Assembly (NCBI GenBank): GCA_030248295.1
Contig: JASANH010000938.1
Coordinates: 2,294,001-2,358,000 of the forward strand
From: Mesodorylaimus sp. YZB2_4
Taxonomy: Eukaryota; Nematoda; Enoplea; Dorylaimida; Dorylaimidae
DNA length: 64,000 nucleotides
Direction of reading: 5' to 3'
The translations under genes and the position numbers were made by a program. This document shows positions 1 to 64,000 of this stretch, one piece after another. The notes below the pieces were generated by a model. That model was not told the origin of the DNA and did no database searches. It was given only the letters and a program-made list of their open reading frames with translations. How positions within the stretch are numbered: the first letter of the stretch is position 1; every line of letters begins with the position of its first letter.

Positions 1-1792
1 GGCCTGCAAATATTCTTGAGTTGGAGAAATGGTACCGCCACTGACTGCTCTCATCGATGTTCTGGGAGAGCCACAGATGGCGCAATAAGTGTGCATGTAG
101 TAAACACCCGGCGCACCATTTGCCTGATCATGGGGCTTCTGCTCATACTGATGATGATGGTGATGGTGGTGGTGATGCGAGGCTGGTTCGAAATTGCGAT
201 CACCCGCTGACGCACCACTGGATGCACTGCCCTTCGAAGTGTTCAGTTGGGGAGTACCTGAAATGACACCCATTCCACCTCGGCGGTCGTGCGATGTATC
301 AGAGCCGGGTGTTATCCGTCCTCGGCGTTCGTGCGAGGTGTCTAAGCCTCCTCGTTTTTCATACGACGTATCGAGGCCAGAAGTTGGACGGTCTCTCCAA
401 TCATGCACCACTCCTTGATCTTCTGACAAGGGCGGTATTGCTGGGTCATCAATCAATGTCTCCTTTGGCATCCGAACCTGCTGCTGTGGGGCAGGTTCTT
501 CTTCAGGCTGCGTGGGTAGGTATATCTGGGGTGTTTGAGCCCGCTGTTCCAACACCACCTTACTCGCCTCGATCAATCCCGCGGTAGCCTCTGCGATGTG
601 GCGTAAGTAATCTTGGACAGGTGATACTTCGGCAACATCGGATGGTGTCTTGATCTTTTTCTCCCGTTTTTTCTTCTTTTCTGTTTTGTCGTCTTGTAAT
701 TCTTCAGTTTGAATACCACATTCAGACTGGTACGGCTCATCGGCTTGGACTGCTTGCGATGTTGTGATTTTGGGCACGATCGGGGTGTCTACCGGCAGGG
801 GGTACCGTACACGAGCAGACGCTCCCTTGGTAGATGACTGAAGTCGACGCCCAGCAATCCCGTCCACTGGTTTCACTCGAATTCCGTCGTCGCCATTCTC
901 AGACAATCGGTTGGTCTCGATTCTTTTTGGTTCTTGGATAAGTACCTCTCCAAGTTTTGCAGGAACGCGTCGGCTGTCCCTTCCGCTCTCATCGTCAGCA
1001 AATGTGTTAATGACAACTTCGCTGAGTAACTCGTCCAGTCGCCTGCCCTCAACAACTATCACTGGCTCTGAAAGCACACTGACGGGCGCCGACACTCCGT
1101 TTTGTGGTTGCAATGATCGTCTTTCAGTCGGTTCAGGTCTGCGTCGACTGGAGGAAGCGCGAGCCGAGGAGCTCCTTTCACCATTGCTCCTTCGACTGGT
1201 GGAAGAACTTCTATCTTCGCCAGTACCAGATTTGTGTTTCGACCGCCTGTGCTTCTTGTCAGCGGTAGCTTCTGACGCCCTGGCCGATGTGGCCATTGAA
1301 CTAGCACTTTGTGACCGAGTCCTGGACTCGCTATCGGCTTCCTTTTTATGGCGATGTTTATGTTTGTGATGCCTGTGCTTCTTATCACCTTCAGTTTCGC
1401 TCACGATCAGTTTGACTGCTGGCACGGCGGATGGGACTCTCGCTGAAGTACTGTCGAGAACATTCTCCTGCGAAGTGTCAGTCGGCATTTGGACGAGTGG
1501 CTCAGTCGAAGTGTGTTCGTGCTTCTGCTGAGACTCAACGGGCCACTGCGAGTCCGGGTAGGCCAAAGCGAACTGGTGTTGTTGATCGAGTGGTAAATGA
1601 GAGTAATCATAAAGTCCATTGTAGCCGACTGGTGTATTCACCGCTTGGCTGAAGCTAATACCTCCGGGGCCATCACTAACAATGTTCACTTTCATGGACA
1701 CGTGCATTTCGGGCAGTTGTTGACCTCCAGCACCCACGGCTGGTTGGCGTAGATCACGTCGTGATTGCATTTCTTTGAGTACTTGTGTGCAC
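1..1792 (-). CDS. Internal or 3' exon of an unrecognised low-complexity protein (partial at the left edge)
   Basis: Read on the minus strand, the frame beginning at base 1791 stays open for 597 codons to base 1, where it leaves the window without a stop. The exon begins after a clear acceptor (TACTTTCAG, AG at 1794-1793) with one base carried over, so it is preceded by at least one exon. I do not recognise the family. The translation is hydrophilic and looks disordered. It has two basic Lys/His/Arg-Ser clusters (around 1290-1360 and 1150-1260, containing KKHRHHKHKHRHKK), a Lys run (KTEKKKKREKK, near 660-690), a possible short helix (DYLRHIAEATAGLIEASKVV, near 560-620), three tandem copies of a DTS[YH][ED][KR]RG motif (280-375) and a run of seven or more His (near 150-180). 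No catalytic domain is visible. A disordered cytoskeletal, nuclear or RNA-associated scaffold is possible, but that is inference. The frame is very unlikely to be chance; the function is unknown. Confidence 0.8.
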
Positions 1793-4700
1793 CTGAAAGT
1801 ATGGGTGGCATGAAAGAGCCAGGTAGTGTGTCAGGACACACGAAGAGCACGAGTGCTGGTCAATAAAATGGCATTTTAAATGGACAATTGCTTGCCCAAT
1901 TCACGAAAGCAGTTCAACTACAAATAGCTACGCGGCACGGTTTAGTTGGGGCCTTACTGGAATAGAGCTAGCAGATGGCTTCACAGCTCCCGCATTGTAT
2001 TTGGCGAATAGACCACCGCACGATTTGCCAACCAGCATGCGCCAGTTGAGCCAGTACGCACGATAGCTTTGGAAGTAGAACGTAGCAGTCCGAGCTTTGT
2101 CGTCTCTTCGTAGCTTTCTGAAGATAATGGGGAAAGAGCATTAGAAGGAGCGACTATTCAACGTTGGACGACGCCCATATTTGTACAGCACACGCGCGTA
2201 TCAGTAACACGGCCAATGCTGAGCCAGGAGAATACGAAGTGGGATCGTGTGACAAGCCCAGGGAAAGATGCTTTATCCGAGTCAAGTGAATGGGAAAGGT
2301 GAAAAATAGAAAATGCACTGCTCAGCCACGTACACTAACTATTCAAATGTTGACGACACTTGGGCTGGCGGCAACGTTGCGCAAAGTGACGACGGCGAAG
2401 GGGGCAACTTTTGCTCACCTAGTGTGTACACACGTCGAAAGGGCCGATGGTATGTATTCGAGGCGCAGGTTGGCTTGGCGACACAAACACGACCGTTTCC
2501 TTTCCACCGTAACGACAAGCGGCCTGGTTGTTGCCACCCGTCATGCCCTCTATTTCAGCAAACCCGACAGAGGAGCAGGACAGGTAGGCAATCGAGACAA
2601 CCTCGCAAAACTCAGGCCCCCTCCCTCACGAATCGAAGCAAGGTGGTCGATAAAAATTTATTACTCAGTCCGCATTGGCTGCGGTTTTGTGAGTGCAGGG
2701 ACAAAAACGGATGCACAACGACAAGGCCATAAAGGGGATTTCTCGCGCTCAAACAGTTCTACCTTGCCTCCCCGTCTTCATCGGAGACAAACTAAAAAGA
2801 TGAACTATTTCGCACAGGGTCAATAGGGGCTAAATGCCAACAGGTTTTCAATTTACAATTGCGTTCCAGTTTCGTATTTTCCAGATGAACCAGCCGAAAG
2901 GGGACGAGGGTTATTGCTCGTATTCAGAATGATGATGAGAACATTGCACGTTTTGTTCCCCTCCCATGGAGGATATTAGAGGGACCCACGATCGTAAACA
3001 TGCTTGATGAAAAGCGCATACACCATGGCCCAATGCCAGAACGGGGATCGTCACGTGTGTACCTTGGAAGGTAGGTTGGACGAGCAGCTGCCTTCAAGGG
3101 CTTCTTAGCAACAGATGGCTTCGACTACGGTGCACGGTTTCCTGGAAATGGCAAGCAAGAGCACGAACGAGAACCGAAGGAGCTAGTCCGTGCAAGACGA
3201 TGCCTTGCATTGTTCAGCAGAGAATGGTCCAGTATAATTAGACGGTGTCAGCAGACCTTGTAGGGTGTATACTGTGAGCAGGTAGGCTCAGAGGCGTGAG
3301 TCAAGCAGTAAAGGGAAGATAAAAAGTACTGCCTTTGAATCACACCCTTGTCATGCACGGCTAAGTTTCCATATTTTGGGATGCTTAGCTGAGCGCTAGT
3401 GGCCATAAAAGTTTGAGTAAACGCTTCTTATCGCTTGTGCACGGAGCATGGAAAGACGAATGGTGTTGAGCCAGTGCTTCTCGTTGTAGATGTATACTTT
3501 CCAGAATTAGAGCGGCATGCATGTGGTTGCTGCCTGAGCAGAACCTAGCGACAGCTTCAGTTTCATACATGCTCCAGAAGGGCCGGTCAGTCTGCACATA
3601 CCGTACAGTATGTACAGTATGCCGACCGCAAATGGGAGGTTTAGAAACCAAAGTCGTGAATTGGACCCTGCAATGCGGTCCTTGGTTGTTTATTGTCACA
3701 CGTAAAAAAGAAAGGTGAAATAAGTCGTGCGTGCCAGCATGCAATCGTGGACATATGCCTGAGGTCCCTCAGATACCTTGGCTGATGACTGGGAAAATAT
3801 TGAATCGCAGATACGTATCAAGTTGAACCTAAAGACGGTTTATAACGCTGTCCACTCTGGGGCTATGACTGCTCTTTGTACTTCATTGCTGTGCCGTCAT
3901 GCATCGTGTGCCCTACTATTATGAAACGGAAAATTATTCGCATTGGGAAAAGTTCGTGGTTTTCGCGGTTGGGATTCACCCTCCAAATTTTTCCGTCGCG
4001 AAACAGCCAATACTTTTTCAAATTTCCATGAAAAGCAAAAGCTGATGGAGCCTCCACATAGACTGCCCACTATGGCCTTGCCTCTATCAAATGCTCGATC
4101 TGCGGTGGCAAGTGGGGATAATGGAAGTGCAGTAGTTGCTTACAATTTTGTGAAAGATCAGTTTGCAGGAAGATGAGAAAGGCTTTATGGTAAGCACTGA
4201 TTTTAAGTAAGGAGACCGTACTGGCGCATAAAGATTAGGGTGCAGGGCCTTTTGGCGCAGCAAAAAATGGTGATTTACGATACAGAGTCGTTGTACATGG
4301 CGAAGCCCAGTGAAGCATATGGGGCGTCAGTCTAAAAATTGAAACTGTATGGGGGCAGTGATAAGATTTAGGTGCACCAGACAGCTGTCCTTTTATGGCA
4401 AGGGTGTTTGAAATGTTTTCCTCGCTTGTGCTATTCGAGGCGCCAGCCTGATGCCTGACCCATGAACCATGGGCTCTTGCACCGAGGCTGCTTGCGCTCA
4501 TAGTCAGATGCCCTGCGCCTAGGTGTATGTCCACGAACCGTTATGGGACCGCGAAAACGCCAGATCCTACGGATCCGCGAAATATTTCTGACGCGAACTT
4601 ATTCCGTAGGTAGGGTAGGGTAGGGGTGCTGGCTACATCATAATTATCATAAGATCCACTCGCACTGCTGGACCCTCCTACTGTTCTCGAGCGGTTTCAG

Positions 4701-5050
4701 AACCTTCAAGCACCTTATTCTTGGAGCGAGGACTCATAACTGCGTACTCGGTGACATTTCAGTTGATCCAAACGGTGGATCATGGTTTACCTGGGATATA
4801 ATGATCGAGCATCAATTTTATTTCCTCTTGCATCATATAGCCCCTCCAGGATCAAGCCCCAACATGGAACTTTTATCCGTCCAATGACACGATCCGTTTA
4901 TGCTGCTTTCCCCGCCCATGTGCTAACTGGCACCGGCATCGACTGACCCGGGTAAGAGGGCACCGAGCTGAGACGACCCAAGGTCCGGATGCCGATCCAG
5001 AACCTAGATGACCCAATCCATCCGACCCATCGTAGTATTGCGCCTGCTCA
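1793..5050. other. Mostly non-coding stretch between the left-edge gene and ABHD2
   Basis: Apart from the candidate exon at 2432-2544, I find no reading frame here with both splice signals and protein-like composition. Open frames such as the one at 2290-2826 (plus) have random-looking composition. At 4608-4626 there is a short GGTAG-type microsatellite. From about 4930 to 5250 the sequence is rich in GACCC/GGGTC words in both orientations, suggesting an old short interspersed repeat. No tRNA or rRNA gene was seen. Confidence 0.5.
2432..2544 (-). CDS. Candidate first coding exon of the left-edge gene
   Basis: On the minus strand an ATG at 2544 opens a short frame (MTGGNNQAACRYGGKETVVF...) of 37 codons plus two bases, ending at a possible donor (GT at 2431-2430). 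The exit phase is the one required by the exon that starts at 1792, and the join would read ...GPFDV-CTQVLKEM. The donor is weak. A better donor consensus 13 bases further on (AG|GTGAGC) would include a TAG codon. This is a plausible but unproven 5' exon; the protein may begin elsewhere. Confidence 0.3.
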
Positions 5051-5056
5051 TTTATT
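5051..5056 (-). terminator. Candidate polyadenylation signal AATAAA for ABHD2
   Basis: The plus strand reads TTTATT, which is AATAAA on the minus strand, about 470 bases downstream of the ABHD2 stop codon. A second copy lies at 4817-4822. Which one is used, if either, cannot be told from sequence. Confidence 0.3.
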
Positions 5057-5523
5057 TTCTGGCGTAATGTGCTTTCTTCCGTTGCTGCATCGATTAAGGA
5101 AACGCGCAGTTAGGAGAGGTTGAAAGATATTTTAGCCTACGGGAAAGATATTTTGACAGGAATTCAAAATTCCGATCCGGCTGACCCACAGCTTGGGTCG
5201 GCTCCCTGAAACTGATCCCGACTGGATCTGCGGGTCGGTCGATGCTGGGCTACGCTTGTCAAAAAGTGGCTTCAGCTTTTTTAGAATCCCGACTCATTTA
5301 GCCCCTAACGAGCACTAATCATACTTTCGACTTCACAAACTTTATAGTACTCCGACTAAAACGTTCGAAGCTCAACAAGACCAGTAGCAATGTAAAGAAG
5401 ACAACACTACTCCAATCACTAAACACAGGCGGAAACAAAGTGACGACGAAGATACCAATCATGTTATAAAACAGAGACCCGCTCTTACTGAATCAACAAC
5501 ACTCGCAGTGATTTGATCAGTGA

Positions 5524-8344
5524 CTAGTGGCAACAGACGTCGATGGCAGCATTGGACAACTGCACGAGTAACCGGTCCAGCCAAGTCACACTCCGAGGAG
5601 CAAACGAGTGCCCTTCGAGAAAGCCCAAATGACCACCGTGTTTCGTCAGCGCAAACAGAAAATGGGGCCTGGTTTCTGAAAAGGAGAGAATATTCAGGCA
5701 GCGATACAAGCACTTACCAAATATGCATACCAGCGAGCTTCTTTATCGGCTCCCACAGCACAGGGGGCATGATCGGATCGTCGTAGGCGTTCAGAAACAC
5801 GGTTGGAACGTTGATCTGTAACGAGATCGGATATATTCAACACCCATCTCTCCAAACTCGCCAACACATGACACACATCAGTCTCTCACAGCAGGACTAT
5901 CAAACACACATCTGATGCATCCGTACCTGATCAACCACATGAATCGAACTAGCACAGTCGTAATACGACTCCAAGGATTTGAACGATGCGACGCGCCTGA
6001 ACACAATCGTCGTCTTGCAATAACCCCGCAAACAATACTTCGTCTCTCGTACCTGGTATAATTCTCGTCCAAAGCCAAAAAGCTCGTCGAAGCCCAAACT
6101 TGCTGCTCGTCAACGACACCCTGTTCTACGAACGGCTTCACCACCTCCTTGTGATGATTTCGCAACAAACATTTGATATTTTCCGTCATAATAAACTCGT
6201 ACACGCGACGACCGCCTTCCCAAGTGTGCAAGTTCGTGGACACACTAAAAGAACACTAATTATTCTTTAGGTAGCTACAATGCAAGTGCAGGAAATTTCT
6301 GTATTTTCAGATGAAGCTCATGTTGAAAAAAACACTGGCTCCGTATGCTTATTGCCAGAGTAGCACTCGAGTCGGGATTTCGAGCCCGCAATCAACACAG
6401 ATAGTGGGTGTGTACAGACTGCGGAGCGTGTCACCCGTTTGTTTACCCCACTCCCCAGCGATTTATGAAGCGCGTGCAACCCAGTGACCCAAATATGTGC
6501 TTGCCTCGAGGCATTATAGCCTTGGCAAACTGACACTCCCAGGATGATTCGATCTTCCGCCTCCGGCTTTTCTCCCAGGTACTTTGTGACGATATTGCCT
6601 CCCATACTAAACCCAATCGCGACAAACTTCGTTTGCGGATACAATTGCGTTAGCTTTTTTATCATGGTCGCGTATTCCTCCGTGCCCCCTAAAAATCTCA
6701 TAAAACTTGAAAAGATGTTTGAAGTTTCCAAAAAGGAGCCTTACCATATTTGAACAAGCGAGGCGAAGTCAAACGTTCGTCTTTCAGTGCACCCAGATGA
6801 TTCAAAACAGCGATTCGGAAGCCAGCTTCTTGAGCGTGATGCACGCATGTTCGAATGTAAGAGCTTTCGCTACTATTGGCGATGCCAGGGCACAAGGCCA
6901 ATGTGAAATCGCCTAAAAACAAAAACATCATTATTACCATATTCATACGTCCAGTGTGCAAATACGTCTTGCACCAACCAGCCAGATCATAAAATAATCA
7001 TGATTCTACCCAGCTTGGTTATTAATAGTGTTTTCCCACTCATTCGCCAAATACTCAACATTAGCAAAAGGACTACCAAGGGGACAAAGTCCAACCTCCC
7101 ACAGGACAAAAATCAATTCGCTGCGCCTGCGCAAAACTTCTATTGTGAAACCTTAGCACAAGAGCGACCACACAGAACAAACCCGTTCTTCATGAATCAC
7201 AAACTATGCTAGCGAGTCTGTACCTAAGCCTTGGCAAAATGTGGTCTTAGATTTCATTGAAACCGTTTCTGGGTGAACAAAAAACTGCTGAGGAATGCAC
7301 ACTGTCATTTCTCCGAAAACCAGTTTCCTGAGGAATTCAAAAGATGCTTCACGTGCGAGGCAGACTTTCAGTTGGGAGTAACATGACGTCGTCTGTTGAA
7401 GCATCAAAGTCTAAAGGACACGAGGACAACAGGGCCGACCTTCGAGGAACAGCCTTTTGGCAGTTTTAATTTAAACAGCGAAGTCACCGTGGCACAAAAT
7501 TGATTGTCTAATCGTTTTTGGCAAGAGCGAACAGAAATCAAACAGGAGCGAGCGAGCGAAGTTTTCGAAAAGCGGCTGTTGGCCAGAAGATAGTCAATCA
7601 AAAAGTAAAGAATCAGTGTTTAGAATAACGGTATGACGCGCGGTGTCAAAGATGAAAAATACACTAAGCCTCCGCCAGGTTCACTGTCGCCTGGTACCGA
7701 CAGGCATGCGCATCAGCTTCAGTTGACAGATTAGGCGTCAAAAGGAACTTACCCCAAATTCGGCAAAGGATTGGACGCAAAAAGTTTAGGTGAGATAGAA
7801 CTGCTTATACTGTAATAGGCAGGTGTAAACAAGTAGGTACTCCTTCTGCACCTACTTACCTCTAGAATGTGAACTCAGCGGCTCGAAAATGTCGAAGGTG
7901 AGGGTGGTGCCATCAGGCAATGACAAGTAATGTCGTTTGTCCGCAGTACGTACTAAACCCTGATGACCCAAAACACCGTAAATGGCCGTTTGGACGTGTC
8001 CGTTTCGGCCCCATAACCATGGCGGGCAGTATCTGACAGAGGATAAACTTTAAGACCCGCGAAGAAACACCTAATCCAAGCACTTACGGTTGCTTCAACA
8101 TGGGGCACCGTTCGATTAGCTTCTCGATTTGGCTCTTCGCTACGGTAATGCTAGGATCCGAGCATTCACCATTACGTCCATTGCAGTAGGTGAGCTCAGG
8201 TGGTTCCGGAGTACTGAACAGTTTGAGCACTTTCACAACAATGAAATACACAGCGATTAGTAAGAACACCAGACGGCTGCACACCGAGTAGTCGCCCAAA
8301 GATGCGAAAGCAAAGGACTCAAACACGAAATGCAGATAGTCCAT
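5524..8344 (-). CDS. ABHD2: ABHD2-type alpha/beta-hydrolase, complete eight-exon gene
   Basis: Minus-strand exons in order: 8344-8088, 8032-7860, 6912-6745, 6688-6505, 6244-6053, 5996-5927, 5815-5718, 5668-5524. They sum to 1287 bases, giving 428 residues plus stop, close to the roughly 425 residues of vertebrate ABHD2. In the family these are membrane-bound serine hydrolases acting on acylglycerols. An N-terminal hydrophobic anchor (LVFLLIAVYFIVVKVLKLF, residues about 25-43) is visible. The nucleophile elbow is GFSMGGN in exon 4, the acid region NAYDDP in exon 7, and the catalytic His is in HGGHLGF in exon 8. Other family blocks are QPYCPPWLWGRNGHVQTA, CPGIANSSE and SVCQGY. Every exon junction keeps frame. 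The fourth intron uses a GC donor (CTCGAG|GCAAGC), and the last acceptor is best placed at CCAG|GCCCC, because the nearer TTTCAG would create an in-frame stop. The gene is divergent from the spectraplakin gene. Identity as ABHD2 rather than a close paralogue is by recalled motifs. Confidence 0.93.
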
Positions 8345-9324
8345 CGTCGCCGAAAAGCCTAAAAAGAGTTAATGCTAACACAATGAAAGCATACACGACT
8401 CTTCAGTGGGCACTCGTCAACCAGCACGCTATTCCAGACAAGTGGGAATCGAATCGCCAAATGCATATCGCAAATTTCCCAGCAGTATCAAGGCAGAACC
8501 AGAACCATTTTCGCACAAGCCAGTTCCTCGAAGCTAGGTATAGGCCTTGTAACAAATGACAAGCCTAATCAGGGTCAATGGAAATATTGGGAGGGTGCTG
8601 TAATTGCAAGCCACCAGCCAACCGAAAGTTAGATCGATTTTCATCTAAAACACTTCAAGCCGCCACCCAAACAAACTGCACAGACTGTCGAAACCAAGGC
8701 CTTTATGAAGGGAGATGCCTAAGCGTGAGTAACAGCTCCACTAAAAACCGGCCTTTTCCGGTCTTCTCGCCCGCTAGACACCAAGGCGACATATTCGCGC
8801 TCTTTTGCAGACAGCAATTAAATGCCGTAAGAATATGCATAAATGTCTGCACTAAAGCGCGAAGAAGGTTATCGACCGATTTGTGTGCGCCAGACTTCCT
8901 GCTGCGTCATTTATAAGGCCGAAAGCTGGACTACAGCGAGTGACTAGACTAGAGTGAGTGAATATTAATCATCAAATTAGAATGCCAGATTCCTTTGCCT
9001 CAAAAAAGGAAGATCTTGGTTCGATAGCGGGATATGAAACTAGAAGGGATGTCTTTATGGGTTAGTTCCCGCTGGGTGGTCGGGCAACCCACGCTGCGTT
9101 TTCGATGAACAGTATATGTGTACCTACGTTGGCGCGATTGGTGCTAGGAGCAAACAATAAACCGGTGTTCTTAGATTTCTATGTACTATGCGTGCTTAAC
9201 CTGAGTTTTCTTGTACATTTTAGCTTCTCGACCTACGGCCTCGACGACCTCTTTCGATCGGATCACTTTTCCTATCATCTCGGCGATGTTGTTGTAAAGA
9301 CAGTTTGTTTCCGGTTTTGCCACC
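8345..9324. promoter_or_regulatory. Intergenic region between the divergent ABHD2 and spectraplakin starts
   Basis: The two start codons are 980 bases apart and point away from each other, so this stretch must hold both 5' untranslated regions and at least one promoter each, possibly shared. On the plus strand a strong acceptor-like site (TTGTACATTTTAG, AG at 9222-9223) lies about 100 bases before the spectraplakin ATG. It could end a 5'-UTR intron or be a trans-splice site. No clear TATA box was identified. Confidence 0.5.
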
Positions 9325-9502
9325 ATGGCTTCAGCATGGTCATTGAACAATTGGCAGCAAGAACAACGACTAAAACAAGAAAAGAAACCAAGCAATGGGG
9401 AAACAACTTCGTTGGATTCATCTTTAGACGAATGGATGCGAAATCAACCACTCAGTGTCTTGCAGTTGGATCCGGCTGATCGTATTGTACTGAAAATAGC
9501 AG
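9325..9502 (+). CDS. vab-10: Spectraplakin first coding exon (long N-terminus)
   Basis: ATG at 9325 opens 59 codons plus one base, ending at a strong donor (AG|GTAAGTGA). The exon ends with [12 protein letters not shown]. Joined to the exon at 14033 this gives ...[17 protein letters not shown], the conserved junction found in shot and MACF1 (LDPAxRxVxRxADERD). The 59 residues are hydrophilic and carry no recognised domain. A 4.5-kb intron follows, which contains further candidate first exons with the same exit phase. Confidence 0.9.
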
Positions 9503-12500
9503 GTAAGTGACTTTTTTACGAGCCTTTTTTGTGGGGTCGTAAAATTGCATAGGAACTGGCGGCAAGTTGGAATGGGTAAATCATAGGCTAATACTTTTGC
9601 AACAGCGTTTTCCGATGCGGCTCGGCTAAGATGATTCGACATTTGTTGTTATTCATTGGGCGTTGGAATCATGTCCATGATGCTCGTTTCGTACGGTGTT
9701 GGTTCTCTCAGTTTTGGCATTCCTCGTCCCTTGTGCTCTCGCTTCGTCATCCATCACTTCCTGTTCGCGAAGGATGCTGAAGAAGCCGCTAAGCAATATC
9801 TGCAAGCTCCATGGGTATCGATTGAAAAAACTAGTCAAGTCTGTGAGGGCGCCTCCTTAGAGGCATTATAAAGTGCTGCGTAGGAGAGAGGCGTTTTCGT
9901 TTGAGAACGTGATGGCTGGCACTTCGTTCGTTGTGTTCGGAACTGCCTTGCGTAACCTCGTCCGAGGCATCCAAGAAACGCAATGCGCAATGACGGCAAC
10001 TATGTAAAGTGAACGAACGACTCGACGCGTGTCTTCTCGGGTCGGTTTTGTTTTTCTTTTCTTCTTTTCTTCTTTTCTGACTGCATTTTATGCCTTATGT
10101 ATGACAAGTACACAAATAAAAGGGCGCCTCGAATTGAAAATCTGATGACGATGATGAATTAGTCTGTTACGACGGACCCATGTCGAGAGGCGCATCCACA
10201 ACGCACAGTCTTGCATAACACCGCGCCCTTGTAGACAGATCGATGACTGGTCTGATAACTGCAATGACCCTCGCTCACGAGTGACTAGTTTTTTGCTTCC
10301 TCGTCGTAATGCATCTTGACCAAGCGCCAACTCAATCGACGCAAATTCTAAAATTCAAGTTTTTTTCCGAATTCGGTGTACTACAGCTGCTGGTATTGGC
10401 AGTAGCACATTGCAGATTACAGAATCATATGCTTGCCAGATACAATGCAGTGGATCACAATGTGTCAAATAAGGGACCTACATGGCCTGTGATAAAAATA
10501 GAAATCTACTCATTACCTTGTAGGGATTGATGTACCGCGCATGGATTCAAGCTGGCATGATAAGAGAGTAATAGTGATTTGAGTTGGCATTTCACTGGGC
10601 TGGGCGTGTCCGGGAGAAGAATTTTATTTTCTGAGACATCTGTTTTGCTTTTGTCCATCATCCCCAACCACAAGAGTCTTGACCATCGATCGACGTTTGA
10701 TGTAAGAATACACGAATGATCAAACGGCGGCAGTGCGAAAGGAATAACTTAGTTCCATGCGGAAGTGATCAGGACGCATTAGCCAGCTAATGTCATTACG
10801 GAGATGCTTGAGGTTTGTCGATTAGTTTTGAGATAAGAAACATAGGCTCAGCACGTCGACCATATTTGGGTTTGACTGGTCAAAAGGTAGATGGACGTAC
10901 ATGGAGCATTGAACGAGTGACCCATGTAAATTGATCGAGCTTGCATCACAGTGCTCTTGTTTCTGCATGACTAATGGCTTACTCAGGTAGCATACTCGCT
11001 TGAAATGTTGCTCATGTGATTAATCGATTTGCATAGCCTGTATCCTTGGCGCCAAGTGTTGGCTCATTTGCATTCTTCAGCGTGGGCTAGTCGGTCTAGT
11101 ATGGCACTCGCCAGTGTTGTCTTTTGATGGCTTACATTGGTCGATTTATTCAGGTCGCTTTCAACGTATGTCCAGCCAAATTTGAACATAATATGCGCCC
11201 CAAGGCCGTGTCCTGACTGTGCACTTGTATCTTTGATAACGGGCATATTCATTGGCTTTAACCCGATGGCACGTCGTGCGAGTGATTATGCACTCGGGGA
11301 TCATAGCTCTCCGCGGCGTAGATCATCGAATCTGTTCAGCGATCAAGAGGAACTCGATCGATTTCATCAGCTGGGCCAGTATTATTGTAGGAGGAAGACG
11401 ACGGATGGCATCTTCTGCAAAGTTAGAAAATCAGGTCAAGAGGGTATAATTATGACGTTAGTGTTTTACTGATGGGCTGTCGAGGTGAAGTAACTGAGCT
11501 GGCGATGGCGTGAGTCTCTGTGAATGTTTGCTGGGCGTTAAGTAGAGCCATAAGTGAAGATAGCACTGGTAGCACATGGCGGGCGAGGGTGGGGGCGCAA
11601 GTGTCATTAGAAATCGAAAACCAGAGAGGCTGGTCCCCATCCTCGACCGTCGTAATGTGTTCAAACGGCAGCCGTTGAGTTTGCACAGCTGGTAGGGGAG
11701 GTAGGACTCATGAGGTTGGCAAGAAGTTGGAAGGGGCCGTCCCTATTCGTGTACGAGATCTTGATGTAACCGTGATGCTATTGTTAAAAGAAGCTTTGGT
11801 GGCGGGCTTGGCTGCAGTGCCGAGCTGGCGCGAATAAGCGTCCAAGTATTCCATTGTCTCTTGTCCGAAGGGATTTATGGAAACTAGAATTGTGATTATA
11901 ATAGTTTGTATTGGATTCGTGGAGTTGGTCGTTGGTGGCGGAAAATTGACGGTGCGCGTCCGTTTGCTTAAGCAATCTGCTGCCCGTGGATAGAAGCAGT
12001 GGGGTATGGACAGGGGCAGAATGTGTGCATAGGTGGTCCATTTTTCAGCGCCCTGCGTCGTCGCGGTCGTAGTTTGTAGTCGGCAGCGGGCCAGGCGGGC
12101 GTACAGTACGTATTGTACGGTCGGGGGTCTGTCGTTCATGATAATGACGATGTCGCGTCTGAGAGGCGAAGGGCGGTGCGGTTGGCCGGCCTCCTTGGCT
12201 CGGCCGATGGTTGGCACGTGTAGAATTTGTTATTCTTGGTTTTCTCATTAGGATTTTAGTGTGTAGTCGGGTTGGTGGAAGAGAGTGTCTGCCGTGGCTG
12301 AGAAAGTCGTCAAGTCGGGTCGCGGGGGTCGGCGAAAAGTGGAGCGGTCACCTTGCGCCAAAAACCAGCTCCATAGCCTCGGCGTCAAGTATAATCGGGA
12401 AGAAAAACAAACACAACAACGAAAACGGATGAACGCTAACGGTGGTGGTGGGGTATGGTCGTCTGAGTGCTGGGTGCTACTGGTGTTTTGGTGGACGTCT

Positions 12501-15500
12501 CGTCGTGACATCGTCATCACCCAATCTCGCTGGACGTTTTGATCGGCCGTCGTGCGCGGTCGTTTGTGCGCGCCTAGTATTTGGGAGATGGTCGACCATG
12601 CCGCGGGCTGGGTATAATGTATTACCTGGGCCAACAGAGACGATACGGAGGACTGCAGCGAAAGGCATGTCGCGTGTAACTATCATTTTTCATACCGAAA
12701 TCCGCTTAATTCTTGGCCGACGTGCCCGAGGAGGGGGTCGAGTGAGGTTACAAATGCCACCCGACTGCGCGACTCCTGAGTGTGGACCCGCGCCCTGTTG
12801 GCCGTGCATACCAGCAGCTGGCGGATAAGCTGGCCACGAACCGTGCCGAGACGCGTCGGCACGAATGAAGCTGGTCGTCGGATTGGAATAATTCATAAAA
12901 CTGGCCAGTTTGCCGACAAGACTTATGTTTGGGAGGGATGGGATTCTCCCCGAGGTCGCTCTAGTTTTTAGGCATGGGTGATAGATTTTTATTTTTATAC
13001 CTTAGTGACCGTTATAATTTTTGTTTGACGGCTGGATAAGTCGGCACCGGGGTACATGGTAAAAAATTGGGCCGGCGGTTGGGCTTACGGGTGCGTTCGT
13101 CGTGCTCACATTGGCTGGGCTCCTACGCGAGCATACTTGGCAGTTTAGGTACTGTTACGAAGCAGTTTGTATAAAGTTCGTCCTACCGGGCGCCTGCCTA
13201 CGACTCGTGTCGCGCTCGTCTAAAAAGTTGGCATTTTGGCTGTTATCTGTATTTGGATTAAGGTTTTTCGATAAAATGGCTGGACTGGGAACGGCTTGTT
13301 ACGTGTCTTCTGGTGGACTATAAGCGATGACTGGCGTATGGAATCGTTTATCATCGTTATTCTTCCATTGAATGCTGACGAATCTTAGTTTTTGTGGCGA
13401 CTGATTCGACAAGGGCGAAGAGACTTTTTCTTGAAGTTGGATTTATCTTGTTTGACTTTGATTTTGTTGTGAGCATGGATAACCGGGTGAAGATCGTGGT
13501 GAATGGAAACCATCATCATCAGACGACGTCGTTGTATTATCATTCAACGGATTACGCTTTACTCGATTCGCAGGATTCGAAAGGATTGGAAGAATATGAA
13601 CAGAATTTAGGCAAAAACAAAGGTTCGAGTGTTTGTTTCCTGTGGACATGTGTTGGAGGGAAGTGGGAATGTTGTGAATCAAGTCTGACAGTCATGCCTA
13701 TCTTTTGCGGGGAAACAATGTGTCAAGGACTGGTTTGCCTATGCGTCTCCCGCCTACCATCTGGTTTGTGCCGTCTAGGTTGCGTGTATGGCCTCTGACA
13801 TTAGCTGGCTTCAAAGTGGGGGGGGGTGAGTGTAGCGTGCACGTGACATTGGAATGGCTGGCTGCTTTGATATTGTAATCTGATATTGCAGATTTATCAA
13901 AGAGGTATCGCCCTCAGGAGATGTGCTGCATTGACATGTGCAGGGTTTGGTGAGACTGTAGGTCTGGCAAGGTTAGGAAGATATATAGGTAAACGATTGA
14001 TCAGTACAGAACTGTATTTTTTCTTTTTTTAGACGAACGAGATGCGATTCAAAAGAAGACGTTTACGAAATGGGTGAACAAACATTTGAAAAAGGTAAGT
14101 GCTAGCGAATTTTCTGCTGAAACCTTGAATTTTTTCCTCTCACGATTGCGTGTGGTCCGAGTGTGGCACGATTTGCGGGACTTAGTTGATAGAATAGAAT
14201 AAGGTCTTGTTATATTTTGGGGATGCAGCATTTACCACAGGCGTGTCATTTGGCTAGAGCTTCTGTTCTGTTGGCGGGCTCATGATGAATGGCGAAATGG
14301 CATCCCAGTAGTTCTAACCCTGGAGTGGTTGACGCTATGTTCATGGAGAGTGGTCTGCTGGGATGTTTTGACTAGTTTACTGTAAATACAAGTACGCGCC
14401 CTTTTTGTCTTGGATCTAGAAGAGTTTTTGGTCAGGAGGTTATTTTTGATGGGTACTTATTCCAAGATTCGGTCGTTTATCCTTTCCTGTGTCTCGTGCA
14501 CGAGGCGGTAGAGAGTATAGGGAAAAACTAAATTCCTGAGTATCGAATATTTGAGGGAGGTCGCGTGTTTTTATGAATGTTTTGGGGTCGTTCAGGTTTT
14601 ATGGCCAATTCAGAGGTTGGTTTCACGGGTGACGTAGCCGATCCACAATCATGGGCTGTGGTGTCGGTCGGCTTTTGAAAAGGCAAAGTTTATGGAAAAT
14701 TGTCTAGCAAATGACCGCACCTACTTGTTTAAATGATGTTTGAAAATTTGTGAACTTTGTTTTATTTTGTTTCAATGCAGCATTGGCGATACGCGCAGGT
14801 AATGTGACTGGTATTTACTGGTTTGAGGGGCAAAGAAGGTTGCATAAGAGGACAGGTACTAACATAGCAGATGTCACTGATCGTGCACCAGGTGGGAATG
14901 TCTATTTATCATTGGTAAACACCAAATCCAAAGCTTCTGATGCCTTATCTTCTGTTTGACGTGTTTACCAAGTATATACATTGGTGGTAAATCATGTATT
15001 GCTGTCAGAAGCAAACCAAATCATCTTTGATGTTCTTAAAAATATAGAAGCGGATTTGGGCCTACGAAGAGGATTGAGCGTGGAATGTGGGGCTAATATC
15101 ACAGCTGAGTCAAAGGTAATAGTGGTATTTGATGACACTGCTGCGTGATGGACTGCGTTGTAGTCATGTGTGGGCGAGGTGCTAATTTATGCAAATTTTC
15201 GGATTTTTTAATTTCAAGTTTTTGACGAAGAAACTGCTCCTAGATGATAAGCTGAAACAAAAAAAACGTTGAGGGAAATTGCTAGCGATAGTTAATTCGG
15301 TTTCTTCTATTCTTCAGCTTTAGGCAGCATCTGAAACTGGGGGGTCGCCTATGTGGCCTGCTCATTTTGGGAAATATTGGCCAATTTTTGAGCGGACCCT
15401 TCCCCTAGACTCATTGTCGGGCTAATCCTAAGTCTAGACCCCCCCCACCCCCCTGGTAGGAATCGAGCTGACGTGAGTCCAATCCAAGACCCCAGTCACG

Positions 15501-18500
15501 AAGCGAGTCTAGTCCAGGACACTCGCAGAAATGGAACTCTATCCTTCCTGAGACCGACCTTCAGTGCCAGACAGCCAGACTAGCTTGTGCCTTTGCTAGA
15601 AACCGCTATCACATGCGTGAGGCCTCTGTCTAATGTATATCGCTGCCTCGAAACCGTATGCAATTGCATGCAGTACGATCGCAAGGCTAAGCGGGGTTCA
15701 TTCAAGTTTGGAAAATCTGGAAGTCAGGGAGTCTGAAAAGTGTGTGGAAAAAGCCAGGAAACCAGGGAAAATTAGGAGTTTTTAGCCAAAATCGGAGAAA
15801 AACTGAAAAGTTGCATTTTGGGTTTAAAATTGTGAAAATTATTAGGGAAAATTTTAATTTTGCCTGGAAAATCAGGGAAAGCCGTTTTCCGCGCCTTATA
15901 TGAACCCTGTTGCGGAAAAAGTTTATGATAAAATGGATACCAAAAACTTGGTTTCATCTTCCTGGGCCGTCCTCCCCTTCCAAAAAATTGCAGACCACGT
16001 GGCCAGGGGCTAAGTTTCGGATGCTGCTTAGGAGTAGGGGTAAACATGATCACACTTTGGGTGAAGAAGGGGCTCCTGCTTTACCCTTCGTATTATGCCC
16101 AACCATGGAGTATCGGGATGCTTTTAGACGTGGGCAACTGGGTGATGGTCAGAGGACCTTGAGGGTACTGTACAATGGGGACTGCTTTCCGACGGACGGA
16201 CTGGAGAAAGGCAGACAAAGGCACTGTTGGACTGGGAGTAAACACCATCGACTGTGTTGCAGATGCCACGATGTAATTGACTTTCTTGAGCGACTGCACT
16301 GTAATGACTAGAGCAGGCAGATGTGCATAGATCAAGCTACTGCCAGGTGCATACAAAGGGGGTGATTCAACAGCAAAGCAGTAAATCAATTGAAGACTTT
16401 GTGTTTTTGGCAGACATATTTGAGGACATATCGTTGCTGCGCCTGCTATAGTTGCACAATGAATGGGTCGCCGAGTGTAAGTGAATGGGTGTTAGCAGTG
16501 AGTGGTGCCTGCTGACTATGCTCGATGTATTTTAAGTTCAGTTTTTGTGCCTGTACCAGAGTAGCGAGGTTTATGGCCGTGTGCATGAATGCAGTTATGA
16601 AATATGCTTCGGGCAGTTGGGGCACCTTTTTTGAGTCGCGCAGACATTGTATTTGGTTTTGTCACGTCCCATTTCTCCACTTCCTTGCGCTTTATGCAGT
16701 GAGTTTTGAATGGTGGGTTTTGTAAATTGTTTCTCTTTTTCAGGCTGGAAAGAATGTAGAGGATTTATTCATACATCTACAAGACGGTCATAATCTGATT
16801 TCCTTATTGGAAGTACTCAGTGGGGAAAGTTTGGTAAGAATGTTTACACTTTTTATGAAGTTGGTTTTGTGAGTTTTGTATTTCGTCTAATTTTAGAAGC
16901 GTGAAAAGGGTCGCATGCGAATACACCGACTGCAGAATGTACAAACTTGTCTGGACTTCCTCGACAGTAAAAACGTAAGTACTCAAATGACGAGTGGATC
17001 GAGGGCCCGTTTGCGTTTCTTGAGTGCGTCAAGTGCGCAACGGCTTCCTCGGCCGGGTTTGCCGAGCTTATAGAACGGATTCTGGAAGCTGTGTGTGAAC
17101 ACTAAGGAGTACATATTTCACAAATATTTGCTAAAAATATTCGTGCTGATAATGTTCGCACCTTGTGATCCGAAAGAATAGATTAGGAGTTGGACTGCGT
17201 TTTGACAGGTGTGGTGTGACTGACATGAGAAGAGCTGAGGTCAGATTCGAGTTAGAGGGACTGTGTGATAGCTGGAGCTTGTGGAGGGATCGTGCTTGTG
17301 AGATGACTGGTGATGGGGAAGGTAGTGGGGGAGGGTTGTGATGGGAGTGGGAACAAAGTAGGAATAAGAGCACTCAGATTTGTACTCTTGTTTCAGGTGA
17401 AGCTAGTCAATATCCAAGCCTCGGACATTGTGGATGGAAACCCGAAATTGACGTTGGGTTTGATCTGGAGTATTATCCTACACTTCCAGGTGAGAATGTG
17501 GGATTCGTCGAGAGTAGTCGATCGTTTGTTGAGTTTTGTAGTTTTAGTTGCATTTTTTGGCTGTTGTGGGGGAATAGTATCGTTTGTGGGTGTTGTGAGG
17601 AGGGGAAGGGAATACGAGCACATTTGATGGTTTTTGCATTCGATTTACGTTCGACTCGAATCGGCTTAGTTTTCGTTTGGCGCGAATGTTGGCTAGGTGA
17701 GCTTAGGGGAAAATTACAAATGAAACTGTCCTCGGTCGAGTGCTTGAGATAATTTCGGCCACTTTTAGAAGGCTTTTTATTCTGAATCTTTTTTTGACCG
17801 TGATGTGGGGGTGGGGGGACGAATTTTGCTCGTCATTGTTTGATGGCTTGTTCGCTTAGGCGCTTGTGAATGTCGTGGTGTTTCGTTTGTAGAAGAGAAG
17901 GCCTAGTAGAATGTGGGGTGGGTGGGCGGGGAGCTACAGTACATGAGCGTTTCGATATAAAGCTGTCCAATGAAAAATGGTCGGTTATGTTTCTGTTGAA
18001 ACACAATTTTGGGGGACTAGGAGCGAGGTAGGCGTGTTTATTCAGGCATTCAACATATTCATCATAGCGTTGGCACTTTCTGCATCAGATCACCTTTTCC
18101 ACCTGAAAATGATGGCAAAACTGTCAAATTTTCAGAACGGCATTCCGTGAATAGTTTTCACGGGCTGTCCGTATTGTTCTATCGAGTGCGTAGCCTGGGG
18201 CGAGAAAACGAGGTGACTAAGAGGACTGGTGCATTGGTTAGGAGACGAGGTACTTATTTGATTTGTTTCGGCAGATTAGGTTTTTCGCAAATGGAATGCA
18301 TAAAACGTAGAAAACAGATTATCTTGTAAAATTACTGTTGCGACTCGGTTTGTGTAATTTGTGTGACTTGTAGAATGGACTGTGGCGGCGGGTGGGGGGG
18401 GGGGGGAGTAAATTGCGTAGAGGCTGTACTAGAAAGTACCTGAGTTTTAAATGGCAAAAAGAATGCAGTAAACGCTCGAATCTCTGGGCCTAGTGCTGGG

Positions 18501-21500
18501 TCTTTGCTTAGAGATAACTGCGTCATTGTCGTTATCATCAGTTTGCTTTGGCGGGAAGTTGGAATGTGGTGCAGGGAGCGTTGGATAGGCAGAGGCATGA
18601 TACGCGTACGCACGATGTTTATACTGCGATGGTGTGAGAAGGAAGCACTCTCATATTTTACTCAGTGTCTAGACAGAAAGATCTGTCAATAGCAATTCTT
18701 TTGGTTTGTGTAATGCATAAAACTATTCACGCGAAAGATTGCAAAAGAAAAAGTGAAACATGGAGCGCAGCTGTTTCGCGGGGCGAGCGATTTGGTTTCA
18801 TCGATTCGAGGTTGGCCAGCTTTGTTTAAGGGCATGCGATCAATGTGCATGCCGTAGGGCTTGAACCGAATTGCGCCTCTGGCACGAATCGATCGAACGG
18901 GGGTTGGTTTAGTCGAAGTTGAATGCTCGCAAAATAATGTTGGCTGTTCTAAGCTAATGCGCACTGGTACATCACATGCTGGTGTTAGAAGTGGCAATGT
19001 TTCCCACCCATGGCCTACTCGTTGTGCGTGTGCTGGGCAGTAGTTTTTTCTCGCTAATGATAACCGTGGAGACGTCTTCTAGGAATCAATGTTTTGAGCC
19101 TGGCTTCTCTGTCGTGCACAGTTTGGGTTCGGTCTGATGCAGGGCGCTCGGTGCTTCCGGCGCCGGCGGGACGTTGTTAGCCAGCAAACGTGTCTTCAGC
19201 TGATGACGTTTCGTTGGTGTAAGCGGGCGATGGTGAATGGTGTAAGCTGAGTGAGCAATACAAGCTTGTGAGCTTTGAAGGGGAAAGAGCGTTTATGCTT
19301 CGTCATCTGATCGTTTGGAGAGCTTACGTGTTTTTGGTTTCCGGGTCGCACTATACGTTGAAGCAGGTTGGACGAGGAGGAGGCATATTATTTATTATGA
19401 GTCCAGCCGGGGCGAGGCCCGGCCAGTGTGGCATTTTAATAGGAACTGGTTTATCAGCGTCGTGTTGGAGAATAGTTGTAGTAGCTGGCAACCTGGTGAC
19501 AGCCATCCTAGTGGTCGGTATTTTCGCGTCGACGGCAGCAGCGACCTTCGACGGAGTCGAGGCGGTGTCGGTGCGTAATATTGAGAGTAGAGGCGACGAC
19601 GGCGACGCTGGCAGATTAGGAGACGAAAGGGATAGACGTGAAGAGGAGGTGGAGGAGTGTGGTGCAAGTGAAGATGAAAAATGCACCATTCGGCAGCCTC
19701 GCGCGCCATTAGACTGTACGAGTAGTCGACATAGGACAGAACCAGTATCGACGGCGGCGTCGTCTCTTGTGCCAGAGCGTTTTGAAGAGAACAACGACGA
19801 CGACTATTACTATTACAGAAGGACGCACAACTGTCCAACCGCCAGTGTTTTGGAACACGTCGTCAGAGGAGGCGGTTGCTCGTTGTTTTCGTGCGATTGG
19901 TACACACCACGTTTTGTTGCCTTTTTATTGGCGGCTTGGTTATTGATCGCGGCGGCGATCGTGCTAACGGCTCGGATCATGTACAAGATTTTGAAGAGCT
20001 ACAGCAAAAAGGCCGAGCGGAAGCACGAGGTGACTCGGGGAGCTACTTCGTCGTCGGTGGCCTCCACAGAAGTGTCAGTGAATGGCAGTGGCAGGCAACA
20101 GCAGCAGCAGCAATTGGAGGTGGTCAGGGCAGAACGGTATGGCAATGGGAACGGAGCCATCGTGCCTGCTCACGGCGATGATGGCCTGGCATTGACCTAC
20201 ATCCAAGGCGGTGTCGGAGGCGCCTATTCGGAAAGCTCATCGTTCGAGTCGCGTGAGCACTACGAGCGAAGGCTGCAGAGAGTGAAGCGATCTAGGAGTG
20301 ATCGCGATCGTGCCGCGGCCAGTCGACGATCAACCGAGCGTACTATCGAGAAGCGCCCAATCAAAGTAAATCCTAGGATTGGGCCTGTTCCATTGTGGAC
20401 AATGATGCGATGCGGACTGGGAATCGGGGTCTCGTGCTTCCGAATCTGCAGGCCAAGCTGCTCGGGAGGGCATATCAGAATCTGTTTACACAATACTAGG
20501 TCAATAACCAGGTTCAAGTGGGCTAAACGCAGTGTGTGCGTGATCGGCCTAAAGTAGCGCACTTCGCACGAGTGTAGGTAAAGCATTGTGCAGTGACCCT
20601 GGACTGGACTAGAATGTGGACGTGGCATATAAGTCTAGTAACAGCCTGTCCTGTTAGTTTTTTTGGTTTTTTGTTGGCGCAACCCAGAAAGACCTGGTTT
20701 TTTAAAGTCGGCAAAGTTCTTTAAGGCTGCGCACTTTGCAGAATGAGACCAAATTCTCGCTAATGACACGTGTAATTGGTGTGACAAGGATTGTGGGCGG
20801 CCGTGCTGTTCTTGACGACCATTTAGAGAAACCAGCCGTTGAGGGGACGGTTGATTCGGGGTTGTACATTTTGGAATAAATTTGTAGGAAAAGAGAGTTT
20901 TTACAAGTGCCGAGGAAGGGGCTTAGGGTGATTGCAATAGTGCCTAGTCGAAAAACCCGGATAGTGTGCATAAGGGTGCCGGATTGGACACGTTTTCTGC
21001 TCTAGTTTGTACATTGGTATCGGGAGGCAGCCTTTGTTATCACCCGTGCCATGATGAATTCGTTTACGTGCCCGGACACTTTGGATACAACTTCATTCAA
21101 CAACATCTCGAGTGCCTACAATAGGTTAACCGCGGCCGACCGATTTGAAGAAAGGAGAAACTGGCGTGTGGTGACTACCTAATCTTGCAATTTTCGAGCG
21201 TCTAACCCCCTTGGACGGATGCAAAAATCCTTCACCCGGTTCTGGAGAGTAGTCATAGTGAAGTTATGTGCCCCCCTTGAAGAACGCATGGTCTAGGACT
21301 CGTCGCAGTCCAACCCAACGTCCTTTGCTGTACAGTTCAGGTTTACTATGTAGGACAAGATTTTTACCGGTCTAGTGCGTTAGCCGTAAAAATGCTCGTG
21401 TGTGATACATAGGTTGTCTAGGCGAGAAGGGAAATCTTGGTAATATAAGTGTAGGCAAAGGGGACGCTTTTAGGAGGCGTGCGTAATTGTAAAAGATGGC

Positions 21501-24500
21501 ATTGGTTGATAGGAAAGTTGATGGGACGGGGTTTATTTTGACGAATCTTTCTGCGTACGGGGCCCGCATTGTGGACGACTGACTCAGCGCCTTTTAGCAA
21601 AACTGGATATTTGTTGAAGCGTGACTGGCCCGTTATGACCTTAAGTAGAAAGTTTTTTGGTAGTTGTGAGAATAGGAAATGTTTGTGGGACACCATGATC
21701 AAAGTGGTGGAAGAGTCGTCGTGAATTCCAAGGACGTGAAGACGATGATGACAGGGGGCGTCGACCCCTCGCTGCACACCAGCCAACTTATTCGCCGTTC
21801 GCATCTATGTTGTCTCGATGTGTGGCCTTTGCGAGAAACATCTCAATTGCTTTGAGAGCCAAAAAATGCGCGCAATGACAATCTTGCAGAAAATAGGATA
21901 TAAATGAGGGGAGGGGAGTGCACGTAAGCAATGGAATTAGGGAGGTGGGCTAAAAGTTTTGGTGAGGGGAGGTGTTTTATGTTGATTTCCTAAAAGTGAC
22001 TGTGTGGGGTGTCAGCGCGTGTCTAACCTGATCTTACAATTTGCAGGTATCGGAGATCACTCGCGAAGAAGAGAGCGGTCTGACAGCCAAGGATGCGTTG
22101 ATGCAATGGGCTCGACGGGTTACGGAAGGCTATCCCGGTGTGAACGTGCGCGACTTGACTGGCTCGTGGCGGGATGGTTTGGCATTCAATGCCATTCTGC
22201 ACAAATATCGGTATGCAAGTATGATTTACGAGGGTGGACGAGATAATCAGTTTTGCTTTCAGGCCGGACTTGATCAATTGGCGCGAGGTGCGAAGTCGAA
22301 TGAACACTCGCCAGAGATTGGATCATGCCTTTGGATTGGCGGAACGCGAGTTTGGCGTCACCAGGTTGCTGGATCCGGAAGGTATGGACAGATTGGAATG
22401 CGTGCGTGGTCAGACATGGCCCCGTTTCAGATGTGGAGGTGCAAGCTCCGGACGAGAGATCGATGATGACATACATATCGACCTTGTACGATGCTTTGCC
22501 CGATCGTCCAGCGGCCGAAAAGGTAAGATTAGTTCATTTGGCCTGGGACAGCGAAGGTTGAAAAGGAATGGGTTTGTAGTACGATCGCGATATAAACGAA
22601 TATCGATTGGCGGCTCGTGAATTTCTTCAATGGGTTCTTCGGACCACTCGTACGATGCAAGATCGTTCACTTCCGTTTCACGCTACGGAGCTCAAGGTAT
22701 AATTCGTAGCTCCCAGGCTAGTTTTATGACATTCAGGAATATGATGGTCGTTTTCAGCAATTGCTCAACGAAATAGAGCGGTTCAAAGCCAGCGAGCTTC
22801 AGCCGCGCCTTCGCGAGAAACAACATTTGGAACAAATTTATTTGGAATTGGAGGTGGGTAATATTTGTGTTGTGGTGGGGATTGAATTTTGATGAGAATT
22901 TTTCGCAGAATCTATTCGGAGATACGGCCTTTATGCGTGCCATCGAGGATGACCTAACGGCCATCAGCTTAGATCGAGCTTGGAATCAATTACTGGCTGC
23001 GATTAGTGAACGGGAACAACTGATTTTGGAAAGGCATGGACTGCAGGGAACTGCGCAAGACATATCTCGTCGTTTACTTCAAGATATCAACGTGACGAAT
23101 GAGAAGTTAGATGTGATTCTAACCCGTATTGAGGAAACGGAGTCGCGTTCGCGCGTCACTTCGCCCCGTCAATTGAAAGATACCTTCGATAGCATAATAT
23201 ATGATTTGAATTTATTGGAAGCACCGATCGATGGATTTTTTCGAGACGTAGAAACTTTGAAATCGACTCGTCATCCGCAAGCGAACGAATTTTATAAACA
23301 GTAAGAGTGGAATGAGAAGGGTTGTTTGGGATTGATAAAGTATGTCATTGCAGAATATTTGGCCTCCATCAACGTCGTATTGCCTACTTGGAACGATGCG
23401 GTGTCATTGTTGGCGCCGATGGCAAAGTCGTGTCGATAAGAAGCGATTTTTACATGAGCGAAGAATATTTCCACAGTCGAGAGACTTTGTTTAAGACGGC
23501 CGAAGAATCGATCGAATGGGTGGATAGGAAATTGGTAAGTGTCGAGTGACTGGGTTAGTGACGGGGAAGAAATCAATGTTGGGTTTTTCAGAAATTATTA
23601 TCTGAAATGCCTTTTGTGGAAGATTTGAAAGTGTTGGAAGATAATATGGAGAAGCACAAATTAGAGCACCGTGATATCATGGATTTCCGTGTCAAAGTGG
23701 ACCAATGCATCGCGCATCAGGCTAAGATATCGGCTGAAGATTCGGGCCCGTATTGCGACCTGCTGCATACTTTGGAAGAAGCGTATGCCCAGTTGAGGGT
23801 AAGTGAAAATGGACTCGGCTCGAATTTTGCAAGAGATTATGCCGTGGCAATGGTTGTAGGAATTGTCGACTGGCCGTGTTTTGGACCTGGACTCGTTGAT
23901 CGCATTCATTCGGGCCGCCCAAATCGAATTGTATTGGATCAGCGAGCGGGAAGATTTGGAAGTGTCGAGGAATTGGTCGGACGTCAGCCAATTGGATTTG
24001 CCCATGTTGCAAAACTATTATAAGCAGCTGATGCACGAAATTGAACTACGCGAAGAGCAGTTCAATGCTGTGCATAATCAAGGGGCGGCTTTGATCAATC
24101 AAGGACATCCAGCTGTTTACGTGATTGAGGTATGAGGTGCGTATGGCTGGTTTAAAATGTGCTTGAATATATGCCCGTTGTAGGCGTACTTGACGACTAT
24201 GCAAGCCCAGTGGGACTGGTTATTGTCGCTGACACAGTGTTTGGAAGTTCACTTGCAGGATGCGCTGAATATGCAACAGGTGGGTGTTGTTTAGTGTGTT
24301 AGGGGTAGGCATTGGTGATAGTGTGCTCGTTTCAGTTCGTGGAGGACGCACAGAACTGCGAGCAATGGATGGAGAAGCAAATGCAGTTGATCAGCACTCA
24401 CTACGATCGTGGTGATTTCTCATTGGATGAAGGCGAGCGTCTATTAAGGGAGCTGGAGGAAATTCGAGAAATGCTGGATCGTTACCACGATATTCTGTTG

Positions 24501-27500
24501 TCGTTGATCGAACGGTCGCGTATCATTTCGCCTTTGTGGCAACGCGGAGAACGTATCCTTCGTCCGTTGCCCGTTGGTGCGCTGTGCAATTATCAGGAAA
24601 GAAATGTGGGTTTGATTTGTCCTTGGAGTCGATGAGTATTGTAGATATCGTATCACTTTTAGATCACTATAAGGAAGAACGACGAGTGCACGTTGGTGGA
24701 TAACTCGGACATGGTAAAATGGCTGGTGCGTACCCCGGAAGGAGTGGAGGGTGAAGTGCCTTCGGTCGTGTTTCGCTTACCGCCACCCGACGAGCGCCTG
24801 TTGTCGTTCTTGCAACGTCTGCAAGCTCAGTTTGATCGATTGCGCCGTTCTTGGACGGAGAGGCAAAGAATGGTTCGGTTCACCATGATTCTGAACACCA
24901 TGCGAACGATTCGAGCCTGGGATTTGAAACAGGTATTTTAACCCAAATTTGGAATTAGCTTGGGTGCTTATTTTGACGGGATCGATTTGTTTGCAGTTTA
25001 TGGCGTTGGATCCGCAACAACGCGAAGCCATTATCAAGGCGCTTAATGACGATACGAATAAGCTGCTGTCCGAACTGGACCCGAACGACCCGTTGGCGTT
25101 GCGCCTACGAGACGAATTGCGTCTGACGAACGAACATTTCTATAAGCTGCTACAGGCCGCGCAGCGTGGACCCGAACCGGAATTGTCGGATAAATTTGAT
25201 GAAAAGATTATGTTATTGTTGCAACGATTGGAAGAGGCTTGGCGAAACTTGAACGATCGCGTGTCCTTGCCCTTGCCGCGCGATATCGACGTGTGGGAGA
25301 AGCAGATTCATGAACACAAGGTGAGAACTATTGGCACGATCCGCGGGGAGGATGGAGTTTTGATTTGGGTGCTTTCGTTTTAGGCATTCGAAGATTCATT
25401 GCAAGGCCTGGACAGTGACGTGTCGATGGTGCAAGAGTTGTTCAGACAACTGAACGAGCCGTCGCCTATGCAGCGGGCACGCATGGACCAGTTGCTGGGA
25501 CGATGGGAGGATTTGTGGGATCTATCGCGCATGTTTGCGGAGAGGTAGGGCAGCTTGGTCACAGTGGGTCAGAAGGAAGTGGGTGTAACCCTTGTTGCTT
25601 GCAGATTAAAGGCATTGGAACTGGTGTTGAACGGCTTGTCGGAAGCGTCGCAGATCGTGGCTGAGCACGAAATCACTTTGGCCTCATTCATCACCATGCC
25701 CGCTCGCTTGGATGAATTGCGAGCTGTGCATTCCCAACTTTTGGTAACGAAGAGAGAATTAAAGGAGTGTTTCACAAATAATGTGTGATTTTTGTAGGAA
25801 ATTCAATTGATTTTACAACAGCAACAGCCTATCATGGATGACTTGGCCACCAATGTTGGTCATTTGCGCCAGCACGTTGCTCGTACCCGGTTCAATGTGG
25901 CTGATCATCCTGATGTCGATCGATTGGAAGATGAAGTGCAGCGTGTGACTGTGCGTTGGGAAAACATATGCATGCAAGTTATCGAAAGGTAGGATCCCCT
26001 TTGATGGGTTAGGAACGAGGTTCTTGACGATGTCTTATTTTAGACTCAAGTCGGCCGAACTATCGCTGCAAAGCCTGATGATTTATCGTTCCGCCTACGA
26101 GAATGAAGTGACTTGGCTCGATCGTGTGGAGGCCACGATTCGTCAGTTGCGAAACCCAGAAGATTTACGGCCTGAAGAATATCAAGAGCATCTGGATATT
26201 TTGTTGGTAAGTGGGCCTTTTGCTGGAGAATTCAGGGGTTTATATGATCCCATGATAATCGTGATGTATCCCGTTTCAGGCCGAATACGCTCATTTGAAT
26301 GAGCGAACTCAGGCTATGGAAAATGTGAACTTGGAAGGCGGAAAGTATATTCGTGACGCAAGGGTAAGGGAGATGCGAAGTCCTGATGTGCATCGTTTGA
26401 TTTGCGTTCTTATTTGCAGGTCTACGATATTCGCTTGTCGCAGTACAAGGACATACTGGAGGAGGTGCACAAAGGCATCGATTCTCTAATTCGACGAACG
26501 ACGCCTCCTCCGACTCCTGGCGCTGACGTCGTGGCAAAAGAATTGGACGAATTGAATAAACGGTTCGCTCAATTGTCCTCCTTCATTTATCAACGACGAA
26601 ATGATTTGCAATTGCTGATGCAAAAGTATCAACAGAAGCAATTGGTATGAATCGATTTTTTATTTCCACACTTGCAATGCAATGCTTCACTGGCTAAGAA
26701 AACATGCGTATGACAGAACAAGCAGCGTAGCAAGTAGGGTGTGCTAGGACACGACTCTGAAGTCGTTAACTGAGGACATGAGGAGCTGTGTGGACGGCAC
26801 CCACGTGTGGTCTTTAATATTGTGTTATTTGCAAGTTTGAGTTGAGTTGGATTGCATTAGGGAGGAAATTTTGGGATTTTGTTTATTCTGATCAAAGATT
26901 GATCGAAATTGGACCAAAACTGAAATTTAGTACGCTTAATTGGACCTGCATGGATATTGTGATAAGTTTTAGTTCTTATTCTGCATATAAATAGCCCTTA
27001 GTAGTTTGTAAAATGCTTATCTACAGTACACTGCTAGTAGAAATGGCAAAATTTTTAGTTCGCTTAACCTGAAATAGTCGTTTTTGCTTTTTGCACGAGT
27101 GGAGAAATAGTTGTGTGCAGTCAGGTCCAAATCATATTTTTGCATGAGTGTTCAGTTCTTTTAAAGTTATTTAGGAATGCATATATAATTTAAAGTCGTT
27201 TTGTGAGCGAGCATTGTGAGAATGGTGCAGTTTTTCCTAGGCCTTATTCAGAAACATAGTTTTGCATGCTTTTTTTAACATTCACCCAGCATTATTTTTT
27301 CGCATGAATTCGCTTCGCTTTTACGCTTGCTGCTTGGCTTTTATGACACGACATAGCATGGCATGGCATCGCCTGGCTCGCTCGGCTTGCTTTGTGTGTT
27401 GTGTTGTGTGCACCGTACAGGAGAGGCAGAATAGAAGGCAAGATGCAGTGCAGTGAAGACTTGTACACGAAGTAACCACATCGCACAGCAGATGATTCAT

Positions 27501-30500
27501 CGTTCCGTCGCCTAAGCGTTGGTCTAAGCTAGCCTTGGTCGTAATTCCTTTAGGGTCGGCACCTTTCACGCGGGGCACCTATGCTCACCAAATTGGCACC
27601 ACCTGTTTTAACGCTAAAACCCTTCATAAAATCTTCACACTTTGCTGGACCCAAAACAATGACTGTGTGACAGTTTCAAAAGAATTTCTCAATTTTCCAA
27701 ATTTGGCTTCAATGCCAAATCGGCCTGGGAGTATTGCTAGCTTATAGACGACGCTGCGGCCATGGAAACGTAAGGTATATGATCCACAATCGTAACTGGA
27801 CTCGGCTGAACCAAAGGAAGGACCGCGGATAGGAGGTGCTTGACCCCCTTACTCAATTGCAGGAGGAGGAAGAACGTATTCGCATCGAAGAGAGACGACG
27901 CAGAGCCGAGGAGGAACGGCGTTTGAATGAAGAGCGTCAGCGTTTGCTTTTGGAGAAAGAGCAACGCGAACGTGAAGAGGAAGAACGGAGGCGTAGAAAA
28001 GCATTGGAGGATCTGGAGAGGGAGCGGCAACGCGAAGAGAGGGAGCGTGAAATGCAGCGACTTCGCGAACTGGAAGAGGAGCGCGAACGTCTTGCGCGAG
28101 AGGAAGCGGAAAGACGTCGGCGTGAACGTGAGCGGGCCACCGAGGAGGAAAGGAAACGACGCGAAGAGGAAGAGCGTCGTAAGCGAGAACGCGAAGAAGC
28201 CGAGCGGCGTCGGCGTGAGGAAGAAGATAGACGACTGCGTGAACGCGAAGAAGCCGAACGTCGGCGACGCGAAGAGGAAGAGCGCAGACGTTTGGAAGAA
28301 GAAAAACGACGACAGGAGGAAGAGGAACGTCGGAGGCGCGAGGAGGAGGAAAGGAGGCGTCTGGAAGAAGAGCGTCGTAAGTTGGAAGAAGAAGCGCGAC
28401 GTCGACGCGAGCGAGAGGAAGAAGAGAGGCGCAGGCGTGAGAAAGAGGAGGAACGAAGGCAACGAGAACGCGAGCGTTGGGAGCGCGAGCAGCGAGAACG
28501 CATCGAAAGAACCACTGTGGATATCCCCATAGTCAAGGAAACGCATGTCACGCACAAATACATCCCTCCGTCACCAGTGGAAAAGAAGACTGTCACAGTC
28601 GTGATTCCTGAAACGAAGAGACCAGATGTGCATCACGAATGGCATATCCGCCACGAGGAGCACATGGGAGAAGGCATACCCGGCGATACTGCCTTGCCGT
28701 TCGATGAACCCAAACCGATACCAGTCGACGTAAAAATGCGTGAACACGAGGACGAAACTGATGTGATTATGTATGCGGAAGAAACAGAACAGCGAACGAA
28801 ATTCTACGAATTGGAGGCCATCAAACACATGCAAACTGGGGAAATCCTGACCTTCGTGGAAGCCGTACGTCAAGGCTTGTTGGACTTGAGATCTGGCGAA
28901 TTCTTCGATATCATATCCGGGTCCAGAATCTCTTTGCAGGATGCAGTAGAGCGCGGTTACATCTCGCAGTCTTTCAATGACTGTTTGCAAACTCGTTATG
29001 GCATTCGCGATCCAGCTACTGGCGAAGAGTTGACTTTGTTTGAGGCCATACAAAGAGGACTTTACGACCCAGAGTGCCGCCAGCTTCGCGACCCAGCGTC
29101 GGGGGAATTGATGGCGTTGTACGAGGCGTCGAGGTTAGGCGTCATTTCCATGGACAATGTACACCGCTTGATCAAAATGGGTATCTTAAAATTGCCGCCT
29201 TTGCACTTGGAACAAGCTATCGAACAGAAAGTAGTGGACTTGGAAAGCGGACAGTTTATAGGCCGTTTCTCGCGTGAGACGCTGCCTCTGAGAGAAGCTC
29301 TACATAACGGCTATATCACCATATCGTCCCCGTTGACCCCCATGATCGCCGTGACGTTGACGGAGTGCATCGAACAGCGCTTTGTCGATCCGAGTAGTGG
29401 TGACTTCGTGGATAAGAACAGCAGCGAGAAGTTCACTTTGCGCGATGCCGTCTCCAAGCAGAACAATCTGATCAACTTGAACGTGCGCGAGGTGGTGAAT
29501 ACGGGCGAGAGGAAGAGGATTACTGTAGGCGACGCAATTCTTAGGAACATAATCAACACTCGGCAGGGCAACTTCACGGACACGACTCAAAGGCAGACGT
29601 TGAGTTTGTTGCATGCGCACGAACAAGGATATATTCAGAAGCCTATTACGTTGAAGACAGTGGCTGAGAGAGATCTTATCGATTCCTTGGGACACTTCAT
29701 TGATGGGGGCACGAAAAAGAGGATGACACTTTTGGAGGCTGTGGCCGAAGGGTTGCTCGATCCTGATGTGCCACACATTGTTGATCCCAATGAGAAGGAT
29801 ACTATTTCTATCTCGGACGCCTTGGAACGGGGAATCCTGACCCCCCGTGGCTTCTTCGCTTCGCCTGAGACCAACGAGGAGTACACTGTGCACGAGGCGC
29901 ACAAACGTGGTATTCTGGTGGAGCCAGTAAAGTTCACCGTGTTCGATGTGAAGGGGGTTCGAAACACGAAGACCAATCAAATGCTCAGTTTCAACGAAGC
30001 CGTCGAAGTGGGAGCCATTCAGCTGACTGCGGAGCGTTTCGTGGACCTGGCTTCGAACGAGAGTTACTTGCTGCCTGATACGGTCGAGAAGGGCAGATTA
30101 CTCGATCCCATGTTGCACATGATACTGAGCGCCATGGCCGGGATCAGGGACAAACATGGAAATGATATGAACGTGTTCAAGGCCATCGCAACAGGCGTCA
30201 TTGACACGAAAAAAGGGGCCTTCGTGGAGAAACAGAGTAGCACGCATTTGCAGCCGAAAGAGGCTTATGAAAGGGGGCTGATTAGTTTGAAAGGCGCCAT
30301 GCAGCTGACTGCACTTTTCAATGTCCATCCGTCATTGATTGTTGTGAGCAAGATTCCAAAGGTGCGTCGGAAACGTATTCACGCTCGGGTCGGAGAGGAG
30401 CGAGTTCTGGCGGAAGGAGAAGTCAGGATGACATTGGCTGATGCTATGCGTCAAGGTCTGATAGACGCGAGGGCTCAACGTTTCAAGGCTGGAGATCGTG

Positions 30501-33500
30501 AAATCACCTTGCAAGACGCATTGAATCAAGGTTTGGTGGATAGCTCAGCGGAATGGATCGTGCCAGCTTTGGGCACGACTGGTGGTCCCACCGTTCAAGA
30601 ATCGGTCTCTGAACAGATGACTGAAACTAGCCAAGTCTTGGCGCCGAAAGTGCAACCCAGCGGGCGAACGGAGGAGACTGTGACCACTGTCAAACGAATA
30701 CGCACCAAGGAGACAGTGGCGGCTGGCGGTCCCGGAGGAGTGGCTGTCTATCGCGCCATCACCAGTGGTCGGGGCTCGTTGGAAGTGCCAGTGGACGGGT
30801 TGCATGTGTTCACGGCTGAGCGGGACAATTTATTCGATATGAATACCGGCATCTTGAGTGTGCCAGACTCGGATCGCAACTTGACCTTGGAAGAAGCACT
30901 GGAATTGGGTATCTTGAATTCGAAGCAGTTCACTGTCCACGATAAAAAGACCCACGAGAATCTGTCCGTCAGTGAGGCTATAGAAAGGGGAATCATGGAT
31001 TCGACTGGTCATGTTCGTGATCATAAAACTGGCAGGACATTGAGCTTGCAGGCGGCCATCGACGCCGAGTATGTAACCATTGCGCCAGAACAACCAGCTC
31101 GCGCTGCACCAGCCACGAAAGTTATCCAATTTGGAGCTGGTCAAAACGTGGGGCCTGTGATGAGCATAACCCCCATCGGCACATCAGTTATGGAAGAAAG
31201 CGAGGCTTCATTTTCGTTAGACTTGAAGAGTGGAGAAATCGTGGACGGATTCAGTGGTCATAGAATGTCACTGGATGAGGCTGTGCGCACTGGCAAAGTT
31301 GGTCGGGATATCTTGAGAGTGAAGGACGCCTTGACGGATCGAGAACTGTCCTACGTGGATGCTACGAAGTGGGGTATCATTGATAAGGACGCGGATCGGT
31401 ACAGTAATAAGCGTGATGCAACCACGCATAGTCTGAAGGAAGCGGCATCGCGCGGACTGATTTTCTTGACTGGTGGTGTTCCAGAATATTCGAGGGAAGC
31501 AGTCAGAACAGATGTCCGCCAACAGACCAGGAAAATCGTTACTACGAAGGAAGCCGCCATCGCTGGGCCTGCCGCCTTTGTGGACTACAGTTTGCAAAAA
31601 GTGATTGAGTTGGGATGGTATGATCCAAAGAATGGGCATTTTACACACCCAGACACGAAGAAGCAAATGAGTTTGAAGGACGCCGTCATGAAAGGCTTGT
31701 TTAACCCATACGAATCGGTGGTCGTAAACTCGAAAAGTGGGGAGCAGATTTCCTTTTTGGATGCCGTCCAGTCGGGTGTCATTGATGCCAGCACTGGGAC
31801 TATCCTCGACGAGGGCACCAATGAGCGCATGGACTTGAAATCGGCTTGTGAACGTGGGCTGATTCGATCTGGCGTTTTGGCTCAAACTTTGGAGACGGCC
31901 ATATCGAGCGGTCGCGTGGATTTGAGTACGGGCGAAGTGAAATCGCCCGACAGCAGTGGGTCGATGCAGCTACATGAAGCTATTGCCCGTGGCATAATCG
32001 AACCGAACAGCATGGTTGTCAAAGATCCAAGTACTGGCGAGGAGATATCATTCCAGGACGCTGTGAGAGCCAAAATTGTTGACTTGTCGCATGGGTTGGT
32101 CATCAATAAGAGAACTGGAGATGGAGTTAGTTTGACCCAAGCGGTCATGTCTGGCACTATTCAACCCGTTCCAAGGCCAGGCGGAGCAAGGGCGCCCTTA
32201 GCCGTGGCTCCAGCTTCGTACTCTCCCCGTGCAGCACCGAGGGGTGGAGTGAGTCCGGGAAGCCGTGAGCGATTGGTCGATTTGGGTGTTGATAAGCAGG
32301 CCATGGTGAAAGTGATCAAGGACGAGCATGGTGTCGAAAAGGGCGAGTACGTTGACTCCGCTACGGGGATGAAGTTTACTGTGCGTCTGCATGGTGATCC
32401 ATACGCAACACAAATGAAGACCACTGTCAAGTCGACTGCCCAAGTCCAGTCGATCGAGCTGGAGCCGCATGCTGAGCTGATTGGCATTGATAAGGTGCGC
32501 GATAACAGGACGGGACGCGAGATTTCATTGGCTGATGCGCAACGGCTGGGACTGGCCAGGGTCAACAAGCATGGCAAGCAGTTGACGAAAACGTACGCCG
32601 TTTTCCGATCCGATCTATTGAACGCGTTGAAACGGGGTGTAATCGATCCTGGAAAAAATGAAAACGTGTCATTGCCTGATGCAATCAAGTCCCGCCTGAT
32701 CGATATCCAAGATTTGGTTTACGTCCATCCGCAAAGCAATGAGCGCATCGATTTTGTGCAGGCCGCGAACATGGGACTGCTGGATGTGACTTTGGCCGAA
32801 GTGCTGCCTAAAGGAGTGTGCAATCCGGCGAATGGCGAGAGAATCTCGATTCAGAGAGCCATCGATTTGAGAATAGTCGATCCAAAATCTGGAAACGTCT
32901 CGAATCCATTCAAGAATGAACAGTTGACTTGGCTGGACATCTTGAAACCAGTTTATGCCAGCATGACTATGGAGGGCATCTATGATCCCAGAAAGGGCTA
33001 CTCTGTTCCGATCCCGAGTGCTATTAATGAGGGACTGATCGACGTCAAGGCCAGGGAGTACCATAATCCAATCACGAATGAGAAGTACAGTTTGGAGGAG
33101 GCGTCGAAGATCGGCCTGATCGACGAGGGTACCTACAAGGCCATCACCACTCCCAATGTCCATGATTGGCGATCTGGAAAACACGTCTCGCTTTTGGAAG
33201 CTGTGCAGAGCGGCCTAGTGGATGCTCAGCATCGTACCGTACAATTGGCCAAAGGTGTAGTGGTGCCTTTGAGCAAGGCGATCGAGGAAGGCAAGTTCCC
33301 GCAGGACGTTGGACAGCGAATGAGGCGCGTCGACAAACTGACGTTCGCTGAGGCTCTTGGACGAGGTCTGATTGATGTTAGGTCGAATCAGTATCAAGAT
33401 CCGGATACTGTTCGTCGTATGACTGTGGCGCAGGCTCTGCAGGAAGGCTATATCGATACTGGAAGCGTGGAATCGCAAGAAGGCGCTGATGAGAGGAATC

Positions 33501-36500
33501 TATGCAATGTGATTGATTCATACGAATTCGATGAGAACTCTGGCCGCATTCGCGAACAGAAGACGGGACTTTACTTGACCTTCCGCGAGGCCATCGATCG
33601 GGCGGTGATCGATGGCGATTCTTTGATTTGCGATGTCGACACAGGTCGTACTATGACTTTGCGAAGTGCTGTCAACATCGGCCTGATCAATTCCGATGGC
33701 AAGTATGTTGACAAAAAGACGGCAGCTAAACTAAACTTGAAAGATGCGGTGCGGGTGGGTTTGCTGGCCTTGATTTCGAGTCCTATGTTGGCCAGTCAGG
33801 CCTTCGCGGAAGCCATAAAAAGACGTGAAAAGGAAGGATTCAAATTCAAGATCGAAAGACCAGGTAGCCCCAAACTGGGCTCGCCAGGTGGAAGCCGTTC
33901 GGCTGTGGAAGAAATAACCACGTTTAGGATGACTCCGCACTACGAGCCGACTCTGTCCTTGAAAGTCCGCACCGAAGATGTGTCCGATCGGTTGCGGTCT
34001 TTGATCAATGATCCTCAAGCCTATGCAGATCGTCAGCACGATTTCCTCCATCGTTTGCGGGACAAGAATATCGATGTGGATGAGAAGGTGATCGAAAATC
34101 CGGCCAGTGGTAATCGTATCTCGATTCGTGATGCAGTGGAGAGTGGCATTCTGGATGTGGTCAGTGGCGAAGTTGTTCATCCCTCGACTGGACGCCGGTA
34201 TTCAGTCCCCAAGGCGGTTCACATGAAGTACATTCAACCGAGCGCGGCCAAGAGTGTCATGGAAGCGTTGAATCTAAACTTAGAAGAACTCTACGTGTCC
34301 ATGCAAGGCGTCAGTCCACGTTCGGACTTCAGCCCCATTTCGTTCGGTTCACCCGCTAGTGGCGCCTCTTCCGGTCCGACCACAAACGTTTACACAAAGG
34401 AAGTGGCCTGGCGAGGAGATGCTTCTGAACTGCGAGGGTCCAGAGGCGATTTGAGTCAGTACACGACTGTGCGCGGATCGAGGGGCGTGGCAGAAGAGGG
34501 TGGAAGTAGCGCAGTTTATGAGGAGCGCGTTGTGAGGACGACTGAAGAAAGGGATGATGAAGCGCCAGTGGTGACACGGCGGGTAGAAGAAACCATACGG
34601 CGCACAGGTGGGCCACTGAACGCCGAGGAGGAGTCCTCAGTTACTGACCAGGAAACCGAATCGCATTTGATCAAAGAAACTACAGAACCGGTAAATACGG
34701 AGAGTGAAGGGTCGGCTGAGGAAAGCTACTACTTGCGTAGTTCTTCCATTAGGTAACAATTTTGGAGCTAGCCTTGAATTCACCTTGTAAAACTAAATCG
34801 GGTTCTTTTTCGTTTTCCACAGGCTGTAGTGCAGACGACGGCTGTCAGACTGTAGTGTGTATGTGGTGTATGTGTATGCACAGTACGTGGATAACTTAGA
34901 TTAGGTTAGTGCTCACTTAGGGACGTCACTTATGTCAGTATTTTGAGTTGCTATCCGGTTAGAGTACAAGAAGGCGAGCGAATTCCGGCCTTCGACTGGT
35001 GCGAATTATTGCGACTGCTAATTGGATGTTTAGGGGCATGGTGTTCTGTCAATGTCTTGTCCCTGTCTCGTGAGTTTTCGTTCTTTTTTGTGCGTTTTTT
35101 CCGTTTTTGCCGATGCGCTTTTGTGGCAAAACGCACGAGTGAGTGGTCTGTAATTTGTTTTTTTTTGCCGATTTTTATTCTTTTCTCGTTTTATCATGAG
35201 CCAGTTTTTATGTTTTCGTGAGTGAGAATCAAGTATAGGCCCGATTCATTAATGGTTCTACATTTGGTTGCTCTGGTATTGCGACTCTCGTCCTCAGCAC
35301 TGCCCTGTTTTGCGTCGACTTCTCTCTATGTGACTGAAAAATGACTGATTGGATGGCCCATTTCGTTCGTGGACTTTGTTTGGTTGGCTTTCTCAGCGCT
35401 CGTCGTGGGAGCATGGTTTATTTTGATACTGTTTTATACTTCCAAGGTAAAGCATGTTTTTGAAAATTGGGATAGAAAAGCAAAGTAGCATTTTCAGTTT
35501 TGCATGAAGTCAAAAATCTGCAATGCATGAGTGGTTGGTGTCTTTTGCCGCAAGCTTATGTTTTCGTTCTGTTTTTGTCCTCGTCCTTTTTTACATTTTA
35601 TTTTGTATGCACTAAACAACTTGTTTCCAATAATCACTTTGGACTGGTTGAACCACTCGAATTATTGTGTTGGCTTGCCTATGTTCTCCGCCGCCGTCTG
35701 CTTAGCTTTTGGAACATCTCTCACAAATGGGCAAAGAGTAACAGTCTAAATCTATTCATGCAAAAATATTCGCGCTTTCCCGATTTATCTGACTTATATT
35801 ATCTAATATGTCTAATTTTGGTTTGCTGGGGCAGGGAGCGGGAGCGGGTTGCAAGCTTTCTTGGCTTGCATTGCTTTGGGAGAGGAGAGAATGCGATATG
35901 GAAGTGCGCAGCCCCTGATCACATTTTCAATTCGTTAATAGTAGATTTCTTGCACAGGACAACCGCGCAGTTTAGGCATGTCCTTTTTTCTGATAGAATG
36001 GTGAATTATGTATTATTCTATGAATTTAGGACGAAATCGGAGAAAAGTACGCCGCGTGCGGAGATTCGATCGATGGCTTGCTCAGCAAACTGCGTGGAAG
36101 TCGAGAAGATTTGGTGCTTCGATTGTTGGGCTCGGGTGATGTGGTCGATGGACCCTCAGCGGCCTCCAGTGATTTCAAAAGTGGTCTTAAATTAGTTCAA
36201 GTGAGTGAACTTAGTTCCGGTTATACTTTAGGATGGGTCCTAGCCGGCTTAGGGGAGGGGGTGCTGATCTTTCTGAGCAGCGACCCTTCATAATTTTAGG
36301 AAAAAGAACTGGTGCATCGAAAATTGGAAGAAGAAGTAAAACAATCTTTGAAAACGGCTGAGCAATTGTCGAGTGCCGAGGGTGCTGCCGTGTTGTCACC
36401 AGAAGAATATCATAATTTGCGAAGACGAAGCGATGAATTGAAACGGGAATACAACGATGATTCGGTGCGATTGGAGAAAATTATGAACAGGTATGATGGT

Positions 36501-39500
36501 TTTTGTGAATGCTAGTCTGATTGAGCTTGATCATCAGGTTTTATTCAGACTGACTGTCGCATTGAAACTGAAAGAACAATTCGACGCACAAGCAACGGCA
36601 TTCCGTGTTTGGATGGACCAGACGAACAGGTCTTTGGACCAATTGCTTTCTTCTATCGTCGATTCGTCCCAAATTAGTTTGTGTCAGAAACAATGCAGGG
36701 TAAGATTTTTGCAGTTTTGGCTTGTAATTACTCTGACGCACTTTTTTCCTTTTCCAGGAACTCAGTGATGATACCAGCGGTCATAGGTCTGAATTGGACG
36801 CCCTGACGAACTTGGCCAGACAGATTCAAGACGAGGTGAAAGGATATACTAATCAGTTGATCGCTGACGAGGCGATGGTGTCGAACGTCGATGTACCAGC
36901 ATTGATGAGTGTGAAAGCGGAATCGGACATTTTGGGTATGCCGTAGATAGTAAGCTGATGTTCTGAGGCTAATCTGGTGTTTTTTAGCATCTTCGTGGCA
37001 CGCATTGAAAGATCGCTGCCAGTTGTCCCATCATCAATTAGAAGACGCCAAGAATTTCTTCGTCCTCTACACTCAACTGAAGTCTTGGCTGAATGCCAAG
37101 GGCAAATTGGTGGCGATTATGGGCCCAGTTGGTGTGGACACTCGATTGATCGATAATCAGTTGCAGCAGATACAGGTACGCATTTGAAGTCTGATTGGTC
37201 AAAGGCTATTGGCAGGATGCACAGTGCTAAGATAAGGCTTTCATTTAGGTGCTCTTGGACGAATGTGAAAGTCAGAAACCGACTTTGGAAGAGTTTATAC
37301 GGTGCGGAAATTCGCTGATGTCAGCGCAGACGACACCTGAATCAAAGCAGTCCGTCGATGACAAAATTAACGATATCACTGATAAATGGAATGATCTGAT
37401 TGTAAGTTTTAGGATGGTGTCGAATAATCAAAGCTTAAATTTGATGTAATTTTACAGCGTCGCTTGAATGAAAAGAAAGCAGGTCTAACCACAGAAAACG
37501 ATTTGGCGGCAGCATTCAGACGACAACAGAGCGAGTTAAAATCTTGGTTGGATGATGCCAATGATCGAATTGAGAAATTCTTAACCGTCGCTCCCACAGC
37601 TTCGAATGTGGAACAAAGAGTGATTTTCATCCGAGTAAGTGGTCTGCGCGTAGTTGCTGACAGAACGTGAGAAGGGTATGCCTTGCTGCTTTGAAGGAAC
37701 TGCAAGCGGAAATGTATAAAAAGACGCAGGATTTGGCCGAATGCGAGAACACGGCTGATCGATTGGCAGCTGTCTCAGAAAATCCTGGTATCAGAGCTGA
37801 TATCAAGTCAAAATTGCAGGCCGTTCAACAGCCTTTTGGTGAAACAAAGAAGAAATTGGGTAATAATTGCAGGAATATCGTACGGCAGTGTTGCTAATAC
37901 TTTTGTTTACTTAGCTAATTTTCAAAACACAGTCGATCGTTTCTTGTCGGAAGGCAGTGAAATCGGGCGACAAGTGGACGGAATCCTGTCCTGGTTGAAA
38001 GAGGCTAAGACGAAGAAGGACAAGTTCGGCCCGATATCGGCCAATGAAGAAAAGCTAGGATCAGATTTCGAAAAATTCGAAGAATTGTATCGTGACGTCC
38101 TTGATCACGAAGTCGAAATCGGTTTGGTAAAACGCAAGGGAACCGAAGTGGCGCAGAAGAATGATGATGCCAGTTTGAAGCAGAAGGTTCAGGATATTGG
38201 CCAGCTGTGGGATCCGTTGATAGAATGGACGAGGAACAGGTGAGTGACTAAAGTGCTTGTGTGGTCCTGTAGCATCCGTTTTAGAACGCGCTTGGTTTTT
38301 TAGGCGATCTCGACTGGATGGGGCCGTGAACGTTGAAAATCAATATAAGCGTGCTGTGGGCATATTTCTGCCTCACTTGATCGCTGCGGAAGAAGAACTG
38401 AATCAATTGCGCTCGAATCCGAGAGCCATCACCGTTGCCACGTGCGAGAAGGATTATTCGGGTGTACAGGTAAGTCAGCTTGTGGGGAAGGTGCCGGCCT
38501 TTGCTGTCACGTAGTTCGTACTGTAGGAGTTCCGGAACAAGATCGCCAGCTATACCCACGAATGGACGTCAGTCGAACATCTCGGCGAAGAACTGATCAA
38601 ATGCACGGACGTTGACCATCTGGACGTGCAAGACAAGATGGACAAACTACGTGATCGGTGGCATATTTTGAGCAAGAGTGCCAGAAAGCTGGCCAAGGAT
38701 CGGGATGCTCAGTTGCGTGCACTGGTCGAATTCAATCAAGCCGCTGCCGAAACTGGTAGTTCGATCGTCCAGTGTCAAGATCACGTGTTGAAGGCGGCCG
38801 ATTCACACAGCTCGGCTGATTTGGACAAACTGAAGAGCGTAGTCGATGGCCTGTTGGCATCTGTCCAAGCGAAGTACACGTCCGCTACAGACGCGGCCAA
38901 GAATGTCAAAGAAAGAAGCAGCAATGCGGCCGACGACTTTAGCGAAGTGGACGGTACTTTGGCATCGTTGGATGGAAAAATCAACGATTTGCGAGCAAGC
39001 GCGGATAGTAAAATCGCTCGTATGGAAGCCGCTTCATCGTCCGTTTCCGAAATAAAGGCTCGAATTCTCTCGTTGGATAAAGAACTCCAAAATTTGTCGA
39101 CGGAATTTGAAAATTTGGGACCATTGGCCAGAGATCCGGAAGTGGTGATTAATCAGCTGAAATTAACAGAAGACTTTCTGAATGCGATTAAACGAAAGTC
39201 GACTGACCTCGATGAAACCAAGGCGGCCATTGAAGACTTACGGAATCGAGGATATCCTTCGGACGCAGCCATTTGCGACTCATCGCTCGATCGATCTCGC
39301 GATGCTTTCAGTGACTTGAAATCGAAGAGCGAGGTTCGATGTCAGGAATTGAGAAAGTTGAGCGGCGAATTGGACGATTTGCTGCGAGATAACGAGAAGG
39401 CTCGAAGCGATATTTTGCGTGCGGCTAGTTCGGATATGCTAGATAAGCCGCTATCGAATGAAGGCCAGGATATCTCGTCGCAGTTGCACGCGCTGCAGGT

Positions 39501-42500
39501 GATGGTCTTTAAGTGTGGACCTGATCTGATTTTAACGATCATCGCTTTCAGGTTTTCAAAGACGGACTGGAACCACTCTTTGGAAATGTGGATTCAGTGT
39601 TGGGTCGAGCTCGTTATATGATCAAATCAGCTAGCCCAGGGGTCGATACGACATTGCTCGAAAAGGAAACGGAGAAATTATCGTCGTCGTTATTCGATTT
39701 AAAGAGCAAGGTAGGAAAACCAGGGTAGCCGAGAGTGCTGGCTGATTGTATTGGTTGTCTTTCTTAGATTGCCGAACGAGAAAAACAACTGGATAATGCT
39801 GGAACATACCAAGACTCGTTGGACCACTTGCTGTGCTGGTTGGCCGAACAGGAAGGCGCCATTGGCATTTCACCTTCTGCCGATCCGAAGGTCTTGAAAG
39901 CCCAGATTGAGGCGCAGAAGGTGGGTAGTCTGAGGTGATCTTGGGGAAGCCGCAACACAGTACGAGCGCACTTTTTAGTTTTTGCAAAAACTGATCAACG
40001 ATAAGTATCCGAGCATTGAAAGTTTCAAGAAATCGGCGGAAAGAATGGCACAAAGGGCCTCTCCAGAAGAACGAGATAATCTTCTCAGACAGGCTAACGA
40101 AATTTCAGACAGGTACGCTGAGCTTTGATGCGGGGTAGGCTCAATTGATGTAAGCTGATGTTCTCTGGTTGCAGATACGACGGTTTGGTAAATGGCGCTA
40201 AAGAAAGACGCGATAAACTGCAAAGCGCTCTCGAATTAGCCGAACAGTGGGCGGAAGACTACCCGCCGTTATTGTCGTGGCTCGACAACGCGGAACGGCG
40301 TTTACAGAAGGAGTATGTTTCAATCGACGCCGAGCGAATGGCATCGCAGATCGATGACCATAAGGTACTGTAGGATGGACCTGGAATGGTCAGTGTTTCC
40401 ATACTTGCAAATAATGTCTCTTTTAGACTCTTCATGAGGAAATTGAAGGACATCGGCCGCTTATGGACAGTGTGATCGAACTGGGCACCCATCTGAGAGA
40501 TATGGTCGCCGATGACGAGGCGGATCAGTTGGATCAGCAACTTATCGAATTGGCCACACGATACGATCAGCTTGGTGCGAAGTCCGTGCAAGTGGAAGAA
40601 GACCTGCTTAGAGTTGCCGCAGGATTGGACGACTTCTTGTCACGCACGGATGAACTGGGTATTTGGCTGGACGATGTTGGAACGCAGTTGGAACGTTTCG
40701 AAACGCTCAGTGCTATTCCGGATACGTTGCAAGAACAGACACAGGACTTGATGGTAAGTGCGAACAGTGAAGCGGGGCCTCGAGGTTATGAAGATGGTCC
40801 GTTTGAATTTAGACTATCGGTGAGGAAATCAATGATCAACAACAGAAGGTGAGCGAGGTCATTGACGAAGGCCGAGAACTATGCAAACACGCTCGCGGTG
40901 ACGAAGCGGTCGCATTGCAAGGGAAGCTCGATGGGTTACGATGGCGATATAGTGAATTGAGCAAAACGGTAGATAAGAAATTGGGCGCCGTTCAAGAAAT
41001 AATGCCTTTGGCTGAAACATTCGAATACTCGAACAAAGTCCTCGGCACATGGTTGGGTGACGTGGAAAGCGACTTGGACAAAATCGATGATGCCGTCTTG
41101 GACGAGAAACATGCTCTGATTAGCGTAAGTGGACTTTGCATTTGGGGTTTATTTGTGAAACTGACGGAATTTATTACCTGTTTAGAATATCGAGCACGAT
41201 ATGAAAGAATTCCGGCCAGTTCTGGGCGATCTGACCGTGTCAGGGACGAGACTGTCCCAGCTTTGTCCTGGTGATCAAACAGCATTGACGGACGGTGTCG
41301 TCGCTCGAACTCAAAAGCGATTTGAGAACGTAGAAGACCAGGTCCGCAAGAAGAGCGAGCAGTTGTCACGGCTGATGGACGTTCGGGGAGAAGTTGTGGA
41401 GAATATGGACGACTTGATCGACTGGTTCCAGAAAGCGGAGGCTCAGATTCTAGAAGCTGGCGCTGCTCCTGCTGAGCCTAATACCGCTAAGAAGCAGTTG
41501 CAAGATCAGAAGTTGCTTCATGCGGATGTCGGATCACAGAGGGCAAGAAGCAGAGAAACGACAAATGCGGCAAAGAAGCTGCTAAAGGACGTTATGGGCG
41601 ACGATGCGCAAGCCATCGAGGATAAGATCGAGGTATGATAATATCAGACTTTGGGTGTGGCTCGAGTCCAATAGTTGAGTTTCCTTGCTTCAGGTTTTGA
41701 AAGAACTCTCGGACAACGTTCACCAGTTAAGTTCTGATCGATTGAACGTCCTGGAGCAAGCTGTGCCCCTGGCCGAGCATTTCGATGCCACTCGCAACGA
41801 TCTGGGCAAGTGGTTGGACGTCATCGAAAACGAATTAGAAGCTGTGCCATCGGTGGTTGCAGGGTTGCATCCTGAGCAGCTAAGGAAACACCTGGACCAT
41901 AATAAGGTATGGGGGCGACTGAAGTTATGAGCCTATCAGTCATCTTTAGTGCGCACTTGGTGACGGTGATTCCTCGTTGCAGGCTCTGCAAGATTCGATC
42001 CAAGAAAATAAGCCTTTGTTGGACAGTCTTAATAAAAGCGGAGGAGCTTTGAGCCAACTGTGCAATTCGAATGATTCGAATTTGATCAATGACGTTCTCG
42101 ATCAAATGAACTGCCGATTTGAAAGTGCGCGGGAACAAGCCCGGTCCAGAGGGCACGCGTTGAACGATGCCTTGCAGCAGTCCTTGGAAGTGGCCGATCA
42201 GTTGGATAATATGCTGGATTCGTTGGCTGTTACAGCGGATCGTGTACGTCATCCAGAACCAGTGGCGGGTCATCCGGATCGTATCCGAGAGCAAGTGCAA
42301 GACAACTCAGCACTAATGGACGAGCTGGAACAGAAGCACGATGCCTATAACAACATCTTGGCTGCTGCTGACGATATCCTACGCAAAGCCGATCCATCTG
42401 ATCCTGCTGTGGCTGAAATCAAAGGCAAAATGGACACGTTGAATTCGTTATGGAACGAAATTTTGTCAGCCACTGAACTGCGCGGCCGAAAATTGGATGA

Positions 42501-45500
42501 CACTTTAGCCGTTGCGCAAAAATTCTGGGACGAATTACACAGTTGCGAGGAAGCACTGAAGAACTTGCAGCAACGACTGGACACCGCCGATCCGCCCGGA
42601 TGCGAACCAGACGCAGTGGAAGCTCAGCGAGCTAATTTGGCCGAAGTGGAAGCTGCCCTTCACGAACAAGCGCCCAGGATCGACGCGTGCCGGGAAACTG
42701 GCCAGAAGCTGTTGCAAATGGTTGGCGAACCTGAAAAGCCAGAATTACAACATTATATTGATGGTTTGAACACCGCTTGGGAAACTGTGACGGCAGCTTT
42801 CCATCGTCGTCATGATGACTTGCTCGAAGCCATGGAGAAGGCTATGAGCTTCCACGAAATGCTTGGCGATGTGACGGAGTACTTGGCGAACGCTGAACAA
42901 AGATTCCATTCATTGGAACCTATCAGTGCGAATTTGTTGGAACTGCAAGAACAAATCGAAGAAATCGCAGCTTTCAAAGACGAACTGGATCAACAGTCGG
43001 TCGTGTTGCAGCAACTGAATCAGCAGTGTGATCAGCTGGCTGAAGGACGCAGTTCAGATCAGGCTGTTGCAGTGAAACGACCGATGCAAGAACTGAATAA
43101 GCGATGGGATCACTTAACGTCTGGCGTTCGGCAGCGTCGAGATAAACTGGACGAGGCTTACGTCAAAGCTGGCCATTTCCAGCAGGCTTTGGATCAAGTA
43201 TTGGACTGGATCGAGAAGACGAATAAGACAGTGGACGACATACGCCCAGTGCCGGGTGACTTGAAGCAGATCGAGATTGAAATAGCTAAGCACAAGGTAA
43301 GGACTGCAGGTTCCATTTGTGAAATGTGTGCCCTCATGCCGACTCTTTAGGTACTCCAAAACGATGTCCACTCTCGCCAAACCAGTGTCGACACATTAAA
43401 CGATGCTGGCCGAAAATTACTGGCTGCCCACGTTGATGCCGATCCGAAAGGCACACAACAGAAAATGGACGCCTTGAATACGTCGTGGACGGCCTTGTTG
43501 GACAAACTTGCTGCCAAGGGCTTAGAACTCGAGGTGTGCAAAGGAGAAGCCGCAAAATTCGGCGACCAAGTTCAACACTGGCTTCACTGGCTGGCTGACG
43601 TTGACGATTTCTTGTCGGCGTCCAAAGCTGTCGGTGGTCTGCCAGAAACTACCAGAGACCAGTTGGATAACTTTATGGTTAGTGTAGACTGTGAACCCAG
43701 TTTTCGTGAAGTATGCGCAACTTGTTGTTGCTTCAGGTACTTTATGAAGAGATGAAAAGCAATCAGCCTAAAATCGAAGAAACGCTTCGGCTCGGTGAAG
43801 AGTACGCTGCTAAATCGCCAGAAAATGCAGCATCGGCTTTGGCACAGAATGTGAAAACATTGAAACAACGATGGGACGCAGCGTTGAACAAAGCAAACGA
43901 TAGAAAGGTGCGTAACGCAGATGGGGCATACTCATACTAATTAGTAAGCTGTGGCAGAGAGGCTAATGTTGTGTTCTTCAGACAAAGCTGGAGATCGCTT
44001 ACACGGACGCGTTGGAATTCGACGAGTTGATGAAACAGTTCGTAGAATGGTTGATGAACGCTGAACAGTACCTGAACGGACTTCTGCCTGTGTCGCGTTT
44101 GATGGAAGGAATCGAATCGCAGATGAGCGAGCACACGGTAAGTGGTGGAGGGTCCGACGATCGTAGCAGAATCGTTCTGCTGAATTCGAGACGAGGCTCT
44201 ATGGAGGGCAGTAAGGTCGTTTGCTTTCTAGCAATTCCGTGACGAAGTGAATGCCGAGCGGGCTGTCGCTTTGGAGTTGAACGAAAAGGGCACAAAATTG
44301 AAATACTATTGTCAGAAGCAAGACGTCATTTTGATCAAGAATCTGTTGGTTTCTACTCAGCACCGATGGGATAAAGTGGTATCGAGAACGGCAGATCGTA
44401 CTAAGCAATTGGATCACGCCTATGCTGATGTCCGAGAAGTGAGTTGAATTCTTGAAGACTGGGATTTCAGGAAATTATATTTGGTTTGTTTTAGTTTCAC
44501 ATCTTATGGACTGGGTTGTGCGATTGGTGTGGCGAGAGCCTTCGTCGATTGGAAGAAGCGCGTACACCTGCCAGAACAAATAAGCCAGAAAAAATTCGCG
44601 AGAATTTAAACGAGCACAAGGTGAGCATTTTTTTAAACGAAAATCCTCAAACCAATCCAATGCCGATTTTTTTGTTTTTTGCAGGAGTTCCAAAAGGAGC
44701 TCGGCAGTCGTCAGCCAACTTACGACACGGCCATGAAATTAGGCAAGCAGTTGAAAGATCACGCCCCGAAGAGTGAACAACCAGTCGTTCAGGAGATGTT
44801 GGACACATTACGCGAAAAGTGGAACGCTCTCTGCAATCGGTCGATCGATCGGCAGCGCGAACTGGAAGAAGACCTACTGTTCGCCGGACAGTTCAAGGAA
44901 GCTGTTGACGGTCTTTTGAAATGGTTGGCCGAAGTCGAACCGACCTTGTCATCGGATACAGGTCTGTGCGGAGACATTGACACTGTCACCCAACTGGTCG
45001 ATCGGCATAAGAATTTTCTGACGCAACTGAAAGCTCGAGAAGCCACCGTCGAGACAGTACGGAAGGCGGGCGATGAGCTGATTCGAGCTGGGGAAAATCC
45101 GGAAGTTGAGGGGCAACTAGCGGAACTAAATGCCAAATGGGAAAATATTAAACTGCTGGCGGCGGACAAGGAAGCTCGTTTGGCCGACGCTAAGGCGCTG
45201 GCTGAGAAATTCTATCACGGCGCCCATGCAACGTTAGAATGGCTTTCCGACATGGAGACCAAAGTTAAGTACGCTGGTGCCATACCGGACGACGAGGAAC
45301 AGTTGACCAAACAGCTCCAGCAGCTGGAAGTAAGTGCAGTCACGCTGCTCTTATAAAGTGGCAACTCAACCCTGTTGCCTGTTTAGAAACTTCAAGAAGA
45401 GCTGATCGCGCAGAAAGCTCAGCTAGGCGACGTCTTGGCGCTTGGAAACGATATTTTGAGCAAATGCCATCCAGATGCCGTCCAGCCAATGAAGCAGTGG

Positions 45501-47696
45501 TTGGTCATTTTACAAGCTCGCTATGACGAAGTGGCGTCTTGGGCTCAAGAGCGAGAAAATCGACTGAAAGACCAACTGAACGCTTTACGAGAGCAAGATG
45601 AATTGTTGGATAATTTGCTGACATGGCTGATGGAAAAGGAGGCTTACCTGCAAGACTTGGAAACTGAAGCGATTCCAGAAGACTTGCCGCTTGTAGAACA
45701 GTAAGGAATCGTGATAGTTGGCAGCGTCTATTCGGTCAAAATGTTTTGTGTTTCAGCCTTATCGAAGAGCACGCTCAATTTGAAGATACTTTACGTTCGC
45801 GCCAACCCGATTTTGATGAAGCTACCAAAGGAAGACGTCGACAAGATCAGGTTGAACAACCACAAGGAAAGGATACCAAATCTAAAAAACCCAGGTATGG
45901 GTTCTTAGCAATCTTTTCTGTGATTGTACCCACTATTTGCTAATGTTGACGGTACCTGGTTTACATTTTAGACGTGCAATTGATCGAGGCCGCAATCCAA
46001 AAGTGCAACAAGTGTCCGAAAAGTTCAGTCATGTTTGGCTTATGTCCTTGGATCGGAAGCGTAAGCTGGATGAAATGTTGAATCATCTTCGAGAACTCCG
46101 CAAAATGCGCGATTTCAATTTCGACGATTGGCGTCGTCGATACACGGCGTGGATGAACAACAAGAAGTCGCGTGTTATGGATTTCTTCCGGCGACAGGAC
46201 AAAGATGGCGATGGCAAAGTGACGAGAGAAGAATTTATCGAAGGCATTTTGCAGTCGAGTAAGTATGTAGTGTTTACTGTCAGACCATGGACTAACTAGC
46301 GCTGTTCCTATTTTTTGCCCTCATCTCAGGCTGGTACCGAGGCCCTCGTAAGTTGATGGCCGTCTTCTTAGCTGTGACACCCTCTTGTCCCCGTTGCATG
46401 CCTGTGAAGTCGGCCGAAAGAGTGGCATGCATAATATTGCAGCAGACCGCCTGTACGAGCCTGTGATGTGAATATGGTTTGTCATTTCAGAATTCCCGAC
46501 GACCCGAATGGAAATGAATGCAGTAGCGGACATTTTCGATAAGGACGGCGATGGTTATATCGATTATCGCGAGTTCATAAATGCTTTACGCCCCGATCGA
46601 GAAGTAAGAATATGACTTGTATTACTCTGACATAGTGCTATATGTCGGCACTTCTAGACGACGCAACCAAAAACTGATGCCCAACGCATCAAGAGCGAAG
46701 TCCAAAGACAAGCTCAGATGTGCACATGTCGAAAGAAATACGAAATCCAAGAAGTTGGAGAGGGAAAATATCGAGTAAGTTGCTTGGCTGTGCAATCTTG
46801 GGAGAGGGGTGAATAAGTAGTCGTTTTTGTCTGTAGTTCGGCGAGCAGCTTCGCTTGGTTCGAATTTTACGATCGACTGTTATGGTGCGTGTTGGTGGTG
46901 GATGGGTTGCGTTGGACGAATTCTTGGTCAAGAACGACCCTTGCAGAGGTAGGAAACTTTGTAATTTCCCGGGCTCTTCTGTGCACTAGTTACGTTTCCG
47001 TTTCAGCCAAGGGCAGGACCAACATTGAACTCCGAGAAAAGTTCATTTTGGCCGAAGGTGTTAGTCAAACGATGCTGCCATTTAAGTCGAAGAATCCACG
47101 CGGTGGTGTTGCTGGTTCGCACGCATCTAGTAGCTCCGGCTCATCTATGGCGAGTCCTCATGTTTCTCATCAACCGCATGATCATCATCATCACCATCGA
47201 CACACACCCGGTCCCATAATCAAGGTACGAGTCTGTTGCGTTTTTTACACCAAAGTGATAAATTCGGCGTTTGTATTTTCAGGTGCGAGAAAAGACCGAA
47301 CGTAGTATGCCAATGAGCAAAAGTCCGAGGACACCTCATCAAAATGGCAACAGCAGCGCGGACTCGGAGGTGTCTGGAATACTATCCACTTCTCGACGCT
47401 CGAGCGCTGACTTGCTTAGTCCAGGTATGAGTTCTTTATGTTTGTCATTGACAGCCCTGGTGAAACGCTGCCTTTCAGATGCGCCAACATCTGGTGGAGC
47501 ACGACGCGTGAATGGTGCGACGTCGTCTCGTCCATCTTCGCGCGGCGGAACGAATATTCCAGCCCCCACGCAGACATCCAGACCGCCGTCCAGAGCCGGG
47601 TCGGACATCTCGGACATTTCGCTTCGTTCCCACGATTCGCTGAGTGCTGCCACGCCGACGAGGATACCATCGGCTAGAAAACGAATTCAGAAGTAA
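9325..47696 (+). CDS. vab-10: Spectraplakin (vab-10 / short stop / MACF1-dystonin family), whole gene
   Basis: This giant cytolinker gene encodes proteins that bridge actin, microtubules and, through plectin repeats, filament or junction partners. I traced 24 shared exons (9325-26644, residues 1-1354). The last shared exon ends in phase 0. It can be followed by the plectin-repeat exon (27863-34756, own TAA; total 3651 residues), or, skipping it, by 35 exons from 36030 to 47696 (total 4478 residues). Both acceptors are phase 0, so both joins keep frame, whereas reading out of the plectin exon into 36030 does not. This matches the A and B isoform classes known for nematode VAB-10. Domain order: N-terminal tail, CH1, CH2, plakin domain with SH3, then plectin repeats or spectrin repeats, EF-hand pair, GAS2 and a Ser/Arg/Gly-rich tail. 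The ATG at 9325 sits in a good context (CACCATGG). Exon coordinates are given in the sub-features. Confidence 0.95.
11266..11443 (+). CDS. Weak candidate alternative first exon of spectraplakin
   Basis: ATG at 11266 opens a protein-like frame ([20 protein letters not shown]...[13 protein letters not shown]) of 59 codons plus one base up to a possible donor (GAGG|GTATAA). The exit phase matches the CH1 exon at 14033, so an alternative N-terminus is conceivable. The donor is mediocre and overlapping frames are also open, so this is only a candidate. Confidence 0.22.
13475..13610 (+). CDS. vab-10: Candidate alternative first exon of spectraplakin with a GC donor
   Basis: ATG at 13475 opens 45 codons plus one base: [20 protein letters not shown] through [10 protein letters not shown]. 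The exit phase is that of the conserved first exon, and the join to 14033 would read ...[19 protein letters not shown]. This resembles the alternative dystonin N-terminus, which ends in an acidic Tyr-containing helix just before DERDxxQKKTF. The donor would be the non-canonical TTTAG|GCAAAA. A GC donor is also needed in the neighbouring ABHD2 gene. The composition is clearly more protein-like than the surrounding intron. Confidence 0.5.
14033..17489 (+). CDS. vab-10: Spectraplakin CH1 exons (first calponin-homology domain)
   Basis: Exons 14033-14094, 16744-16833, 16897-16974 and 17397-17489 encode residues 60-167. Together they form CH1, the first half of the actin-binding domain. Diagnostic stretches are [54 protein letters not shown] and [20 protein letters not shown] followed by WSIILHFQ. 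Each intron has good GT-AG signals and every exon is in phase. The intron 14095-16743 (2.6 kb) shows no further exon. It contains a C-run near 15440-15455 and a region (15700-15900) rich in GGAAAA/CAGGGAAA words typical of a degraded dispersed repeat. Confidence 0.95.
17490..22046. other. Intron between CH1 and CH2, outside the transmembrane exon
   Basis: This 4.6-kb intron separates the two CH domains. Apart from the 19295-20365 exon I see no supported coding sequence. A long G run interrupts the sequence near 18385-18407. The placement of a large alternative start exon here implies an internal promoter, probably upstream of 19295, but no specific element can be named. Confidence 0.5.
19295..20365 (+). 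CDS. vab-10: Alternative first exon encoding a transmembrane N-terminus that joins CH2
   Basis: ATG at 19295 starts 357 codons that stay open to a donor-like site (ATCAAA|GTAAATC). The exit is phase 0, which is what the CH2 exon at 22047 needs; the join reads ...[15 protein letters not shown]. The product has two hydrophobic segments: residues about 59-83 ([20 protein letters not shown]) and about 207-229 ([20 protein letters not shown]). The second is followed by a basic stretch ([13 protein letters not shown]). Between them is an acidic Asp/Glu/Arg-rich region; after them come a Gln run and an Arg/Ser-rich region. The resulting protein would lack CH1 and have a membrane anchor before CH2, comparable to the membrane-anchored dystonin/MACF1 'a2' type isoforms described in mammals. 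An in-frame ATG at 19397 could also be used. It could instead be an independent nested gene, since the frame stays open to 20557. Confidence 0.6.
22047..22522 (+). CDS. vab-10: Spectraplakin CH2 exons (second calponin-homology domain)
   Basis: Exons 22047-22210, 22263-22381 and 22431-22522 encode residues 168-292, forming CH2. Recognisable blocks are [60 protein letters not shown] and [17 protein letters not shown]. Introns are short (52 and 49 bases). With CH1 this makes a canonical F-actin-binding domain; without CH1 (transmembrane start) actin binding would be expected to be weaker, by family knowledge. Confidence 0.95.
22580..26644 (+). CDS. vab-10: Spectraplakin plakin domain exons, including the SH3 subdomain
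   Basis: Sixteen exons: 22580-22696, 22758-22853, 22909-23300, 23354-23534, 23592-23798, 23860-24129, 24184-24279, 24336-24605, 24663-24932, 24997-25320, 25384-25544, 25605-25743, 25798-25988, 26044-26206, 26280-26363, 26420-26644. They encode residues 293-1354, an array of spectrin-type helical repeats with an SH3 fold inserted across the exon pair 24336/24663 ([19 protein letters not shown], then [12 protein letters not shown]). This is the rod-like plakin domain that scaffolds membrane or junction partners in the family. All exon lengths keep phase. The final exon ends in phase 0 at GTATGA and is the branch point for the two C-terminal arms. Confidence 0.93.
26645..27862. other. Intron before the plectin-repeat exon
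   Basis: No coding exon is convincing here. At 27746-27771 a mini-frame (acceptor TTATAG, then GACGCTGCGGCCATGGAAAC and a GTAAGG donor) looks like a possible start or micro-exon but fits no phase clearly. The stretch 27355-27400 has imperfect GGCAT/GGCTC repeats. Confidence 0.35.
27863..34756 (+). CDS. vab-10: Spectraplakin plectin-repeat terminal exon (A-type isoform)
   Basis: A single uninterrupted 6894-base exon follows a good acceptor (ACTCAATTGCAG) and ends at TAA (34754-34756), coding for 2297 residues. The first roughly 214 residues (27863-28506) are almost entirely Glu and Arg in an i, i+4 pattern, predicting a rigid single alpha-helix or coiled coil. After a linker, from about 28800 onward, roughly fifty plectin-repeat-like half units follow, each built around a pattern such as L.EAI..GLID ([44 protein letters not shown]). 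The tail (34280-34753) is Ser/Thr/Arg/Glu rich. In the family these repeats bind intermediate filaments or junction/hemidesmosome partners. The exon end AG|GTAACA resembles a donor, but splicing from it into 36030 would be out of frame, so I treat the stop as real. In VAB-10A the same arrangement ends the protein. Confidence 0.93.
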   Translation, partial: EEEERIRIEERRRRAEEERRLNEERQRLLLEKEQREREEEERRRRKALEDLERERQREEREREMQRLRELEEERERLAREEAERRRRERERATEEERKRREEEERRKREREEAERRRREEEDRRLREREEAERRRREEEERRRLEEEKRRQEEEERRRREEEERRRLEEERRKLEEEARRRREREEEERRRREKEEERRQRERERWEREQRERIERTTVDIPIVKETHVTHKYIPPSPVEKKTVTVVIPETKRPDVHHEWHIRHEEHMGEGIPGDTALPFDEPKPIPVDVKMREHEDETDVIMYAEETEQRTKFYELEAIKHMQTGEILTFVEAVRQGLLDLRSGEFFDIISGSRISLQDAVERGYISQSFNDCLQTRYGIRDPATGEELTLFEAIQRGLYDPECRQLRDPASGELMALYEASRLGVISMDNVHRLIKMGILKLPPLHLEQAIEQKVVDLESGQFIGRFSRETLPLREALHNGYITISSPLTPMIAVTLTECIEQRFVDPSSGDFVDKNSSEKFTLRDAVSKQNNLINLNVREVVNTGERKRITVGDAILRNIINTRQGNFTDTTQRQTLSLLHAHEQGYIQKPITLKTVAERDLIDSLGHFIDGGTKKRMTLLEAVAEGLLDPDVPHIVDPNEKDTISISDALERGILTPRGFFASPETNEEYTVHEAHKRGILVEPVKFTVFDVKGVRNTKTNQMLSFNEAVEVGAIQLTAERFVDLASNESYLLPDTVEKGRLLDPMLHMILSAMAGIRDKHGNDMNVFKAIATGVIDTKKGAFVEKQSSTHLQPKEAYERGLISLKGAMQLTALFNVHPSLIVVSKIPKVRRKRIHARVGEERVLAEGEVRMTLADAMRQGLIDARAQRFKAGDREITLQDALNQGLVDSSAEWIVPALGTTGGPTVQESVSEQMTETSQVLAPKVQPSGRTEETVTTVKRIRTKETVAAGGPGGVAVYRAITSGRGSLEVPVDGLHVFTAERDNLFDMNTGILSVPDSDRNLTLEEALELGILNSKQFTVHDKKTHENLSVSEAIERGIMDSTGHVRDHKTGRTLSLQAAIDAEYVTIAPEQPARAAPATKVIQFGAGQNVGPVMSITPIGTSVMEESEASFSLDLKSGEIVDGFSGHRMSLDEAVRTGKVGRDILRVKDALTDRELSYVDATKWGIIDKDADRYSNKRDATTHSLKEAASRGLIFLTGGVPEYSREAVRTDVRQQTRKIVTTKEAAIAGPAAFVDYSLQKVIELGWYDPKNGHFTHPDTKKQMSLKDAVMKGLFNPYESVVVNSKSGEQISFLDAVQSGVIDASTGTILDEGTNERMDLKSACERGLIRSGVLAQTLETAISSGRVDLSTGEVKSPDSSGSMQLHEAIARGIIEPNSMVVKDPSTGEEISFQDAVRAKIVDLSHGLVINKRTGDGVSLTQAVMSGTIQPVPRPGGARAPLAVAPASYSPRAAPRGGVSPGSRERLVDLGVDKQAMVKVIKDEHGVEKGEYVDSATGMKFTVRLHGDPYATQMKTTVKSTAQVQSIELEPHAELIGIDKVRDNRTGREISLADAQRLGLARVNKHGKQLTKTYAVFRSDLLNALKRGVIDPGKNENVSLPDAIKSRLIDIQDLVYVHPQSNERIDFVQAANMGLLDVTLAEVLPKGVCNPANGERISIQRAIDLRIVDPKSGNVSNPFKNEQLTWLDILKPVYASMTMEGIYDPRKGYSVPIPSAINEGLIDVKAREYHNPITNEKYSLEEASKIGLIDEGTYKAITTPNVHDWRSGKHVSLLEAVQSGLVDAQHRTVQLAKGVVVPLSKAIEEGKFPQDVGQRMRRVDKLTFAEALGRGLIDVRSNQYQDPDTVRRMTVAQALQEGYIDTGSVESQEGADERNLCNVIDSYEFDENSGRIREQKTGLYLTFREAIDRAVIDGDSLICDVDTGRTMTLRSAVNIGLINSDGKYVDKKTAAKLNLKDAVRVGLLALISSPMLASQAFAEAIKRREKEGFKFKIERPGSPKLGSPGGSRSAVEEITTFRMTPHYEPTLSLKVRTEDVSDRLRSLINDPQAYADRQHDFLHRLRDKNIDVDEKVIENPASGNRISIRDAVESGILDVVSGEVVHPSTGRRYSVPKAVHMKYIQPSAAKSVMEALNLNLEELYVSMQGVSPRSDFSPISFGSPASGASSGPTTNVYTKEVAWRGDASELRGSRGDLSQYTTVRGSRGVAEEGGSSAVYEERVVRTTEERDDEAPVVTRRVEETIRRTGGPLNAEEESSVTDQETESHLIKETTEPVNTESEGSAEESYYLRSSSIR
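34757..36029. other. 3' UTR of the A-type isoform and intron of the B-type isoform
   Basis: This stretch is T-rich and has no supported exon. It should contain the cleavage site for the A-type mRNA; no canonical AATAAA was found on the plus strand, so a variant signal must be used if the terminal-exon model is right. Open frames between 35500 and 36195 read through the intron and then run in the wrong frame of the next exon. Confidence 0.5.
36030..45894 (+). CDS. vab-10: Spectraplakin spectrin-repeat arm (B-type isoform)
   Basis: Exons: 36030-36200, 36300-36490, 36549-36699, 36758-36935, 36988-37175, 37249-37401, 37458-37634, 37697-37859, 37915-38239, 38304-38469, 38527-39498, 39552-39710, 39768-39920, 39979-40112, 40175-40364, 40427-40753, 40813-41124, 41186-41632, 41694-41906, 41983-43296, 43351-43677, 43737-43907, 43982-44137, 44232-44438, 44495-44620, 44685-45329, 45387-45700, 45757-45894. 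All have GT-AG borders and consistent phases. The product is a long chain of about 110-residue three-helix spectrin repeats with typical Trp positions ([55 protein letters not shown]), on the order of two dozen repeats. In the family this is an elastic spacer between the actin-binding and microtubule-binding ends. The segment 45757-45894 is a basic, Gln-rich hinge before the EF-hands. Confidence 0.94.
45972..47696 (+). CDS. vab-10: Spectraplakin EF-hand pair, GAS2 domain and TxIP tail
   Basis: Exons 45972-46258, 46491-46603, 46658-46774, 46837-46948, 47007-47224, 47283-47424 and 47479-47696 (TAA). EF-hand loops are [12 protein letters not shown] (about 46200-46235) and [12 protein letters not shown] (about 46540-46575), both with intact Ca-ligand spacing. 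The GAS2/GAR domain follows ([57 protein letters not shown]), known to bind microtubules. The tail has a His run (HDHHHHHRH), Ser-Arg-Gly clusters and two EB1-type TxIP motifs, TNIP (GTNIPAPT) and TRIP ([11 protein letters not shown]), the latter ten residues from the C-terminus. Together these give the microtubule-lattice and plus-end binding end of the B-type protein. Confidence 0.95.
46330..46347 (+). CDS. vab-10: Candidate 18-base micro-exon between the EF-hands
   Basis: Inside the intron 46259-46490 there is a good acceptor (CCTCATCTCAG), then 18 bases, then a near-perfect donor (GTAAGTTG). Inclusion keeps the frame (the flanking junction is phase 1) and would insert six residues (roughly WYRGPQ in place of K) between the two EF-hands, just before FPTTRMEM. 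The skipped form gives the conserved SKFPT junction. This is a likely alternatively spliced micro-exon, but no transcript evidence is available. Confidence 0.5.
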
Positions 47697-48217
47697 ATGT
47701 TCCACGAAATGCGGGATGGGCTTGTGAACACGTTTTGGAAAACTTCTCTATGCTTTCACTTTTATTCGCTGCTGATTTTTTTTCTTGCCGGTCAACATCT
47801 ATTCAAGGTAGACTTTAATATGGAAATCTGATTTGAGTTAAGAACGATACTTTTGAACTTTGGTTTTTTTGGATGCTTATATCTAAATTTTGTGTGGACT
47901 GATTTTATTTTTTTTGTTTCGACTGGTCGTGATTTGAGTTGAATATGGTTGCGGTGCGTACATCTTGGTTGATGGTTGCTAATGGTTTTCTTTCACATGT
48001 GCGCCTTTTTATTTCTATGATCGACGTAGCTTCTGCATTGCTTGTGTATTTTATGGCAGGCCTAACGTCAAAACACTCCGAAAGCGCACGGTTGTGGCCT
48101 TGTTTGTGTGATGCGTACTGCGGCGATGTTCGATGTAATTACATGACATATATTACTAGTGAATAATTATTCGGTTATACACGATCCAGGCGGAAGAGGC
48201 CTGGCCAAGGCAAATTC
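47697..48217. other. Spectraplakin 3' UTR and intergenic sequence
   Basis: T-rich sequence follows the stop codon. I see no canonical AATAAA on the plus strand and no supported coding sequence. Transcription from the gene at 48.8-49.1 kb (minus strand) would converge here. Confidence 0.5.
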
Positions 48218-48351
48218 TTACTTGAGAATAGGCGGGATATCGGGCAACTGGCACCGAGGAAAGATCTGCTGGTAGCAACAACGCCTGTTTCCCATGTAAC
48301 AGGGCCGTTCGTTCACCCTAACATCAAACCAGACGTCTCTGGTCTCAAAGA
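48218..48351 (-). CDS. Possible terminal exon of a small cysteine-rich product
   Basis: On the minus strand an acceptor-like CTCCCCAG (AG at 48353-48352) is followed by a frame FETRDVWFDVRVNERP, then a cysteine cluster CYMGNRRCCYQQIFPRC and LPDIPPILK before TAA (48218-48220). The frame needs one carried-over base from an upstream exon. The nearest upstream coding exon on this strand (ending at 48852) leaves in phase 0, so a direct join would instead stop after a dozen residues. Either an unseen exon lies between them or this frame is accidental. Confidence 0.3.
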
Positions 48352-48851
48352 CTGGGGAGATTGACTGAGAGATTTGCTTTGCTTGCGTCACTGATCGTGA
48401 GAAATTGCCAATGAATAAGCTAGAACAGGGTCATTCGCAACCATGGTCAGATAGAGGCGGTGTTCTAAAGTTACAGCCGAAGACCGACCAAAGAAGTCTT
48501 TTGTACCTAACGATAAGTTGCGAGCACAAGATCTGAAGAACTTTCGAGCTCAGAGTACGTACACCGTTTTGCGATTATAACCAACACATGAAACACACTG
48601 TTGAGATTTCCCAATCAGTAATTCGATATGAACAAGTCCTCAGCACTCAGCACAGCACATGCCCAAACAAGAACTTGAGCATATACGCTTTCAAGAGGCA
48701 AACCGATTGTCGATCACAGAAATCACCATCCAACGAATCCTCGAGCACACCGTCCCTCGCCACGATCATTTGTCGAACACGCGCGAGTCGGCCAAAACCT
48801 GCGTTGGAACAAGGCGTGAACTCTCGAAGCGCAAGAACGGGCCCGACTTAC

Positions 48852-49139
48852 CATGGTCTCCTTGCCCAGCGGCGCATTAGGGTCCATCCTTGTGGGTTGT
48901 TTTTTCTTCGATCCCAGCATAGTGGACCCAGCGGGAACTGGCGGAGGCGCTATCTCGGCGTCCAATTTCTCTTGCATCAGTCGTTTTTGCTTGGCATTAC
49001 CGCAGCAGCAGCACAGGATGACGGCCAGGACGAGAGAGAGGCCCACACAAGAGGTCACGGCCACGGACACTGTCAACGGATGCCAAGGTTCGGGCGTCCC
49101 CAATTGCCCGCTCATATCGCCCATCAAATAGGGTGCCAT
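48852..49139 (-). CDS. Exon of a probable single-pass membrane protein
   Basis: On the minus strand an ATG at 49139 opens 96 codons ending at a strong donor (ACCATG|GTAAGTCGG). The product has a short N-terminal segment (MAPYLMGDMSGQLGTPEPWH), one transmembrane helix (TVSVAVTSCVGLSLVLAVIL) capped by CCCC, and a basic then Pro-rich cytoplasmic part (GNAKQKRLMQEKLDAEIAPP, KKKQPTRMDPNAPLGKETM). The Cys cluster directly after the helix suggests palmitoylation. The frame is also open upstream, so an earlier exon carrying an extracellular domain and signal peptide is possible. I do not recognise the family. The downstream exon is not resolved. Confidence 0.6.
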
Positions 49140-50913
49140 TTCGAACGCGACCAACCACTCGCCAGCGCGGCGCCGAGTACAATGCCATAGTGCTGTGGAG
49201 TATCGCAGTGTACAGAAGCTCCACAGTCAATAACCAGTGAGGTGTGTCTGGCCACTGGGCACGGTACATATGGGTTGTGCCGGTCTGCAGATCTGACAGC
49301 ACTCGGCTGTGCACGCATCTGCTGCAGAGATGCCATGGCGTCCTATTTTCGCTGTTGGTGAGAGAGTGGCTGAGACATCAACCCAACGGGTTTCAGCCTC
49401 GCCTGGAGGAGCGTATCGACTGGCCAACGAAGGCAAGCCAATACACTGCTCCATGTATAAGGCAGCCAATCAAGGCAACCAAATACACAACCTTCCCCAC
49501 CGGCCAAACACGCCTATTGCAACAGTCAGATCAGATCGAAGTCACTTTTTGGTCACGAGATGGCGTTTCCTTTCATCGGTGAATGGGGTCACTCCTGTCG
49601 CCTTGCAGTGTAAGCTAACGAATACTAATATTCGTCGACAAGAGAGGCGGAGTAGAAGGCTGCGTCGCACAACAATCGTTCTTGGCACAATTAACAACGA
49701 GCGGACTGCTCTCTCCAACTACCAAAAGATGCTCTGACCGACCTGGAGCTCTCTTCCCGTTCCTAGTCTCATCAGTGCACAGCATATCACAAAGAGAACA
49801 GGTTTGAGACAAAAAATATTAAAGCCCTGGCATCTTTAAAGATCTGCACTTTGTCCTATCTAACTCATCAAAGGAAAAGCTGTCTCATACGTGCCCACTG
49901 GGAAGAAAGCTCACGAGAAAAAGCTTTCTCGACACTCCGGAGGCCAGAAAGTAGCCATCAGCGGACTCAAACAAATACGCACAATACCAAGCCAAAACAT
50001 TGTTGCGCATTACCCTTGACCATGTGATGAGCCCAAAAACCAAAAATCATCAGGAGGACCCACTAAACCTTAATCTGACAAACTCAAGTAACGAAAATGC
50101 ATTCGTCAGAAAAACAAGTCACGCCAATTCTATCTATTCATAGTTCACGCTTCACTATCCGATCCCTTCGCTCAGCACACCGGGTATCTTCAGTGAGAGG
50201 ATACTCGTGGTTACATCGTTACAGCCGAAGGATTCACTGCAATAGACAGTTCCCATCACTGCTCCCAACGACCACATGCAACCCGGGATATCAGATTTGC
50301 TCAGGTCACGTTTAGATCCGCGCAAACACTCCAAGGGCACATCAGTTAAGATCATATTCAGGCCAAGTCAAAAAAATTCAATGGTACAGAAAAAGACCGT
50401 ATGAAGCAGTTGAAGCATGAGCAGTTCATCAAGTACACGCATCTTACCAGACTCTCCCAAATAACCAAACAACAGGGACCCACCCTAAACATAAATCATA
50501 CTGGCGCCGAAGCGCCATTCCGACCGGGTCCTTTGGTTAGTAAGACAATTTCGAAGTCCGGTAAGGGGAATCAAATAAACTCGAAAGATAGTAAGCCAAA
50601 TCGACTTCTATTGCTGACACTCTTCGCACTTCTGGAAAATGGTGCACCCTTCCAAAAGAAAAAAACGAAATAAGAAAAACAACGGAACAGAACCGTTTAC
50701 CGGTGCTACTGGGTGCTTCATGCCAACAAGAGCCCTGTTACCGCATATCGAAAAACAAACTACAAACTATGACAAGCAAACAAACTATGGGTGTCCTTTC
50801 CAGGATTTCTTTAATCCAAAAGGTCCTCCTGCACCAAACTTTCTCTGATTCTCTCCGAAGCTCTCGCCGCCGCCGCCCGAACATCACACCGCAGGAGGGA
50901 CACCACCATCATT
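49140..50913. other. Unresolved region between the membrane-protein exon and the BEL/Pao remnant
   Basis: Several short frames are open on both strands. One minus-strand frame at 50155-50355 contains GCMWSLGAVMGTVYCSESFG and could be an exon of the gene to its left. No consistent splice chain was found. The rest appears non-coding. Confidence 0.3.
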
Positions 50914-52003
50914 TCATCCTAAGCACCCAACCAAGGATCCGCATGGCTCTCCAAAGGATACAAATGAGCCAAGGATCGTGAGACTACACACATTGCCCGC
51001 AGACAGCATGACCCGAGAGGACCTGATTCCTCCATCAGAGTCAGCTATCAACTCAGTAACGCGAGCCATTCTCCACGATCCACGAGGACCATCGTCATAC
51101 ACCAGCAACACAACTCCAACCGCAGGCACGATAGAAGACCTCGAATGAGGCTGTTTCAGCTGACGCTGAGAACGTTCGCGCAAGCTCAGGAGATGCTGAT
51201 CGCGTAATTCCCTCCAGAACTCCTCCAAATTCCGCTGGCCCTTTTTCCAATGATCCAAGAGCTTAGCGGTCGAAGATATACCCCGCGCGAAATCAGGATC
51301 CGCCCTTTCTTGTGGATCCCAAGAATGTGTACCCATAGCAATGTTCCAGGACAATAAATGCGCCGGAGTTAAGGCTTGGCCATTCTGAATGTCCGCCCCC
51401 CCCCCCATATAAGTGAGCGGACGCGAATTGATCACCGCTTCGATCTCAATGACTACAGTTTGCAACTGATCGTGAGTTAAGCTGAAGCACAAGGTGCCGA
51501 AAGTTTCTCTCATACACCGCTTCACTAAACGTGCGAGTCGCTCGTAGAACCCGCCGCGCCGGTGCCCGTTCAGTGACAAAGTGCCACTTTATGCCCTGAC
51601 CCCCAATATATGATTGGACAGAACGATCCCGCAGGACATCACCCCACAAATCCTTCACCGCAGCCTGAACTAGCCGAAATTGAGCGGCGTTATCAGACCA
51701 TATGGCAACGGGCTTGCCTCGGCGAGCGATGAACCTCTCCAGCGACAAAAGAGATTCTTCTGTCGACATATTGACGACAACCTCCAAATGAATCGCTCGA
51801 GTCGCCAAGCAAGTAAACAAGCAAACCCAGACCTTGCCTAAGTTCCGCACTGTCAGTGGACCCAGGTAGTCAAGACCAGTGAATGTGAACGCCGGAGAGG
51901 CAGTAATCCTGCACTTCGGATACGCGGGCATGGAGGGCACCTTATAGGGGCTGCCATCCACACGCCTACACCTGCCACACGATCGAACGTATTTTAAAGA
52001 CAT
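50914..52003 (-). pseudogene. BEL/Pao integrase fragment, frameshifted
   Basis: Two overlapping minus-strand frames (52003-51446 and 51579-50914) together cover an integrase. There is a Cys-containing zinc-like segment (SCGRCRR), the catalytic-core start (FTGLDYLGPL, ATRAIHLEVV, SDNAAQF), and after a frame change GGFYERLARLVKRC, INSRPLTY, LTPAHLL and a C-terminal part with a GDVVLVYDD-like segment (VVLLVYDDGPRGSWRM). The core residues are recognisable, but the frame is broken near 51550. Confidence 0.82.
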
Positions 52004-53051
52004 GGGATCGGCCCGACAGAATCCAAAACTCTTTGCGAATCTCTGCCAACGTATGCGCTACTCCTACATGAAGCAGCTTCTCATGAAAACTCCGTATAAC
52101 CAAAGTCGTAAAGTACTCATTCTTAGGCAGTAGGAAATAACGCCCTCTCTGACAACTCGGAGTTAGCTAGCCGGCCTTCACCCCGCAATAACCTATTTTC
52201 GTCAACCCACAGTTCGAACTTACGTTAGACCCAAGAGGATGCTTCTCATCCTTCTCCAGTGCTCTAAAGACACTCGCGAAATGCTTCCTTTGGACATACG
52301 TACTTCACCCTCTGAAGTTTTGCTAGCCCAAGATAAGCAGCCCCCAGTTGTGGCTCCACTGGCCGCTTACCTAGACGTTGAATAAATCGCCATGCCAAAG
52401 CCGTAACCCGCAAAATCTTAGTGAGGGACGAAAATCGAGCAAACTCGATATCCATGGGTGACTCGACGGCAACTTCAGGGGTAAATGCCGCTATAGAAGG
52501 GGCAGTTTCACGCTTCACCTCTTCCTCTGTCCCGCTGTCTACCTGGCTAAGGAAGTCAGTACACGAGGCAGCACCCGAGCACAACCATGAAGGGCCATTC
52601 CACCACAGCGGAGAACTACCCAAAACCCCTGCCGAAAGACCACGAGAAGCCAAATCCGCCGGGTTCTCAGCCGTCGGAACATATCGATCCTCCACCCCAC
52701 GAACTTTTTTTGATCTTAGAAACGCGATTACGAACAAACACCGAACGAGGCTTGACAGAGTTCAGTCAGTGCAGAACCCACTGTGAATCCGTCCACAAGA
52801 CTTTCTGAGCGACCTCAAGACCCCAGGTAGCCTCAACAAACGAGACTGCCTTGCTACCAATGTGCATGGCCATCAACTCCAATCGTGGTAAAGTAAAAAT
52901 TCGTAATGGAGCCATTCTACTCTTAGCAAACACGAGATGGCTGACTACCTGTCCATCGCAGCGAAAAAAGATATACTCACGTTCCCTATGCTTTCTGCGA
53001 TGAATAAAAAAAAACAGTGCAAAGAGACCGCCCGTCCGAGAAACCCAAGTA

Positions 53052-53826
53052 TCAAGGGAACACTAAATTCGAACAAGAAGGAATATCCGCCAGAATCTTC
53101 TCCCACATAGAGAACTGGTAATCAGATAAGATCTCATCCCAGCCGACTTTCAGCACCCACAGTCGCCGCAAAAACAGCTTAGCCGCCAAGAAAACTGGGC
53201 TAAACAGAACCAATGGATCGAAGTACGATGCAATAAACTTCAATACACTACGCTTCGTCAAAGGCGCGCTAGAGATCAAACCCGAGGGAGTGACAACACT
53301 CAACGTGTCATCCCATAACACCCAGGAATAACCTAGCACCGAAACAGATTGCGTCGTGACTCGATCCTTCAGCGGTACCAAATCCAAGAAGGTAGCCCAA
53401 TTAGACGTCCATTCCCGCACATTCATCAAAGCCACGAGCAAAAACGGACTAGAAACAATGCCAAATGGCAGGGCCGCGCAACAAACAATGCAGTGCATAA
53501 TTCAGAGGAAGGTCGACTGACCTGTCCTTCCAAGGCCAAGATACGAAATACCGACCATCACGAAATTCAATCGTGCTATTGAAGTGAGCTAAAGCCTCAT
53601 CATCCGTCGCGTTCTTCACGCGATCCTTAATACCAAAAGTCTCCAAGTCCCATAACTTGGAAACATCCCAACGCTCGCTGACCCCAGGGTCAGCAGCAGA
53701 AAACCAAGGAAACGCGCTCTCACTCAAAACTAGCTGCAACACGAACAGAGTAGTGATTGATTGTAGACGACACCCTACACTCGCCTGACGACCCGTTAGA
53801 ATCCAGCCCAAACTAGACGCCACCAA
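53052..53826 (-). pseudogene. BEL/Pao protease-reverse transcriptase fragment with catalytic blocks missing
   Basis: The frame from 53826 carries the linker between protease and RT (FNSTIEFRDGRYFVSWPW, then LPLNY). Almost immediately after it, in another frame, comes LPFGIVSSPFLL, followed within a few residues by NVREWTSNWATFL. In intact relatives the fingers and motif A lie between the first two blocks, and the YxDD block lies between the last two. Both Asp-bearing segments are therefore absent, by internal deletion. The rest continues into the connection region (VLGYSWVLWDDTL) and thumb-like sequence. Confidence 0.8.
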
Positions 53827-54249
53827 ATAGATGTAGGCGACACATCCACCTTTTAAGGTGAAATGAAATCCCAGTAATAGTCACAACCAATCACCCTTGC
53901 AAAATGCGCAGCTCGGGTTTCGACTCGCTAAACCCTATTTTGCCGAAAGCAAAGCACCAGCTGTCGCAGCTATCGACGAAGAGATCTGTCTCCCCAATTG
54001 TTCATGAAACGAACTTCTCCGTTCCTTAGAACTACCCGATGAGTCAGACTTCTGCTGACCAACCTGAGAACCCCTGACGGATTCCCGCGCAATCAAATGA
54101 CGAGAAATACTAGCACGAAGAGACTGCACAGTCCACGCCGCCTCGGTGCGCCACTATTCCAGACGCTACAAAAATTCGGAAGGCAATTTCGGTCTGATGA
54201 TGGACACCAGATATCCTCCCCGACTCGGCACTTCGGACTTCGACATAAT

Positions 54250-55311
54250 GCACAACAAACAGACCAATCGTGAAAGCGCACAGTCAAAATATCACAAACA
54301 TATCATTGCGAAAGGGCATCATTTCTTGCAATTTCATTCTTTGCGAGTCTTTCATTCGTTGTCAATCGAGGCATTGACGTCCAGGAATAGATATTCAGCT
54401 TGTGCGTGGTGGCCGCATCGGTTGATCCCAAAAAAAGAAATGATATTAGAGGGGGTGCCTCTAGTTGGTCCTTTCACTCCTGAGCTGAGTCTGGCGCCAT
54501 TTCTAAGTTAAGCCAGCAGCACCCCGAATCGAGCCTACCGCCCCCAAGTCAAACCAGCCAATTTCCTAAGCTGAGTCTGTCAAACCCCGAAGTCGGACTC
54601 AAGTCGCCACCCGAGTTGAACCTTTCAGCCCCCCGCGTCGAACTAGTCGCCCCCCCACCAAGCCGAGCCTGCCTGCCCCCCCGAATCGGACCTGCCGTTT
54701 CCAAACAGTGCCCGCTGCAGCTCCGAAGAGCCGCTTCTGCGGACACTCTTTGGAAAACAGCTTCTGGCCAAACCCAGAGAGCGGCTTCTGGCCAGCTCAG
54801 TAAGAGGCTTCCGACTCAGCCCGGCGAGCGGTTTAGGCCCAACCCAGTTAGTGACCTGACCCAACCTCGTAGGCGACTTCTGAGTCAAGCCAAAAAAGCG
54901 GCTTCCGGTCAAACCCAGTGACGGCCGACTCAACCCAGTTAGCCCTGGCCTAGCTTATTAGCAACTTCTGAGCCAACCCAGTAAGCGAATTTCGGTACCA
55001 ACCTTAGGAGCGGCGTCCTCGACTCCACTGATTTAGGCCGAAGCTGTCGATGCGTTGACCATTCGAAGACGCGATCGCTGAACCGAACTTGCTTTGTACC
55101 ACGACGATGCCTGCTGTATTCGAGTTGAACTTGACGCCATTAGTCGTCTTCGCACGTCTTGAACACCCAGCGGCCCTGGCGCAGTGGTTGAGAGATCATA
55201 GATGAAGCAACCATCGCAGCCGGCGTAAACATAGCGAATGAGACTGGTAGGCGAGCTGCTGTGATGAAGAGACTGTAAAGTGTGTGAGGTACTTTACAAT
55301 ACATCCTCATA
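54250..55311 (+). repeat. Long inverted repeat 1, left arm
   Basis: The stretch is matched almost base for base, in reverse complement, by 57868-58866. Landmark matches are the outer end (TGCACAACAAACAGACCAATC against its complement near 58850), the AGCGGCTTCTGGCC-rich centre, and the inner end (ACATCCTCAT against 57868). The interior consists of degenerate short tandem units of about 35 bases (pattern AACCCAGTNAGCGRCTTCYG). No coding capacity is convincing. It probably represents a terminal or subterminal arm of a DNA transposon or foldback element. Confidence 0.85.
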
Positions 55312-56068
55312 AATCAGTTTCAGCTTTTACCGTACTAGGCCAGCGCAGATGATATTGGAAGCCATTCTTTTATGTGGTGCTAACTGACTTCGAGGCCAGC
55401 TAATGCTAATGCTAATTCTACGGCAATTCAAAGCGAGCACGATGGTTGTGACCAAACTTTGGGCTGAACCGAATTCAAATTGATAAGGTCAACGTTTGGT
55501 AAACTGCGTTGTATGGATAGCATGGATAGCAACAGATGCAAAAATTAAAACTTTCAGATCAGATTAGTCTGACATTGAATCTAATTTGCTCCACTTTCGA
55601 TCTGCGAAACAAGAGGTGTGCACAACAAAGGAGTATGCAGCTACTACTGCATCACAAAGTCAATGTCCACAACACAGCAATGCAAACCAAGATGCACATA
55701 CTGTATATGACTCGTTTATGGCAAGACGGTCGCATACATAATGTGTATTAAAAGCTGATACAACGGGGCGCTAATCATAAACCTGAATCACGCGCGAGAA
55801 GTCGAACGTCCTCATTCAATGCTGTAAGATACTGCAGCACACATTTTTCGCTATTTAAGTCATGTACTCACTGGTTTTAGGGTATGCTATCTGCAAGAGC
55901 ACCGCCTTGGCGGATGTTCCCTGGAGCTTCTTCGTTGGATCGCAGGAAACAGCAGGTGACTCCGCACAACGAAAAACACGATCACGTCTTTTACATGTGC
56001 CATTTTGTTATAATCGCAGCTGATCGTGAGTCTGAGGAGTGGAATGTGAATTACCTACTGTGATGTAA
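55312..56068. other. Spacer between inverted-repeat arms
   Basis: A/T-rich unique-looking sequence between the left arm of repeat 1 and the left arm of repeat 2. Short open frames (for example 55536-55751) have no supporting signals. Confidence 0.4.
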
Positions 56069-56775
56069 ACGCATTGGTAGTTTGCATACTTGCCAGGTCA
56101 TAGTCTCACGCCACTTTGCTTACGCACCGCTTATGATTAGGCTACCGCAAAGGTTACTTCTACGAGAATGTTACCAGCTGCAGCACTAGCGCAGCGCACC
56201 TACTACTCACTTACTCTGCTTGTTATCAACTTGTAAAGTAGTTTTCTCTACTGGGGTCTTTAACATAACACCTAGATTTCTGCTGCAGTCACCACATGTA
56301 CTGTATGTATACTGTATGTTATCAGTATTCCATTGTTTCGTGGCCGGGGAAAGCAACGAAATTCTGGTTCTTAGACCCAATGAAAGTGGCAGAGCAACAG
56401 GTAGTTCCAACTTTCGCTTCAAGATGTTCGAGTCCACGTACTGTACCTTCACAGGCCATGGTGCCCGTTGCATCAATGGCATTTTTAAGCGACAGACTCC
56501 CAATATCAGGTTTTCGCTGAAACCTGGACCATGCACACAAGCGATCACAGCGGAACATCGGGGTACATTATTACTGTACCTCTCAGAATTTTTAACTATG
56601 ATGTCCTGGAACGGGCACAAGTGTTTTACCCTCACAGTGCACAAGTACCATTAAAACATACAATACCTATTTCATCTGATTCAAAACCAACCTGCACCCT
56701 TTGTCTAGGGCCTGTTAGGAATTTCCAGTTATGTTAAGGTGCTTGCGCAAGTGCCACTGACATTTTCGATCTCCC
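56069..56775 (+). repeat. Long inverted repeat 2, left arm
   Basis: The stretch is the reverse complement of 59584-60287 with very few differences. Outer end ACGCATTGGTAGTTTGCATA, inner end CACTGACATTTTCGA. It includes an open frame of about 140 codons (from an ATG near 56315) that breaks at a G run (four G near 56560, where the other arm has five). Confidence 0.88.
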
Positions 56776-57867
56776 GATCGATATTCGACCGCCATGCACA
56801 GTATATTTTAGACGCTTCATCCCGGGATGGCCATGGCGTAGCTTTTTCAGGAAACCATCAAAACTGATGCATGAGAGCATGCCTGCCGGTGGACACCGCG
56901 TTATCATACCCAATTTTAAAAAACAACGCCACTGCGCCAGTCACCAATCCCACTGGCAGCCCGACTAAACTTTTGAATTTTCAATCTAAATCTCTCATTT
57001 TCTTTCCACCTTCCTTGACATGATTAAAGGAAATGCGCAAGCCTGGAAGCCGAGCATGGAACACGAATCGATGCTTGTAGCAGGCTTACTTTGCTAAAAA
57101 CTTTTAAAAGAAAGAGGAACTGCAAAACGCAGACATTGACCACTGTCCACTGTTTAGATTCAGGGGCCAAGTCACAGTCTACAATAGCGCCAACAGTTAG
57201 GTACGAGGTAAAATATGTTAAGGATTTCACAGGCATGGTACATGGTGTGCAAGCCATACATTCGAGTATCCTACTGTACAAAAGAAAGATCTAACAGCCA
57301 GTATATACCCATTCACTATTTACGCTAGGAGAGAACGCCTCGTTAGTTTGAGTGAACAGGAAAACTCTAGAAGACAACATCAGCCCATTTGTCGGAAACT
57401 GCGTGGCGGTCGTTGTGGTGTGCTGGGAATCAGGGCAGTGCGCTTGGAGCCAACTATGTAGGTGAATATCACCCCTTAGTTGCCTGATGAGATGACCGGC
57501 CATCTCATTTTATCGTCTAACGATAACTCCATGCACTTTCACTTAAATGTGCTTCTGACAATCCGATTTATTCCAACGCAGAAGCTGAACGTCCCACAGT
57601 CAAAATGCTAAAATTCCCATGCAAATATTTTATGTTTATTCTAATTGACTCATCACATAGCAGCGCCATGTGCTTTTGTTGCCTGCTCATTCTTCAATGT
57701 TCAATTAGGCACAAGGCCTTAACTGCTAACATTTTGTCCGCAAAGTAAACAGTGGTACAGTACAAAACAGTATATACGACCAAATGGTACAGTACAATAT
57801 CTAGGTTACAAAAAAATTGGTATCTATTGGTACTTTTAAATAACCGCTAGCTTTCCGGTAAGGAAGC
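56776..57867. other. Spacer between inverted-repeat arms
   Basis: Sequence between the left arm of repeat 2 and the right arm of repeat 1. It includes two nearby copies of a TGGTACAGTACAA word (57752 and 57784 regions). I see no gene. Confidence 0.4.
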
Positions 57868-58866
57868 TATGAGGATGTACTGTAAAGTGGGTCACTTTAC
57901 AGTCTCTTCATCACAGCAGCTCGCCTGCTGGTCTCATTTCCTATGTTTACGCCAGCTGCGACGGTTGCTTTCGTCTGTTCTGTCTCAACCACTGCGCCAG
58001 GGCCGCTGGGTTACAGAGCAAGTTCAGGTCAGCGATCGCGTCTTCGAATGGTGAATGCGCATCGACAGCTTCGGCCGAAATCAGTGGAGTCCAGGACACC
58101 GCTCATAAGGTTGGTACCGAAACTCGCTTACTGGGTTGGCTCAGAAGTTGCTAATAAGCTAGGCCAGGGCTAACTGGGTTGATCGGGAACTGGGTTTAAC
58201 CGGAAGCCGCTTTTTTGGAATGACTCAGAAGTCGCCTACGAGGTTGGGTCAGGTCACTAACTGGGTTGGGCCTAAACCGCTCGCCGGGCTGAGTCGGAAG
58301 CCTCCTACTGAGCTGGCCAGAAGCCGCTCTCTGGGTTTGGCCAGAAGCTGTTTTCCAAAGAGTGTCCGCAGAAGCGGCTCTTCGGAGCTGCAGCGGGCAC
58401 TGTTTGGAAACGGCAGGTCCGATTCGGGGAGCAGGCAGGCTCGGCTTGGTGGGGGCGACTGGTTTAACTCAGGGGCCGATAGGTTCAACTTGGGTGGCGA
58501 CAGGGTCCGACTTCGGGGTTTGACAGACTCAGCTCAGGAAATTGGCTGGTTTGACTTTGGGGCGGTAGGCTCGATTCGGGGTGCTGCTGGCTTAACTTAG
58601 AAATAGCGACAGACTCAGCTTGGGAGCGAAAGGACCAACTTAGAGGCTAACCCCTCTAATATATTTCCTTTTTTTGGTCAACGGATGCGGCCACCGCGCA
58701 GGAGCTGAGCGTTTTTTGCCGAACGGCAATGCCTCGATCGACTATTGGTGAAAGACGCAAAGCGCACACGAATGAAATGGCGAGAAATGACGCCCTTTCG
58801 CAATGATATGTTCGTGATATTTTGACTTGTTCGCTTTCACGATTGGTTTCTTTGTTGTGCATTGTG
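57868..58866 (-). repeat. Long inverted repeat 1, right arm
   Basis: Reverse complement of 54250-55311 with scattered substitutions and small indels (for example TTTTGGAATGACTC here against TTTTGGCTTGACTC in the other arm). The two arms are 2.56 kb apart at their inner ends, and that gap contains the left arm of the second inverted repeat. Confidence 0.85.
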
Positions 58867-59583
58867 CGTGAGTCAGAAATGCTGCGTAATGATCCTGGGG
58901 CAAGGTGGATTTGCCGCTACCTCTTATGGTGCTTTCACTCAGTGAGATGTTTTCCCATCCACCACAATTTTTGGCCTGATGAGCTTATACGACATTGGGC
59001 AGCAAAAGGGTAATCAGAAAAGAATAAAAAAGGATAAAAGGAGTGCGTATAAGTTGGACCAGCGAGAATTGACTCTAAAATGCAATGGATTCACGATCAG
59101 ACTCCGTGACTGCGTGAGCCTAAATTTCTTCCTAAAAGCCTAAAAGATGATGAAGCGCAAAAACCCGTTTCAAAGTCTGATCTTGAGCGGCGACTAAGAA
59201 AATTGCGTACATAGAGTGCTAGTGAAAAAGGCCCAAGCAACCCCGATGTAAAGAAATAACGGCCAGCAGCTCTGAAGCCGCAGAGAGAGCATTGCAATGC
59301 AAGCATCATCGGCTACTCAAGGCAATGTTGAAGGAGATTCGTTAAGGATCCTTTGCCAGGAATTGTTGGGAAGAGAAAATGTTGTTCGAATTTTCGTTGT
59401 GAGAAAGAGAGAGTCCACTTACTGTACACAAAAGATGTCTATAAGTGTGCTCGACTGGTCCAGTCGCCCTATACTCCGGCACTGCAATGATCTTCTACGA
59501 GCCCCCATCCACCTGTCTTGCAATGCCGAAAATCAATGAGGATCAGCTGATGCCTGATTACTAGGTAGATGCTCTGCTCAAAT
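58867..59583. other. Spacer between inverted-repeat arms
   Basis: Sequence between the right arm of repeat 1 and the right arm of repeat 2. Small open frames (59097-59309 minus, 59297-59539 plus) have no motif or splice support. Confidence 0.4.
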
Positions 59584-60287
59584 CTCGAAAATGTCAGTGG
59601 CACTTGCGCAAGCACCTTAACATAACTGGAAATTCCTAACAGGCCCTAGACAAAGGGTGCAGGTTGGTTTTGAATCAGATGAAATAGGTATTGTATGTTT
59701 TAATGGTGCTTGTGCACTGTGAGGGTAAAACACTTGTGCCCGTTCCAGGACATCATAGTTAAAAATTCTGAGAGGTACAGTAATAATGTACCCCCGATGT
59801 TCCGCTGTGATCGCTTGTGTGCATGGTCCAGGTTTCAGCGAAAACCTGATATTGGGAGTCTGTCGCTTAAAAATGCCATTGATGCAACGGGCACCATGGC
59901 CTGTGAAGGTACAGTACGTGGACTCGAACATCTTGAAGCGAAAGTTGGAACTACCTGTTGCTCTGCCACTTTCATTGGGTCTAAGAACCAGAATTTCGTT
60001 GCTTTCCCCGGCCACGAAACAATGGAATACTGATAACATACAGTATACATACAGTACATGTGGTGACTGCAGCAGAAATCTAGGTGTTATGTTAAAGACC
60101 CCAGTAGAGAAAACTACTTTACAAGTTGATAACAAGCAGAGCAAGTGAGTAGTAGGTGCGCTGCGCTAGTGCTGCAGCTGGTAACATTCTCGTAGAAGTA
60201 ACCTTTGCGGTAACCTAATCACGAGCGGTGCGTAAGCAAAGTGGCGTGAGACTATGACCTGCCAAGTATGCGAACTACCAATGCGTT
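59584..60287 (-). repeat. Long inverted repeat 2, right arm
   Basis: Inverted copy of 56069-56775. The high similarity suggests a recent duplication or a homogenised pair. Its outer end abuts the 3' remnant of the LINE at 60288. On the minus strand it carries the unbroken version of the shared open frame (60039-59617). Confidence 0.88.
59617..60039 (-). CDS. Repeat-borne open frame of unknown function (140 residues)
   Basis: From an ATG at 60039 the frame runs to TAA at 59617. The translation begins MLSVFHCFVAGESNEILVLR and includes FRFKMFESTYCTFTGHGARC and SDSKPTCTLCLGPVRNFQLC. The frame stays open upstream of the ATG as well. The matching arm at 56069-56775 has the same frame with a one-base loss in a G run. 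Other frames on both strands of the repeat are also long and open, so coding is uncertain. I do not recognise the product. Confidence 0.3.
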   Translation of the reverse strand: MLSVFHCFVAGESNEILVLRPNESGRATGSSNFRFKMFESTYCTFTGHGARCINGIFKRQTPNIRFSLKPGPCTQAITAEHRGYIITVPLRIFNYDVLERAQVFYPHSAQAPLKHTIPISSDSKPTCTLCLGPVRNFQLC

Positions 60288-62363
60288 TTTTCTATTATTC
60301 CATAAAACAGACCGAGCAATATCCTCTGAGGTGAGAATATGTCCTAGCCTCCTCGACAGAGTAAACCAATCCGCTAAAGCTTCTTTGTAATAGGCTGGAA
60401 AATCCTGTGGTAAAAATCTCACATCAAAATCACTGGACAACAAAAGTGCGCCTCCAAATGGAGTCAGCACAGAAGTCAAAAAAGATGTCCACCCAAGCTA
60501 TTCGGGACTGGCTAGATAGCGAGCTAACCAAGCTATTCTCAAACTGCGCACGCACAGATCGATATCGATTACGCTGAGGGCCCGTGGGGGATAGGTGCAG
60601 CGATCACACTACGCTTCACTTTTGGACGGGCTCACGATCAGTTCAAAAGCTCAGGTTCAAATAAAAAGCTCAGTTTAATTCTTGTATGACCGAATCAGCT
60701 AGCGAGGAGGTAAAAAAATTTGAAGAGGATGAGTGATTTGAGATAAACACAAGGTTTTGACAATCAAATTACGCCCGATCAAACTCAGTCCCCTAAGTTT
60801 TCAAGGATTAAGCAGCGCATCATAATTTTCAGCTCGTTTTTCGAAATTCAACACATATCCTTGTTCGGGATCACTACAATTTAAGTGAGCTCCCAGATAC
60901 TTGAAAGGACCTTTTCCAATATGGCAACCAAAATCAGCCAAGTCATTGCAATTTGCTCCTCCCAATGAGGTAATCATGGTTTTCCTCAAATTTAGCTTCG
61001 AGCCAGATAGATTTTCAAAAGCTCAGAAAAGTCCTATCGCGCGACGAACTGACTGAGTCTGATTGTGGGTAGTAGCTGTATCATCTGCAAACTGAAGAGT
61101 GGGCATTTTACTAGCGCCTAAAGCCAGTGCCGACGCCGTCATCTCAATCTTATAATAGGATGCAAACGATTGCATCACCAAAATAAAAAGATAAGCAGAA
61201 ATTGGATCCCCCTGACGGCAGCCTCGTTTTATCGGAAAAAAGGGAGTGAGTGAATCATTCGCTATCACTGAAGAATACACTTCATTGTTACATAATTTCA
61301 CCATCAATACAGGAATTGGGAAAATTCAATTCATGAAAAAGCAGTTCTAGAAAATCCCATTCCACAGAGTCAAAAGCTTTTTCGAAATCGTACAAAACAA
61401 CTTATCCTTCCTTACTTCCAGACTTATACAAGGAAATCAGATCCGCTAATTATCTAATATGCTCACAAATGAAGCGACATTTCAAATAAGACAACTGTTC
61501 AGGGGCAACCAAAGAATTTAAGACTTTCGCCAATCGTCTGGCACGTGCTTTAGAAAAAATTTTGTAGTCGCAGGCGAGTAGAGCTATTGGACGCCTAGAA
61601 GACTGATCTTTTGGTCTATCAACCTCAGGGACTGGTTTAAATATCAACCTTATGCAAGACCTCCTTTGCTCTAAAGCCAAAGTTTCAGACTCAACTGAGT
61701 GCCTTACACAGTCATGAAAACAGGAAACAGCTCTGCCCAAAATGTTTTTAAAAAATCGGTTGGGAACCCATTTTCTTCAGCCCTGGAGCTTTGTTCAGAG
61801 CAATGGAAAAAACAGCCGCTCTTCACTCATTTTCAGAAATCTTTCATCATTTTCTTTTGTTCATCCGACAACCTAGGAAGTAAGGGGTCTTTTAGAAACC
61901 TGTCCAAATCAGCGCTACATACAGGAAGCTTGTGCCTTTTTGACTGAAAGAGGTCAGAAAAAAAATCCTATTTGGTCTTTGATGACAGACTGGTCATCCA
62001 CCATCTGTCCGTTTACTTCAATACAATCAAGTATTGTATATTTGTTGCGCTTTTTCTCCATTTGAAAGAAATATCGAGTGCTTTTTTCCCCCAGCTCCGC
62101 CCGCCTCACCCGAGCTCTGTCATGGCTGCTTTAGCTCTCGCTTCTTCCAGCCTCACAATCTCAGCTCTACAAAAGGCTAATCGTTCCAGTACCCTGGAAA
62201 CGTCATAATCCGAGAATTGCTCTGGGATTTCGAAGAGAATTCTTGAAAGTAGGGAAATTTCTGACAAGAGAAGAACTGCGTTTTCACCAGGAAAAGGGGA
62301 AATTCGAAATGCGCTTATTCGGTTCAAAAAGCCAATTCGGTTCGGTTCGGTAAAAATCGCCAA
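60252..62363 (-). mobile_element. Decayed LINE (non-LTR retrotransposon) remnant
   Basis: Minus-strand fragments in proper order: an upstream helical region (62363-62106, including LAFCRAEIVRLEEARAKA), RT N-terminal blocks (61740-61450: RLIFKPVPEVDRP, RRPIALLACDYKIFSK, LARARRL-like), motif A (about 61410-61345: LYDFEKAFDSVEWDFLELLF), motifs B and C (61307-61023: GCRQGDPISAYLFIL, LQFADDTATT), a KYLGAHL block (60989-60801) and a C-terminal block (60479-60252: FLPQDFPAYYKEALADW). Frames are interrupted by stops and shifts, so it is inactive. The 3' end is truncated against the inverted repeat at 60287. Confidence 0.85.
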
Positions 62364-63312
62364 TCCAGTGGTTCAGTCCGGCCGGTTCGGTCTATGCTGG
62401 GCTCAAAATTTTTTCATTTGGAAGACCGGTGATCGAATCGTCCTGCATTACGAAGTGAAAAGTAAGGATTTCAGTGATTTTTTATCGCGTTTGATTTGGC
62501 GCTATGCTTCATACTGTTAAAAATTTGTTTTTTGGTTGCAAAGCTGAAAGTTGAGCTGGTGAAACTTTTCGAGTTCAGCATGTCCCTCGCTGATTGCCTC
62601 CTCGGGGCGCAACTGGAAACACAATAAGCTACGAAATCAGCTACGGCTAGCAGTACTTGAGTGGCTAAATATCAGCAGGGTTTCGAATTTTGGTCATATT
62701 CATGCATGGTCGATTATACCATGTGTGGCGGCGCTCTTTTCCGAATATAAATCGATAAGAGGTGTCAGAATTAATCCATCTGATACCTTCGGCGAACCCG
62801 AAAGTCCGACGCTGTATCGGTCTTGCACGAGTAGGTCTGATGGCGATTCGCAGGCTTAACCGCCGGAGTCGCGTCTCAGGCTGAATTGCCGGTGCACGAA
62901 AAGTGGTGCTGGGTGAGAGGATACTACTGTGTCAGCTGCTCGTGGCGGAGTGGTGTGAGGGAGCTGTTACCTAGCTAGTGGTAGTAGGGGTGTGAATGTC
63001 AACCTCTCGATCAGGATCGCCTGGTCGAGGGGGGCGCACTTTCGCGCCCCCTTGAGCTCCCCCCCCCCCCGGAAATACAGAATCGCTGGAGTTCCAATGG
63101 GCTATTCTGTTTCCTGCAGCAGCAGCAGAGCGTAGCAGGCTGGCTAAATGGCTTTCCTTTGGACTCGCGCACAATAGTCTTTGGTCAATGAGTGACAAAC
63201 TGTGTAAAGTGCAGTAGGTCACCGAGTGTTATAGCAAGGATTTTTAGCGGAGGCGTTTGCTTGCTTGCCGAAACGTTGAACGGCGCGCTAGTAGAAGTGT
63301 TCTGCTCTAACA
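62364..63312. other. Intergenic and promoter region of the right-edge secreted protein gene
   Basis: Contains a GGTTCGGTTCGG repeat (62337-62355), a C run at 63061-63070 and a strong G+C hairpin (listed separately). It should hold the promoter and 5' UTR of the gene starting at 63313. No other gene is seen. Confidence 0.4.
63030..63051. other. G+C-rich hairpin
   Basis: A perfect 8-base-pair stem (GGGGGCGC against GCGCCCCC, 63030-63037 with 63044-63051) closes a six-base loop, followed 10 bases later by a C run of 10 or more. It lies about 260 bases upstream of the secreted-protein ATG. Function is unknown. Confidence 0.4.
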
Positions 63313-64000
63313 ATGAATAGGGTCTCGGTGCTGCTGATGCTACTCGCTTTTGTCACTTCGGCAGCTCGTCAGGTGTCGGGTATGTCAATTAGTTTATTTT
63401 AAATAACACTCGTTACACGACACTCGCTCTACACAGGCTTCGCGGTCAATCACCCAATGCAGTTGCTCAAAAACGTCGCCAACTCATGGAAAGATGGAGC
63501 CGATGCGATGACCAGCATAGTTTCGCGAGACGTCTCTCCGAAAATCACGAAGAAGAACTCGACGACAAGTGACTTGGGACTGACTAGCTCCGCTATGTCA
63601 ACGTCGAAAGCTGTGACGTCGTCATCGGCATCATCGAAGCCTTCATTGACGACGACAGCGACTGAGTCACCGGCTATCATCGCGTCGAGGAGCGAGAAAA
63701 GCTCCATGACTGAACCCGAAACATCCTCTTCGATGACGACTGAAGAAAGCACAATGACATCTCGAACGTCGAAAAGCACCACATTGACCACGCGGACGAG
63801 CGACACATTCACAACGTTCACCAGGTCGACTTCAGCAGAATCAGTCTCTGCGAAGGGGACAACTACCTCGACGGGAAACTCTTCGATGTCGTCAGCGTCT
63901 TCTGTGACCACAGGTGCAAATAACAAAACGAAGACGGTGTCAACGAGTACTCCGACAAGCACATCGACGATCTCTATTTTCATACAAACGACCCCATCCG
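63313..64000 (+). CDS. Secreted Ser/Thr-rich mucin-like protein, 5' part (partial at the right edge)
   Basis: Exon 1 (63313-63379) encodes a signal peptide (MNRVSVLLMLLAFVTSAARQ) and exits in phase 1 at GTATGTC. After a 57-base intron, exon 2 (63437 onward) begins after CTCTACACAG and stays open to the window end, for at least 187 codons. A short non-repetitive stretch (GFAVNHPMQLLKNVANSWKD) is followed by sequence that is mostly Ser and Thr with Ala, Lys and Glu (TSSSASSKPS, STTLTTRTSDTFTTFT). This predicts heavy O-glycosylation and an extracellular, cuticle or surface-coat role; that role is inference. The opposite strand is also open over 63450-63983, but it is Val/Asp-rich, as expected of the complement of Ser/Thr codons, and I treat it as a shadow. 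The C-terminus is outside the window. Confidence 0.82.

Follow-up and report, generated by a model that had tools for sequence, protein, structure and literature searches.

A predicted alternative first coding exon with two hydrophobic segments in the CH1-CH2 intron of a nematode spectraplakin gene

A spectraplakin gene and its diverged duplicate

The window analyzed here is the whole stretch of 64,000 nucleotides from Mesodorylaimus sp. YZB2_4, and searches of the same genome covered 145 Mb on 1067 contigs. This genome yielded 133 matches to the N-terminal family of nematode cuticle collagens, as against matches in 0 of 14 control genomes, and its 18S gene looks dorylaimian. In the window, Pfam detected tandem CH domains at the N terminus of a plus-strand gene, followed in successive open frames of that strand by plectin repeats (PF00681) and, downstream of these, spectrin repeats (PF00435) (Table 1). 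This frame was assigned to the gene encoding CH1 and CH2 because of its strand, its order, and its conservation with the duplicate described below. Compared with solved structures, the CH2 exon matched beta-spectrins best, then MICAL-3 and plectin, and MACF1 was matched as well (E = 7.2e-11). Pfam named no plakin domain in the pieces that follow CH2: all three pieces of a first set were without a family, and two further pieces yielded one weak spectrin repeat below the cut-off and one absence of any match. These pieces are conserved in the duplicate. We take the gene to be a spectraplakin of the vab-10 type of nematodes. The coding stretch ahead of CH1 is probably the ordinary N-terminal stretch of the CH1-containing isoform, and its end resembles the stretch that directly precedes CH1 in dystonin.

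A second, diverged spectraplakin gene is located in the same genome on the minus strand of C188:100001-160000. This gene is colinear with the window gene from the N-terminal stretch through CH1 to the plectin-repeat frame. Aligned exon pieces of the two genes share about 66 to 79% DNA identity, and a haplotype or assembly copy was rejected on this ground. The CH2 exon matched nine places in the genome (E ≤ 1), the second best being C188:139867-140016 on the minus strand (72% identity). The 3′ end of the CH2 exon was set by a GT common to both genes.

Base composition is strand-asymmetric along the gene, with a GC skew of 0.16 to 0.31 in every 2-kb block of window positions 12001 to 26000. Genome-wide, no match to the C. 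elegans SL1 leader was detected with up to two mismatches. Elsewhere in the window, the minus strand carries remains of a Pao/BEL-type retroelement (positions 50917 to 53501; Peptidase_A17, E = 5.9e-16, with DUF5641 and an integrase core below the cut-off) and an open frame of about 610 codons without a Pfam match, which runs off the window (positions 1 to 1830).

Table 1. Features of the window gene and of the candidate exon in its CH1-CH2 intron
Feature	Position	Strand	Remarks
N-terminal coding stretch, candidate	9322..9507	+	Kept in duplicate; coordinates are those of the stretch, not exon ends
CH1 start	14032..14097	+	Comparison with duplicate; exon ends approximate
Last CH1 exon	17397..17489	+	Ends CAG/GTGAGA, phase 0; Pfam CH match
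Alternative first coding exon, predicted	19295..20365	+	357 codons, ATG at 19295
Hydrophobic segment 1, residues 58-84	19466..19546	+	Hydropathy, charges; A-x-A motif at end
Loop/ectodomain, residues 85-206	19547..19912	+	Net charge -11, six Cys, 122 residues
Hydrophobic segment 2, residues 207-227	19913..19975	+	Predicted membrane helix; hydropathy
Conserved tail, residues 228-357	19976..20365	+	Basic, Cys-free, predicted cytosolic; homologous to C188:141744-142013 (minus strand)
Splice donor, predicted	20366..20371	+	GTAAAT, phase 0; duplicate counterpart AAA/GTATGA
First CH2 exon	22047..22210	+	Acceptor TTTGCAG, phase 0; Pfam CH match
Plectin-repeat open frame	27833..34753	+	2307 codons; duplicate conservation from 28715

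An open frame between CH1 and CH2 and its conserved tail

A first-pass annotation had proposed a large alternative first exon within the CH1-CH2 intron. As described there, the 1071 bases from 19295 to 20365 translate to 357 amino acids without a stop, lie on the strand of the gene between 17489 and 22047, and end in the phase that CH2 needs (AAA/GTAAAT, the slash marking the exon end); the ends of the last CH1 exon and of the candidate exon and the start of CH2 are all in phase 0. Further in-frame methionines occur at residues 35 and 229. From stop to stop, the frame spans 444 codons (19223 to 20557, the stop being at 20555 to 20557). When the entire CH1-CH2 intron was simulated 1000 times with a Markov model, no frame of this length arose, the longest being 313 codons. 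The only Pfam match of the exon, DUF4834 (E = 0.39, below its cut-off), and four PDB matches to an archaeal transducer (E = 0.12 to 0.55) were dismissed as chance.

Searched against its own genome (E ≤ 0.001), the exon was found in two places: itself and the minus strand of C188:141762-141905 (E = 6.9e-8), about 1.7 kb upstream of the CH2 match of the duplicate. The CH1-CH2 intron of the duplicate contains a homologous tail, running from IMYKILK to KKALK and then into a phase 0 GT. A conserved exon at this intron position, which had been suggested as something to look for in related genomes, was present in the duplicate of the same genome, as the tail only. Gapped tblastn with the filter off matched residues 197 to 339 (E = 2.65e-9), with similarity only after residue 227. 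In the tail alignment, 90 of the window tail's 130 codons were aligned and 48 of these 90 residues were identical, giving a score of 184, whereas 1000 shuffles reached 59 at most. The numbers of differences at first, second, and third codon positions were 28, 31, and 53, with pN at 0.318 and pS, which is saturated, at 0.749. This substitution pattern indicates that the tail is under strong purifying selection between the copies, and its codon preference is high (z = 5.85, 0 of 1000).

When plus-strand open frames of at least 15 codons from window positions 1 to 50000 were compared with the C188 locus (tblastn, E ≤ 1e-3, low-complexity filter on), the sole match between CH1 and CH2 was at 19976 to 20035, in order and on strand. 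The sole blastn match within this intron was at 20228 to 20304. Since a conserved tail stands beside CH2 in both copies, a coding exon at this position predates the duplication and was kept under selection in both genes.

A predicted membrane head and competing readings of the exon

The two hydrophobic segments noted previously were borne out as strong Kyte-Doolittle peaks (2.61 and 2.69 over 19 residues); a third, marginal stretch at residues 45 to 65 reached 1.66 (threshold, 1.6). Shuffling the exon protein 2000 times produced at least two hydrophobic segments in 17 cases and at least one in 413. Hydrophobicity alone is uninformative at this locus, given that the neighboring intron (17496 to 19220) holds four 19-residue stretches of at least 1.8; positions 20600 to 22046 hold none. 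Of the long acidic region and polyQ described previously, the former is present as the loop between the segments (net charge of -11 over 122 residues), whereas the latter amounts to six Q only. Charges are distributed as +5 before segment 1 (without an acidic residue), -11 in the loop, and +10 in the tail, and cysteines as two before segment 1, six in the loop, and none in the tail. No N-glycosylation motif was found in the loop (residues 85 to 206). This layout of charges and cysteines would place CH2 in the cytosol, whether or not segment 1 is cleaved. Segment 1 is a candidate signal peptide or signal anchor, and might be cleaved. AlphaFold (two sequences) returned helices at residues 55 to 95, 205 to 251, and 320 to 351 with low confidence (mean pLDDT = 47.6).

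Overall, we consider it moderately probable that 19295 to 20365 is an alternative first coding exon that joins a membrane head to CH2 without CH1. The junction to CH2 proposed in the first-pass annotation gained support from the duplicate, whose CH1-CH2 intron holds the homologous tail with a donor of the same phase, and from strong purifying selection. Regarding the proposal of a membrane-anchored isoform without CH1, the exon does lie after CH1, and anchoring is plausible but weaker because conservation is confined to the part after segment 2 and no membrane segment stands in frame just upstream of the tail in the duplicate. The upstream 227 codons rest on the open frame and on a topology with CH2 in the cytosol. 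Under this reading, a promoter inside the CH1-CH2 intron would drive a transcript spliced from 20365 to 22047, and the isoform would consist of the 357 residues followed directly by CH2. Acting as a signal peptide or signal anchor, segment 1 would enter the membrane; the acidic loop and its six cysteines would lie outside the cell or in the ER lumen, and segment 2 would cross back, leaving the Cys-free basic tail and the CH2-plakin-spectrin rod in the cytosol. The likely consequence is that a membrane, in place of F-actin, would become the direct anchor of the rod and, via the rod, of microtubules or intermediate filaments. A Cys-containing ectodomain would suit the cell surface too, besides perinuclear membranes as for dystonin-a2.

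A bolder version, possible but doubtful in our estimation, is that the spectraplakin acts as a cell-surface receptor, with a cleaved signal peptide, a disulfide-bonded acidic ectodomain, and a single span fused to CH2; after duplication, one copy would have kept or gained the head, and the other would use the shared tail exon for a soluble form. If this were so, one polypeptide would reach from the extracellular side to microtubules or intermediate filaments without F-actin.

The foremost competing reading, which we regard as rather unlikely, is a soluble CH2-only isoform that starts at Met229 (position 19979, MYKILK...) with a cytosolic head of 129 residues, the upstream sequence being a leader or a copy-specific addition. 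Homology with the duplicate begins sharply at I228-M229, as this reading expects, and 21 codons before that Ile the duplicate has an in-frame stop, with no membrane segment in frame. Residues 1 to 227 had no detectable counterpart in the duplicate either at the protein level (best of three frames, 29; 95th percentile of shuffles, 40) or at the nucleotide level, where 674 of 1000 shuffles did equally well. What looked like a frameshifted remnant of segment 2 in another frame of the duplicate (IASFLLFTAIVAV) was not supported, being equaled in 674 of 1000 shuffles locally and 886 of 2000 globally. Codon preference is clearly coding-like in the tail only: for residues 1 to 227 the z score of 1.73 was within the range of intron windows (-1.13 to 2.70; 12 partly overlapping windows), with values of 2.18 for the loop, -0.54 for segment 1, and -0.22 for segment 2. 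Among 2000 dinucleotide shuffles, 323 equaled or surpassed the log-odds score of residues 1 to 227 (-0.024), although none of 489 overlapping windows of intron did so; on the minus strand, two frames over this stretch scored higher (0.05 and 0.066). Against a start at Met229, the 251 codons that precede the conserved tail are free of stops, which happened in none of 5000 dinucleotide shuffles of this stretch and in none of 20000 simulated introns; with all six frames allowed, 1 of 2000 shuffles had an open one. In addition, the two hydrophobic segments fit together with the distribution of charges and cysteines in a consistent membrane topology.

Evidence from the 3′ end of the exon bears on an independent membrane-protein gene nested in the intron. 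Such a gene would end with the stop at 20555 to 20557 in the window and with the stop that follows the GT by one codon in the duplicate. The donor at 20366 is weak: against a matrix built from 24 donors of both genes, representing 12 of the 15 exon ends examined (two of the other three lacked a shared GT and one was ambiguous), it scored 0.76, within the span of the matrix donors (0.52 to 5.67) but with only 1 of 24 scoring as low or lower. Of the 368 GTs in the CH1-CH2 intron, 22 scored at least as high, 20366 itself included. It outscored the other four phase 0 GTs that lie after the homologous stretch and before the stop, all of them below -2.8; the duplicate donor, the sole phase 0 GT after homology there, scored 2.77. 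In the tail, recognizable similarity extends to residue 339 and stops 18 codons short of the donor in the window and about 8 short of it in the duplicate, so that the common donor is deduced from frame and place rather than from aligned flanks. This early end of similarity would fit a nested gene, as would the stop directly after the GT of the duplicate and the continuation of the frame for 63 codons past the donor, where codon preference reaches z = 1.91. However, the log-odds score of these 63 codons (-0.216) is close to the intron median (-0.194), and both copies have, close to where homology stops, a phase 0 GT whose donor score is positive. Two nested proteins would moreover share the inner stretch only, that of the duplicate having about 91 residues and no membrane segment, and other spectraplakins are known to use alternative starts by which CH1 is lost and CH2 retained. 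A separate gene is therefore improbable in our judgment, and the alternative first exon is favored by the in-phase donor and by the tail being the only protein-level match found between CH1 and CH2. Least credible of all is a nonfunctional relic or chance open frame, for which the absence of a coding signal in the upstream part would speak, but which sits poorly with the tail being under purifying selection in two deeply diverged copies.

Comparison with known spectraplakin isoforms

Spectraplakins mostly reach membranes via partner proteins. The head of dystonin-a2 comprises about 200 residues, and the initial description of the mammalian added segment as much shorter than the present one does not seem to hold.

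The predicted membrane-headed, CH1-less isoform would resemble dystonin-a2/b2 (BPAG1 isoform 2), which has its own N-terminal region with a membrane segment; in the available portion of PMC3352338, dystonin-a2 is a spectraplakin with a transmembrane domain at perinuclear membranes. It would differ in that the variation of BPAG1 isoform 2 precedes the ABD (PMC4171495, in part), whereas here the exon follows CH1 and CH1 would be skipped. Set side by side by description, the dystonin-a2 head has a transmembrane domain and the present one has two hydrophobic segments flanking a 122-residue loop. Membrane-anchored isoforms had been attributed to both dystonin and MACF1; dystonin-a2 bears this out, whereas in the passages available, MACF1a3 has half an ABD instead (PMC5979291) and BPAG1 isoform 3 an altered ABD (PMC4171495). 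These two are alike in their half or altered ABD, and isoform 3 is described with a putative myristoylation motif, not a transmembrane segment (PMC3352338, where the three dystonin-a isoforms are also said to have an ABD sequence in common). CH2 alone binds actin weakly (PMC5979291, in part).

The Drosophila isoforms Shot-PC/PH, from the C* start site, use an alternative start that drops CH1 and are reported to lose F-actin interaction, and Shot-PC does not yield the F-actin-dependent neuronal phenotypes of Shot-PE (PMC9320987; see also PMC11058685, on Shot CH1 and F-actin, both in part). The excerpt of PMC9320987 mentions no Shot membrane segment. For VAB-10A/B, the nematode spectraplakin of C. 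elegans, the excerpt of PMC5887144 mentions neither a CH1-less nor a membrane-spanning isoform, and it describes epidermal attachment structures that contain a separate transmembrane protein, LET-805/myotactin. Among the titles and abstract openings listed from the open-licence literature, no spectraplakin isoform with a membrane segment directly on CH2 was found. With a membrane head where CH1 would otherwise stand, an isoform would give up actin binding and gain membrane tethering, and a membrane-spanning, CH1-less spectraplakin would separate the two functions in one natural protein. The two gene copies in one animal would allow a membrane-headed form of this isoform to be set against one that appears soluble. 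Together, the sources as excerpted place CH1-less isoforms (Shot-PC, MACF1a3, and BPAG1 isoform 3) and a transmembrane isoform (dystonin-a2) on record separately; what would be new in the predicted isoform is their combination, along with the large non-cytosolic loop.
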